64,000 bases of DNA from Planoprotostelium fungivorum. Its lineage: Eukaryota > Evosea > Variosea > Cavosteliida > Cavosteliaceae. Made by a program: the position numbers and the translations under genes. Positions 1-64,000 of this stretch are shown in pieces; position 1 is the stretch's first letter; each line of letters opens with the position of its first letter. The stretch spans positions 124,001 to 188,000 of the forward strand of contig MDYQ01000023.1 of the NCBI GenBank assembly GCA_003024175.1. Reading direction: 5' to 3'. Under the pieces are notes generated by a model. That model was not told the origin of the DNA and did not search any database. It worked only from the letters and a program-made list of their open reading frames with translations.

Positions 1-3000
1 TCGTATCATGACTACAGCACGATCACCCTGCCCTTTACCGAGAGAACACACATCCATTCGTTCAGTGAACCCTTCTGTCGCTGCCAGCTGGGTCACAAGA
101 CCGGTGGGATCTGCACCGGACGATAGAATGAAGAATATCGGGCCACGTTGATCGGATGATCGATAGATCTTCATCAGATCTAACGGTACACTCTCGATAA
201 AGACATTTCCTAGAACAGTCAGTTTTGGCGGGAACCAGATTGATACGTACCAAGGGAGGATCGTACGTAATCCGTTGCAGCCGCGTGGACTCGATCCATA
301 CGATAAGCTCTCATGATCAGCAGCACGTGAAACGCGTGGAGTTGTCGTGCGTAAACTGTCGGACGTATCTGGTTCTCCGGTGTCTCGGATGTCATCCAAT
401 TCATCCATTCGTTTACGTTATCCATCATGTCCTTACATAAACCTTCGATCTTCGCCTCCTGACAAATGTTACCCCGATCAAGCCACCACTACAGAAGCTA
501 TGCATACCTTCTCTAATATCTCCGCTGGTTCTCGGATCATTTCGGAAAATTTCTGATGGTCCAGATGATTGTACCACGTGCCTCGAAGAAATTCCGGGTG
601 ACCCCTCAGGAGAACGTTCCAATTATCTTCCGTTACGTCGGAGTTACGTCTGTCGATGGAGAAGCTCAGGGAAGCTGAGAACAGTAATCGATGTTCCTCG
701 AATAGCCCAACACAAGTTCTTCTGTACATCTCCTTGGTGATCTCTTGGATGAGATAAACCAGACGTTCTGTACGTACGTCAGGAAGACAATAACATCGTA
801 TGATGTTACCTCTCTTGTCGGTCACTTCTGCGGGCATAGAGAACACAGAATTGAACCCTTTCTTAAATGATGCCAGGGAGTATTGATACATCGAGTCCAA
901 TCGGTTCAGTGAATTGATAACAAAATACAAGATGGAGCCTGGTCACGCGATCAGCTTCGGATTCCATTGAGATCTCACCTCTGACAGCCACGGAATTGTA
1001 GACGGCTCTGGCTTCATTCGTGCTGACTTCCGTCTGTTCGGCCTCTTTAAGCCTGCGCGTCACGATTTTCGTAGTTTGCTCAGATTCTGACAGAGTATTG
1101 ATGAGATCTTCGTTCTCGAGCAGATTATCTGTAGATCCACCGATTAATTCCAAGATCTTGTCGGAGATCAACTTCAATTGCTTCTTGTCGGCAGCGATGT
1201 CAGTGACCAATTTTTCGCGTGAGTGTTCCAACTCTGGGGCTTCGTTTTTAACGACCTAATTGGGATGAGTTCGAGTCTAAATGGTGTGATATCTTCGATA
1301 CCTCAGCCAGCAGTTGTTCTTCTAGACCTGCGCTGGTCGCTACGAAATTGATGACGTTGGTCAGAATGTAGATCTCCGGAAGATATCTCGGATTGTGTTG
1401 CTTGGTGACCATGTACAATTTGAAATTGTGATTGTACAGTAACTGGAGAAATATCAGATGTACATGTCGCATGGCATCATCACCTCGATGCCACCGAATA
1501 ATATCGTATCTTGACCTCCTTTGCTGTATACATTTCTTGCTAAAATGGGCTCCAAAACGGGTGGCAAGCTCTCAGTCGAAACGTCTACAACGACCGGGGT
1601 TCCCTCTTGGATCGCCCTCTGAAGCTGCTGCACTAGGGTGTTGCTGAAAATAGAAATTGGCTTCAGCTTGATTTCTCGGTAGACTTCTAGGATCCATCGT
1701 GTAGCTTCTCCTTCCGGATCGATGATGAGAGGCCATTTTTGTCCTGATCGAGATTCAGTCCTGATATCTTCTAAATAAAACGAAATACATCACCTGTGGA
1801 CGCCATGACAGCATTTTGAAGCGACTGTTGATCGGAAGGTAAACCGGACGTGATCCATTCGTATACCTATTTCCATGAATTCCCCCAAAAAGATCAATTC
1901 GAATCACCTCGATAGGGTGGCTCATGAACAGAACGTATTGAAAAGTCTCGGTATATCTCATGATTAATCCTGCCTGGATACACATGCTGCACCAATCCGA
2001 TAAGAGACTTCTCCTGGTCTTTCCATTGAAAACTCCAAGATAAGTCGAAAAGGCGGCAGACAGTAACACGCACGACAGGAGAGATTCACTCTCTACCTGC
2101 AGGCTTCTCAATTGTTCGGCCCATTGTACTAAAACTCGTCAATCTACGAGATAACAGCGCTCCTCTCACCTCTCTCCAGAGCCAGACCGTTCATCAACTT
2201 CTCGGCGCGGCTCAGCTTCAGAGCGGTGTCTTCCATCTGTTTAGACAGAGAATTCTTCTCCCCTTCCTTTTCAACGTAGACCGCCTGTAGCTCTTCCAAC
2301 TTCCGGATGACACGTTCCAATTGTTCTTGCTTCTTGTGGAGAACGACGAGAGATTCTGATAATTTGGCGCTACTCTTTGCTAATTTCGCCTTCTTTGGAG
2401 CAACGATTTCGTTGACTTCACTATAGTGAATGAGAGAGTGGATCCATTGGCAGAGTGATTTCGCGGCAAATGACACCTACCATCGAATGAACATCATTGA
2501 TATATCGATTAGATAGGCTACGGTGTTTGACTCACCTTTTCGATTTTGGATACGACAAACATGGGATTCAGTATATATTTCTTCAGTTGGGCTACGATCT
2601 TTGGAGGGATGTTGTCCTTATCGTAATCGATTAACGACTGCAAGAAATTAGGTTCAGACAATAGCATCTTGGCTGACGCCCAATTTGCGGGCACCTGTAC
2701 GGCGTTAGATTTCGTTATTATACAAAACTCTCACTTGTCTGATGATCGCAACAGCTTCCATGACCAATAATACTCCGGCGGGCGGAGAGCTGAAAGTCTT
2801 CATCTCTGCGATATCGTTCTTGTTCAATGTATTCAAAGCTCGCACGGCTGATTCTAAAGCGGGTAAAGCCTCCACCAGATCTCTCTCTGCTGCCTCTTTG
2901 ATCGCTTGAATCTCCGCTGTCTGTTCCGATATCTCTGCTTCTTCCACGATGATTACCTGTCAGATATGTCAATATAGCATTACGTACGTACGCACCCGCT

Positions 3001-6000
3001 TGGCTTCGTCGACATCCTTCTGTTCAATAGAAATTCTTCCCATCAGTTCTTGTGTTTCTTCTGCTGACTTCTGAAGGACGGGCTTCAATGCGTTTAATTG
3101 GATCTGAAGGTCGCCAACAGCAGATTGTGTCTCTTCTAATGTCTTCAGACCCATGCTCAATTTGTTCCTGCTGTCCATTGATTCTCCCCTCTTCTTATCA
3201 AGGAGGTAGAAGAAAGACCGATAGAGTTGTAGATAGTGAGAAGGCGTCACGTAATTGTGACGGCCAGTTTCCGAGGTGAAGGTGTTCGATGTGACTACGA
3301 CACCTCTGTGAATCTTCTCACAGAGATCGACTACTGTGCTCTTCATGTCTGTGACGTCATCAGAGACGAAATTTGGAGGAAATTCACCCCAGTCTATCGG
3401 TGATTGAGCGACGAGATGTTCTCCCACAGATCGTAAGGCCTGACTGGGCCATTCTTCGAAGAAGCGTACGGTGCTGCAACTGATGATCGCGCTGTGTCGG
3501 AAGATCTGGCGAACTGCGATGTCGCTGACAGGTGACAGACAGAAGATGAGGTGCAGGTTCGTGTAGACTCTCTCCAATAGGGTAGACATTAAAACACTGC
3601 GGGGAATATTGACCTGAAGCGATCAGATCGATGAATATCTGATAGAATCACTTCTACGCTTTCTCCGTTTGCCGATTTTGTCTCTGGTTGATTCGCCTTC
3701 AGTTGGGTGGATATATTCTGTAGAATGGGCTCCAGTTCTTCGGGCAGGAATAGATCTGGTATGAACCAACCTGATGTCATTCAATAACTCCCCGTTAGAA
3801 ACGATGAATCCACCTCTGACGAGGAACTCGACATATTCTAAGAAAGAATCGTGAATCATCTGATTGTCGTTGATGAGAAGAACGGTAGGTCTTCCCATGG
3901 TTCCGCATTGACGGTACAATTTCTTGATGTCGTCCCGGAAATTAGCAAGGTTGTAACCCTCAAAGATACTGATCTCTGATATCTCGTAGCCGCAGACAAA
4001 GGTAGAGAAACGACTGAGGGTACGTTTGCCCATACCGCCTGACTATATGAAATGGTGTCATGTGACGTCAATTCACCTAAACCAACGAGTAGCAGATGTC
4101 CTCTCTGTTGACGAATGGCACGACATATGGCGGAGATGTTTAAGACGGCTTCTTTGAAGAATACGATGTTGGTCGTTCCACCACCCGTAGTCTGATATGC
4201 GGTCTCGTACTTCTTCCATAATTCTTGGTACAAATGACCACCTGTCATGTCTCATTGAGATGTTCTATGATGACGTCATCACCTTGGTTGAGCTCCGGCG
4301 TCTCATCGTAAGGGCGATCGGGAGCGTACCCACCCATGCTTAAGAAATCCCCGAAGAAACTCTTGCTAGAATGCAACTGCTCCATCTATAACATCTCATC
4401 TTCTACTCGAGTCAAAATGTGAGCTCTCACCCTCCACGTTACATTCAGATGATCTCTCATGGCCTCCAGAACGATCTGATCCAATCTGGTCTGCTCTTCA
4501 CTCGAAAGACGGTCTCCGTATATACGACAGATCTCGTGATACCAGAGACGAAGTAGTACATCGTGGCTCTGAACCTCCTTTGATACATTTGAGAAGAACA
4601 AGCTCTTGATGCTCCTGATGAGATCTCGAGTTGCAAACAGATGAAACGGCCTTCCGGGTGTGGGCCGGAATTGTCGCACTACACGATTGTAGACGGATAT
4701 TGAGGAATGGACGATATTCTCCAGGAAGCTTTTTGAATCCCTGGGGAGATTGTTCTGCAGAACCGAGCTACGTACCATACCCTGACAGATACGTATCTGT
4801 TGCTCTGTGGAGATCTGTGGCATGCATATCCTGTGGAAATGTCTCAAGACTCTAGGCGAGATCAGGTTCTCGCTGTCATCGTCCGATGAGCTGATGGATA
4901 CGATGAGCTTGGTGTTTTCGGTTGCGTTCCATTCTAAGGACTTCCCATCGAAAAACGCTTCCATGTCGATCCATTGTCGAAGCAGTTCCGCTGCCGAACC
5001 TCCTTCGGGAGTGTGACCTCCACCTGTAAGTGTGAGCCTCGATCTACAGTGTTGTAGATGGAAGATCTTGATCTCACCTGCTCGGTGTAGATCGTCGATG
5101 AAGAAGACCGTTCTACCATCTCCCTTCGTCGTGAGGACGTACTGAACTTTTCCTGGAGTTCTTGTTCTCTTGCGATCCATGCTGTCTTGTACCATGGATC
5201 GGATGATGGGACAATCGGTAGATCTCGAGCAGTGGAAGATGCGGCTCATTGTCTTGGGACTCTTCTCCACGACTTGTGAAACGAGGACGGTCTTACCGCA
5301 GCCGGAAGGTCCAGATACCACCACGGGACGGTTTCCATGGGTGCAAAGTAAGGTGAGGACTTCTCGGTATCGATACGTGTCTATATCGGGGAGCAACAGT
5401 TCATCCAACACCTGGACGTTAGGATCGAACGTGTACTCTCTGGGAATTATCTCGTTGTAGTGGGCCAATCTGACGGAGTCAAATTCGGTCATGAATGAGA
5501 AAGAATGGAGAACACCTGGGTGGTTGGGTGGTGGTGAGGTAGTGGTCGAATAGCGAGCCTTCCGAGGGAAGTTCGATCTTGTCGGCGAATATGTTCTTGA
5601 GTAATGCGTCGATCTCTGTCCAGATCGATCGATCTACAATGGCGCCGAACGACCACATAGTGGAGAAGAGGAAGCAGACTGATACGAGAGTTGACAGTTC
5701 GCACGGCGTACCGTCTGTCGACGTCAGCGTAATGTAGTCGTAGATCTCACCTTCGTGAACTTCCTTGCAGTGGATGTTGTGCCTCCTGAACAGAGCTTGC
5801 AGCATGTGATTGTGACTCTGTACCAGTTCCGTGCGCTGGAGCTGAATTCTGACAGATGATAGCCTTTCCGTCAAGAGTTGGAGTACCTTATCCACTACAT
5901 TTAGGTACAATCGAGACAGAAGAGGGATGTTGACATTGCAGAGATGGTAGCCTTTGGGTTCGTGCTGCATCTTAGATTGACAGAGATGAACGACATCCTT

Positions 6001-9000
6001 CCAATCGATACGATCTGGTTCGATGTAGACCATACCACATCTTGATACGGTAGCGGGTGATGCCTCGTTCAAGTGATCCACCTGAATGATCTTAACGATG
6101 ATATTCTACATCATCCATGGAATGTATGGATCACCTCAAATATCATCGTGATGTTCGAAGGCATGATGATTCTCTCTCCGTTGGCGAGGCAGAGTAGCTT
6201 GTTATCATCAAGGACGGAATTCATGTTTTCGATCCAGTGGGCATCTACTGGTCCATCGAATAAGATCCAGTGTAAGTTTCTCTCTTTGTTGTGACCCACG
6301 GCATTCTGCGCCATGATTCCACGGACGAGAGAAGTCACGGCTCCATCCCGCCACTCCTGAGTCCTGGGATCTACAGCTCCGTACAATTGTCCGATGCTGA
6401 TGGATTTAGGATTGATGACATGGGTGTGGACCTGTAGACTTTGAGGTTTGAAGACGAGGAAACTGACCTTCTCCACAGATGATCTGGTTCTGGGAATTGC
6501 TTCGGCTAATATCTTGTACACCGTGGTTTTGCCGCAGCCTGCTGGACCTACCAACATAATACCGTGCCTCATGCCAATCATCTCGTACAATTGTTTCATC
6601 TTGTCTATCTGGTACTGGACTGATGCCAAGTGATGCAGAGGGAGTACATCTCCGATGGCTCGATGTAGTACGTCGTCCAAAGACGTACCAATACGTACCT
6701 CTGGGAAGAGATCTTGCATGATACCGTAAAATAGGGGTAGATCGTCCGGCAGAAACTCTACCATTTCGATGAGAATTCAGTCCTTGAGACCGCATCCAAA
6801 CTCACTTGGTGCATTGGAAGCCGTCAGTGCTTGGATGAGCAGCAGGTGTTCTTCTTTCTCTGGGTTGTCCCTCTTCAACGCTCCAGCGTAATTCAATACG
6901 CTTCGTATCGATCTCAGACCCCAATCGTAATGGATCTGTGGGGACAATTGTTCCGAGCACAGACGATAAGCGTTGACCAGCTTGGAGGCTAGATTCTTAC
7001 TCTCCACGAATCCTTGGGAGAAGAGCATGATCTCACAGATGAAAGAGATCTCGGGCACTGTCATGGCCACCGGTCGGAACATCGCCTTCAAGTTGTCCGG
7101 TAGTTCAGAACGTCCAGCGTAACCGGGGTTCATGGTGATGAAGAATCCACAGTTGGAGTTCAGCTTGAGGTCCCTGCCCTCGAAGGAGAATATGGTTGAT
7201 CCGTAGAGGATGGCAGTTTGGATAGTGAGGAGTTGTTGAGCGATGACGGACAGGACCTCCACTTCGATACGGTTGAACTCATCGAAACAAGCGAAGGCAC
7301 CTGAATGTTGGAATCAGGAATCCGACAAGTGAAGAAATCAGGAATTCGGACTTCACCTGTTTGGACGAGACCGCTGAATAATTTACCCATCATACGATAG
7401 TCTAGTCCCTCAGAGCAATTGAACACCTGTCAAAGTCAAAAAGAGGAAGGGAAAGAGGAACGAACTCACGAGGCATTGTTTACCGAGAGCCTTCGATAAA
7501 TCTTTACATGTCTCTGTCTTTCCTGTTCCTGCAGGGCCCTCAGGAGCTCCACCCAAGTTCAGAGTTAATGCTCCCGTCAGCGTGATGACTGCAGAGATTT
7601 CAATGCAATTGTATGAGATTCATCAAAGATTCTCACATGTTCGAGTCGTGAGAGGTGTGATGACCAATCTGGACGTACAACCCAGATATTCGCATCCATG
7701 CACGAAAGAAGACATAGCCTGACGTATAATGACGTCGCCACTGGAGCCATCCACGTAATATCGCATCTGTCTCATCCATTCAAAGTGGTCGACGGAGTCG
7801 CATCGCTCTGTGATGAGTGATTCCACGGTGTCCCTCTGATGCACCACGATGACGATGAGGGATCCGATGAGAGTTCTCCCGTAGCTCTGGATATGTTCTG
7901 GCCATTCGGAGGGTTGTTGGACCAGACGAGCCAGAACGACCAGATCTTGTTCCAGGGAAGACTAACATCATCACGTCACATCGTAATATTGTGTTGAAAT
8001 ATTATTTACGATACCATGTTACTATGTGAGATATCAAGAAATATTGGATAGACATACCAGAATAGCTCGTAGTGAAGACACACAATCGCCCTTCGTTTGA
8101 AGAGCTCTTGTAACACTCCTACACCAATAAGCTTGCAGGATCGTCATGACAACCATAGCCGGCTCCGAGAAGATCCAATACTGTATTCCGTGACCCTCAT
8201 GGAGCTGTATTACGTCATCATTCATCTACAACCAATCAAAATGTCACCAGGTGAGCCGAGGCGAGATTATCGTGGATGGTCTTCTTCATGGTGACCTCTA
8301 AAGCTCCGAGCCAATCTTCGATCGCTCCGCGGATCTTCAATTGAGTGCACAATTCGACCTTCTCTCCCTCCTGTGATATCATTCCCTTGATGAGAGTGTT
8401 CCTGGAATCGCTGTACAGATCCAATCGGGAGATTCCTTCGAAACACTTGATGAGATACATCTGGATGTATTCGTGGTCGCGAATGTGCGATAGGATGTCC
8501 AATAGTTCGTCGTCTGAGACGAAGTAGAAACGGGGGAAAGCGTCTCTCTTTGTTTCGAGGTAGACGTCAACACCCTTCTGAACATTCTCCAAGATAACGG
8601 AGCATTGTTGGAGTGCCTGAATATATCAATACATGCAGTCGGGGTAAGTCCACCTCTTTCGTTCCATATTTGAGGGTCACAGCGAGGACCTTGGGATAGA
8701 TGGCGGCTTGCTGCATTAATTCTGTGTATCAGTGAGATTCGATGTCACGAAGCCAACGGTACGTACTGCGGAAGGTCTTATCGACTTCGTTGAACATCTT
8801 TGTTTCCGTTGGAATCTGTCTCTGGATATCTGCCGCAGAAAATATCTTCTCCAGTCCAATCCAACTTCTGATGTTTCCGTCAATCTCATGGTATTAATTG
8901 TTCGAATCTCTAGGATACTTCACCTCTGTACATTCATCCATGATGAAGTCATGGCAGCTACTTCCTCCAACTTGACCTGCCAGTTCTTCAAAAGAGCAGC

Positions 9001-12000
9001 AACAGAAGCTGAGTATCTCGATGCAGTCATAGTCGCCAGAGTCACAGTATCGTCTTCGATCTCGTTCAATAGATCGTCCACGTTTACGAGAATCAGAGCC
9101 TCTTCTCCTTTCTGTCCTCGTCAGCTCCAGTGTGAATATGACATCACCTTGTGGGCTTGGAATTCCATTTCTCTGGACTCCCACTGGTGTCTTATCTTGG
9201 CGAAATTTGTCTCCAGGCTGTTCTCTTGCGTGGCCGTCGATGAAACATCATTGATCTCCTTCTTGACTGTTTGTGGGTGAGTAGCATTGGGCATTCTCGT
9301 GTCTTACATCGAAACAGGTTCATCTGGTAGATCTTCTGTACGGTGAGATGTCGGTTCGTAGGGAATGAACCACAGGAGTTGTAGATGTCATCCCAGTGTC
9401 TCGGTTTCAGACTCTCGTTCTGCAGATCTTGCAACAGTGGTATCACGATCTTCACCTGTTTATCCGTGAACATCACGATCCACGAGAATCGATTGTCGCT
9501 CACCTTCTCCATCGAATCTCGCAGATGAGCCACGATTCGGTTGGATACGAGAACTTTCGAAGCCTCTCTCACTTGTGAAGTGTAGTTCTGTACCTCTCTG
9601 CTGACGTCGTCCACGTCGATCTGATCGATGGTCGTCGTGGTGACGCGACCGTGAAATTCTCGCCAAGCTTCGTTGATCTCCCACATCTTCTTCGTGCTGC
9701 CATACACTTCCTCCACTTGCGTGAGATTCTATCACGTGTCAATCTCTAAAGTTTCGTGGGACATTTTGTACCGTCATTTCCGTCAGAGGTCTCATCTCCA
9801 AGAGGAGCTCGTAATCGTGATGTGCCTCTCGATCTTCTCTCAATTTGTCGATGACATCCTTCGCTTGATCCAATTTCTCGATGACGACATCGACAGGTGT
9901 CTCGATATCATCCAGAAGTGTATCATCTAACATCTCTGCCACCATTCGAGTCCTCCTCTCGTCTTCGATGAGTATCTGACTCAATTCCTTCGTGTGAGAT
10001 TGAATGTTGTCCGATTTTCGATCCTTTGATACCTGGGGGTATCACGCAGGCACATCACTCGAGCGTCTCACCTCTGTGACCGCTAAGAGAGCTGTCACTG
10101 ATTCATTGATATGCTCTATAGATGGCAATTCGATCTGATTCCCCTTCTCTTGCATCTTAAATTCCTCCATTAACTGGATTTGAATCAATCACGTGAAGGG
10201 ATAATGTGCTATCACCTGGTAGACATCGATGATGTACTGGTGTCTCTCTTGGATCTCATCAGTAGTATTTTCCACCTTCATCGTGTTACAGATGTGATAA
10301 TTCGATATGATATCACCTCGTGAAGCACTGCTATCCATCTAGCGCATGTATCGAGCGATATTGGTGGAGTTCTCAATGTATTCACACGATCGTTGATCCT
10401 CTCCAATAAACATCGACTCATATCATTTGCAATATTCGGTATGAGGTTATACATACCATCTACAACAAATCAATTCGATTCCCCATCGATGACTCACGCA
10501 GTGAAGCTGTTGGTATGGGCAAGAGCTGATTCTTCAGAGTGGATCGATCGACAGAAAAACAACCGATGAAGAGCTGCTCTCCTAATCTGTGGATCTCTTC
10601 GATCTGCTTCAACGAGTTTTCTATGACTTGTCTGTATTCTTGTACAGGTAAACCCTCCGTCTGTCCATTCAATTGATATTTCGTGAGATCTGTAGATGTC
10701 AATCTGACGTCCGAATATTCAGCATTACCGATTTTCTCTTCTCTCATTTTGAGGAGAGGAGATAATTCCATCGTGTGTTCCTCCACTTTGGCGTAACAAG
10801 CGGTTACCATCGATTTCAGATTCAATATGTTTCCCCTGATGTGCATCAGTTGACGTCATTCAAATACATCTTCTCACTTCTGCTTCTCGTCTTGTGACAC
10901 GATCTGTTGTAGACTACCACTCAACACGGTGAAACTATATCTCTCAGCAGGGGTGCTGAAGTTCTGTATATAGAGTGCGATCTGTTTCTGCAGGATGTTT
11001 CAGCCTGACTACGACCATCTTTACTCACGTTGTGATCCAACTGAGGTAGAGTATCTAAGGTAGTGGGAAACGTGTCACATACGTCTTGAAATACGGCCAG
11101 GAGTCTCTTTAGATTGGGCTTGATGATGATCTTGCCTTCCATCTGCGCGGAACGTCCCACTCCCAAACTGACGATGAGGAAGGGCCACTGGTAGATGTTG
11201 GCGGGAAAAACGACACGATGCTGAATCGAGGCGAGAGGATCAGTATCTGTAGGAATCAGCGATGATGAGAGATGATGATATCACTCGTTGATAAGTCGGA
11301 CTGCCACATCGGTGATTTTCTCACGTTCTGTCTTCGTCAGATAAAGATGTCATCATAAATGTATCATTGGAGTGATGAAATTGTGTGAAATGATTCACCC
11401 TGGGCTGGCTGATGAGTGGTACTACTGAAGGTGGTTTCCCGGCAACCATGTGGGACAAAAGAATCGTCGATTTCGTGATAATGATCGTAAGAGAGCTCGT
11501 CAGCATGTATTGCACCAGTCGAACGACTTTTCACTGTCAGAATACAACGATGTAGACGATAATTCACAGTATTTCATGCGGCGAAGCGATCTCTCTTCCT
11601 TCTCTTCCTCGTAATTTCCGAGGGATCGGAAGGAACCTCCGTTAATATCTACCACGATCTGACAGCATGAAGCCACGATTTGTGTCAATTTTGCTATACT
11701 CTTCTGAAGTGTCTGATAACTGTCAGATTTTGCATCGTCATGGTGTCTGTCTTACGTCAAGCACGTGTGCTCTTCGATGATCTTGCTTGGCCAGCCACTC
11801 TGAAGACTGGTACACTGTGTATTGCTCCTGACGCACCAGCAGGATCTACCAGTTTGATGAGATTCGAATGGATTTTCGACTTACATCTTCCATTTCTAAA
11901 CAGATCTGTCGGCACTGGAAGATGCCCTTGTGCATGGCGTCTTGTATATGGAATATGTCGGCACGCAACTGGAAGAGACTGAGGAAATCGATCATCGTGC

Positions 12001-13407
12001 TCACTCACCGTCAATTTGTAGCGGTGATACTTCCTAGCGATCATTTTCCTCCATATCTGAAAAGTCTTTCTTCGACGGAAATTTCTGAAGAAATCCAAGT
12101 AGATGATCTGATCGTACACGTTCTTCTCCATCACCCACTCCCTCAGTGGAATGAAGACTGTCTCTCTTCAAATCTCTCTTCTTTTTCAATGGAATACTCA
12201 CACATGGTGTTCTTTGTGAATCGTGATATACCTTCAACGCTCAATGTGAGATAGTCGTTATAGTCAACCTGCGTGGGAGCAATGACTTCGACATCGTAGA
12301 CACATTTGTTTGTCATCTTGCTATCCTTGATCTTCAAATAGATGAAATCGAATGATTTACTGCTCTGTACAGTTCCTGATGTGAGATGAGATGGAATCTT
12401 CGAAGAAATCTCATCGACTCACGGATGAAATCCTCCGGTCTCTCCCATCTCTTAGATAGCAATCGACTGATCGCCTCTACAACGGAGTCGAACTCGATGG
12501 TACTCTGTGGTTTGAATCTAAGAAGACGTCATCATCCGTCATCACCCGTCAACATTCACCTCGGTGAGGGTGTCGTAGCCATGTGGGCCGGGACCTTCTG
12601 TACGCTCACTTTGGGACTGGTTGTGGAGGCCACAACACTCGTTGTAGATGAAGGATTGGGACGAGACGTGGGTAACATGAGTGGATTAATAAGAACATTC
12701 GAGACGGCAGAGGAAGGTCTGACGGCTGATGCAGGTCGAGTGGGGGGAGAGATTCCAGGAAGAATTTTGGCGGGATCTTTGACAGGGGAAGGCTCCACCA
12801 CTTCGGATGTGGGTGTGAGGCTGGGGGATCCATCAATCACGACATTGTACAATGTCTCACCTCGTGATGGTAGAATAACCACCACCAGATTGATTCGGGG
12901 GGTGCAAGCTGATAGAAGATCTGTAACGTGTGAGAAGATTTCGGAAATTCTTCGCACCTTCTTCCACCGATGGGTCTCATGGCTCGATCTGTGAAAAGTG
13001 ATTAAAATTCATAGGGATAGGAAGACTTACACAGTCCAGTTAGGGCCATGTCAGCTTCGTAGGGAACTGGAGATGAATCAGATGAGGTGATCACCGTCGC
13101 GTGCGACTCACCCGGGGCAGATGATTTCTCCTCGATCTTTGGTACCTGTTTGACTGGCATGGCATCAGAATAGATCTTCCGTTTGAGATGACTCACAAAC
13201 ATCGAAAGTCTCTGGGGGTGGTCGTGGCTGTGTGATGTTTGAACCGTATAATCGCGATAATAATTTGGCTGAGTTATCTGTGGGTGTGAATATGTATCAT
13301 CAAGTGGACAATCATTCACCAGCCATTGTTTGCTCTCTCATGTTGGTCGATTTTTTTACAGCATTAGCTGTTCGACCTTCTAAAATGCGATTTGCATCTG
13401 CAGGCAT
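1..13407 (-). CDS. Axonemal dynein heavy chain (inner-arm, single-headed type), C-terminus cut by window edge
   Basis: Motor ATPase of the ciliary axoneme. The minus strand, read through many short introns, gives the dynein order. The N-terminal linker side carries a [16 protein letters not shown] segment near 12.1 kb, typical of DNAH1/3/7-like chains. AAA1 has Walker [11 protein letters not shown] near 7.53 kb and Walker [11 protein letters not shown] near 7.27 kb. AAA2 (GPAGCGKTT) lies near 6.53 kb, AAA3 (GPSGCGKT) near 5.29 kb, and AAA4 near 4.0-4.1 kb with its P-loop split by an intron (LVGLG/GMGKRT). The stalk follows as two coiled coils at about 3.0-3.2 and 2.15-2.46 kb around the microtubule-binding tip, then AAA5 and part of AAA6 ([26 protein letters not shown]). 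The frame is still open at position 1; about 250 residues should lie outside. The start is the first Met of an exon beginning [12 protein letters not shown], a choice that is not certain. The FNCSEGLDY and [13 protein letters not shown] signatures favour an axonemal over a cytoplasmic chain. Confidence 0.9.
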
Positions 13408-13435
13408 TAATTGGGTCAATACTGATGATCAGGTG

Positions 13436-14530
13436 TTACCCGTTGGTGGAGGGGACGCACTGTTTTGAAAAAGGTTGCCTCTCGTACCATCGAACATAGA
13501 AGACGGTCTCTTATTACGGTCCATGATGATGCATTGACGAGCTGCTGTGTTTCCAAGCTTTCGGAAGCAAAATTAGTTGCAACCGTCAGAACCAAAAATT
13601 GAATCATTTGATGACCCACACGATGCGATGGCATCAACGCTCTCTTGATATGATTATAGTAGGTGTCATCCTGAGAAATGGTACGCATCACTCGTTTCAT
13701 CTAATGACTCAAGTCTTCAACACTTTTATCTACATGTGAACTCATTGCGATAACATCACGTCCACGTCTTTCATGATGTATTTGCTCTGACTCGAATTCA
13801 TGAACAACAATGTACCATTGGGTAACAGATTCTGCACGACAACAGCGATCTCGTCCACCTTGGATTGCAACTGTGTGAATCAGCTCACAGGATAAACGCG
13901 TATGTGTGTAAGATCCTCACATCAGAAACCTTTGATAGTACATCGATCTTCTTGTACCGATCTCTGAGAACTTTCGTGATGCTTTGGAGTGCTCTTCGTG
14001 CGACGAGGATATTTTCGGCAGAGTGGCACACCAAAGTGAACGCAACGCTGAGTGGATCAGGAAAGTAGAAACCAGCATGTAACTCACTCGGGAGAAACTT
14101 GTTTCCATACGACGATCTTCTTCTCCTGTTCTTCGTCGTATTCTCCCTCTCGTAACAGTGCCTCTAATTGGTCCTGATCCGTATTACAAGACGCATCGTA
14201 GGCGAAAGTCCCTTCTTCCAATAGATCTGTGGCCCTCTTTCTCGTACGTTGCTGATTCATTCGCGGGTCGTCATTAGAGCGAGTCTCTCTGATTAATCGA
14301 TCTAGTGGGGGTATATCCTGATGATAGGACGTCCTCCATTTGTAATCCCGTTGAACTTGAGCTGCGACACTACTCAGCCAAACCGAAGGGGGTCGGTTTG
14401 CATCTGAATCAGAGGATTGTTTATGTCGTCCAGAGTTCAGGTCAGAGAACTGATGCGTCAGGTAGAGTTTGACGGTGCTCGGATGTGACTCCAATTGTTG
14501 CAAAGAATGGATGCAGAATGCGAACACCAT
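13436..14530 (-). CDS. Hypothetical protein, about 290 aa, family not recognised
   Basis: Four or more exons join into one open frame. The N-terminal exon (about 14.1-14.5 kb) is polar and charged, with RKRATDLLEEGTFAYDASCN and a Glu-rich helix ending VVWKQVSP. The second exon gives VAFTLVCHSAENILVARRAL, the third a helix with LQSKVDEIAVVVQNLLPNGT, and the last runs from MKRVMRTISQDD to a stop after CVPSTNG. Donors are GTGAG-like and acceptors end in CAG or TAG, as in the neighbours. I do not recognise a domain. It lies just upstream of the dynein start on the same strand, and I considered that it might be the dynein N-terminus, but the last exon reaches a stop before the dynein Met. It is 61 bp head-to-head with the Lys-rich gene, so the two may share a promoter. 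Confidence 0.5.
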
Positions 14531-14591
14531 GATTCGGGAATGCGATGTGATGCGATGTGATGTGATCATTATCGGAAAATCGAGTTTTGGG

Positions 14592-17106
14592 ATGGGGAAA
14601 CGAAAAGGAAACGAAGAGGAGATCCTATTAGAGGATGACACACCTACCAGGGGGTCAGCTGGTTTCAGCGAGGAGATCGACTTGGGGGATGATGATATCG
14701 GACACAAATCGAAGAAGAGCGAGCCCAAAGTGAAGAAAGAGAAGAAGCACAAGAAGGACAACGGAAACTACGATGAAGAGATGGATCTTGAAGAGACATC
14801 AACATCAACCAAGAAGAGCAAGAAGGAGAAGAAGGACAATCAAGAAGAAATCGAGTTAGACGAGACGCCCGTACAGTCGAAGAATGATGAGGAACTCGAT
14901 TTGGATTCGGAGAAGAAGCCCGCCAAGAAGGAGAAGAAAGAGAAGAGGGAGAAGAAGGAAAAGAAACACAAGAGGGAGAAGAACGAGGAGGAGCTCGATC
15001 TCGATGATGCAACGGAGAACAAGAAGGACAAGAAGAGGAAGGACGTAGAGGAATCGAAGAGAGCCAAGAAGGAGACCAACGATGAAGAGCTCGATCTGGA
15101 TGACCAACCCAGCAGAGAGAACTCCAAGGAGAAGAAACAGAAGAAGGAACCCACAAAGGACAAGAATGAAGAAGAGTTGGATCTCGATGACGTGAGAGAG
15201 GAGAAGAAGGAGAAGAAAGAGAAGAAATCGAAGAAGGAGCAGAAGAGAGAAGAGAAGAACGATGAAGAACTCGACCTTGAAGATGAGACACCCAAACCAC
15301 GGAAGGTTAAGAAGGAGGAGAGGAACGAAGAGGAGCTAGACTTAGAAGCTGCCGTTGCTGAGCCACCAAAGGAGAGAAAGAAGGAGAAGAAGGAGAAGAA
15401 GGAGATCAAGAAGGAGAAGAATGAGGAAGAGCTCGATTTGGATGCTGTGGAGCCGGTCGAGAAGCCACAGAAGGAGAAGAAGGAGAAGAAGGAAGAGAAG
15501 AACGAGGAGGAGCTGGACTTGGAGGAAGTAGAAAAGCCACAGAAGAAGGAGAAGAAGGAGAAAAAGGAGAAGAAGAGAGAAAAGAAGGAAGAGAAGAACG
15601 AGGAGGAGCTGGATTTGGAGGAAGTAGAGAAGCCACAGAAGGAGAAGAAAGAGAAGAAGAGAGAAAGGAGAGAAGAGAAGAACGAGGAGGAGCTGGACTT
15701 AGAGGACACAGCCAAGCCACAGGAGAAGGAGAAGAAGGAGAAGAAAGAGAAGAAGGAGAAGAAGAGAGTGGAGAAGAACGAGGAGGAGCTCGATTTAGAC
15801 ATCACACAAGCAGCAGAGAAGCCACACAAGAGTGAGAAGAAGAAGGAGAAGAAGGAAGAGAAGAACGAGGAGGAGCTGGACTTAGAGGACACAGCCAAGC
15901 CACAGAAGCAGAAGAAAGACAAGAAGAAGGAAAAGAAGGAGAAGAAAGAGAAGAAAGAGAAGAAGGAGAAGAACGAGGAAGAGCTGGACTTGGAAGAGAC
16001 AGCGAAACCACAGAAGAAAGAGAAGGAAGAGAAGAAGAAGGAAGAGAAGAACGAGGAGGAGCTCGATTTAGACATCATACAGGAAACAGAGAAGCCACAC
16101 AAGAAGGAAGAGAAGAAGGAAGAGAAGAAAGAGAAGAAGGAGAAGAAGGAAGAGAAGAGACAGAAGCAATTTGTAGAGGACATGAACATCGAAGAAGAGA
16201 CGTCATCTCATGAGAAGAGAGGGGAGAAGAACACAGAAGAGATGGACATCGAGTCTTCTGTTCCATCTGTCACGGAAGAGTCTACACCCGCCAAGAAAGA
16301 GAAGAAAGAGAAGGTGAGATGATGCGTCATGATGAGATCAAGAGTTGAAACGATAGAAGGTACCTCCAACAGAAGAACGTCCAAAGAAAAAGGAGAAGAA
16401 GGAAAAGAAGGAGAAGAAAGACAAGAAGGAGAAGAGGAAGAAAGACAAGACACCGAAAGAGAAGAGCGACGGAGAACAAGCGAGAGAGAAGGCCGATCTC
16501 TACAACTCCATCATGAACGACATGGGCGAAGATGAAGACTCTGACGAGGCTTACGATCCCTCTCACGATGTAGAAGAGAGAGACGATGGCCCCAACTTGC
16601 TCGAAGTGGCACGAACGGCATCAAAGAAGAGCCTCCAAAAGTCACGCGATCAACCGAAACCGATGGTGAGGCATCACAGACATCTCATGGAGTTGACTCC
16701 ATCCAGAAGGAAGATCCACCGGCCACACCGATGAAGGAAGAAGAAGAACCGAAGGAGGTGGGTTTGAGATGCATCGCAGGCGACTGATTGTCATCTGCAG
16801 GCGACTGAGCCGACTCCGAAGAAGAAGGTTCGCCCCGTCGAGGAAGAAGCAGAAGAGACGTTCCGTGATTACTACCTCGAAGAGCTGTCTAGACACATCA
16901 ACTTGGAGAAGACGGTGGGCCTCTTTGACTCCACGTCCTCATGTTCATCCGTTCTTCGGGCGTGTTCTCATCTGATGTAGGGACTTCCAGGAAGGGCCGA
17001 GTTGGTGGTCGATGCGGTCACATTGGGTGCCAACTTCTTCTCGGTCGCCGACAAACTGTTCCTCCTCTCTTCGATCGGTTGGAAACCACAGTCACAGGAG
17101 AAATAA
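14592..17106 (+). CDS. Lys/Glu-rich repeat protein with a small conserved-looking C-terminal domain
   Basis: Exon 1 (14592-16313) is almost entirely a low-complexity polyampholyte. About twenty acidic modules of the NEEELDLE/NDEELDLD type are separated by KEKK-rich linkers that carry KPQKEKK. The exons after 16360 continue with more Lys-rich sequence, then an acidic stretch (NDMGEDEDSDEAYDP), and end in a folded-looking domain with FRDYYLEELSRHINLEKT and LVVDAVTLGANFFSVADK before a TAA at 17104-17106. That tail faintly recalls the C-terminal domain of the ribosome-assembly protein Rsa3, a similarity I cannot test here. Start chosen at the MGKRKGNEEE methionine, where biased composition begins, rather than 41 codons upstream. 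The protein is likely nuclear or nucleolar given the dense basic patches. The long antisense reading frame over it is a mirror of the GAA/AAG codon bias. Confidence 0.75.
14760..16180 (+). repeat. Degenerate intragenic repeat coding for alternating acidic and Lys-rich modules
   Basis: Purine-rich array within exon 1 of the Lys-rich gene. Each unit is roughly 60-100 nt: a GAGAAGAACGAGGAGGAGCT-like core encoding EKNEEEL, followed by D-L-D/E and a variable AAG/GAG-rich spacer. Several units between 15.5 and 16.0 kb are nearly identical at DNA level, which points to recent unit duplication, while the earlier units are more diverged. Confidence 0.8.
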
Positions 17107-17415
17107 AGAGGGAGGACACATTGGAAGACAATCGAGGCCTGTGGAAACGAGCGAAATTTGATTGAGGACTTTCGTGTGGAGTCGGCTGGAATCTGCGAAA
17201 TGTACCGATGCGAATGTGTGTTAACGCAGATGATCTACATTAGTAAACGTGTCAGCATTTCTCTACAACATTCGCTGCATCGTCACACAAAGCTTTCCAT
17301 CTTCATCAGCAAGTAGATATTTGGGCAACCTGAGTGAGAGAAGGGTAGCCAGCAGCTGAACACTAAACACAACCTCACGTTGCTTTCACTACGATTAAAA
17401 CACATTGTATAGAGA
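17107..17415. other. Intergenic region between Lys-rich gene and cullin
   Basis: About 310 bp with no convincing coding exon. It should hold the 3' end of the Lys-rich gene and the cullin promoter. I see an A/T-richer stretch just before the cullin ATG but no motif I would name. Confidence 0.4.
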
Positions 17416-20335
<2,920 letters not shown>

Positions 20336-20451
20336 GAAGGGGTGATAAAGATAAAGTGTATTCCCAATGCTTATTCTTCTCATTAATGTGATGTTGATGT
20401 GGATCGTGTTCGTGAATAGAAGACACAATATTTTTATAGAAGACATGTTGT

Positions 20452-21195
20452 TCAGCAGTGTCCATGCAGGAACTCTCCAGCCACGGGTCTCTTGGTAGAG
20501 AGGCTTAAGATGGAGATGCTGATGCATGTGGTGAGACACGAACACGATGAATGAGACAAACTCACACGTCTGGAATGCCTGGAAATCCGTAGCCAACAGT
20601 AACGCAGCTGAACACGGGCTTGGGATCTCTATTGAAACAGACAGAAGCCCACTGTCCTTGATGCAGAAAGGTTCCATCGTAGCAGTCGACTGCAATCATT
20701 TTGAGAATCGTATCCACATCACATCGATCGAAGATGGAGCTCACCATCTACAGATTTTCCATAAGCAGAGCAGGTCTTGTTCTCCGGCTTAGCTCCGTTC
20801 TTGACGGTGTAGAGAGGGGCGAGCTGAAGAGGCGTATTAGACTTCCACTCGTCACATTTTCCAGTGGCATCGCGGCGTGTTTGATTCGAAGAAGAGATGT
20901 TGGTGAACATGGAAGAGAAGTTGTTCAGATCCGTCTGTAGCACCGTCAGTGACGCATTCGACACATCGTTCTACATCTTACATCCTGCTCGATTCCCTTC
21001 TTGCCGTCTCTGATCAGAGTATGGTACATAAGAGAATTTGTGAACATCTGTGCTGAAGAGTACAACACACGGAACTGATAATCGTCACATACCATCTCCA
21101 CAATCATCGCTCACCGAAGAAGGTGCAGGTGGAGGAGCTGCACAAGACACGATGGCCACAAAGGCGAGGAGGCAGAAGAACTTGAATGTGTTCAT
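20452..21195 (-). CDS. Small secreted Cys-containing protein, unknown function
   Basis: Starts MNTFKFFCLLAFVAIVSCAA, a clear signal peptide with a likely cut after SCAA, followed by a Pro/Ser stretch. Five exons join in frame: MFTNSLMYHTLIRDGKK; a segment with NFSSMFTNISSSNQTRR and CDEWKSNTP; VDCYDGTFLHQGQWASVCF with CVTVGYGFPGIPD; and a tail that ends LHGHC. Six or so Cys and N-glycosylation sequons fit an extracellular role. No family recognised. It is convergent with the cullin, with 116 bp between stops. Confidence 0.7.
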
Positions 21196-21515
21196 GGTTT
21201 GACCGGGAGCGTTGAAAATGAAAGTGCCACTCCTTGACATCGGTAGATTGACAAGTAAAGCGGTCCTCCGTTTCTCTTTCGTCTTTCCAGCCCATACAGC
21301 GGGTGAGGAATGAGCTTCATGGCTCAGCGTCAAGAGGGATGAAGGAGGTATTTACAAAGTTGCGACTCCGCTCTCGTAGCGGTAGTGGTCCAGTTGCGTC
21401 TCTGCGGACGACTGACAAAGAGAGGACTTTGAAAGCATCTGAACTACCGAATATCGCGATATCAAGCTGATGCTCTGTGGAGACTGGAACAGGTTGATTT
21501 GTTGTTAAAAGGTGT
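21196..21515. other. Upstream region of the secreted protein gene
   Basis: About 320 bp between the secreted protein start and the tRNA-Ile 3' end. No coding exon supported. Presumably it holds the promoter of the minus-strand secreted gene. Confidence 0.4.
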
Positions 21516-21602
21516 TGCTCAATGCAGGGATCGAACCTGCGACCCCCGCGTGTCGTGGGACGTGTATTAGCACGGTGCTCTAACCAACTGAGCTAATCGA
21601 GC
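21516..21602 (-). tRNA. tRNA-Ile(AAT) with a 13-nt anticodon-loop intron
   Basis: Minus-strand cloverleaf: acceptor GCTCGAT pairs with ATTGAGC, the D-arm contains TAGCTCAGTTGGTTAGAGC, and the T-arm is GCAGGTTCGATCCCTGC. The anticodon loop reads CTAATA, giving AAT. The 3' half of the anticodon stem (CGCGG) only pairs with CCGTG if about 13 nt (CACGTCCCACGAC) after position 37 are removed, the canonical site for nuclear tRNA introns. Unspliced length is 87 nt, spliced 74. Confidence 0.88.
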
Positions 21603-21838
21603 CGATGATTTCACGTTATATTCATTAAATTCCAATAAAATTGTCCATGCGACGTAACATCAGTGATCAGTTAAGCTTGCGCTTATTGCTCCAATCAGGA
21701 GAGCCACATTTGTTTAATCGTGTCTATATATATATGTGCACTCGATGGTACATTTATCAATATTCACGGTATGAATGACTGCTACATCAAATCAATCCCT
21801 ATATTGATGTCAGCCATCCATCCAAAAGGTGAAAAAGC

Positions 21839-21912
21839 TGCCACAAACGTGGATCGAACACGTGACCTTTAGATCTTCAGTCTAACGCTCTCCCAACTGA
21901 GCTATTGCGGCA
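21839..21912 (-). tRNA. tRNA-Phe(GAA)
   Basis: Minus-strand cloverleaf of 74 nt without intron. The acceptor GCCGCAA pairs with TTGTGGC, the D-arm carries AGCTCAGTTGGGAGAGC, the anticodon loop ACTGAAGAT gives GAA, and the T-arm is ACGTGTTCGATCCACGT. It lies 236 bp upstream of tRNA-Ile on the same strand. Confidence 0.93.
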
Positions 21913-22092
21913 CTTGTGCTTGTCGACAGTCCCCTCAGTGCAAATGTATCAGATACTAAGGGTAGTCAAATACGTGTGTTGAACAGCTGTATGTGCGGTC
22001 GACCGATCACTTGTGCGATGTGCTATAGCAGTCAATGTTGGCTGCTACAATGATTGCAGGACGTACGATAATAACAAAGAATGAATCTACAT

Positions 22093-24451
22093 TTATTCCT
22101 CCTGCAGCCACTTGTGAAACATGCCCACGAGACCCTTCCTCTCCCCCCTCTTCATCTCCTCCATCGACTGATTCCTCTCCTCCTGCACTTGTCTCATCGT
22201 CTTCTTCATCAGGTCCGTCCTCAGTGCAAAGTACAAGACGAACAGCTGCTCTTCTAGACTCCATCTCGTTCCTCTCCTCTGTCGAATGACTTCTCTGATC
22301 TACAATGGTTACGTTTCTGAGAAAAAGGAGAGATATGTCTCACCCTTCTACCCTGTTGTACGATGTTCTGAAGCTCTTCTGCTTCTTCATCGCTGTCGAT
22401 CTCACGGATCAATTCCAAGTATTCTTCCGCTTGTTCCGTCTACAACGAGTCAGTGTATGTACTTCGACGAAATTTCACCTCTCTCAGTCGCCTCTGTAAT
22501 TCGGATACCAATTCCATCATCTACAATCGATGAGAAATGAAAGTGAAAAGAAATAGAATGAATGACCTTGGGTGGATTACTCTTGTATGATTTGATGCTG
22601 TCTTGTGTCCATAGCAACGGTGGTTGCCACATGTTTGCATCCGTATTCCCTCGACTCAGAGTGATGGTCTGGTCTGCCAAATCTGACATGAACATGGCGA
22701 ATCTCTGATAGACATTTCCCTCGTACTGCTCCACTGTTCCCTCCATGATGGGAAAGAAAGTAAGACTACCCTCGTAATCTATCTACGTGTCATCCCCCAA
22801 GATATCGTATCGTACGAATATGACATCATATCGTTCTTCTATGACATCGTATCGTTCTTCTATGACATCGTATCGTACGAATATGACATCGTATCATTCG
22901 AGTATGACATCGTATCATTCGAGTATGACATCGTATCATACTGACCCTTCAGAATGCCACCTGATTCGAATATCTTTGATAATTCATAATTCACGGTAGA
23001 GATGGAAGGTATGGCTCGATTGTGCAGAGTCAGTTGAACGTTGACGTGTGTGTTCATCTCGTCTACAAAGACAATGGCATCTTCTCCTCTCTCCCTCGCG
23101 TCGATGCCGATCTGTGCAGCGGTGTAGATCGCCATGGTCTATCGCAGGTCACGTGATCAAGATGTCGTACGAGATGTCATACCTGGAGGGCGGGAAAATC
23201 GCTGGCGTCTCCCACGACAACGGTGGAGTGTGACATTGCTCCTCGATGGATGTCAGACGAGGATGGCTCGTTGTAGATGAATCAATTCACCTTTCGCCTC
23301 TAGAAATTGCACGAGAGAACGTATACCGTTCTGACTCTTACCAATGCAGACGAACACACAGTGAGTTCTGATCGACCGTCAAACAACATCCATTCTCATC
23401 GTGTATGCAATGTGACGTGATGAAATCGCACGATCCAATGTCTCTTCTCACTTGTCTGCTCCCAAAGAGGATATCATCTCGGTTGCCATCGTCGATTTAC
23501 CAGATCCTACGCCTCCGTTGATCAACACCGTCTGACCCTTGAATACGGGTTGTAGACAGTCGATCAAGAGGAAACCGGTGTGCAGCCTCTCCTTCCTCTT
23601 GTTGTAATCCATGATACCATATCGGGGGACTGAGATGGTGAGGCACGTGTATACAGAGGACATCGACTCACGTTCGAAGATGGGGCGCGTTGTAGTCGAT
23701 TCGATGGGGCCTTTTCCGTCGAGAGGTTGGCCGAGAGCGTTGATGACTCTTCCTTTCAGCTGCGGGCCGACAGGCGTCTTGATCAGTTGACCTGATGATG
23801 TTTCAATCATGCGATGGAGTGGAGATGAAATGGAAGTGAGGTTGTCACCTGTTCTCTTGGCAACTTTTTCGGTCTTTAGACCTTTCTCGTCTGATGGTGG
23901 GTGAGAAGAAATGATATGAGATGATGGTGGATCACCTTTCGCTTTGTATAGACCGACGAGAGTGGGTCTAGATAGCTCGAGAACGACACCAAGAGATGCA
24001 TCTGGTTGAGCGACTTTCATATCGTCATATGAATCATAGAAGCGGACGACTTCTCCTGCGAGATGGAATGAGCGGTGATTTGCGTTGTAAGTGAAGATGG
24101 ACTCACCGATGTTGGCTTTGTCCATGCCAACGACTTGGACGGCCTCATGTTGTCTGGCTTTGTTGATGATCAACGTGCCAGTATCTCTCGAATCGGCCAA
24201 CGGTTCGATCAGACGATCTAGAGATGATTCTGAATCGGGAATGAGCTAACGCTCGATTTGAAGGTGTCACCGTGAGAAATATAACGTTTGTAAGATAAAC
24301 ACGGTCTGTATGCTTTGCAGTGTGAGGGCAAGTTGGTTGACTTTACATTCTTTTCGAGTCCATTGTGCTGCGGTATTGAGATAGAATAATATCGTGGAGT
24401 TTGAATGTGACGAGGAAGTAAGATTCTATTCCTCTGAATAGACGCCAACAT
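22093..24451 (-). CDS. Divergent nuclear-encoded F1-ATPase alpha-like protein, probable mitochondrial
   Basis: Exon 1 begins MLASIQRNRILLPRHIQTPR, a basic, acid-free stretch typical of a mitochondrial presequence. The body follows the F1 alpha order: a beta-barrel part (GTLIINKARQHEAVQVVG), then TPVGPQLKGRVINALGQPLD and GKGPI, the nucleotide domain with P-loop GGVGSGKST, a Walker B-like strand AIVFVDEM, and an all-helical C-terminus with WSLEEQLFVLYFALRTDL, matching the alpha EEQVAVIYAGVRG segment. It departs from canonical alpha: the P-loop is not GDRQTGKT, and the usual catalytic-interface and GRPPGREAYPGDVF loops are replaced. The C-terminal linker gains an acidic helix (IREIDSDEEAEELQ). 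Nine or more short introns occur. It could be the organism's main alpha subunit evolving fast, or a paralogue beside a mitochondrial atp1. Confidence 0.75.
22801..22945. repeat. Intronic minisatellite, about seven copies of a 21-bp unit
   Basis: Units built on TATGACATCGTATC followed by GTTCTTC, GTACGAA or ATTCGAG variants, tandem inside an intron of the F1 alpha-like gene. The unit length is a multiple of three and reads open, but the flanking splice signals and conserved exons place it in the intron. Confidence 0.8.
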
Positions 24452-24663
24452 CACGTGCGTCAGCTTTTGTGATGCGATGATGTGGCTCTCGAAATCACGT
24501 GACTCAGCTCTACAACGCTGGGGTGTCCGTTACCGAGTCTAATTTTTGCTTCCCGCCACACCCAGCATCGAGGCTGATATCACCTCTCAACCTCTTTTTC
24601 CCTTCGTATCATCAGACCACTCCATAGAAACTAACAGCTCTCACCTCGTTCATCACAATCGAC

Positions 24664-25127
24664 ATGGCTACATCACCTTGGAACAAGAGGGCTCTCTTCT
24701 TCCAGAAGAACAAGTTAGCTCCACCCAATGCGAGAGAGAGTGCGATGCCACCACCCGGCGCTCCTGTGGTGTTACATCTTCCAGGTGCAGAGATGGTATA
24801 CGAAAACGGCACTTGGAGGTCAGGTGACGACATAGAACACATTCGATTTCCTCTGACTCGATCGGCGTCAGATGGGGCCGCTGAAGATCAAAACATGGCG
24901 TATCTGGAAGAAGACATACAGAACTTACAAATAGAGAACAACCATCTGAGAGAGCAGAATAATATGTTGGAACTGAAGATCGAGTTATTGCTGGACATGG
25001 TGAGAAGTGGCTGCGTGCAACATCTGACGAGAAACAGCTGGCGGTGAATCAGAATGACATCGACACGATGAAAGAGGCCGAGCGGAGATATCAGAATAAG
25101 ATCAGTAAATTAGAGAGGAAACGGTGA
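24664..25127 (+). CDS. Chibby-family basal body protein
   Basis: Two exons (24664-24999 and 25038-25127) encode about 141 residues. The family signature is present in order: a Pro-rich N-terminus with a PWNKRALFFQKNK basic patch, then VYENGTWRSGD (compare FENGQW in Chibby), followed by a coiled coil with LQIENNHLREQNNMLELK and IELLLDM, matching the ENNLLRLKVDILLDM core. The second exon extends the coiled coil and stops after KLERKR. Chibby proteins sit at the distal mother centriole/transition zone and help vesicle docking during ciliogenesis; a beta-catenin role is animal-specific. It diverges from the F1 alpha-like gene across 212 bp. Confidence 0.82.
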
Positions 25128-25255
25128 TGAGACGACACGCACGATGTCTTTGAGAGGATCGCTCATCACATCATCGGAGGACAAGACCTTCTCACCCAAG
25201 GAGAAAGAAAATGAAGCTCGAGAATGTCGACTTGTACTCTTCCAACACATTCTTT

Positions 25256-27840
25256 TTATTCATCTCGATAAGGACCAGCGGCCATCAGCATGTTCCTCTT
25301 TGTAAATTTCACATGAAACACGGGTGTCCTCTTCGTGGGCAAGCTCTTAATCAACTCGCTCGACGTCTTCGTGTCCGTCGCGGGTGTCACATCATCATCT
25401 TCCATCATCTGATTCTGTCCCTGTCTCGATGACCCCGAACAATCCCACAGGCGGACGGTCTCGTCGGCGCCGCCGGATGCCAAGAGAGAAGTCTCTGCAG
25501 AAAAGTCTAACGACCAGATCATCTTCTTGTGACCAGAGAACGTAGCCACCCTCCTTCCCGAGCCGAGGTCCCACAACATGATGAGATGATCTTCTCCTGA
25601 TGGATGTCATCAGTGGCTCGTTGTAGACGGACTCACCGGCCGAGGCGACGTATTTACCGTCGGGGGACACGGCGACCGTGTGCACGGGGCCGTAATGACC
25701 CGTGAAAATTCGTACAGAACCCGCCGTGTTTACGTCCCACAGGCGTACGGAATTATCGCTCGAGCCGGTCACGACGTAATTACAATTGGGATGAAATCTG
25801 ATGCACTACAACGCGTCAGTTTAAACTTTAAAATAGAATAAATCACGTTGACGTCAGAGAGGTGGCCGTTAAAGACACGGATCGGATTGACGTTGTCAGT
25901 TGCCCACAGCCTCGCAGTTCGATCGTAAGAGGCAGATGCAAAGTAATATCCCAGGGCAGAGAAAGAAACAGACCACACGGGGGAGTGATGACTCTTGTAG
26001 ATGACGACGTTACTCTTCGTCTTCGTGCTCCACAGGCGAACTGATGACGTCATCAGAGGCGTTATAGATGGATGACTCACTCGAGTGGTCTTGCGAGGCA
26101 GACAGAAAGTATTTCGAATCGGGGGAGAAGGATAGATCTGTCACCGGGGCGGTGTGTCCTCTCAAGTGAAGATAATTTCCACTCTCTGTATCTTCCTTTG
26201 GATCGTTGCACCACAGTCGAACGCTCGAGTCGGAGTAGCAGCCGGCGGTGTAGAGGGCGTCGTCAGACACGGAGATGTTGTTGAGGCTGATGGAGTCAGA
26301 CGTGTGGGAGAAAAATGGCGGGAAAATAGTACCTGCCGTACGAGTGGAAGGCGGTGTAGAAACAGACGGAGGGTAATTGAATTGTAGATAGAGAGGCCCT
26401 CTTGCTTAGATCTTCTAGATAAGATCTCTCCATGTCAGGTGATCTGTAGATGGAATCAGTACGCTCGATTACGTTACGTACGGATACGTATGAGTACGTA
26501 CAGTCTGGGCAGCTTCACGGTGGACACGGGGGGCTTCTTCAAATCCGGAGGGGGTTGGGTCTGATGACGTCATCATCCATCTACAACGAGGCATTCACCT
26601 CCTTCTGAGCGATACTAGCCTTTCCCTTCTTCTGTCCCTCCTCTACCTTTGCCTTCTTACTTTGTGGTTCCTGCTACTGTCAGTTTTCATTCAAATGCGA
26701 CCCTCTCACTTCATCCTCTGGTTGTACGGGCGTCTCCGGAGCTTTCTCCGAGAGATTTTCCGGTATCTTTGGGACCTGTCCCAAATTTTACCGCCAGAAA
26801 TTTCTGAGAAATTTCACCTGCTCGTCGAATAGACCCCAGTAACATTCTTTCGCGTTGACCGTTTGCTTGTTTGGTATATGAGGGATGTTGTGTTCCAACA
26901 CAGGGCCATCCTCTAAAGATAAGACTCCTTTTCCTTGCATGACTGTCAAGTGAATATACCTACTCTCGTCATTCATCCTCTCTCATTGATCGTTGAATTT
27001 TATTTGAATTTATTGTTTGGAATTGTATCTTTTCGCGAGAATGTCGATGGAGATGATGGTGATGCACGTTGATGAGATGACATCTTACCGATTCAATATG
27101 CCCAATACGATGATATTTGCCTCTTGATGAAGGAAACCCAATAAGAGTTCGAAGCTCATGCGGCTCAAGTCCAAGCGAAACTTGTTGCTGGTGAATTGGG
27201 TGGCCAGTTCGTTGTCTTTCAGCTGTTCGGGTGTCTGTAGAGTCGACAGCCGTCTGACTTCCTCCTCATGCAGCTCCGCATGTTCTTTGCCGTAAGAGTC
27301 CATGAAGAGCTTGGCCTCGTCTGATTCTCCTTTTCTCTGTAAATCGAGGTAGCAGTAGACGAAGATGGGGTAGAGGAGTCCTTTGAGTTCTCTCTTGTAA
27401 ATGTCCAATGAAGATGTGACCCAATCACGAAATGAAGAGTAGGATTTTGCAAAATTCTTGACGTCGGTCGTCGCAGCGGAAGCTGGATAGTTTTGGATGT
27501 ATGCAGACACCGAACTTGGATTCTCCATCTCGGCATCGGTTCGTGCGGCTAACGAATCAAGATTCTGCGTTCTGGGGGCAAGTTCTTGACGTAGGGCTTG
27601 CTCTGTCTTCTTCAATCCCTTCTTTGATAGAAAGTTGATAATCTGGTCGATCTGGTCACTACCAGGTGCGGGACCTTGTAATGCATTCGCCGGATGCATC
27701 TGACCGCTCTATAGTTTAAGATTAGAAGGTGCGATGGAATCTGGTGTTCGATATGGATGCTTCAATTGGACCTATTTCTAAACAAAGAATGAAGAATAAT
27801 CACCATCATAGGAGTCGCGGTGTTATTCATGAGTCCGTTC
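25256..27840 (-). CDS. TAF5: TFIID subunit TAF5 (LisH/NTD2/WD40)
   Basis: Core subunit of TFIID, possibly also of SAGA, acting in RNA polymerase II initiation. The first small exon is MNGLMNNTATPMM. A LisH-like segment follows (IINFLSKKGLKKTEQALRQ), then the TAF5 NTD2 domain with YPIFVYCYLDLQRKG and FLHQEANIIVLGILNR. The C-terminal half is a WD40 propeller, with six to seven blades seen: YSDSSVRLW, HTAPVTDLSFSPDSKYFLSA, GYYFASASYDRTARLWATD, NYVVTGSSDNSVRLWDV, SPDGKYVASAG and SGGADETVRLWDCSG. A loop in the last blade carries an acidic QNQMMEDDDVT insert. It ends after AAGPYRDE. An intron near 26.58 kb ends in CGTTGTAG and another near 25.62 kb carries the same word inverted. It is head-to-head with MED28, with 69 bp between start codons. 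Confidence 0.93.
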
Positions 27841-27909
27841 ATGTTTGGCGGGCCAAATGCGATCTGATGTGATCTTTGAGCGTTTCAAAGCAGTGCTACA
27901 CATCACATC
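27841..27909. promoter_or_regulatory. Putative bidirectional promoter of TAF5 and MED28
   Basis: Only 69 bp separate the divergent start codons, so core promoter elements of both genes must overlap here or lie within 5' exons. No TATA-like box stands out. Confidence 0.5.
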
Positions 27910-28262
27910 ATGAACAACGAAGATCAGGGACTCGTAGGGCTCGTAGATAACATAGAAACTGCTCTGAAGACATGTATACAGTCTATTTTAGACGATAACT
28001 CTACCAATGGACAACGTATGTATCTCTCTAGATGGATGACCTAACAAAGGCAGAGGAACTCCTGCATTCGATACAGCGACTAAAGCACCAATTACACATG
28101 GTACAACTTCAGCAGCAACAACTTCAAACAAAGGAGAACATAACACAGGAGATACAGAAATTAGAGGAGGCATCTCACCGAAAAGAACTGCTGCTGAAGA
28201 AGTATACCACCAAGGTCGACAACTGGCAGAGATCTTTTGAGTTGCTGATCAACCAAGAATGA
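27910..28262 (+). CDS. Mediator subunit 28-like protein
   Basis: Mediator head-module subunit that helps link activators to RNA polymerase II. Exon 1 (27910-28015) encodes LVDNIETALKTCIQSIL, comparable to the human MED28 segment VDELESSFEACFASLV. A 38-nt intron (28016-28053) joins it to exon 2, a coiled coil with KENITQEIQKLEEASHRKE and LLLKKYTTKVDNWQRSFELL, matching the MED28 KHLTKLRHWQQVL region. The spliced protein is about 104 residues, shorter than the animal protein but containing the conserved helices. The phase-1 donor and the acceptor at 28051-28053 restore the frame; a nearer AG gives an early stop. The assignment rests on pattern matching of helices. Confidence 0.65.
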
Positions 28263-28463
28263 GCAGACAGACCTCTCAAAGTTTAAAAGTTTGTTTATAT
28301 ACAAGCGAGACTCGATCGCTACAGGAATAAACCAAGTCGGTGTAACCCAACTTCCTTGTCGATGACAAATCAACTCAACACGCTTCACGACACATCCAGT
28401 CTTTCGTGCACGTTCATATTGGAAGGACGATGAACAATGAAGTGGAGACTCGATTCTGACTGT

Positions 28464-29434
28464 CACATCATATTTTCAATTTCGATCTGATTCTGGCGTC
28501 TTCGGAAAGGATCAGAGACCCTCCGTCTCTTCCTGAATCGGGCAAATACGAAACAGTCTGACAAGATGGTGCTCCTCTGCATCTGTCCATCCACCGTGTA
28601 TTCGATGGCAAATGAGAGGCGAACTACATGTTCTTCCAGTTGATGCGATATCTATTGGTTGTGAGCTACTACTCGATGTCGTCCTCTCTTCACCTTAATC
28701 AACATGGGAGGCGTTCGTTTGAAGGGTAGACTCATCTCAGCGTCCACTCCTTGTGGCCCCGTGATCAGATCTTGGCAAGCGAGTGGTGTGCCGTCTCTAT
28801 CTGCCAACACCACTTTAACTGAGCATCTCTCCACTCGTCGGAACAGATCGTTGGAGTCCTGCACGCTTGGTCAGAGGGTCTCGGAAGCTTTAGAGGTCAC
28901 CTGTGAGAAGACGATCACCGGCTTCGGGGTGATAAAACGGTTCTCTCCCTCGTAGGATTTTCTCTGTCGTCGTCTGAGTGGTTCCATCAGCTGGAAAGGT
29001 CCTGATGTTGATATCATGTCTAAACTTCTGGGTATTGACAGAGCCTCGCAAGACCCTGACTCGGTCATGCGCAGCCAACACCCTTCGATCCAGTCGGCCA
29101 GGTCGGATAGATCCGCTTCATCTTCTTGACTGGTGATGGAGAGGAGGTGGTGTCGGTTGATGAAGTCCTTCATCTTTGTGGACAACCTTCGACAGACCCC
29201 TTGTACTCGTGCAAACTCGAATGACAGTCCAGCGTGATAGAACAAGAAGGCGTTTTGAACCGGAGTGAGGTGAGAAAGATATCTTTCTCACCCTTTAGGT
29301 GCTTTTACACCCCTCACTTTGTGCTTATCGACCAGGAATAAGCCAGTGTTGAGATAATCAGGGATTCCGACTGCAGATCCCCCTCACGACGCCCAATGGT
29401 TCCGTGGCAACGCAAAACCAGCTCCACCAACCAT
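28464..29434 (-). CDS. Unrecognised protein with a beta-sandwich-like C-terminal half, possible CudA-like factor
   Basis: Exons join as MVGGAVGIPDYLNTGLFLVD, then a helical part (VQGVCRRLSTKMKDFINRHH, DLSDLADWIEGCWLRM), then RRRQRKSYEGENRF and KPVIVFSQ. The C-terminal half alternates strands: RCSVKVVLADRDGTPLACQD, LPFKRTPPMLIK, VVRLSFAIEYTVDG and ILSDCFVFARFRKRRR, followed by a basic tail. The order (ligand-like strand, domain-swap-like linker, strand ending in a basic S-D-x-F-V-x stretch) resembles the DNA-binding part of Dictyostelium CudA-type and STAT-type proteins. That comparison is from memory and weak. The start requires a 102-nt intron after VDKHK. Convergent with MED28. Confidence 0.5.
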
Positions 29435-29574
29435 CTTCAAAATTATGACTTTGAGTATCGTTGAGTATCATCCACCCTTCATTCGATCATTCATTCTCCA
29501 TCCTCCCTATCCCTCGTCGTATCATCTCTTCTCCTTAATGTTGCGCTAACGGCCACCGAATGCGTTTGTAGTCA

Positions 29575-30925
29575 TCAATCTGTCGGACCCCAGTGAAAGT
29601 TGGCGACTACTAAGAGGTGATCCGACATCTTACGGTCCTCGATCATGTCATGATGAGGACCGAGAAGGTAGACGTCCGTCTCTGCGAAGGACATTCCGTT
29701 CGTCAGAATCCGATCTGGCCGGCAGCTGTCCAGAGAGGGTGTGACCGTCTTATCCACAACAAAAGTCAACCCTGTTCCACGTTGAGTAAAGAATAACACT
29801 AAGGAGGATAAAAGAATCGTCGAATGGACTCGATGAGCTCAGAGGTGACGTCGCACCTGGTTCTTCTCCTCGTATGGTCCTCCAGACGTCGCGAAGTGGC
29901 TGCCAGTTGTGGGAGCTGAAAAGTTTGAATGTGAATGGATGACGTGCAACTCACTATCCCGACCACCTCATCCTGCTCCAGATGGCATCGCATTTGCTCT
30001 TCACGTGTGGTCCCATCGTCATCAGATCCATGGGGTACTCCTGAGAGGAGTTACGAGTGTCGGTGGGTGTAGTCTCTCACGAAATCGTAGTAGGTGTTGT
30101 AGTCACCCATGATGATGGACTCGATCGGTCCACTGGCATCATCGACGTATCTCATCAACTTTCAGACGTCAGTCGGTGTCTTCACGATCATCACGTGATC
30201 GACAAGATGATCAACACGATGGAGCATTAAGAAGGTCTCACTTCAATTGATTGACGACATTGTACCACGTCTGCGTAGGACCAATGCGTAACGTACACAT
30301 CCAATAGCCCCCAGGGAACGTGTAGTCGAGCTCGCAGTGAGATTCTTTGATTGGAATCAGGATCACCATTCTCCATGGTGAAGATCATATGACTCTCTTC
30401 CTCTATAGGATAGCGACTGAAGATGGCCAGACCTCTTCATCTCAGATGAGATGATGACACGAGTGATTCACCCTCAGTGTAGTCTTTAGCGGTATGTGAC
30501 GCTTGAAAAACATGATGAGGGAAAGATGGTAGAAATTTTTGTAAGACTTCGAGCTGATTCGATAGGGGAGCTGCGTTGGAGTTAGTGATTGAGATTTGAT
30601 GGAATGATTCACTGATTCGTATCTCTTGTATCCCAATGATGGAGATCTGATGTCGTTCCATCAGATCGCAGATGGCCATCATTCGCATTTTCCAATCTCT
30701 GAGCACATCAATCGATCTGAATGTCGTAAAGAGATGTCACCCCTCAAAATTCCATGCATTTACGGTGGCGACTCTGAATTGGTGCTCTACTGTCTCTGCT
30801 AAAGAGATGAGATCATCACAATGTCAATCTATACCCTTTGGAATGTTCAAAGAGAGCCTGAACGTGAATATATAGAAGAGGCCCAAGATGACGATCGCTC
30901 GCCACCAGAGGGCCTTGTGCCCCAT
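29575..30925 (-). CDS. Membrane-anchored endonuclease/exonuclease/phosphatase (EEP) family protein
   Basis: The N-terminus MGHKALWWRAIVILGLFYIF, with TFRLSLNIPK after it, is a signal-anchor. The EEP core follows: FRVATVNAWNFE (strand 1 with the conserved Asn), MRMMAICDLMERHQISIIGI then QEIR (catalytic Glu), a central part with YTFPGGYWMCTLRIG and TQTWYNVVNQL, IIMGDYNTYYDFV (the GDxN motif), CRPDRILTNG (substrate-side Asp), and SDHLLVVANFHW (catalytic SDH). All catalytic motifs of the DNase I/inositol phosphatase/sphingomyelinase superfamily are present, so the enzyme looks active. The substrate (nucleic acid, phosphoinositide or sphingolipid) cannot be told from sequence. Stop at 29575-29577. 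Confidence 0.8.
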
Positions 30926-31193
30926 TGCGATGACAGCCGATTGTATTCGAAGAGCTTTAAATTTCAAAAAACCTTTCACAACGCTCAGAACTCTCAGTCA
31001 GGCACAGCATCGTGGATCAACATGTCGACAATGGAGAGAAATACATACGATGACTTCTGTTCGTCAGAGGAAAACATTATACAAGACATCATCACATTGC
31101 CGCGTTGAAGTTGACTTATAAGACAAGGAATCGTCTCATCGCCAGGAAGGTGAATGGAAATTGTAAAGGAAGTGCATTAGAAAGATACAGATT

Positions 31194-31840
31194 TTATTCT
31201 TCTCGATCCTCGATGTCCTCCGCTATACTCATGTTGATCTGTCCATCAGTTAATCTCTTTAGAATCAATCCTCGCTCACCTTTCTACCCAGATCGTCATC
31301 GGCCGATGCGGAATTGGCACTCTCTTGGCTCTTCAATTTCTCCTCTATAACTCGATGTCAGTGTTGCAGTGATGGTGACGGGCAGAATAGTCTCACTCAT
31401 GAGATCGATGATAGCTCTCTGTGTCATCCTCTCCAACTTTTCTAATCGTTTCGATACATCTCTCTTCAGATCAAAGTTGGTCTTCTTTGGTGTGAGATCC
31501 AAGCTGGACTGAAGCTGGTTAGTCTTTGGATGTATTGGATCGGACTTAGAGAAGGAAAATGAGTTCGATGGAGTGAGTAATGAGGTCGGTTACGATTGAT
31601 ATGGAGAATTACCATATCAGGTTCGAGCTGAGCAATTTCTTCCAATTTCTCATTGATCTCTTGAGCGATAGGTGGAATCCCAATACGTTCCTTTCTATGC
31701 TTCTTGAGCTCCTCGTCGAATGGGACATAATTTCTGAATCGGATGTCGAACCTTCTATGTATCAGGTCGATCTAACGCGTAACGACTCACTCCTTATTCT
31801 CTTCCCTTCCTGTGTCTCCGTCTACCTCCATTACCGTCAT
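31194..31840 (-). CDS. CCDC12/Cwf18-like spliceosome protein
   Basis: Component of the activated spliceosome (Prp19-related set). Exon 1 starts MTVMEVDGDTGREENK and joins to RFRNYVPFDEELKKHRKER, matching the LRLRNYVPEDEDLKKRR block of human CCDC12. The signature block TNFDLKRDVSKRLEKLERM plus TQRAIIDLM matches PDWDLKRDVAKKLEKLKKRTQRAI. The tail KEKLKSQESANSASADDDLG and NMSIAEDIEDREE follows after two further introns. About 150 residues, the normal family length. It lies 77 bp downstream of SCO on the same strand. Confidence 0.88.
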
Positions 31841-31917
31841 CTGATGAGATCACATCACATCTTCGACTTGCATCTACAACGCCCCCACTTCTCATTCGAT
31901 TTATTGTATTTCATCTT

Positions 31918-33164
31918 CTACCAGAACTGCCACCACTTCTTCTCTGGCGCAGCTGATGGCTTCTTGATTCTCTCCATGGCATCAACCATACGATTGGCCA
32001 TCTGTACCTGCTCTCGCATCAGCACCTCTTCATCATCGTCTCGAAAATAAACCAAAATAAATGTTTGAACGTTCGACAGCCAGAATCGATCACCTCCGTC
32101 AGCTGTGCTCCGTAATGTTCGATGAATTTTCCGTTGGGGCCCATGAAATAGAAGATGATGGAGTGATCGACGAGGTAATCATCGTCACCGCTCTCTCCAT
32201 ATGTTTCCTTAGCCTTACTCATGTAAACACGGTAAGCCTGAGAGACTTTTTCAGCTCGATCGAATGAGAGATGATGGATCCGATGAACATCACCTTGCAC
32301 ACTTCAGACACTTGGTCTGGTGTACCAGTGAGTCCCAATAATTTGGGATGGAACTCTTTTACGTATTGCTTGACTTTCTATCGATTGTCATTTTTTCGGT
32401 GACGCGTCACGATGATGGATGTCACCTCTACAGAGTCACGATTGGGATCGACTGAGATGAAGAGAGGCTGGATGTCCTTCAACAGACCCTTCTGTTCTGT
32501 TCCTCCTTCAGTTCTCATGCATCATCGAAATTCGAATGCTTCCATCGATCGTCCATGCCTCACCCAACATCTCCAAACTCTTTCCAAGCTTCGTCAATTC
32601 GATGGGACAGACGTCTGGACAGTGAGTGAATCCAAAGTAGACGATGAGAAATTGTCCGAGAAACTGGGCGCTGGTACGTGGGATTCCATCTTCATCGACG
32701 AGGGTGAATGGACCACCGATGGCGGCCTCTCCCGCACTCTGCGTCTGTGCCTTCTTCCACTCTGCAGAATACTTGAGTTGGAGTTTGAAATGATGGCGAT
32801 GTGTCATCTGGATGATAGAGGATGATATCACCTTTCTGTTTCTCGTCTCTCTGTTGTTTGTAGATGATAGCTACGATACCTCCAACTCCCAATGTGATGA
32901 GAGCGGCTTGCCAGCCCACGGGCTGATTATGTGAGCCGGTTTACGTGACGTGAAATGATGGTTCACCTGTCTGTGAGTAGAGGTAGTCTTCGTGAGCACT
33001 GGACCAGAGTCACCTCCTTGTGTCTTCTCTCCTTCGTTGCTGTAGCCTCTCCTCTGGAACGATTGAGGTCTGATTAGATTCGAACGAATGAGAGGACGGG
33101 GTGCCGTGAAGGTGCTCGAAGCAGAACGTTGTAAGACTCTTCCGAATTGGATGGACTTGAGCAT
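31918..33164 (-). CDS. SCO1/SCO2-type mitochondrial copper chaperone for cytochrome c oxidase
   Basis: Delivers copper to the CuA site of COX2 in the intermembrane space. The start MLKSIQFGRVLQRSASSTF with further Arg and Ser is a mitochondrial presequence. A single membrane span follows (WQAALITLGVGGIVAIIYKQ). The thioredoxin-like domain has GGPFTLVDEDG, FLIVYFGFTHCPDVCPIELT with the copper-binding CxxxC, and the metal-ligand His in DYLVDHSIIFYFMGPNGKF. The end is unusual for SCO: after HYGAQLTE a last exon adds about 38 residues (REQVQMANRMVDAMERIKK, ending KKWWQFW). Several introns interrupt the gene. Confidence 0.9.
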
Positions 33165-33258
33165 GATTGGAATGGTGATTGTGTGATGTGATGTGATATG
33201 GTGTCACGTTGTAATCGGTGATGTGACCTGGATCGACTCATTTTTGGAAGGCAGCAGA
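33165..33258. promoter_or_regulatory. Putative bidirectional promoter of SCO and PUDP-like genes
   Basis: A 94-bp spacer between divergent start codons. It contains a GTGATGTGATGTGATATGG-like short direct repeat near 33.18-33.20 kb and no obvious TATA box. Confidence 0.45.
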
Positions 33259-34267
33259 ATGGCACCCATCACTCACGTCATCTTTGATATGGACGGTACT
33301 CTCCTCGATACAGGTGGCGTATCACTTCATTACCTCATCCTGATGTGATGCTCAGAGTCAGTCTATACCACAGTTACCCAGCAGATACTCGACCCTTACG
33401 GTCACAAATTCACTTGGGACAGTGAGATGTTTCAGAATATGATCATTTGTCCATACGGTCCTAACACCAGCAGTCAAGTCAAAGATGATGGGGAGAAAAC
33501 AAGCAGAAGCTGCCGCTGTACTGATCGAATCTCTTTCCCTTCCATTTGGTCCCGAAGACTACATCAAGATGGAATCAGAGAAGACGACACAACTCTGGCC
33601 ACTCGTCGCTGCCTTACCCGGTAGACTTTCTTTTTTCTCTTTCGTCACGATTACCATGATGCACCCTTTGACACACGATCAGGTGTCGTCGATCTCGTCG
33701 AGTACTTTCACAAAAACAGCATCCCTCAATCAGGTGACATCATCTCTCACTTCCATCATCACCTCTCCCCATCATCTCATTCTTCTCCGTGCTCAACGTA
33801 GCCAGTGGCCACGAGCTCTAACAGCACCATTTTCAAGTTGAAATCGCAGAATCACGGAGACCTCTTCGGACGATTCGAAACGATCGTTACGGGCGATGAC
33901 CCCGCCGTTCACAGAGGAAAGCCACACCCGGACATCTTTCAAGTGTGCGCCGAGCGATTCGGTGCCACAGTCCCACAGCAGGTGATCATGATGATCCTCT
34001 TCGAACCTTTCTGACTCAACGGTAGGTGTTGGTGTTTGAAGACGCTCTCAATGGAGTTCTAGCGGCGAAGGCGGCGGGTGAATGGCTCGTTGTAGATGGA
34101 TGTCTCACAGTGACGCAGGTATGAGGGTCGTGGCCATACCAGATTTGAATGCAGACAAGACACCTTTCCTCGAGCACGCGGACATTGTTTTAGACTCCCT
34201 CAATGACTTTGATCCCACCATCTTTGGTCTGCCCCAATGGAACGATCGGGTCATCGTTAGATCGTGA
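33259..34267 (+). CDS. HAD-superfamily phosphatase, PUDP/GS1-like (pseudouridine-5'-phosphatase type)
   Basis: Starts MAPITHVIFDMDGTLLDT, HAD motif I with nucleophile Asp and acid Asp. The next exons give YTTVTQQILDPYGHKFTWD and SKMMGRKQAEAAAVLIESLS, as in HDHD1/PUDP cap regions, then VATSSNSTIFKLKSQNHGD (motif II Ser/Thr), GDDPAVHRGKPHPDIFQVCA (motif III Lys), VLVFEDALNGVLAAKAAG (motif IV EDA), and an end at LVLDSLNDFDPTIFGLP that matches the PUDP tail closely. At least six exons. The intron near 34.08 kb contains the recurring CTCGTTGTAGATGGA word, and the splice keeps the frame between AAKAA and MRVVAIPDLN. The substrate is inferred from family likeness. Confidence 0.88.
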
Positions 34268-34465
34268 GATGAAATAAAGAGGAGGGAGTGAATGGTATCA
34301 TGAATGCAGTATCGTGAGGCAAGAGATGATCAGATCCTGCATCTGATGTGTGCGTAAAAGAAAGCGAGAGAAAATCACGACAGATACAGTTGAAATTCAA
34401 TTCGAGAAGATTAGACCTGTCAAATATTGAGCCGCACATCCCAAGCACATCTTACCACAAACAAC

Positions 34466-34660
34466 ATGAACAACGACACGAAGGATAGAGAATCACTCGA
34501 TAGGAAATCAATCGATGATGGGAGGATGAGCAGGGAGATGGAGAGAAAGATGTTAAATGAGCCTAAAGAACCTCGTTTAGGATCGCGAGTGGCAGGCAGA
34601 TTCACTTCTCTCTTCCGAAAAGGAAGAACTACCGACGAAGGAAGGAATACCTTAGGTTGA
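34466..34660 (+). CDS. Small charged protein, 64 aa, unknown
   Basis: An intronless ORF starting MNNDTKDRESLDRKSIDDG and ending FRKGRTTDEGRNTLG. The composition is very hydrophilic, rich in Arg, Asp, Glu and Ser, with a basic end around SLFRKGRTT. The ATG context ACAACATGAACAA is similar to other starts here. It could be a real small protein or part of a 5' exon of something longer. No family recognised. Confidence 0.4.
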   Translation: MNNDTKDRESLDRKSIDDGRMSREMERKMLNEPKEPRLGSRVAGRFTSLFRKGRTTDEGRNTLG

Positions 34661-34879
34661 AAACGTGAGATGACGAAATGTAGCACACTGCATCGTTGTG
34701 AATAATATACATTGTTACGTTCAGACACTCCTCGCTAATTGTTATCGACAGAGTTCCTCCTCGCTCATGTCTATACACTGGTTCACTCGATCATCTAGGA
34801 ATGAAGAAATGTCTATAAATGGATGGTCTATCAGAGAGATTGTTTCCCGTATTGATTTTATCCGTTGTTTCTAAAGTAC

Positions 34880-35399
34880 TCAGACAGTCCATGTCTTGTC
34901 GATGAGGGTCTTGCCAAGAATCTTGTAGAGAACGTGAATGTGGAACTTGCCATCAGTGCGAGTGACCTCCAACAGCTGATCCAGACCCTTGATCTTGAAC
35001 TCCGCCTTCACTCCGTCCTTCTGGATGGCCCATTTGCCTTTGTTGATTCAGTCTCCATGTGACATAAACTGTCTCACCTCCTTCGTCCTTGCCTGCGACG
35101 GTGGCAGAGACGTAACCAGTCTCGGTGATTTTATCAAAGTACAAGTGGAGTCCAAAGAGCTTGTAGACAGACCATTGCTTGTCGATGATATCACCAGTGC
35201 TGTTGTCTGACTTCAGAGTGGGCTCGGGGTATTTCTCGGTAGATTTGGCATCTGAGATAGGTGAGGAGAATTCTATGAGGCCAGCAGTGCAGTGGCTCAC
35301 CGACAATGTAGACGGCAGAGAGAGCCAAGAGGACAGCGAGAGTAAGAATAACAGTCTGAGAATGGATCAGATCGTATGAGTCGAAAGAGGTACCTTCAT
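34880..35399 (-). CDS. Small secreted protein with signal peptide, unknown
   Basis: Exon 1 is just MK; after a 38-nt intron the signal peptide core TVILTLAVLLALSAVYIV follows. The mature part reads DAKSTEKYPEPTLK, KQWSVYKLFGLHLYFDKITE, GYVSATVAGKDEG, KDGVKAEFKIKGLDQLLEV and FHIHVLYKILGKTLIDKTW, with a stop at 34880-34882. It is rich in beta strands without Cys, about 125 residues. Four exons with standard GTGAG/GTACC donors. I do not recognise the family. Confidence 0.7.
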
Positions 35400-35846
35400 G
35401 TTCGGTGGTGAACGTTAGAGGTGGCGATAAAGAATGCGCTTCCTGCGAGCTCAGGCACACCACCAAAGATTTGCCCGATGAGCCCGCGAATCAGCCGTTC
35501 CCCAGAACCCATTTTCGACTCGAAGGAACAGAAATCTCGGTTGGTTTGTGACATAAGGTCGCGAAAGGGCACCAGAAGGACAAGAGAAAGAGCCACAAGT
35601 GGATGTGCCGCTGGTTCAGGAGAGACAGTCTGAGACGGTTGAGGAACATAGAGGCAGTGAAAAGGCAGTCCCGCTCGAATTGGATGACGACCATTCTAAA
35701 AATACGTATCACAGCGTATGCAGATGAAATCAGGCGAAGATGTGAAGAAGTGAAAAAAGACGACGTGTGGGCTCACTCACGATTTGGCGATAATCTGTCT
35801 GAATCAGATTAGAGGCCGCCTCATCTACATCATCCTTGTACGACAT
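35396..35846 (-). CDS. Doubtful small protein-coding gene, minus strand
   Basis: A first exon MSYKDDVDEAASNLIQTDYR can be joined by an 84-nt GTGAGT...TTTTTAG intron to an open frame with a hydrophobic stretch (HPLVALSLVLLVPFRDL) and LIRGLIGQIFGGVPELAGS. Its stop codon overlaps the ATG of the downstream secreted gene (TGA within CATGAAG). Length and composition are plausible but no homology is recognised, and the downstream part may instead be a 5' leader of the secreted gene. Confidence 0.3.
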
Positions 35847-36167
35847 GCTCGAATGGACACAGCTGATGATGTCCACTCAATTTGAGATTTTATTTAAGTT
35901 AGAACTTCAATTGATGTCAGTCATTAGTGCATATCTCTCTCGTCTAATTCCTTCACGTGCTCTGTGCAACGAGTCGATGCAGGAAAGATGAGATCTTCTT
36001 CATTGGTAGGCCATTCTCAAATGGGATAAAAGGTGAAAATCCGGATTTATGAATTTTTTTGATGAAGACTATTATCTTCATTCTCGACTATCCACAGAGG
36101 AGGCCGCTCACGTGAAGTTAACAACACACATTCAGCTTAGAATACCGTATTGCGGCACACATTAACA
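35847..36167. other. Intergenic, A/T-rich
   Basis: No exon supported. It has T-rich and A-rich runs and presumably holds promoters for the flanking divergent genes. Confidence 0.4.
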
Positions 36168-36902
36168 ATGTGAGTCTTGTTGTAATTCGTCACACGACAT
36201 CACGTTCTGATTGTGAGATCACAGGAACAACAACAACACAAGGACTTTTTTGCAGACTGGTTCTAAGCAATTGTGGGAGCTACTCGGAAGACAGAATCCT
36301 CTGAATGAATCAGAAGTGATTGCTGTTACTCACGCCCAAATACTCGATCTGTACACCCGAAGACGCCCCCCCATGGGCGAAATGCCCGAAGCGAGCTTCT
36401 CACAACAAATCCTCCCAATCTTGAGTGAATCGATCATCATTGAATGAATCACTTCGAAGTCTTGTGGCTTATCTTGTGTAGAACCCTGTGGATCGTTGAA
36501 TGATTTCCAACGTTTTGAAGAGACGGTGGATCGATTTCGAGGAGAAGTCAACGATCTGAATGGACGAGTCGTGAGGTTTTCAAGTCTTCCCACAAGGGCC
36601 TCGAGACTTCTCACGACGATGTGAAGAGACGAGTCGAGAAACTCGAGGCTTCTCAGGACCATCTGAAGAGGAAAGCCGAGGAATTAGAGACCTCCCACAA
36701 GCAACTCGAGACTCAGCTCGAAGAGGTGAAACGACGTGATCACGTTCGTGATCCTCTCTAGGTGCAAAGAATCGAGACGAATGCACCCCAGCCAAAGAGA
36801 AGAACGCCTGCCGATGGTAGTGGTGGTGCACCTTCCAGCACGATGAGAGATGATGACAGCGACGGTGAAGAAGGCATCAGCAAGGACGAAGATTATGAAT
36901 GA
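36168..36902 (+). CDS. Coiled-coil protein with an intron-split start codon, unknown
   Basis: The best model begins with AT at 36168-36169, a 55-nt intron, and G at 36225, giving MNNNNTRTFLQTGSKQLWEL and then NESEVIAVTHAQILDLYTR. A second intron after LPILS leads to a helix (SLNDFQRFEETVDRF) and a heptad coiled coil with repeated EASQDHLKRKAEELETSHKQ. The last exon is VQRIETNAPQPKRRTPADGS and an acidic end DDDSDGEEGISKDEDYE with a stop at 36900-36902. One internal junction near 36.58 kb is ambiguous. The basic KRR patch and acidic tail would fit a nuclear protein. No family recognised. Confidence 0.55.
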
Positions 36903-37361
36903 GGGGAGTGCTGTCAATCGATCGTATAAATAAAGAAGAGAAGCAATCACATATCGTGGTTCTCATCTTGTGTCGTCGTGAGATGTGTGTCGATGTGATG
37001 TGCAGCGCGATGAACATTATCTCACTCCTCGAACTCTCCGGAACGCGTCGGTTTGGTGCTCCCCCGTCACTATTTCACAAAGATGATTCACGATGAATAA
37101 AGGAGAGGAACGATTCCGTCTATCGATCCTCTTTCAAGCATCTCTCAGCACCTTCTTGGCGTAATTGGTTTGAAGATCGATCTCTAGTGCTTCTTCCTTC
37201 TTCAGCTGGGAATTCTTCTCTCATTGAATCAACTTCCAACTGTGTACAGCTGCAAGAGTTGTACGCACGTATGCTTATGAAAATTCAATAATAATTTGTT
37301 CGGCAAAACCTTAGCGTTTGAAATTTCTCTCGCTTCTGAGAAAGGCATCTAAACCTACCCC
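36903..37361. other. Intergenic, about 460 bp
   Basis: No convincing exon on either strand. It contains the 3' end of the coiled-coil gene (AATAAA-like words near 36.93 and 37.10 kb) and the promoter side of the RING/TRAF gene. Confidence 0.4.
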
Positions 37362-38212
37362 ATGATCGCATCACCCAACGACGAATTCACGTATACGATA
37401 GACGTTCCGTCCCATCTTAGATGCCTCACATGCACTTTACCATTCGAAAATCCCATCACATTCGGATGCTGTGGTATGATGTGCTGTAGAAACTGCTCAG
37501 AGACCATTACACAATGCCCAGGATGCAAAATCGATTCGCCGAGGAGGACAGATATTGTTCCTCACTTCATTCAACAACAGCTGAACGATTTGACAATCCA
37601 ATGTTCGAAATGTTCGGAAGAAACGTGCAGGGGAAATTGGGAGGATCATCTCCTGGACTGTATAGAAGGTGAGTCTCCACTTGTTCGCGATGTGAATCTC
37701 TATAGAATGCCCCAATCTCTGTGGTAAAGCCCTCAGAACTGGTCTCACCACCCAGCACATACGCGAAGAATGTCCACATACCTATATCGAATGCATCATG
37801 AGCTCGTTCGGTTGTGGCTGGAAGGGACATCGAACACACCTCGCACAACACTTGGACACTTGTTCACGTCATCAGCTCAGAAGCCTCTTAGAGACACATC
37901 AGAAGGAGAGAGAGCAGTTTGAGAAGGAAAGGGGACGGTTTAAACGACAGAAGGAGAGGATGAAGAAAGAGAGAGAAGCTATAGCATGGGAGAGAGTTGA
38001 AATGTTGAATAATGAATCGGGTGAGTCGGTTTCAGGTTCCATCATTTCAATGTTGACCCATCACAGATTGGAAACTCAGATGCACAGAATTAGAAGATGA
38101 ACTCGGCAAGACGCGGCAACAGTTGACCGATTGGCAGGGGATGTACGAGAAACTCAGAGACCTCCACGATCGCACCACCTTCGATCAAGCCACCACCCAT
38201 CGTCACATCTGA
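37362..38212 (+). CDS. RING and TRAF-type zinc-finger protein with coiled coil
   Basis: A probable E3 ligase or adaptor. The N-terminal RING reads CLTCTLPFENPITFGCCG, then CCRNCSETITQCPGC. TRAF-type fingers follow: IQCSKCSEETCRGNWEDHLL then DC, next ECPNLCGKALRTGLTTQHI, and CGWKGHRTHLAQHLDTC. After these comes a strongly charged coiled coil (KEREQFEKERGRFKRQKERM). A final exon gives CTELEDELGKTRQQLTDWQG and ends THRHI. About 260 residues; there is no MATH/TRAF-C domain, so it is shorter than animal TRAFs, as is common among amoebal TRAF-like proteins. Three exons; tail-to-tail with the channel gene, 26 bp between stops. Confidence 0.82.
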
Positions 38213-38238
38213 TGCCAAATAAACTCTCACAAGACATT

Positions 38239-41200
38239 TTATTTCTTCGAGAGGAGGCTCATCATCTTCGCACTGTCGAAGCTCTTGATCTTTAGAGCTT
38301 GTGGACGAACTACGTCCCATCCGGGGTGCGTCTTTCTTGGCGCCGAGCTCTCCATCTTCTGGTCCATGCGGTCGATGTGCTTCTGCAACTTTGACATTCT
38401 CTCGTCCAGTGAAGCTCTGTAGGCGGCGGAACCTTCAGTCGACTGTCTAAAGACCTTCATGAGTGCCTCTAACTCTCTACTCAGTGCCACGAGCGACGTG
38501 TGAGCTGTTCAAAGTGAGAAATCGTGATTAATGAACGGCTCGTTGTAGATGGACGGGAATGGTCATCCTAACTCACTGTGAGAGTTGCTCTCTTGTTCCA
38601 TTTCGATGAGATCTTCCAGCTCCTTCTTCTCCTTCTGAAAGGGAGTGAAACCGAGCTCTTCAATCTCTTTGGCAGAATAGACGATAGTCTGTTGGCTGTG
38701 TGCAGCTCTACAATCCACATGAGATGATGACGATGATGATGGTGAACACGAGATGATGACGATGATGATGGTGAACATGATGATGGATGATGAGCATGAG
38801 GATGAGTCACCTGTTCTTCAAGAGGATGTCCTTCTTCATCTCTGCGTCACTCGTCGGCTGGTAGGCAGCGGGATTGTCGTCGATGTAGTGCATGATGGTG
38901 GCCACCACTTTTCGACTGAACTGATTGTTGGCAAATTTCCTAGAGAACCAATTTCCCTTCGAATTTTGTTCCTGTTCTCATCAACATCATCATCAACAAC
39001 AACATCATCATGTCACGAGGATATAGACACTCACCTGCTGAATGATGGTGTCGACGAACAACTCCCAACTCTTCGTGTCTTCTTGTGTTTCTGAATAATA
39101 TTCTGAAATTACGGCAATGAAAATATTCAAGAGAACCAATCCACCGAAACTCATGAACAAGATGAAGAGCACCGGTCCTGTTGAAATATGAATGGCTCGT
39201 TGTAGATGAAGTCACGTTGTACGCACCCACTACTGGACTGATGTGGAAGATCTCTTCTGTTTCGAACCCACCGAAGACGAAAGCAATGAGGGTGAGGCTG
39301 ATGAGGTCAGTGACGTCACGTGACGTAATACACCCACAAACTCTCCACGGGTGCCTTGAAAGCTCCCACTCTGCTGCCGAATGCGGCGTGGAAGGCAAAA
39401 GAGAAGGAGAGGATGACAACCACAAAGAGGAACACCAACATCTGTACGGCGGGTGACACGAGAGTCGTCAGAATGGCGTGGACCTGAATGTTCAAGTTGA
39501 ACGGGGTGGACATTTCTGAGAAATTTCTCCACCTTTTCTCCGAAAATGGGGAAGGTCTGCAGGGCGTTCAAGAGTTGGAGCCAGGCGAGTGTGAGAACGA
39601 GAGAAGAAAAGTCTTTGTAAAAGTTTGTGATGACAGCTAATGAGTGGAAATTGATGAATCCAGACGAGTTCGTCTGTACCTGTAGAGTGTCAGAGATGCA
39701 GTTCTTCCATCTACAACGAACCTCCTGCATGATATTGTAGGCCGAAAAGAATGCGAAGAGACGTAAGATGATCATGGAAGAGAAGAGCTGAAATTTCCGT
39801 GAGTTCTCCGAGAAAATTCCGCGAAAATTCACCAGAGAGAGAGCTAAGGCGTAAGCAGATATACTGTTTCCCTTCTTGAGCATCTTTGACACGTCATAGA
39901 CGGTCTGTACGATGATCATGATGTACACGATGATGTCTAAAAATAGATAAAAGTCCACGCGGAAAAACCTGAACGTGTCACGTGACCGGAAAAACGGATG
40001 AATTCTCACTGCATGAGATTGAGTATGACGAGATCGTGATCCACGATGATGGCACCGGAGGCCGTGAATTCTACAACGAGCCTGACCACCGAAAATAGAT
40101 CTAAATTCGGAGTGTAGATCGTGAAATCGAGGAAAATGACTCTCGTGGCCCCATCGATCCACTGTCCATCCTTTCCTGTTCAGAAATCATCTCGTGCAAC
40201 CATCCACCTCGAGTCGTTCTACAACGCCTTTCGCCTCTTCCTTGTTGGATGGGAAGTCTTGTATGAAACCACCGCCCGTGACGATCCATCCAGTCGTGTC
40301 ACTATATTTGAAATAACCATCGGACGTCTTCCAAGTGAAACTGTACAAAGTCAGATGATGACGTCATCACACGTCATACCTGTCGTCGGGGCCGTAACTC
40401 TGAGTGGACTCGTAGCGTAAGAAGCTGCGGTCTTGACATGAGTCACGTGTGATGATCCTCTCTGAAGTGTCACAGTGGTTCGTCGGCACCACGTTGACTC
40501 GAAATTGGGTCAGCCTGGGAAAACCAACGACCATGGTGTGGTTCAACGCCTGCGTGACGTCAGATGACGTCATCAACTTGACGAGACGGCGCGTTGTAGA
40601 TGGTCACCTGGGGGTCGTAGTATTGATCGAGCATGGGTCCCTTCAGCCATTCGTAAAAGGAATCGGGGGAGGATATGGCAGAGAAACTATTGTCTCCATC
40701 ACCAACATAAGCGTCTTTGATTGCACTGTTGAAGTAGAAGGTACTCGAACTACCCAACGTCGTATTCAAAAAGACATCTGTACGTCGTCATCATCGTGTC
40801 GACGTCGACATCTGGGTACTCACGCGTGGTGAGGAGTCCTAAAAATAGAATGAAGACACCGAATGTCTTCATGAATTTGAGAATCATGTACCTCTGTCTG
40901 TAAGCTTTGATGGAAGGTAGGCCGTTCGCTTGATGCAGCAGATCGGCCACATCGAGAAAATCTTCACGGTCTGATTTCTTCTCCGCTTTTCCCTTCGGTT
41001 TCGTCAGCTCTTCCTTTGCTTTCGTTCTGTTTTCATGACGTCAGTCGAGATGTCGTAGGTCGTGGAGGGTAATCACATGCGATCGAGTAACATGACGTAA
41101 GCCGATGTCTCCTTGTTGTCCTGTCTACAATCAGCCGTCGAATTCGCGGAGATTTCGTCGATTTTTACCTTGATGAGTAGATCTGGTTTTCTCTTTCCAT

Positions 41201-44200
41201 CGATGACGATGAGTCCAGATTTGATGGCACCCCTGTCGCTCAACGCGTAATGCATCGCTGTCTTCCCAGCGGAATCCTACACGTGTCATGACGTCATCAC
41301 ACGTCATCACGCGTCACACCTTGGCGTTGGGGTTGAGGTCTTCTTGTTGGGTTAAGAGGTCGACGATCTCCGTGTTGTTGTTGCGTACGGCGAGATGAAT
41401 GGGTGTCTGTCCCTTCTTATCGAAGCAGTTGACGACACAGCCTCTCTCGATCAGAGTCTTCACCGCTTCTAAATGTCCCCTGAGATGTCGTGAGTCCATC
41501 TTGAGATGTCATACGTGTCGATCTATAACGAGGATCACCTGTTGACGGACAGATGTAGAGGTGATTGACCATCTACATCGAGGATATTCAGATTGGCATT
41601 GTGCTTCAAAAGGAACAGCATGATCCTGTGCCTCGACTTCTCCGCAGCGTGATGCAACGGTGTCCTACCCTATTCATCATCAATCTACAACGATCACGTG
41701 ACTCCACGAGAGACGAACAGACCTTGGTATCCCTGTGGTTGATGCAGTTAGGGTCGTGTCGAACGAAAGCTTGAACTGTTTCCAGGGCGTCGTTTGCTGC
41801 GGCCAAACCGACCAACTCAGCTGAAATGGAAGAATAAGAGATTTTCGATGTGAGGAATTCGTTGAGGTACACGAAATTATTGGCGGCAACCTGGTCGTGT
41901 GAGACGGTGAAATTTCATCGACATTTCACCATCTCGGTGAGAAGCTGCTTCTCCTTGGGGTGTTGTATGGAGATGTCAGGTAGAGTTCCCATCACCGTCT
42001 TCAATAGCTGCCACCTGTCCATCTTGTAAAAAAAAAAAGGCAGGGAGAAGGGATCGAATTCGCGCACCTGGATAAGACGAGGGCAAAGTAGAGACAAGTC
42101 TCCCCGTTCGAATTGGCTTCATACCAACACTGTCTCGTTGCTTCAGAGTGGTTCATGTAATAATGGATGATGGGTATCTGTCCGTGGTGCGTGGCGACCT
42201 GAGAAGATGAGTGCCATCTACAACGTTGTAGATGCGTACCATGAGTAGAGTTCGATCGAGATAACCCCTCTCGAAGAGTCTCTGTGGATCCTGCTCCACC
42301 AAGTGCTGGAGGGAGGGTAACTGACCGTATCTGTGACGTCATCATTATGAATGATGACGTCATCACGAGATATTTACCGAACGGCCAGGAAAGTAGGGGT
42401 AGAATCTTGAATGGGCCACACTCGAATGCTCTGATCGTTACTTGCGGATACGATGGTCTGTATGATGTCACCTCACGTCATCTACAACGTTGTAGACGCA
42501 CCTCGTTGGAAATCAATATCTTGTTGATCCTCTTACTGTGTCCGGTGAACGTCAAGAAGGAACTGGAGTCCTTGATGTTCCATCCCTGCGTGACGTCGTC
42601 ACCACATCTACATCGTTGTAGATGGATCACCTTGATGGTACCATCTTCCGAACCAGAATAAATTCTTCCCTCCTTGTCGAGAGGATCTAAAGATAGACAC
42701 ATGACAGCGGCGTTGTGTCCTCTAAAGTGTCGACAATTGTCCGTGTCTTGTATGTCTTTCTTGTGAAACGATCCACCGCTCCTCTTCACCAACATCATCC
42801 TCTGCGGCTGTGGAGTCTGATGACGTCATCACACGTCATCACACGTCATCGTACCTCTCCCTTGGAAGATTTCAACTTGTTGAGGTCCAATTTGTTGAGG
42901 CTGATTGTAGAGTCGTAAGACCCTGCGAACAGATTGCTCTTGAAGTATTGTAGACATTGGACGACCTTGCTGTGTGCCCGGATGACGTGGAGACAGATTC
43001 CGGACTCCGGGTTCCAAATTCGAATGGTCTTATCGTCCGCACAGCTGAAGACCAATTTGGCATCGTCTGCCACCTGAAATTCCGTCGACATCTCGCGGAA
43101 ATTTGGTGGAGATTTCACCTTCACGTCGTTGATCTTGGCGTTGTGACCTACCATGACGTGGAGAGATTCACCCCTTGGAGCGCTCCACACGATGACCCTC
43201 TTGTCACTCGAGCCACTGATGAGTTTGGCACTACCTAAGGCGGCGAAACATGTAACCTTCTCTTTGTGCCCGTTCATCACCTGAACCATCATCAACATCG
43301 TGAGCATCAGATCATGACGGTGATCATATCATGAATGTGATCATAGATCATGACGGTGATCATATCATGAAGATGATCATAGATCATGACGGTGATCATA
43401 TCATGAAGGTGATCATAGATCATGACGGTGATCATATCATGAAGGTGATCGTGATCACATCATCGTGATCGATCGTGATGACGATGATCCGATCGTCATC
43501 ACCTGAATCATCTTTCCAGATTGTAGATTCCACTTCCTGACCGTATGGTCCGCCGATCCCGAGAACAAGAACTGATCTTGAAACAGACACAGACAAGTGA
43601 CACCCTTCGTGTGCCCCTTCAGGGTCAGCATAGACGTGCCGTCCTCCACGTTCCACTTGATGATGGTTCGATCAGAAGAGCCGGTGAAGAGGAAGCCTCC
43701 GTCCTGTATGGCCATGCTTGTGATGTCACCCGACTGTCCCTTGAAGACTTGTAGACCCGTTCCGTTCGTCAGAGACCAGCTGCGAGCGGTACCGTCATTC
43801 GAGATGGAGATGAGGTGGTCGCCGGAGACCATCACGTTGGTGACGAAACCTGATGACGTCATCGCACGTCACGGACGTACCGTACGTACCCGTGTGGCCC
43901 TTTAGGACGACGTCTTGCAGGGCGGTTGCCTTGGCGACGCTTTCCGTCCAGATACGCATGGTTCCCAGGGAGCCTCCAGAGATCAATACGCTTCCCTTGT
44001 GATCGGCCTGATACATTTAAATCATTTCAATCGTATTTTGCGTCTTGAAATCGACTCGTTGTATATGGATTACCTTGAGTGAGACCACGCAGGAAGTGTG
44101 TCCGATGAAGCTCTGAGGTGGTTCAGAAATTTGAACGAAAATTCGTCATCTCACTTGTTGCATTCTGCCCGTCTTCAGATCGAATCGGTAGATGTTCTTT

Positions 44201-46327
44201 CCATTGCTCGTGTAGACAGATTCATTTCCCACCACCTATCACACGATCAATCGACCATCTACAACGATGTAATTGGATGCACCTGCAACAGATGCACCGT
44301 GGAAGATTCATCGTTACTGGGGGCTTCGATCCTGTGAAGGAGGGAGAGAGAATTGATGTCCCAAATCGAGTAGGTACCGTCCTTTGATGACGTCATCACA
44401 CGTCATCGATCACGTGACTCACCTCGCAGGTGACGTAGATGCTCTCCCTCTTGACTTTGAGTGTGACGATGGGTGACGTGTGGGCCCTCACAGACCGGAT
44501 GATCTTTCCACTCGCCGCTTCAATGAGGACGACAACTCCACTCAGTGTACCGTAGATGACCTACGTTAAATTATATTTTACTCACGATAATGATGATCAT
44601 GATGATGATGATCATGATGATGGTGATCACCGTCATGATGGTGATCATGATCAGTGACACCAACGATCGTGTTCGAATGTCAAGATATTCATGATAAGAC
44701 CCACCTTATCACGTTTGACACGGAAAGTAGATATTGAGTTCTGCAGAACCGACTCATCACCCGCCGTGATGACCGACTTGATGACACTCGTCTCATCGGG
44801 TGCCGTCAGATTCCACTTCCTCAATGTTTCATCCTCTACAACGCGTCAGACGTACCCGTACGTACCTTACTCACCCGAAAACGAGTAGAAATGCTCCTCT
44901 CCCCACAGCTGCAGAGACGTAACTGGATCGGAGTGTATGTGAAATTTCGATATGACCAGTCCAGTCTTCACGTTCCATCTGCAGATCTTCCCATCGTAAG
45001 CTCCAGTCAACAGAGTACCATCAGCTAATGTCTTAATGCAAGAGACTCCCTTGACGTGAGGTGTCAGGCATTGGATCTGCTTTCCGCTCTGAAATTTCGA
45101 TGAGATTTCGATGCGTAAGGGTACGTACCGTTACGTCCCAGAGTCGCACGGAGGTATCGAGAGAGCCGGAGTAGAGGATGTTGTTTCTGATCTTGACGAC
45201 TGTGATGCCGGCGGTGTGACCGATGAAACGACAGGCTGGTCTGGCAGATGATCCCTGATTCATTTAGACATTGATGATGAATGATGGATGATGGATGATG
45301 ATGATGATGATATACTCACGGCCGCCTTCCAGCATCTGATCTCGTTCTCTTCGCTGCTGGCTGAATAGACGAAACCATTGTCGTACTTCAACAGGTGAAC
45401 GGCATTGTTGTGACCCTCTAATACTTTTAAACACAGGCCGTACTATCTCTTCTTCAGACGAATCGTGAAAATCTCCTCTCTTCACCTTCTGCTCGAACTT
45501 CTTTAATTCCTTTGGAAACTGTTTGAAAGTTTAATGTTTGTGATGGGGATGATGCAAGATGGGATGTCACCTCGATCTTTCTCATCAGACTGAGTTCGAT
45601 CTGTGTCTGGCTCGACTTCTTCTTCGCCTGTTGATACCGTGATCTGTCGAACGTCAACACGATGTGATGTCGAAATGGTATCACTTCAAGATCATCTCTT
45701 TCAAACCGACAGAGAGGGAGATATCCTTGTGCTTCTTCATTTTCTTGAAGCCCTTCCATTCGACCTCGGGATGTTGGTTGATAATGGCACACCAGTGGTG
45801 ACAAGCCCTCTTACAACGTGCAATGGAGGGACTTTCTAGATGTAGAAATATGGCAACCCATAAGGGCTGTGGGAGGTCTGGTCTAGAAGGATGGTAGATC
45901 TGTAAGAATCATTATGTGACGATCATCGAGAAGGAACGGTACCTCAGCTGGATGAGGAGTCTGATCGTTTTCGATTTTTTTGTTCTCTGTGAATAAGATC
46001 AGCTTCTAGATACGATTATGTCTGATACACTATGCAATCACCTGAGCCGATACTTTGCGATTTTCGTGGAGTGACCATCGGGGAGACCATGACCATTTCC
46101 CCCTTCTAATGTAAAATGTCAGCTCGGATGCAACATCTTTCACAATTCACTTGAGAGGGTGGAGGTGGGGGTGTCGGAATATTGTTATTCTCTTCCACTG
46201 TCTGTGTTACTGTGGAATCATTCACAGCATCAATGGCAGCCAATCCATCTGTCTCCTGTTTCGCAATCGAAACCTCAGGATCTTTCCCTTCTACATCCAC
46301 CGGTGGAGTAGCTGAAGGGTGATCCAT
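38239..46327 (-). CDS. F-box / WD40 / ankyrin / polycystin (PKD2-type TRP channel) fusion protein
   Basis: Spliced minus-strand exons stay in one frame for about 2,000 residues. Order: a Pro-rich start (MDHPSATPPVDVEGK); an F-box (LPQPLWVAIFLHLESPSIAR with CKRACHHW); a linker helix; about 16 WD40 units from 45.45 to 42.38 kb (e.g. ILYSGSLDTSVRLWD, LFSGSADHTVRKWN, IVSASNDQSIRVW); and ankyrin repeats from 42.3 to 41.1 kb (RTPLHHAAEK, QSPLHLSVN, QTPIHLAVRNN, KTAMHYAL). A basic linker and TM1 (FMKTFGVFILFLGLLTT) lead to the polycystin TOP domain (VGFPRLTQFRVNVV, GYFKYSDTTGWIVTGGGF) and S2-S6 (DIIVYIMIIVQTVYDVSK; S6 VLFILFMSFGGLVLLNIFIA). The tail is a coiled coil ending SLLSKK. The WD40-ANK junction is a phase-matched 47-nt intron at 42331-42377. 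The ANK-channel junction is also in frame. More than 30 introns, many with palindromes. Two adjacent genes remain possible but no stop or start was found between them. Confidence 0.75.
42215..42234. repeat. Perfect 20-bp palindrome in an intron
   Basis: CATCTACAACGTTGTAGATG, a self-complementary joining of the two orientations of the recurring intron word. Related palindromes lie at 42481-42496 (TCTACAACGTTGTAGA), 42605-42624 (one mismatch type) and 60983-61000 in other introns. Confidence 0.9.
42335..42361. repeat. Perfect 12-bp inverted repeat inside a 47-nt intron
   Basis: Arms GACGTCATCATT and AATGATGACGTC separated by 3 nt. The hairpin fills most of the intron that joins the WD40 and ankyrin parts of the fusion gene. 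Confidence 0.9.
43309..43452. repeat. Intronic minisatellite, four copies of a 36-bp unit
   Basis: Each unit starts AGATCATGACGGTGATCATA and ends with a TGATCAT; period exactly 36 bp at 43309, 43345, 43381 and 43417. The unit is itself rich in the ATGATCAT palindrome. It lies in an intron between two WD40 exons of the fusion gene. Confidence 0.9.
44577..44660. repeat. Intronic ATGATGATCATGATG-rich tract
   Basis: A short imperfect array of GATGATCATGATG words, self-complementary around TGATCA, inside an intron of the fusion gene. Similar tracts occur near 49.35-49.44 kb in the PDAT gene. Confidence 0.7.
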
Positions 46328-47050
46328 TGAGAAGCAGATCGGTTACTGTGAGCGATTTTTTCTTCGCAAAGATCGAGCTTCCACCAAAAACACAGGGAGA
46401 ATAGTATTTCCTAGTAGATGTGCGTGTTTCTTCGTTATTGCTGCGAACAAGAACGGAACAGGAGCAGATATAGGGTCGTGAATACAAGCAAGCGGAGGGG
46501 AGAATTGGTGTTGTGTGATGAGCATGTTTCTATGGAAGGGAAAACGACACACAATCAAGAAGATTAACACGTTACAACGATTCAGGGCGATCCTCTCATC
46601 GACACGTTTGAGGCTGTGAGTGATACGAAAATCAGATCAAATCGACCCATACTGTCTACAAACATTCAAGGTCTAACCTGATGTGAGCCGTTAGGGGCAG
46701 TATGCCCGGTCACGTGACCCGCAAATCCTCCTCATAACATTTTAGCGTTGTTAACGTGGAGATCGCGGTAAGCGAGATTGAAAGATCTTGCCTCTCCTCT
46801 TCTGGTATCTTTACGACATGGTCGTATTATCAACTGGCACCCACCATCTGGCCTCACCCCCAGCATCTGGCCTCTCTCAACACCATCACATCATTTATTT
46901 TTGGATCAAGAGGACGTGAACGTGTCCAACCACTCCGACGACCCCTTCAAACGACAGAGATCACAAAGTAGCTCAGGCTCTCCTCTTTAGAGGATGATCA
47001 CATTCTGTTGTCTCTGATCGGGCGACGTTTGTGACGGAACTGCTACCATC
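46328..47050. other. Region upstream of the fusion gene; 5' part of the next gene not resolved
   Basis: The first few hundred bases upstream of the fusion gene ATG show no exon I trust. On the plus strand, 46.91-46.99 kb has a coding-like stretch (NVSNHSDDPFKRQRSQSSSG) that may be a 5' exon of the following hypothetical gene, but I could not find a phase-correct junction. Confidence 0.35.
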
Positions 47051-47052
47051 AG

Positions 47053-47692
47053 ATCGACCACCAACCAGAAGAACGACGAGTGGGAGGTAGCACCATCGCA
47101 TGCTCACCTGCTCGTCTTTCGTTCTGACCGCATGGAACACCTTCGTGTCTCCATTGCCAGAGTAGAGGGACGGGTAGATTCATCTGCTGTGTCAGCCCTT
47201 CTAAAGGGTCTCTACGATGAAGGCAGGCGAGTGTCTCTCGAGGCTGTGGTGTACGGAGTATGGCCGTACCCAGCCCAGGTAGAGTCTCCGACGTTCTCAC
47301 ACTTTTCTTCCATCATTCAGATCTGATGTCAAAGGCCGACTCTTCTTTCCATCACACGAACGATGAACATATAAAGAGAAATTGTAGATCGCACGCAGTT
47401 GTTCGTGTGTCCTTGTGGAAGCTGACGGGCGTGTGTCGCTTCCGGCAGAACCGAATCTTTTCGCGTCGTGTCACACGGATCATGATCATGGATGACGGGT
47501 GAGCTGGAAGGAGACCCACTGGTGCATCTATAAGACCCTCGGCCCTGGTTCTCACTGGTATCTCCTTACAGTGAGACGCTGTTACAAACGAAATTACAAA
47601 GGAAGAGAGCCAGCAGACGGCTCCCGGTCTTGCCGCTTGAAGTCTACGTTTTCGACGTACAAATTACGTACGACAGTGAGGCCACCGTCTAA
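47053..47692 (+). CDS. Hypothetical protein, C-terminal exons only, 5' end uncertain
   Basis: An exon with NQKNDEWEVAPSHAHLLVFR and then RVSIARVEGRVDSSAVSALL, LYDEGRRVSLEAVVYGVWPY joins through an intron ending at 47330s (acceptor ...CAAAG) to ADSSFHHTNDEHIKRN and VVRVSLWKLTGVCRFRQNRI, RRVTRIMIMDDG. The last exon is ETLLQTKLQRKRASRRLPVL and EVYVFDVQITYDSEATV, with a TAA at 47690-47692. The fold looks alpha/beta. No family recognised. The 5' coordinate marks the first exon I can support, not the start codon. Confidence 0.45.
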
Positions 47693-47753
47693 AACATAAC
47701 TCGACAACACAGAAGACAACAACAACAACAACACCGACTAGACAACTTTCAAC

Positions 47754-48012
47754 ATGGACAAGAAGGGAACCGACAACCGATCGAACCAGATGAACCCCAA
47801 CCACTCGTCCTCTAAGGGAAGTGGACAGAAGGAGGGAGGCAGCATGGGTGGCATGAGCGGAATGGGTCAGTGTGTATAGACCGGTCGGAGGTCCATCGGC
47901 TGACGATGTAACAGGCGGAAGCGGTCAGCACGACAAGATGGCGCAGGACAACAGGTCCAACCAGATGAACCCCAACCACTCTTCTTCCAAGGGAAGCGGA
48001 CAGAAGGACTGA
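47754..48012 (+). CDS. Tiny Gly/Ser/Asn-rich peptide with duplicated NQMNPN motif
   Basis: Two exons (47754-47865 and 47915-48012) encode 69 residues. The block DNRSNQMNPNHSSSKGSGQK occurs twice, almost perfectly, once near the N-terminus and once at the C-terminal end, separated by a Gly/Met linker (GGSMGGMSGMGGSG). One copy lies in each exon, so the gene probably arose by duplicating an exon-sized unit. Small hydrophilic proteins with an NQMNPN-type motif are known from amoebae and other protists, where the role is unclear; a hydrophilin-like or stress role is only a guess. The donor is a weak GTCAGT. The 5' leader is AAC-rich. Confidence 0.7.
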
Positions 48013-48185
48013 GCAACGCACGCTCAGCCTGCACGCATGCAGGGACGGAGCTTCGTTGATGGAAGAGGCTACGAATAAACGTCAATCTAAACTTTGTCGA
48101 TGATGTTCGTTTGGAAACGAGCGAAGTTTCGCACATCTCACGTGCATCATGTCACATCCAATCACATATCACCACTGCGGAAACG

Positions 48186-48908
48186 ATGGAAGAAGATTGG
48201 CAGGACGCTACGACGCAATACCGTCACGTTCACAACCGCATTAACAGACAAGATCGATCGTCAAAGAGGGGAGGAGGATTCGACGCGAAACGATCTCTGG
48301 GCTCGTACAAGATCGAATGTCGTCCTTATAATCGAATGGATGGAAGTCGTGAGGCCAGCATGGAAGTCTATGGCTTCACAACATGCGGTCAAGGTCTCAC
48401 CGGTCAGATCTGTCTCCCAGGGGTCTTACAGGCATCCATCATCTTGGCGGGCAGTAGAAAAGCTCTGAAGAAAGTCATCGAGAACATGATGGACCCAGAA
48501 GAAGAGGAGGAAGAGAGTGATGATGATGAAGAGAAGGAAGACGAAGAACAAAACGAAGAGAAAGAAGATCAAGAACAAGACGAAGAGAAAGAAGAGGAAG
48601 AGGAAGAGGATGAAGGAGAAGAAGATCGTGAAGAGAGGAAAGAGAAGAGGAGGAGGGAGCCATTTGTAAAGAACAGTTTTCGGTCCCCAAAGTTTTGGGT
48701 CAAATGGCAGGGAGAAGTACAGACATCATCTGGGACACACATGGAAACGAATGGAGGTTACATCGTCTTCGGTGGAAACGACTGCAAGAAGTTGACGGGG
48801 ACCATCACCTCGAAGACATTAGAATGGGATAATGTGTCCATCACGGGTTGGAAGATCAAGTCAACTGCAGAGAGAGATGTCCACATCGAGTGGAAGAACG
48901 AAGAATAA
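48186..48908 (+). CDS. Hypothetical protein with long acidic insert
   Basis: Intronless frame, start chosen at MEEDWQDATTQYRHVHNRIN; an in-frame Met exists 75 nt upstream. Two folded-looking parts flank a pure acidic region of about 55 residues (EEEEEESDDDEEKEDEEQNE onward). The first part has YKIECRPYNRMDGSREASME and VYGFTTCGQGLTGQICLPGV; the second has NSFRSPKFWVKWQGEV, GGYIVFGGNDCKKLTGTITS and WDNVSITGWKIKS. Both halves look beta-rich and may be one domain split by the acidic loop. Function unknown. Confidence 0.6.
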   Translation: MEEDWQDATTQYRHVHNRINRQDRSSKRGGGFDAKRSLGSYKIECRPYNRMDGSREASMEVYGFTTCGQGLTGQICLPGVLQASIILAGSRKALKKVIENMMDPEEEEEESDDDEEKEDEEQNEEKEDQEQDEEKEEEEEEDEGEEDREERKEKRRREPFVKNSFRSPKFWVKWQGEVQTSSGTHMETNGGYIVFGGNDCKKLTGTITSKTLEWDNVSITGWKIKSTAERDVHIEWKNEE

Positions 48909-48970
48909 AAGTGGAAAGGAGAGATCATACACACATGCGAACAGCGATCAACTCCATCACCGAGAACACG

Positions 48971-49340
48971 ATGTCATCGTCGATTCTACGTCTTTATTTC
49001 TTCGTTACGGGTGTGTCCTTCTTCTTTGGTGTCTTGTCTAACTGCACCTTCTCGGACTGCTCTAGCAGGTCAGAGAAGTATCTGTCCTTCATGTCCGTTC
49101 GGTTGTTGGAGACGATGCGAATCAAGTCTTGTAGAAGATAGTAGTTACCCATGATGTCACTGTCGATTCTACTTTATTTCTTCGTTACGGGTGTGTCCTT
49201 CTTCTTTGGTGTCTTGTCTAACTGCACCTTCTCGGACTGCTCCAGCAGGTCAGAGAAGTATCTGTCCTTCATGTCCGTTCGGTTGTTGGAGACGATGCGA
49301 ATCAAGTCTTGTAGAAGATAGTAGTTACCCATGATGTCGC
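48971..49340. repeat. Tandem duplication (2 x about 180 bp) of the last PDAT exon and its 3' splice site
   Basis: Two near-identical copies, period 180 bp (the word TTCGTTACGG at 49001 and 49181), differing at only a few bases. Each copy contains, in minus orientation, an acceptor (CGACAG or CAACAG), the exon coding DIMGNYYLLQDLIRIVSNN through KKKDTPVTKK, and a TAA. The copy nearer the gene body (49174-49338) is taken as the used one. Confidence 0.9.
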
Positions 49341-51734
49341 TGTTGGAATGTCATGATGATCCTATGGTGACATGATGATTGATCGATCACATCGTGATGA
49401 CGATGATGATAATATCGATCATGGTGATGTGATCTCACATGTGATCTGCCGTCTGTGTTCCTCCTCGGAGTACGTTATCTCTAGCTCTCAGCATCGTCTC
49501 CGTCTCATGCTTGTACTCCCTCGTCACCACGGGAACCTCGTGCGGGTTGTACACCCTCTATCGATGACGTCATCACCGTGGAATCCGATGACATTTCGAC
49601 TTACGTCCTTCCAACCCTTGGCACACATGAAACCGAGCGAGAGGAGCGGCACTGTACCGTCACCCTCTGTCGTGTGCACTCCATAGTTCAACTTGGTCCC
49701 ATTATTGATCTTCGTATCAATGATGAAGGGAATATTCGTACACTGCCCTTCCATCAGCCCACTGTGATCACGTGATCGATGACGTCATCGCACGGAAGAT
49801 CGAACGAAATTTCACCTGTTCCTCGCTCTCCTGGTAGTAATAGAATCTTTCTGTTTCCTTTCCGACACCGTAGAGACAGAACACCTTCATGTCTCTCGCC
49901 TTCGGCAGAGTACTCTCCAATGGATTACTCCAATACCTCGGGTCATCGTACTTCTCTGAAGACAGATCGTCACGGCTCAGACCGAAACTCCACAGAGAAT
50001 CCACCTGTACAGGTCACGTGACCGTCGCATTCGAATGCGACCCACCTTCTCCATGTATTTGGGAGCGACTTCCCTCAATAGATCCATGGTCTCCTCCACT
50101 GGGAACGAGTGTTCTGCTATCCTCTTGATCATCGTCTCGTTGACCACACGGTCCAATGGTGTGTTCTCGTTCGGACAGTCCGATATGCCCTGTACCGTGG
50201 TACCATCGAGGGGCTGTTACGTCTCAATGTCGACGTCGACAATTGGGACTCACGCTGATCATGGTGCGGAGGGACCATTTTTCTTCGGGGGTGGTGAACT
50301 TGATGAGGTAAGTGTGGTTACCATCGGACGATCCGAAGGCTTCGTCTCCCCACAGTCGATTGCCTATGACGTCATCACATTGTCGGACGTACCGATACGT
50401 ACCTCCCTTGGGAAACATGGAGGGCATGCTACCGAAGCTGCGGAAGATTTCGAGCATGTCGTTCTTAGACAGTAGATTTTCTTTGATGAAAGAGAGGACG
50501 AGATTGAGCTCGGCGGTGTCCCTCATTTCACCCGAGAGGACGGAGCTGACGGCCTTTGGAACTCCCAAAAGGGGTCCACCGATGTTGACCTTTTGGGTCA
50601 TTCAGGGGAAATTTCGAGGAAAATTCACCTCGGAGTCGATGTGATCGGCGACCCAGTTGGGACCTCCGTTCCCGCCTTTTTTGCTCTCGACCCACTTGTT
50701 GAAGTAGAGTAAGACGAGACTGCCCATCGAGTGGGATATGATGACCACCTGTCCATATTTCACTACCCCCTCCTAACACAATCGCTGACATCTCATGTGA
50801 CATCTCACCTTCTTCCCTCCGTTCGTGTGTACCAACATTTCGATGTTGTACTTTAGGCGGGAAAAATAGAAGTCACGTGACTCTAGGTATTCGAAGGGTA
50901 GACGCCAATCGTAAGAGGCCATGAACATGTTCGTCTCGTCGTACCCGATATCCGCCAAGTTTTCGATGACTTTTCCCCACACCTGTACGGTGTCAGGTCG
51001 GTTCCCGCCAAAATTCCCCCTCACCCAGAAGTCACCCAAGAAATAGTCGGCGGCACCTAGACCAGCTGCCGATCTCATCTTAATGCCTTCGGGGTCTAAA
51101 AACGTCGTGTGATTCAGACAGATGTGTTCCTTCCAGCATTTTCTAGACAACAAGATCTGATGTGATGATGAGTCATCGTCAAGTAGAGTCATCTTCATCA
51201 CCTTCTGGATCATGAGGGAGGTGCCCCAGAATCTCTCGCGAAAGTGTCGCTGAGCGCATGGCTTACCCTTCCACACTTCTAATCCGGAAGAAATGATTCC
51301 GGGTAAGAGGACGACTGGAAAGTGAGCGGCGGCTCCATCTCTATCACGTGTGTCAGATGCAATGTACGATCGAAACGGTGAAGGTGATTTCAGAGAATGA
51401 CATTGGATCGATCGAGAGGGAGAGATTTGGAGGATGAGATCCTCACTTGGCCATGCGGACACCCGGTCGGTCGATTGGACTGAGATCGATTGGCAATGCA
51501 GTTCCCAGTTGAGAGATAACCTCTTCCATGATGATGTCGTCCGGGTCGAATCTGTGAGGCGATCAAATCTTGCGAGTCGAGCGAGATTGGCACTAAATGT
51601 ATGGATCACCTCTGCTTCATGCTGGGAGCTAATAGAAGGAGGATGAGAAAGCATACGAACAGGTAGCAGAAGCAACAGCAACCGCAGATTCCGCTCTTCT
51701 TTTTGAGAGTTTTAGGTGGGACATTTACATCCAT
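49174..51734 (-). CDS. Phospholipid:diacylglycerol / lecithin:cholesterol acyltransferase (PDAT/LCAT) family
   Basis: Moves an acyl chain from a phospholipid to diacylglycerol (triacylglycerol synthesis) or a sterol. The N-terminus MDVNVPPKTLKKKSGICGCC plus CFCYLFVCFLILLLLA is a Cys-rich cytosolic tail and a single membrane anchor. The lumenal alpha/beta hydrolase has PVVLLPGIISSGLEVW (lid/oxyanion region), ASYDWRLPFEYLESRD, the nucleophile elbow ISHSMGSLV, and INIGGPLLGVPKAVSSVLSG. The acid is in EGDGTVPLLSLGFMCAKGW (GDGTVP motif). The last exon, MGNYYLLQDLIRIVSNN, supplies the C-terminal helix found in yeast and plant PDAT, followed by a basic tail KKKDTPVTKK. The catalytic His lies in the exon before it, which I did not resolve fully. 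Many short introns carry GAAATTTC or TGACGTCA words. Confidence 0.88.
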
Positions 51735-51940
51735 CGGTTCCAGTAACACCTGCCCACGTACGTGAACATCATGGGCTTCCACAGCTCATTCTCGATCGAC
51801 AATCTCCCACCTCCGCTAATTCCTTCTCATCATCCGTCGAATCTTTCTTCTGTGGGACCTTCTTCTTATTCTCTTGAGTCGATTTCGTCTTCCTGTTCAA
51901 GATTCCCATGCTGGTCGTCGGAATCACGATGCACCCGAGC

Positions 51941-52219
51941 CTACTCCCGTTTGTAGGCGAGCGGGTAAAACTCGAAGAAAACCGGATTGTGTGCCTTTTC
52001 TTCTTTCTTCATGATATCCTGCATCGACTTACATGATGCGCAAGGTATTGTCCTCTATCCTCGTCGAATCCAATAGAGTTCTCACAGCGCCGCGGCGGCT
52101 CGGTAGTCGTCCAGATTTCGTATGCGGTATTCAATACGGAGATAGCGAATCTGTCAGCTGCAATCCACTGCGTGCCACCTCTTCATCTCCTTTACCATAG
52201 CTTCTTCACAGGGTTCCAT
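51941..52219 (-). CDS. Small hypothetical protein, exon structure uncertain
   Basis: A frame with QWIAADRFAISVLNTAYEIW and TTTEPPRRCENSIGFDEDRG, QYLAHH joins through a very short intron (14 or 26 nt, both in frame) to KEEKAHNPVFFEFYPLAYKR with a TAG at 51941-51943. The peptide looks protein-like and compact. A start around MEPCEEAM (52217-52219) needs another very short intron. It may be a small mitochondrial subunit, but I cannot name it. Confidence 0.4.
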
Positions 52220-52470
52220 GCGTTCGGTGAGGTATTAATACAGCCACGCTGCTGCCCAGCTTTCCATAGGTAAAATTAGGGAGATAGGCAACAGGAGAGA
52301 GAAGGAAGAGATCTCAGATATGAGACAGCTGTTGGACAGATTCTAACGTGAAGCGCGAAACTCGATTAAATCTGAGGGGTTTGAGACTCTGAGATGATGA
52401 AGGATTGACCGGGGGGGATAGACACAAGCACGAGAACCCCCACGCACGAACTACGAACTTGGAGATCACG

Positions 52471-54085
52471 ATGACCTCCTCTATGAATTCTTTCTATTTG
52501 AGAACACTCTTCATTCTGGCCACCGCATTATCGGTCAGCTGCCAATGCTCGACGACGACCTCTTCGCATGGAGATGATATAGCCAGAGGTGGGGATGATG
52601 GAGAAGGATAATTGTATTGAATGTTTATAGCTGTCGGAGCCCTCTCCTCATGTGATCCCCGCTCTGTTACCATAGACTCGCCTCTGATATCGACCACGAC
52701 GTCCATTGATGGAAATGGACGCTCTCTCATCCTCAACAGCTCTACAAGCTCCAATGGGTTTCAGAACTACTTTACATTCACAAACTTTGGAGAGGTGAGC
52801 TCGATTATGAATCTTTAATCACATGAGGATTTACATTCTCAGTTGTATATACAAGACCTCTCCTTCAGCGGCGCTGCGTTCTACCGCGTGAACTCCCTCC
52901 GTTTGAACAACATCACAACGAACAACACCCCTCTATCATTTGGCACCATCTCTGATGTGGCAGTCTCGAACAGCTACATCTACACTATGAGCCTATACAC
53001 TGGCTCCGGAAATTGTAAGCCCCCCTCTTCGTCTCATCTTCTGATGCAAATCACAGGCACATTGTCCATCTCCAACAGCACCATCTTAGACCATGTGACC
53101 ACCTTCGGCTGCACCACCCTCGTCTCTGGTTCCCTCTTCAACAGCACTGGTATCAACACCGGCCTCCAATCGAATCTCAATGTCACCATCGTGGACTCCA
53201 CCTTCTCTCAGTTTGTGGACAGCGCCATCATCACATCATCCAGCGCCTTCATCCAAAACTCTTTCTTCGACAGCAACATTGGTACCAATGGTGGCCATGT
53301 TCAAGCATACGCTGACGTCACCGTCTACAACTCGACCTTTTTTGGAGGGTTAGCTACGGCGAGGGGAGGAGCTATTTATAGCAAGAACGGTACCGTGTAC
53401 GTCAGTGGCTCCGTCTTCACTTCGAACACGGCCAACTCGATCCAAATGTTTGCGACCGGAGGCTCAGCCTCACCCATAGGCTCTGGAGGTGCTATCTTTA
53501 GCGGCAAGCAGGTCGTTGTAGACAGCAGTTCCTTCTCCATGAACGCTGGTATCTACGGTGGTGCCATACGTGAGACCGACCGAGAAATTTCGAAGAAAAC
53601 TCATCTTCAACAGATTCACAAGAAATTTCAGTGAACGGTGTCAACTTCTTGAACAACCACGCCGACGGTTTCGGAGGCTGCCTGCACTCCCTGACAGGCC
53701 CCCTCTACGTCTACAACTCGACATTCACCAACTCAACCATCTACCCTCTCAACAACGGCGGTGCCATCTTCTTGCTCGGTGAGAACTTTCTCGGAAAAAT
53801 CTTCCCGCCCTCTAACCTCCCCCAGGCTCTTCGGAAAGTTCCATCGAAAGTTCCACATTCAACTCGAACGGAGGAGGACAGTCTGGAGCCCTCTACGTAA
53901 GGGGAAGTAACACGACAATCACACTGTCGGACGTACACTTTTACAACAACTACGTGTGTGACACGTGTGACTCCAGAGCGGCCACGTGGTACATCGAGGC
54001 GGGAAATCTCAACTTGATCAACACCACGGTAGTACCTTCGTTCAGTACGACATCACTTGGAAACGTACAGGGCTACGCTGTATAG
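52471..54085 (+). CDS. Secreted right-handed beta-helix repeat protein
   Basis: A signal peptide is visible: MTSSMNSFYLRTLFILATAL then SVSCQC. The mature protein is a chain of short beta-helix rungs rich in Asn, Ser, Thr and Gly (SIDGNGRSLILNSSTSS, NVTIVDSTFSQFVDSAII, ATARGGAIYSKNGTVYVSGS, FLNNHADGFGGCLHSLTGPL, GGAIFLL, SNGGGQSGALYVRGSNTTIT), with GGAI/GGCLH turns like those of Pmp-type and pectate-lyase-like folds. Many N-glycosylation sequons are present. It ends VQGYAV at 54083-54085. Six or so exons; the intron near 53.58 kb carries two GAAATTTC words. There are no catalytic lyase motifs I recognise, so adhesion or a matrix role is possible. Confidence 0.75.
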
Positions 54086-54443
54086 AATGTCCATATAAAG
54101 CACGACTTGACATCTTTTCACACTCTTCTCTTCCTCTCGTTTCTCGATGACAACTTGTTCCATCACTGATGGTTCAGCCACTCTGTCGTGATCTGCTTTC
54201 GTTGAGCAGCTTCTGCACTTCGCTCTTGTCTCACTTCCTCTGCAGAGGCACTTCCACGGCATTCGAGTTCCTGTGCTCGTTGAACGATCGTTCAATTCGA
54301 CTGCCTCCTTTCTCCTTGCAGTGGAGGATGTCAAGTCCATGTGCACTGACAGTGTGCATCTGTGTCTGTGTCACATCGATACGAGTTGTACTTGTTTGGA
54401 TGGATCGCAGCGAATGCTTCTTCTACAACTCAAATACGAAATT
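54086..54443. other. Convergent intergenic region
   Basis: About 360 bp between the stops of the beta-helix gene and PEX22. A minus-strand stretch near 54.2 kb reads as a charged helix (EVRQERSAEAAQRKQITTEW) before a stop, but I found no junction linking it to a gene. Confidence 0.35.
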
Positions 54444-55471
54444 TTATCGAGGGAAGCTGTGGACAAAGTCGGAGAGGGCTTTCGAAACAGAGACGTTCTG
54501 TTCTGCTTGGGTGGGGAGCTGCTCGCTGACGTGCAGCAACTGTGGAACAAATGGTCGCAGATCGGAGATGACTGTAGAACATCAGGGATCATCATCTGAC
54601 GTCACCTCTTCAACGTGTGCAAACGAACCCACCTTCGTAATTATCTGTTTGAGATCAGATCATGATGGTGTGCGTTGATAGCTCACCGTCTATATAGAGT
54701 TGAAGGTCCAACTGTCTGGCCATGTGTACTTTTCCCTTCTCTGTGGAACAGAAGAGGACTTTCTAAACGTCCAATCAGATGGAAGTGCATGATGACATGA
54801 TCTCACATTAGGGTTCATGCCGGCCCAGAGAACACCAGTCTCATCGAGGAGTCGATTGATCTTCTTCTCCTCCTCATCGGTGTCCACTCGAGTGATGATG
54901 TAGACATCATTCTGACCTGCAAGATGGTTGGTGCTTGCGGTGTCGGTGATGGACCGGTCAACGTCTCACCCACTAATCTCAATAGCGCCGCAATTTCTTG
55001 AGATATTTCTACAAAGTTGTCCTGTGGGCTCTGTCGATTCTTGAACAACACCTTCATATGATATCAGTCACTGTATGATGTGAGATGGAGAAGGTGATCA
55101 CCCCATTGGCAGATACACAGATACGTAGACCTCTCAGACCTCTCTGTTGAGGAGGTTTCACCTCATTCGCAACAGAATGTCTTCCAGAATTGGATGCTAA
55201 AGACATTCGTCAGAGAATGGGAAGATTCTTCACTCACTTGAAGACGATGTGGGGGCAATGGACTTCGAGGGTGGAGATGATGAAAGGATCCGTGGTCGTC
55301 TTCTGAACTGAAGAAACCACGATACAAATCCCGCTGTGGCGAACACTGCGAGGAGAAATAGAAACTTTCGCTGCCGAATGCTATCGTCATCAATAGGGTT
55401 CCGAGGAGAGGTCTTCACCTTTTTACGATGGTGAGGACAATGGAAAGAAGACGATGCGGCTGCTGATCCAT
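54444..55471 (-). CDS. Peroxin 22-like peroxisomal membrane anchor for the PEX4 ubiquitin-conjugating enzyme
   Basis: PEX22 docks the E2 enzyme PEX4 at the peroxisome membrane for receptor recycling. The N-terminus MDQQPHRLLSIVLTIVKSIR leads to a membrane span (FLFLLAVFATAGFVSWFLQF) followed by Arg-rich RRRPR and a Ser/Pro linker. The soluble domain matches plant PEX22 in order: RGLRGLRICVSANGVLFKNR, EISQEIAALLRLVG, QNDVYIITRVDTDEEEKKIN, LLDETGVLWAGMNPNKVLFC and STEKGKVHMARQLDLQLYID, then VISDLRPFVPQLLHVSEQL and the end SDFVHSFPR. The last junction (126-nt intron, or two introns around a 12-nt exon) is phase-correct either way. Confidence 0.8.
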
Positions 55472-55843
55472 GTTGCTGTCAATGATGTTGTGGGAATCGC
55501 CCTGTATCAGCTCGTGTCATCGTCTACAACACAAGTTGTTACAATATCGGCTGAATGGCGATCTAATACCACATGAAGGTAGAGCCATAGGTGGATGAAA
55601 GGATGATAAGCATATCAGGATGCTTCAGTGCATCCTTATCCTCAGAACTGTTTGCTCAGGCAGCAAAAGGAAGTAAATGTCGCGAAGATTTCCCGCTTGC
55701 CGCGGTTTAAAGTCGGGGTTTGAAATTCATACATCATACATCACCCGACCACCCAACATGAGGAACAGCCAAGAGAAGGGCATCGTCACAAAACACACGA
55801 AAATGTACCTCATCTATCACATTACGGTTGTTTTTGATTCTCA
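55472..55843. other. Intergenic region between PEX22 and a hypothetical gene
   Basis: About 370 bp without a supported exon. It probably holds the PEX22 promoter and the 3' end of the next minus-strand gene. One TCTACAACACAAGTTGT partial palindrome lies near 55.52 kb. Confidence 0.4.
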
Positions 55844-56462
55844 TTATACGACAGGAGACTGAGTCAGATTCTGGGACAAGAAACTGTCTTAGACTTACAA
55901 TTATTGGGGGCAGATCGAACAACACCCACACATTCCCCTCTAATGTGATGAAATCGGATCGAAAATCATCACTAATGGCGAGCAGGCGACGGGATATCTT
56001 ACGGTCGTCCACCGAAATGGATTTACCACAGCTTTTGAACTCGAGATCACCATCTACCTTAAGATTGCAACCTCTCAGCGAAGGGCTGAATTCGACGCGG
56101 CATGCACTGCGACAATCGACCATCGTGGACCTTCCTTCTTTCCTAGCGCATAAACAGCTCTCTTGACTTGTACAGCTTCTGCTTCGATTTTCTTTGCAAA
56201 CAGCAGAAGGGAAAGCACACATGAATCCAACAACACTCTTGAATCCACAAACGATATCGTCATCACGCTTCGATCGGGACCTCGTCTATAAGCAAGGGTG
56301 ATGTTCGTGCGAGATCGCGGTATCTCGACAGAAATGGGGCTTGTGGGCATCAATTAACCACAAATTGGCAGCAGTTGATGTCTTCGTAGACACTTGAGCA
56401 CCTGAAGAAATCACCACATACGATTCTCCCCTACATGCGAATCTGTTCAGGATCTCGTTCAT
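55844..56462 (-). CDS. Hypothetical protein, exon model tentative
   Basis: Starts MNEILNRFACRGESYVVISS; a 62-nt intron in phase 1 leads to PFLSRYRDLARTSPLLIDE. Further down, a second coding-like frame reads CRVEFSPSLRGCNLKVDGDL, DRKISRRLLAISDDFRSDFI and GNVWVLFDLPPII, ending after a 28-nt intron in NLTQSPVV. The junction between the middle parts is not solved. No family recognised. It lies 71 bp head-to-head with the secreted barrel protein. Confidence 0.42.
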
Positions 56463-56533
56463 TTTCGCATCTGCGAATGGACTACCCTGGCGTACATCCC
56501 CCGAATGAGGAATCATTCTCAACAGCCCCAACA

Positions 56534-56934
56534 ATGGTCAACAAGTCTATCCTCCTCACCATTGCCCTCTTCCTCAGCCTCATTGCACTATGTCAGGCCA
56601 GCATCAGCGGTCAGGCCACCTACTTTGCCCCCGGCTTGGGTGCCTGCGGTCACACCAACGGGGCTAATGATCTCATCGCCGCCCTCGTGAGAACTTTCAT
56701 CATCACCATCATCGTGCACCGCTAATGAGAATGTAGAACAAGGCACAATATGGAAGCGGAGGATACTGCGGAAAGAAGGCAACGGTTCACGGACCCAATG
56801 GATCAGTGAAGGTCACCATCGTGGACGAGTGCCCCGGCTGCAGCTATGGAGATTTAGACCTCAGCCCCGCCGCTTTTAAGAAGATCGCTGACCTCTCTGC
56901 GGGTAGAGTGTCCATCCATTGGAACTGGAGCTAA
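56534..56934 (+). CDS. Secreted double-psi beta-barrel protein (expansin/barwin/RlpA-like)
   Basis: The signal peptide is MVNKSILLTIALFLSLIALC with QASIS after it. The mature domain starts GQATYFAPGLGACGHTNGAN, then after a 50-nt intron NKAQYGSGGYCGKKATVHGP, VKVTIVDECPGCSYGDLDLS, AFKKIADLSAGRVSIHWNWS. The TYF, GACG and DECPGC/DLDLS motifs are those of the six-stranded double-psi barrel shared by expansin domain 1, barwin and fungal cerato-ulmin-like small proteins, with catalytic-type Asp in DLDLS. About 115 residues, single domain, secreted; a cell-wall or prey-wall loosening role is plausible. Confidence 0.85.
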
Positions 56935-57131
56935 ATTCTTCACGTTGGCAGACAATAAATAAAATGCATTGTTGTGTGGAGCAGATATTGCGATGGATTG
57001 TCAAATTTCAACATGGCACTCACACCTGTCACGACAAGTATAGACTATTAGACATAACATCCATCTTACTAAAAAGCTCATCAGAATAAAACAAGCACAC
57101 GAACAAGGATAACGGTATTCATTCCTCTCTA

Positions 57132-58868
57132 TCACCATAGATTCCAAACTCGGGAGGGTATGACCTCCCTCATCGACTTCCAGTGCTCTTCCGCTCCCCT
57201 CCTCTCTTCTTCCACATAATTCTTGACATCTTCATCTCTCATGATCTTCCCTCCTCTCGTGCAGTTGTCCAGGTCACCTTCGAATTCTTCCATTGTAGAC
57301 AGAGCTTCTGCACGAACGAGAGAATTGAGAAAGTCTTTCTTGATGGGTCGTCTGAATTTGATGTCGCCTGACTTCTTACAGAACAGCAGCTGAACGAGTG
57401 AGAGGAAGGTCCAAAAATTCGGGACTCACGTGATTCAGCGTCATGTTCTTCCCCTCTTCGAACACCCTGCAGGCCGGAAAAACCGATTTAGCCGTATGGA
57501 GTACCGTCCGGACCAACGGAGAATCTAAATTTCCGACCACATTCTGATGACGTCATCACCAGATCTGCGGCGGACGACTCACCAGCACGAATACGCCCGG
57601 ATCTGCCAAGATCTTGGCGATCTGTTCGAACGTCTCCAGTGTCAAGAGATTGCCCGGCATCGTTCCACCAGAGAAGACGTCGTGGATTACGTAATGATAT
57701 CTCTCCCGCTTCGTTACGGCCTCCCTTACGTAAACACTTGCGTCTCCCAGAACGACACGGTCACCCCTGAAGCCAAAGTGCGACGATGCCATGTGATGGA
57801 TGATCGGATCGATCTCGACGATGGTCGTGTGGATTCCGTGCCTTCGAAAGGCTTTCGGTGCGATTCCGACACCGAGCCCGATGAAGAGAGCTTTCTCTCC
57901 TATGCCACCCTTGAGAGGTTGAATCAACCTGATCAAGTCAATCATCGATGGATCGATGGATAAAAGGATGACTCGAGCGTCGTGATGAAAGAGATCACCT
58001 GGCTGATTCGATCTGAGAGAAGACACGATGGACGGACTCATCTTCTCCCAAACCTTCTTCTATCCACAGACCACCCAGCATGGAGTGGTCGCATCGCATG
58101 ATCCTCCAATGACTCTCCTTGGAGTCTATGATGGAGATGATTCCGGTCGAGCTCTCCATCTGATCGACGATGATGAATCGATCGGACAGTCGCCTCTTGT
58201 TGATCTGAGTAAGGGAGGCAGATAGACACAGGATGAGAAAGAGAGCCGATGTGAATCGCCGATTGAAGATGGAAGGTCTGAGAAAGAAGAGGATGAAGAT
58301 GCCAAGAGAGGTCGTGAGAGCTCTGACTCCGAAGAGGGGGATGAGATAGAGGATGATGTGCGAAGCGATCGGTGACATCAGAAGGGCTTGAATGTGGATG
58401 AGAGGTCCGACGATGCATCGCAGCCAGAGAGGCGAATCTGACGGGCAGATGGAATAGGAAGAGAAGAAGTGAAAGGCGATGGGGAAGAGAATCTACGTGA
58501 TTGAGTGATGTTGATACCTCTTCAGAATTCACACCTGCGATCGCCAGATAGAAGACCACAGATGATCGTATTCGAATAGTTCAGAACTGATCTGAAGAAC
58601 GAGTGGGGTTAATGTGACGATTCCACCTGCACAGGTTGTCAGACGGATGACTTAACAAGAATTCACCAGTCAATACAGAGGATTGATCTTTCGTCAAGAG
58701 TTTATGCAGGATTATAGGCGAAACGGTGCTGACTGTTAGTAATACCCATCTGATTGGGTCAACGGATGATAGTGGACCTAACGAAGGCGACAAGATTCGA
58801 TCAGACAATCGCCAGATAATGCTGGTGACCAATCCGATCACGAAGAGGTCGAGCCATCTTGATCGCAT
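57132..58868 (-). CDS. Membrane protein with spermidine-synthase-like (aminopropyltransferase) domain
   Basis: The N-terminal half holds several hydrophobic helices: WLDLFVIGLVTSIIWRLSDR, WVLLTVSTVSPIILHKLL, SHIILYLIPLFGVRALTTS and FTSALFLILCLSASLTQINK. The C-terminal half is a Rossmann methyltransferase-type domain of the spermidine synthase clan: IISIIDSKESHWRIMRCDHS, LGGLWIEEGLGE, ALFIGLGVGIAPKAFRRHGI (SAM-binding GxGxG-like), TTIVEIDPIIHHMASSHFGF (acidic end of strand 2), VVLGDASVYVREAV (GD motif) and YHYVIHDVFSGG. It ends EVIPSRVWNLW. The fused multi-span plus synthase layout is known in bacteria and some eukaryotes, and the acceptor substrate may not be putrescine. Confidence 0.75.
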
Positions 58869-59298
58869 GATCGGAAATTGTGTCGGGCGTCTACAAATAA
58901 TCCACCTCGTTGTGTCATTTATCTCAAATATCACGTACCATGAGCACCCATATTCTTCAAGTTGAGAATCTGCATAATATGGATGATCAAAGAGCAGCGC
59001 CTCATGCACACTCCGGTCACCGATCAGGTGAGCTCGGAATGCCAAGATATAGTGACGATGAACGATCGGATATTAATACGATCGTCGGTGCCTCCACAGA
59101 GACCTCTGTCTGCAAAACAGAAGCAACACTTGTCCATAGCTATTCGGAGAACGGGGAATCTCATATTTCGAGAATCATCCGACATTGTTCCGCCATCCAC
59201 ACGAGTTCTCCACCACTTCTACACCTACTTCCTCAGCCTCAAAAACAGCCATCGACACAATCAAGACACTCACATAACACACAACACACACGAACAAC
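58869..59298. other. Divergent intergenic region
   Basis: About 430 bp between the synthase-like gene and the Val/Glu-rich gene. A plus-strand open stretch from about 58.94 kb (MSTHILQVENLHNMDDQRAA) exists but ends in composition-biased sequence without splice support. The last 100 bp before 59299 are CA/AC-rich, probably the 5' leader. Confidence 0.4.
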
Positions 59299-60196
59299 AT
59301 GCAGAAGATTAAGAACATCATCCACCCCCACCACACCAACCAGACCAACACGAAAGACAACACTCACCACACTCTCGGAGGGCTTCTCCACCGTCACAAG
59401 GACACAGAGACGGTATCCGTATCTGAGCCCATCCTCTCTCAGGCAGTACCTGCTGTAGAGCTCGTACAGAGACGAGATGTGCATGATGAGCTGCTGTTGA
59501 AGAAGGAAGAAGTCTTGGTTCCCGTAGATGTCAAGACAGTCGAAGTTGTCGAGCCTGCTGTGGCAACGACAACCTTAGTCGAGCCTCTCAACGTCAAGCA
59601 CGTGGAGAAGGTGACATATTGTTCATCTACAACGTGCCAACTCAATCTCAGGATGTCGTCGTGCACGAGCACATCCACCCCGTTGAGAAGGAAGAGATTC
59701 AGCCCATCATCTACAGAGAGCGCGAGCAGATGGAAGTCAAGCAAGTGACCGAGAGACTGCATGAGACTGAGATCCAGCCCACTCTCGTCGAGAAGAGAGA
59801 CTTGGCGCCCGAAGTCAGAGAGGTGGTCGTGGAGAAGGCAGCACCCATTCCAGAGAACGTCGTCTTGCCTTCTTTAGAGGTAGATGCCACCCTGCGATCG
59901 GTAGAGACGCACGCTCCCATCGTCAACGAAGTGTAAGTCGTTCTCTCTCATTCAACAATGCCTCGTCTGACATGATGTCCAGCATCAAGAAGACAGTCAT
60001 CGAGGAGGTCCAGCCAGTGTTAGAGAAGGACGTCGTCGTGCCCACTCTGATACAAGAGACGAAATGCATCTACGAGAAGATCGTCGAGGCACCGGTTCTC
60101 ATCCGCGAAGAGTTACCCGTTAGAGAGATCACGAAGGAGAAGGTCATCGTCCAGAGCGAGATGATGAAAGGAAAGGCCACACCTTTGGCCCTGTAA
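59299..60196 (+). CDS. Val/Glu/Lys-rich repeat protein (stress-protein-like), unknown role
   Basis: Three exons: 59299-59610, 59652-59932 and 59983-60196. The N-terminus is His/Asn/Thr-rich (IIHPHHTNQTNTKDNTHHTL). The body is a run of about 20-residue units mixing Val, Glu, Pro and Ile: VEVVEPAVATTTLVEP, HVEKDVVVHEHIHPVEKEEI, QPIIYREREQMEVKQVTERL and EVQPVLEKDVVVPTLIQE. The HIHPVEKEEIQPIIYRERE block is like one found in a family of fungal, oomycete and amoebal proteins of unknown function, sometimes linked to stress; I recall this from general knowledge only. It ends GKATPLAL. The first intron contains TCTACAACG. Confidence 0.75.
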
Positions 60197-60598
60197 ATGC
60201 CGGAGACGAACAACTATTTATGCTTCGATAAAGATTGAACCTTTAGATGATCTAAATCTGTGTAAAAGACATCTGTCGTCTCGGCATGCATGGTCCGTGA
60301 TTGTCAGAGTTGGAGTGAGACGAGCATTCTATCGACTACTGATCGAACACAGGAGAATGAATGTATGTGGTGCGATCTTCTCTTTTATGTCTTATTCAAC
60401 TTGTTGTATTTCATGTACAGCGCCCACTGCGACGTGCCAACGATGTTCTTCTGCCATCTTCTGTACAAAAGATTCTTCATGGATGTATTTGTAGACTGAA
60501 GTCCTTGACTGTATTTCCATCAGAATCTCTCTCATCATCGACATCATCATACGATGCATCATCATACGGTCAAGATGATGGAGGATCATGAAAGATGA
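60197..60598. other. Convergent intergenic region
   Basis: About 400 bp. No supported exon; 60.54-60.60 kb has a CATCATCATACGATG-type short repeat before the kinase stop. Confidence 0.4.
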
Positions 60599-62464
60599 TC
60601 ACCTCTCCGTCCACCCTTCGTTGACATAAGCGAGGAAGTTTCTCGCGGCAGACTTGTCCGTCTCTTCTAATTGATTGAAGGCCGTCTCTATTTGCGTCAG
60701 GGCTGCCTTCGTTCCTTCACTCGAGCTGGGAGCTAAATTCTTCACGGCCGGCTGCACGACATCCTTCAGTAGCGTTCGTTTCTACAACGAGTCAGAATGT
60801 ATCGTGACGTCTCGTATGATATCATCACCTCGGTGACGATGTCGAAATCCCAGCCATCGTCGTCACTGCTGATGGAACGTCAGAAACTTTAAAATGAAAT
60901 AAAATGATTCATTTCACCTGGGTGCCGATTTCCCGTATTTCTTCTGGTACACCCCTGCGGAAACCTGGGTATATTTAAATCGATCTACAACGATGTAGAT
61001 CTACCTTTCGTGGATTTTTTGTTCGATATTCTTTATATCGGTTGATGAGAGATCCCAGGGCTTCCGTTGGCTCAGCGTTGACGATGAATTCGTGTTCTAA
61101 TAACTCCATGGCCGACAGACGCTGGAATTTCAATGGATGGCTCGATGAAATTTCACTCACTTTTCTGGGTTCTTTCGTGAGACACTTGGATACAAAGTCT
61201 TTGAACACTGGGGTGAAGCTTCCCTCTAATTTGGGTGGTTCTCTCTGTGTGATCTGTTGCATCGCTGTGATGATGTCACGACTCATGATGATGTAACAAC
61301 TCATGATGATGTAACAACTCATGATGATGTAACAACTCATGATGATGTCGCCGGGATGATCGTCATCGACTCACCCTTCATGGCAGGAAATTTCGCCAGA
61401 GGTGGTTGCCCTTTCGCCATCTCTGTCTCTCCCGTCAGCATCTCTCACATCGTTTCATTCGAATGCGACCCACCGATACAAGTGATACCGAGCGACCAGA
61501 TGTCAGCCTTCGTGTCAGTTCCACTCTCTTTGATCACTTCAGGAGCCATCCTTCTTCAGGTGAGTATGCATAAAAAAATACGCCGTGGTCGGGGATCGAT
61601 GTGTGGGCTCACCAGTAGGGAGTGCCCACGACTGTATAGCGTTTGATGTTGTTGACCAGCTGAGTGCTCACACCGAAATCGGCCAACTTGATGGAACCGT
61701 TTTCGCCCAATAAGATGTTGGCGGCTGAATGAGGTGAGCTAATGATGAGAATCAATAGAAACTTGGATTTTCATCACCTTTGATGTCTCTGTGAATCCTC
61801 TCGGATCTATGCAAGAAGTTGAGACCGTGAAGGACCTCGCGAGAGATGATGGCGATCTGTTGTTCGTTGAGTAGCCCCGCTTGTAGCTGCATGAGGTTAG
61901 AGATGGAGGAGATGGATGATGTCTGGACCTGTTCTTGCATGGAACCACCGCTCATAAATTCCATGACGATGTGGAGTCTGTCCTCGTCGAGGAAACTTTC
62001 GTAATATTCGACACAGAAAGGACTTCGACAGTCAACCATGGTACCGATTTCCATCTGTTCTCAGGTAAGTGTTAGCGGAGGTGAAGGCTTTCAAATAGAG
62101 GTAGAATGAACGTGAAATGCATAATAAAAAGGAGAAGATTGAAGATTAACCTGTATGTCACTGATTTCATCGTCGGAGGCGTCTAAATCTATAATCTTGA
62201 TGGCCACGACCTTCTTCAGCTTTTCGGACCGACTACATAATCAGTTTCATTCGATGCCGCTTAAAATCACTCACGCCGTAAAAACTTCACCTGCAACAAG
62301 ATCAGTTTCTAATTCGAAATAGATGTTGCCTTCTAACAAGGTAGATGCAGGTGAAACAAGGAGATCGCCATCGACTACGACTTACCAAAAGCGCCCTCGC
62401 CAATCTTTTCTAACAGAGTATAATCGCCAACGACATAGATGCCCTCTTCATTCTGGGCAGACAT
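60599..62464 (-). CDS. STE20-family serine/threonine kinase (GCK/severin-kinase type)
   Basis: Start MSAQNEEGIYVVGDYTLLEK with Gly-rich loop IGEGAFG; VAIKIIDLDASDDEISDIQ holds the ATP-binding Lys. Then follow VDCRSPFCVEYYESFLDEDR, LHIVMEFMSGGSMQEQ, FLHRSERIHRDIKAANILL (catalytic HRDIKAAN), KLADFGVSTQLVNNIKRYTV (DFG), GTPYWMAPEVIKESGTDTKA (GTPYWMAPE, the STE20 signature) and DIWSLGITCI. After the kinase fold come FKDFVSKCLTKEP and ELLEHEFIVNAEP, then a C-terminal part with SLINRYKEYRTKNPRK and a helical tail TQIETAFNQLEETDKSAARN that ends NEGWTER. The tail layout recalls GCK-II/III kinases such as MST, YSK and Dictyostelium severin kinase; which subgroup is uncertain. Introns contain a minisatellite and a perfect palindrome. 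Confidence 0.9.
61266..61350. repeat. Intronic minisatellite, 18-bp unit, about 4.5 copies
   Basis: Unit CATGATGATGTAACAACT at 61284, 61302 and 61320 with diverged partial copies on both sides, in an intron of the kinase gene. Confidence 0.9.
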
Positions 62465-62543
62465 CAGAGATGCCCCATCCGGTCCGCACCTCTATGGCTC
62501 GTTCTCGTTGTAGATAGTATGTTTTCCATTCATTTCTATTTTT

Positions 62544-64000
62544 TATCTCCTCCTAACATGAGCCAGCGTCAACTGCATCTGATTGGTGAGGGCAGCCTCC
62601 AATGCCAGTGTTCTCTTCTCTTCTTCCTCTCTCATCCTCCTGACCTCTTTATCTCTCGACTCCGCCTGTCATAATCCATCAGTCAAACGACAAGCTTCCA
62701 AGTGTACTCACCAGCTCTTCCGCAATCTTATACTTGTTCACCATGAGATCCAACTCCCTTCTGGCGTCGATGTCGCTCTGTTTCGATTTGGCCAGACTGG
62801 ACAATAGTGTATCCCTCTCCGCCTTCAGGTTATCCAATTCAGACCTGTGTCGAGCAGCCAAGATCTCAGCCTCTTGTCTGGCCTCCCTCTCCCTCTTCGA
62901 GTCCATCTCGTGATTTCTTACGGTATTTTCTTTCCACCTGCACCCGTCAGAGGTGCGTCATCTGAATACATCACCTGGTGAGTTCTTCAATCTCTCTGGC
63001 CTGCTTCTCTGTGACTTTACGGAGCTCTTCTCGATTCGCCTCGACGATGACGTAACGCTCTTCTATCTGTCTGAAGTGCCTCTTCTCGTCCTCTCTTGCG
63101 CTTGCTTCTACTTCTTGTAGTTTCTTCAAGAGAGACGTCTTCAAGTTCATCATCTCTGTGGCCTTACCCTCTATGTCCTTCTCATGTCAGCTTGTGGATG
63201 ATCTAAATATCTCACCTCTTCTGCTAAGGTTCTCGCCTTTTCAGCTAATCTCACTTTCTCCTCCATAGAATAGATCTTCTGTTGATGCACTTGTGCTTGT
63301 TCTCGCAGCTGAGCTTCACACTCCCTCTGTATTCGACTGATGTCCGCTTCTTGTCGCTTCTTGTTCTCCTGGTACAGATTGAGAACATACGGTTCTGATA
63401 TCTCACCTCTTCGTTACGTTTCCTTTCATCCTTCTCGATCTGTACTCGTTCTTCCGCAGCTATCTCGCATGAGAGGATGAATGAATGACAGGCTCACCTT
63501 TTAGTCTTTTCCTCTCCGTCTCCAATAGAGACTGATACTTGCTGACCTCTAACAATGCCTCATCGGTTCTTCTTTGTTGGTCACGCAGCTGAGACTCCAA
63601 TTGAACGATCTGTGATTGCTTATCGGACAACGACCGTTGAAATTCGGCAGTAGCAGACACCAGATGCTACGTCATGAAATGTCAGTGAGAACTCTCCGAC
63701 ATCTCGCTCACGCTTCGTTCGTTATTGATGTCCTCTTGCAGCCTCTTCACTACCATCGACGTGTCTTCTTTCGCTCTGCGTAGGGAATCACTCAACTCTG
63801 CAATCTTGCTCTCTCCTCCCTCTCGTAATCTCGCTTCCTCGGACAACTTGGCGGTCAGTTCGGCCTGCCTTCTCTTCTCTTCCAATAAAGTCCGATCCAT
63901 GCTGCTGATTTGATCCCTGACGATTTCCTCTTGGGCCTTCTGTGATGAGACGGTGTACGATGAAACGACAGCCTTCACCTTCTGATCGACGATAGATTGC
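62544..64000 (-). CDS. Long coiled-coil protein, C-terminal part only (runs off right edge)
   Basis: Exons with continuous heptads: ISSMDRTLLEEKRRQAELTA, RRAKEDTSMVVKRLQEDINN, QIVQLESQLRDQQRRTDEAL, VTEKQAREIEELTR, DSKREREARQEAEILAARHR, LNDLKAERDTLL-like and VRRMREEEEKRTLALEAALT, ending LTLAHVRRR with a TAA at 62544-62546. Introns of 40-60 nt fall between. There is no globular domain inside the window, and the N-terminus is outside. It could be a centrosomal, ciliary-rootlet, Golgin or myosin-tail-like protein. It is separate from the kinase: its stop lies 79 bp before the kinase ATG on the same strand. Confidence 0.75.

Follow-up and report, generated by a model that had tools for sequence, protein, structure and literature searches.

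The window, a 64-kb stretch of Planoprotostelium fungivorum DNA, carries on its minus strand a gene whose predicted product joins an F-box, a WD40 array, ankyrin repeats and a polycystin-2-type channel. The fusion of these four parts in one protein is well supported by the sequence, as the earlier note had proposed for one continuous polypeptide. A CUL1-type cullin gene with a neddylation (Nedd8) domain lies in the same window, and the organism therefore has the SCF scaffold. The window also contains an axonemal-type dynein gene, which hints at cilia. The features of the fusion gene are as follows:

38239..46327, minus strand: whole fusion gene, 43 exons, 1,920 amino acids (final model and gene finder)
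45943..46327, minus strand: exons 1–3, residues 1–95, uncertain N-terminus, open and in phase
45738..45875, minus strand: putative F-box, residues 104–149, wholly in exon 4 (Pfam match 103–138, weak)
42401..45421, minus strand: WD40 array, residues 210–910, 16 units by eye
42331..42377, minus strand: intron 21, the WD40/ankyrin join, 47 nt, GT-AG, two copies of TGACGTCA
41079..42400, minus strand: ankyrin repeats, residues 911–1223, about nine by eye, the first straddling intron 21
41027..41076, minus strand: intron 29, the ankyrin/channel join, 50 nt, GT-AG, one copy of TGACGTCA
40825..40893, minus strand: S1 helix region, residues 1269–1291 (hydropathy)
40033..40685, minus strand: polycystin (TOP) domain, residues 1323–1495 (Pfam PF20519)
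39089..39943, minus strand: PKD channel S2–S6, residues 1512–1721 (Pfam PF08016 and solved-structure matches)
39261..39281, minus strand: pore stretch FVFGGFE, residues 1674–1680 (alignment)
38344..38496, minus strand: C-terminal heptad region, residues 1836–1886, possible coiled coil (heptad score)
38238..38243, minus strand: AATAAA, overlapping the stop codon (which ends at 38239), the sole copy on this strand in 38000–46700

The final model comprises 5,763 coding bases, with GT-AG at all 42 introns and no internal stop, which agrees with the coordinates and the single minus-strand frame given in the earlier note. It keeps 38 of the 42 exons of a seeded gene-finder run, and exons 1, 2, 36, 38 and 39 were set by hand. 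The frame stays open when any of introns 17, 19, 28, 35 and 36 is retained, so the exact length of the protein is uncertain; neither join intron belongs to this set. The first 95 residues are likewise uncertain because the coding score gives introns 1–3 no support (forced-break cost 0.0 each).

An initial gene-finder run, which called too many introns (793), was set aside. The seeded run used 14 ORF pieces, four of them from the fusion gene, and ten introns chosen by eye, all from the fusion gene. Intron 21 was among these seeds, and the seeded run is therefore circular for the WD40/ankyrin join. Similarly, many of the seed introns had the TGACGTCA-type motif, so that the motif count depends partly on the choice of introns. 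In a leave-gene-out run the fusion gene was absent from training, with the other gene models still descending from the seeded start. This run again returned one gene (45740–38239, 37 exons) that used both join introns. Compared with the final model, 27 of the 43 exons were identical and 16 were missed, with 10 exons found only in this run, and the gene began within exon 4, downstream of the F-box.

Both joins hold against tests designed to split the gene. Forcing a break cost 19.5 at the WD40/ankyrin join and 25.4 at the ankyrin/channel join, with a median of 19.65 over the 42 introns; introns 4, 5 and 6, which lead from the F-box to the WD40 array, cost 10.1, 29.1 and 29.1. The control set consisted of 132 introns in five genes. 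In the dynein control gene, five of 57 introns cost 0.0, every one of them near the ends of the gene model.

That two or three adjacent genes (F-box/WD40; ankyrin; channel) have been read as one is very improbable. The gene finder did make such an error elsewhere, fusing a TAF5-like gene (TFIID_NTD2 match, 6e-42) with an ATP-synthase-like gene, the latter recognized by a match in one ORF of 22.9 bits, under the Pfam cut-off of 29.5, and giving no match among solved structures at 1e-30. However, the break cost at that boundary was 5.0–8.0, against the high values at the two joins. Left unspliced, exon 21 reads FLAVR and then a stop, as separate genes might; spliced, intron 21 is the in-phase 47-nt intron that had been read by hand at this join, with V-R-Y across it. 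The first ankyrin repeat straddles this intron, and an equal match was found at none of 210 exon ends and in 43 of 200,000 shuffles; its isolated pieces gave no Pfam match. The second join, previously placed in frame near 41.05 kb, is confirmed, LLDRITKA spanning the intron there. No motif crosses it, and since the pieces around intron 29 gave no ankyrin match in Pfam, the crossing-motif argument is limited to intron 21. Also against separate genes, an early in-frame ATG is lacking in both downstream halves, no AATAAA lies between the parts (minus strand, 38000–46700) and TGACGTCA is present in both join introns.

The F-box call is modest. The region scored 28.5 bits with F-box-like PF12937 (cut-off 24.3, margin 4.2) and 20.7 bits with F-box PF00646 (cut-off 20.5, margin 0.2). 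A single-sequence search of solved structures with it brought up no F-box protein with E of 1 or less, and the predicted fold of exon 4 (mean pLDDT 50.4) was too poor for fold comparison. The F-box is followed in the same frame by the WD40 array, for which PF00400 gave 5.4e-69 over 11 scored stretches; the count by eye matches the earlier estimate of about 16 units. The best 60 of 365 matches to residues 1–400, which hold the F-box and the first WD40 units, include FBXW7 (6.1e-37) and beta-TrCP (5.1e-27). Designed propellers were the strongest WD40 matches among those listed, and the similarity to FBXW7 may therefore be generic WD40 similarity. The order of F-box and WD40 array is that of FBXW7 and beta-TrCP, the FBXW subunits of SCF ligases, and suggests a putative receptor. 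FBXW proteins have 7–8 WD40 units, whereas the fusion protein has 16 by eye and adds ankyrin repeats and a membrane channel. The ankyrin part (Ank_2, 3e-35 in Pfam) matched NOMPC at 1.7e-70 and TRPA1 at 1e-40, among 376 ankyrin-type matches.

The PKD2-type channel with a TOP domain described before is recovered by both Pfam families. Polycystin_dom PF20519, located after S1, scored 82.3 bits (cut-off 23.6; 4.5e-23) and PKD_channel PF08016 scored 70.6 bits (cut-off 22.4; 1.7e-19); Ion_trans was also above its Pfam cut-off. All 20 solved sequences matched at E up to 0.001 were of the polycystin family, the closest solved channel being PKD2L1 (8.9e-41). Hydropathy peaks were found for S1, S2, S3, S5, the pore and S6, and the end of the TOP domain showed two more; S4 fell below the threshold used. 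Of the TOP-domain cysteines, 1386 aligns with a PKD2L1 cysteine and 1374 lies four columns off. A pattern search with the 515-amino-acid channel part yielded one match in viral_contigs and 16 in genome_contigs, and no relative was among them; these collections are not meant for eukaryotes, and matches there say nothing on conservation.

The TOP domain, the S2–S6 PKD channel and the S6 region are shared with polycystin-2 and PKD2L1 (TRPP, group II TRP), in contrast to the N-terminus of F-box, WD40 and ankyrin parts. At the selectivity filter, F-G-G aligns with the L-G-D of PKD2L1, and L-G-D itself is absent; this filter is typical of PKD2 and PKD2L1, and membership of the family does not depend on it. 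In the alignment, Q and N stand in place of the S4 lysines of PKD2L1 (awiKifK). In PKD2L1, both the filter residues and these lysines presumably have functional roles. At the C-terminus, the best 28-residue heptad score was reached by five of 1000 shuffles, and Pfam gave no EF-hand match in the protein. In the latter respect, and possibly in the former, it resembles Dictyostelium polycystin-2, which has C-terminal heptads and no EF-hand (PMC11012017).

The product may be a polycystin-2-type cation channel and at the same time a membrane-anchored receptor for SCF substrates, an interpretation that is favoured tentatively. The channel pore, with its TOP domain and predicted S1–S6, presumably forms a tetramer, and a long cytosolic N-terminus would place the F-box outermost, followed by the WD40 array, probably two propellers, and the ankyrin solenoid. 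A ligase function would require that the F-box bind SKP1–CUL1; the propellers might then bind either a client or the tail of the channel itself, while the ankyrin repeats would connect the receptor arms to the pore. Several such arms under one channel could give local control of the turnover of the channel or of docked partners, and gating could conceivably be coupled to ubiquitylation. F-box/WD40 and polycystin activities already meet elsewhere, since SCF beta-TrCP reportedly targets polycystin-2 in animals, with TAZ promoting the degradation via that ligase (as listed among the references of PMC4393133). A stronger version seems doubtful: four F-box/WD40 arms would cluster SCF, and substrate access would shift with channel state, so that a membrane stimulus would lead to the destruction of chosen proteins. 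That ion flux or mechanical state is coupled to protein turnover, as the earlier note proposed, is an inference, given the modest F-box.

SCF is not the sole setting in which F-box and WD40 proteins work, and it is quite possible that the fusion is real and the protein a scaffold with no ligase activity. The F-box would then be vestigial or non-SCF, with the WD40 and ankyrin parts tethering the channel to the cytoskeleton, the axoneme or signalling partners, or passing force to the pore. An F-box barely over its cut-off and unmatched among solved structures fits such a role, as do the NOMPC and TRPA1 matches (made among many ankyrin proteins) and the cilia suggested by the dynein gene in the window. 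Against it, the F-box exceeds two Pfam cut-offs and precedes a WD40 array, which is the order of an SCF receptor. This same domain evidence would also serve an arm that brings SCF only to the channel itself and so sets its abundance, having neither other substrates nor any tie to gating. Animal polycystin-2 is reported as an ERAD target as well as an SCF beta-TrCP target, which is in keeping with self-turnover. Such a restricted role is nonetheless unlikely, and a 16-unit WD40 array plus ankyrin repeats appears large for the purpose.

The claim that no protein with an F-box/WD40/ankyrin/polycystin layout had been described agrees with searches of the open-licence literature, in which none was found. 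If the transcript is confirmed, a channel and a ubiquitin-ligase adaptor that are reported to come together in trans in animals would be one polypeptide here, and a single molecule would suffice to test how polycystin signalling is tied to protein turnover. Ankyrin repeats N-terminal of S1 are also found in group I TRP channels (TRPA1, TRPN/NOMPC, TRPC, TRPV) and in Chlamydomonas crTRP1, which has four ankyrin repeats and a TRPC-like domain composition (PMC6744473). Unlike group I TRP channels, the fusion protein has a TOP domain and a membrane part that matches polycystins only (E up to 0.001). A group I-type ankyrin arm on a group II polycystin pore would bear on the origin of TRP layouts. 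A second, non-channel module is likewise borne by TRPM channels with fused enzyme-like domains, such as the NUDT9 homology domain (PMC13143021). The extra module is C-terminal and enzyme-like in TRPM, whereas in the fusion protein it is N-terminal and a putative ligase adaptor.

The window has a eukaryotic character, with genes interrupted by many very short introns. On its minus strand lies the channel gene, whose model predicts an F-box, WD40 units, ankyrin repeats and a polycystin channel in one protein. The single open minus-strand frame claimed in the earlier note is borne out by this model, and the WD40/ankyrin intron (first join) and ankyrin/channel intron (second join) lie exactly where that note had placed them.

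Channel gene, its two join introns and the cullin gene
46327-38239, minus strand: channel gene model, 43 exons, 5,763 coding bases, 1,920 residues, open throughout
42377-42331, minus strand: first join intron (intron 21), 47 nt
41076-41027, minus strand: second join intron (intron 29), 50 nt
14592-20661, plus strand: cullin, matching Cullin-1 (4.6e-247) ahead of Cullin-2 (1.7e-156), neddylation domain present

A simple gene finder supplied a 42-exon model, from which 38 exons were retained; five exons were set by hand, guided by phase and channel homology. All 42 introns are GT-AG, with lengths of 37-222 nt (median 45). Introns 17, 19, 28, 35 and 36 leave the frame open even when retained, so the true protein may differ in length from the model by a few dozen residues. 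The two join introns are not among these five. The longest, intron 16 (222 nt, 43281-43502, minus strand), consists of near-tandem ATGATCAC/TCATGAT-like units.

Pfam recovered the domains that had been noticed by eye, every one scoring above its curated cut-off. At residues 103-138 it placed F-box-like (28.5 bits, cut-off 24.3) and F-box (20.7 bits, cut-off 20.5); the other matches are WD40 (5.4e-69, 11 scored stretches), Ank_2 (3e-35), Polycystin_dom (4.5e-23), PKD_channel (1.7e-19) and Ion_trans (1.1e-6). The proposed count of about 16 WD40 units was likewise reached by eye (16). Among the best 60 of 365 solved-structure sequences (E up to 1e-8), residues 1-400 matched FBXW7 (6.1e-37) and beta-TrCP (5.1e-27), but the top matches were designed propellers, so part of this similarity is generic to WD40 repeats. 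Of all parts of the predicted protein, the F-box is the weakest. Searched alone against solved structures, its region matched no chain of an F-box protein (E up to 1). The predicted fold of exon 4 has a mean pLDDT of 50.4 and shows helices at positions 11-22 and 26-42 of the folded piece. The F-box shares this one open exon with the linker toward the WD40 array; its membership is thus based on frame, Pfam and a familiar order of parts. In agreement with the earlier note, which knew of no protein with such a layout, no polycystin with F-box or WD40 parts was described in the titles and abstract openings of the open-licence papers listed by the searches. The component parts were found to be already known, and the combination undescribed in that literature.

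That neighbouring genes were misread as one is very unlikely. The last WD40 exon ends in DSTPTFLAV and the following exon starts with RYGQLPSLQHLVE; compared with the ankyrin repeat consensus, the two jointly fit a repeat, so a predicted ankyrin motif spans the first join. The nine residues DSTPTFLAV gave a BLOSUM62 score of 15 against that consensus, a value that no other predicted exon end (0 of 210) and no 9-mer of the WD40 part (0 of 708) reached; among shuffles of the exon peptide, 43 of 200,000 did. With the two exons joined, the Ank_2 score of the first repeats rose from 21.8 to 26.7 bits, which is slightly below the 27.3 cut-off for the fragment alone. Forcing the gene finder to split the model cost 19.5 at the first join and 25.4 at the second (median 19.65 across 42 introns), against 5.0-8.0 where the same finder wrongly fused TAF5-like and ATP-synthase-like genes. 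In the same run, for which the channel gene was left out of training, the finder still favoured one gene and used both join introns. Barring an unseen upstream exon, an independent ankyrin gene would lack an in-frame ATG up to the final codon of exon 22, and an independent channel gene would lack one ahead of S1. AATAAA occurs once on the minus strand within 46700-38000, overlapping the model's stop codon. Counted against one gene are the unspliced reading of exon 21, which would end FLAVR-stop, and the second join, where Pfam on the surrounding pieces found no motif spanning the boundary. Also counted against it, the leave-gene-out run reproduced only 27 of the final model's 43 exons, started the gene at 45740, downstream of the F-box, and gave introns 1-3 a break cost of 0.0.

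The palindromic octamer TGACGTCA occurs in both join introns. The window holds 24 copies against 2.48 expected, about a tenfold enrichment (for example at 42334-42362, 40555-40572, 41036 and 43854). All 11 copies in the channel gene are intronic (introns cover 28.8 per cent of the gene); of the 13 elsewhere, 10 lie in predicted introns and three in predicted exons (21/24 intronic in total). The seed introns were selected by eye, so this argument for one gene is not fully independent. The channel gene introns also share the words CTACAACG/CGTTGTAG, and their longest inverted repeats exceed those of shuffled introns (mean arm 6.0 versus 4.4). Such motifs may represent introner-like elements, or they may help the introns to fold for splicing.

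Against solved structures, the channel part matched only polycystin-family chains (20/20 sequences at E up to 0.001), the closest being PKD2L1 (8.9e-41, spanning S1 to the end of S6). The predicted pore reads FVFGGFE where PKD2L1 has IILGDFD; in S4, Q and N stand in place of two PKD2L1 lysines. From the general roles of pore and S4 residues in polycystins, such substitutions may alter selectivity and leave little voltage sensing. Of the TOP-domain cysteines, 1374 and 1386, the latter aligns with a PKD2L1 cysteine, whereas the former is four columns off. C-terminal heptads (equally good score in 5/1000 shuffles), with no Pfam EF-hand match in the predicted protein, resemble Dictyostelium polycystin-2 as described in PMC11012017. 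PKD2 is placed in group II, and TRPA, TRPV, TRPC and TRPN in group I, in PMC9242649; the ankyrin arm and polycystin pore thus stem from different groups.

The predicted protein is tentatively read as a membrane-anchored SCF receptor. In TRP channels generally both ends are cytosolic, and in a tetramer four F-box/WD40 arms would hang beneath the pore. Judged from the CUL1-type cullin with its neddylation domain in the window, the predicted SCF scaffold is present in the organism. In animals, TAZ promotes polycystin-2 degradation via an SCF beta-TrCP ligase, according to a title cited in PMC4393133. The fusion might instead be a scaffold without ligase activity, a somewhat less probable reading. 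Self-turnover only is unlikely.

The gene finder attaches the cullin to a long, charged head in which NEEELDL-like blocks recur, with Lys/Glu runs; this head and the cullin may belong to different genes. A dynein heavy chain gene lies at 219-14260 (minus strand); within it, the stretch 6114-6776 matches axonemal DNAH6 best (1.1e-49; a cytoplasmic dynein, 4.4e-44), so the organism may be ciliated. A TRAF-type zinc finger gene (37353-38100, plus strand; zf-TRAF 5.1e-7) converges on the channel gene, 138 bases away; upstream of the finger is a RING-like match below threshold (0.011). The predicted protein at 53044-54085 (plus strand) has repeated Gly/Ser/Asn-rich units and no Pfam match at 0.001. 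At 60385-63900 (minus strand), the gene finder links a long coiled-coil-like head to a protein kinase domain (Pkinase 1.4e-29).
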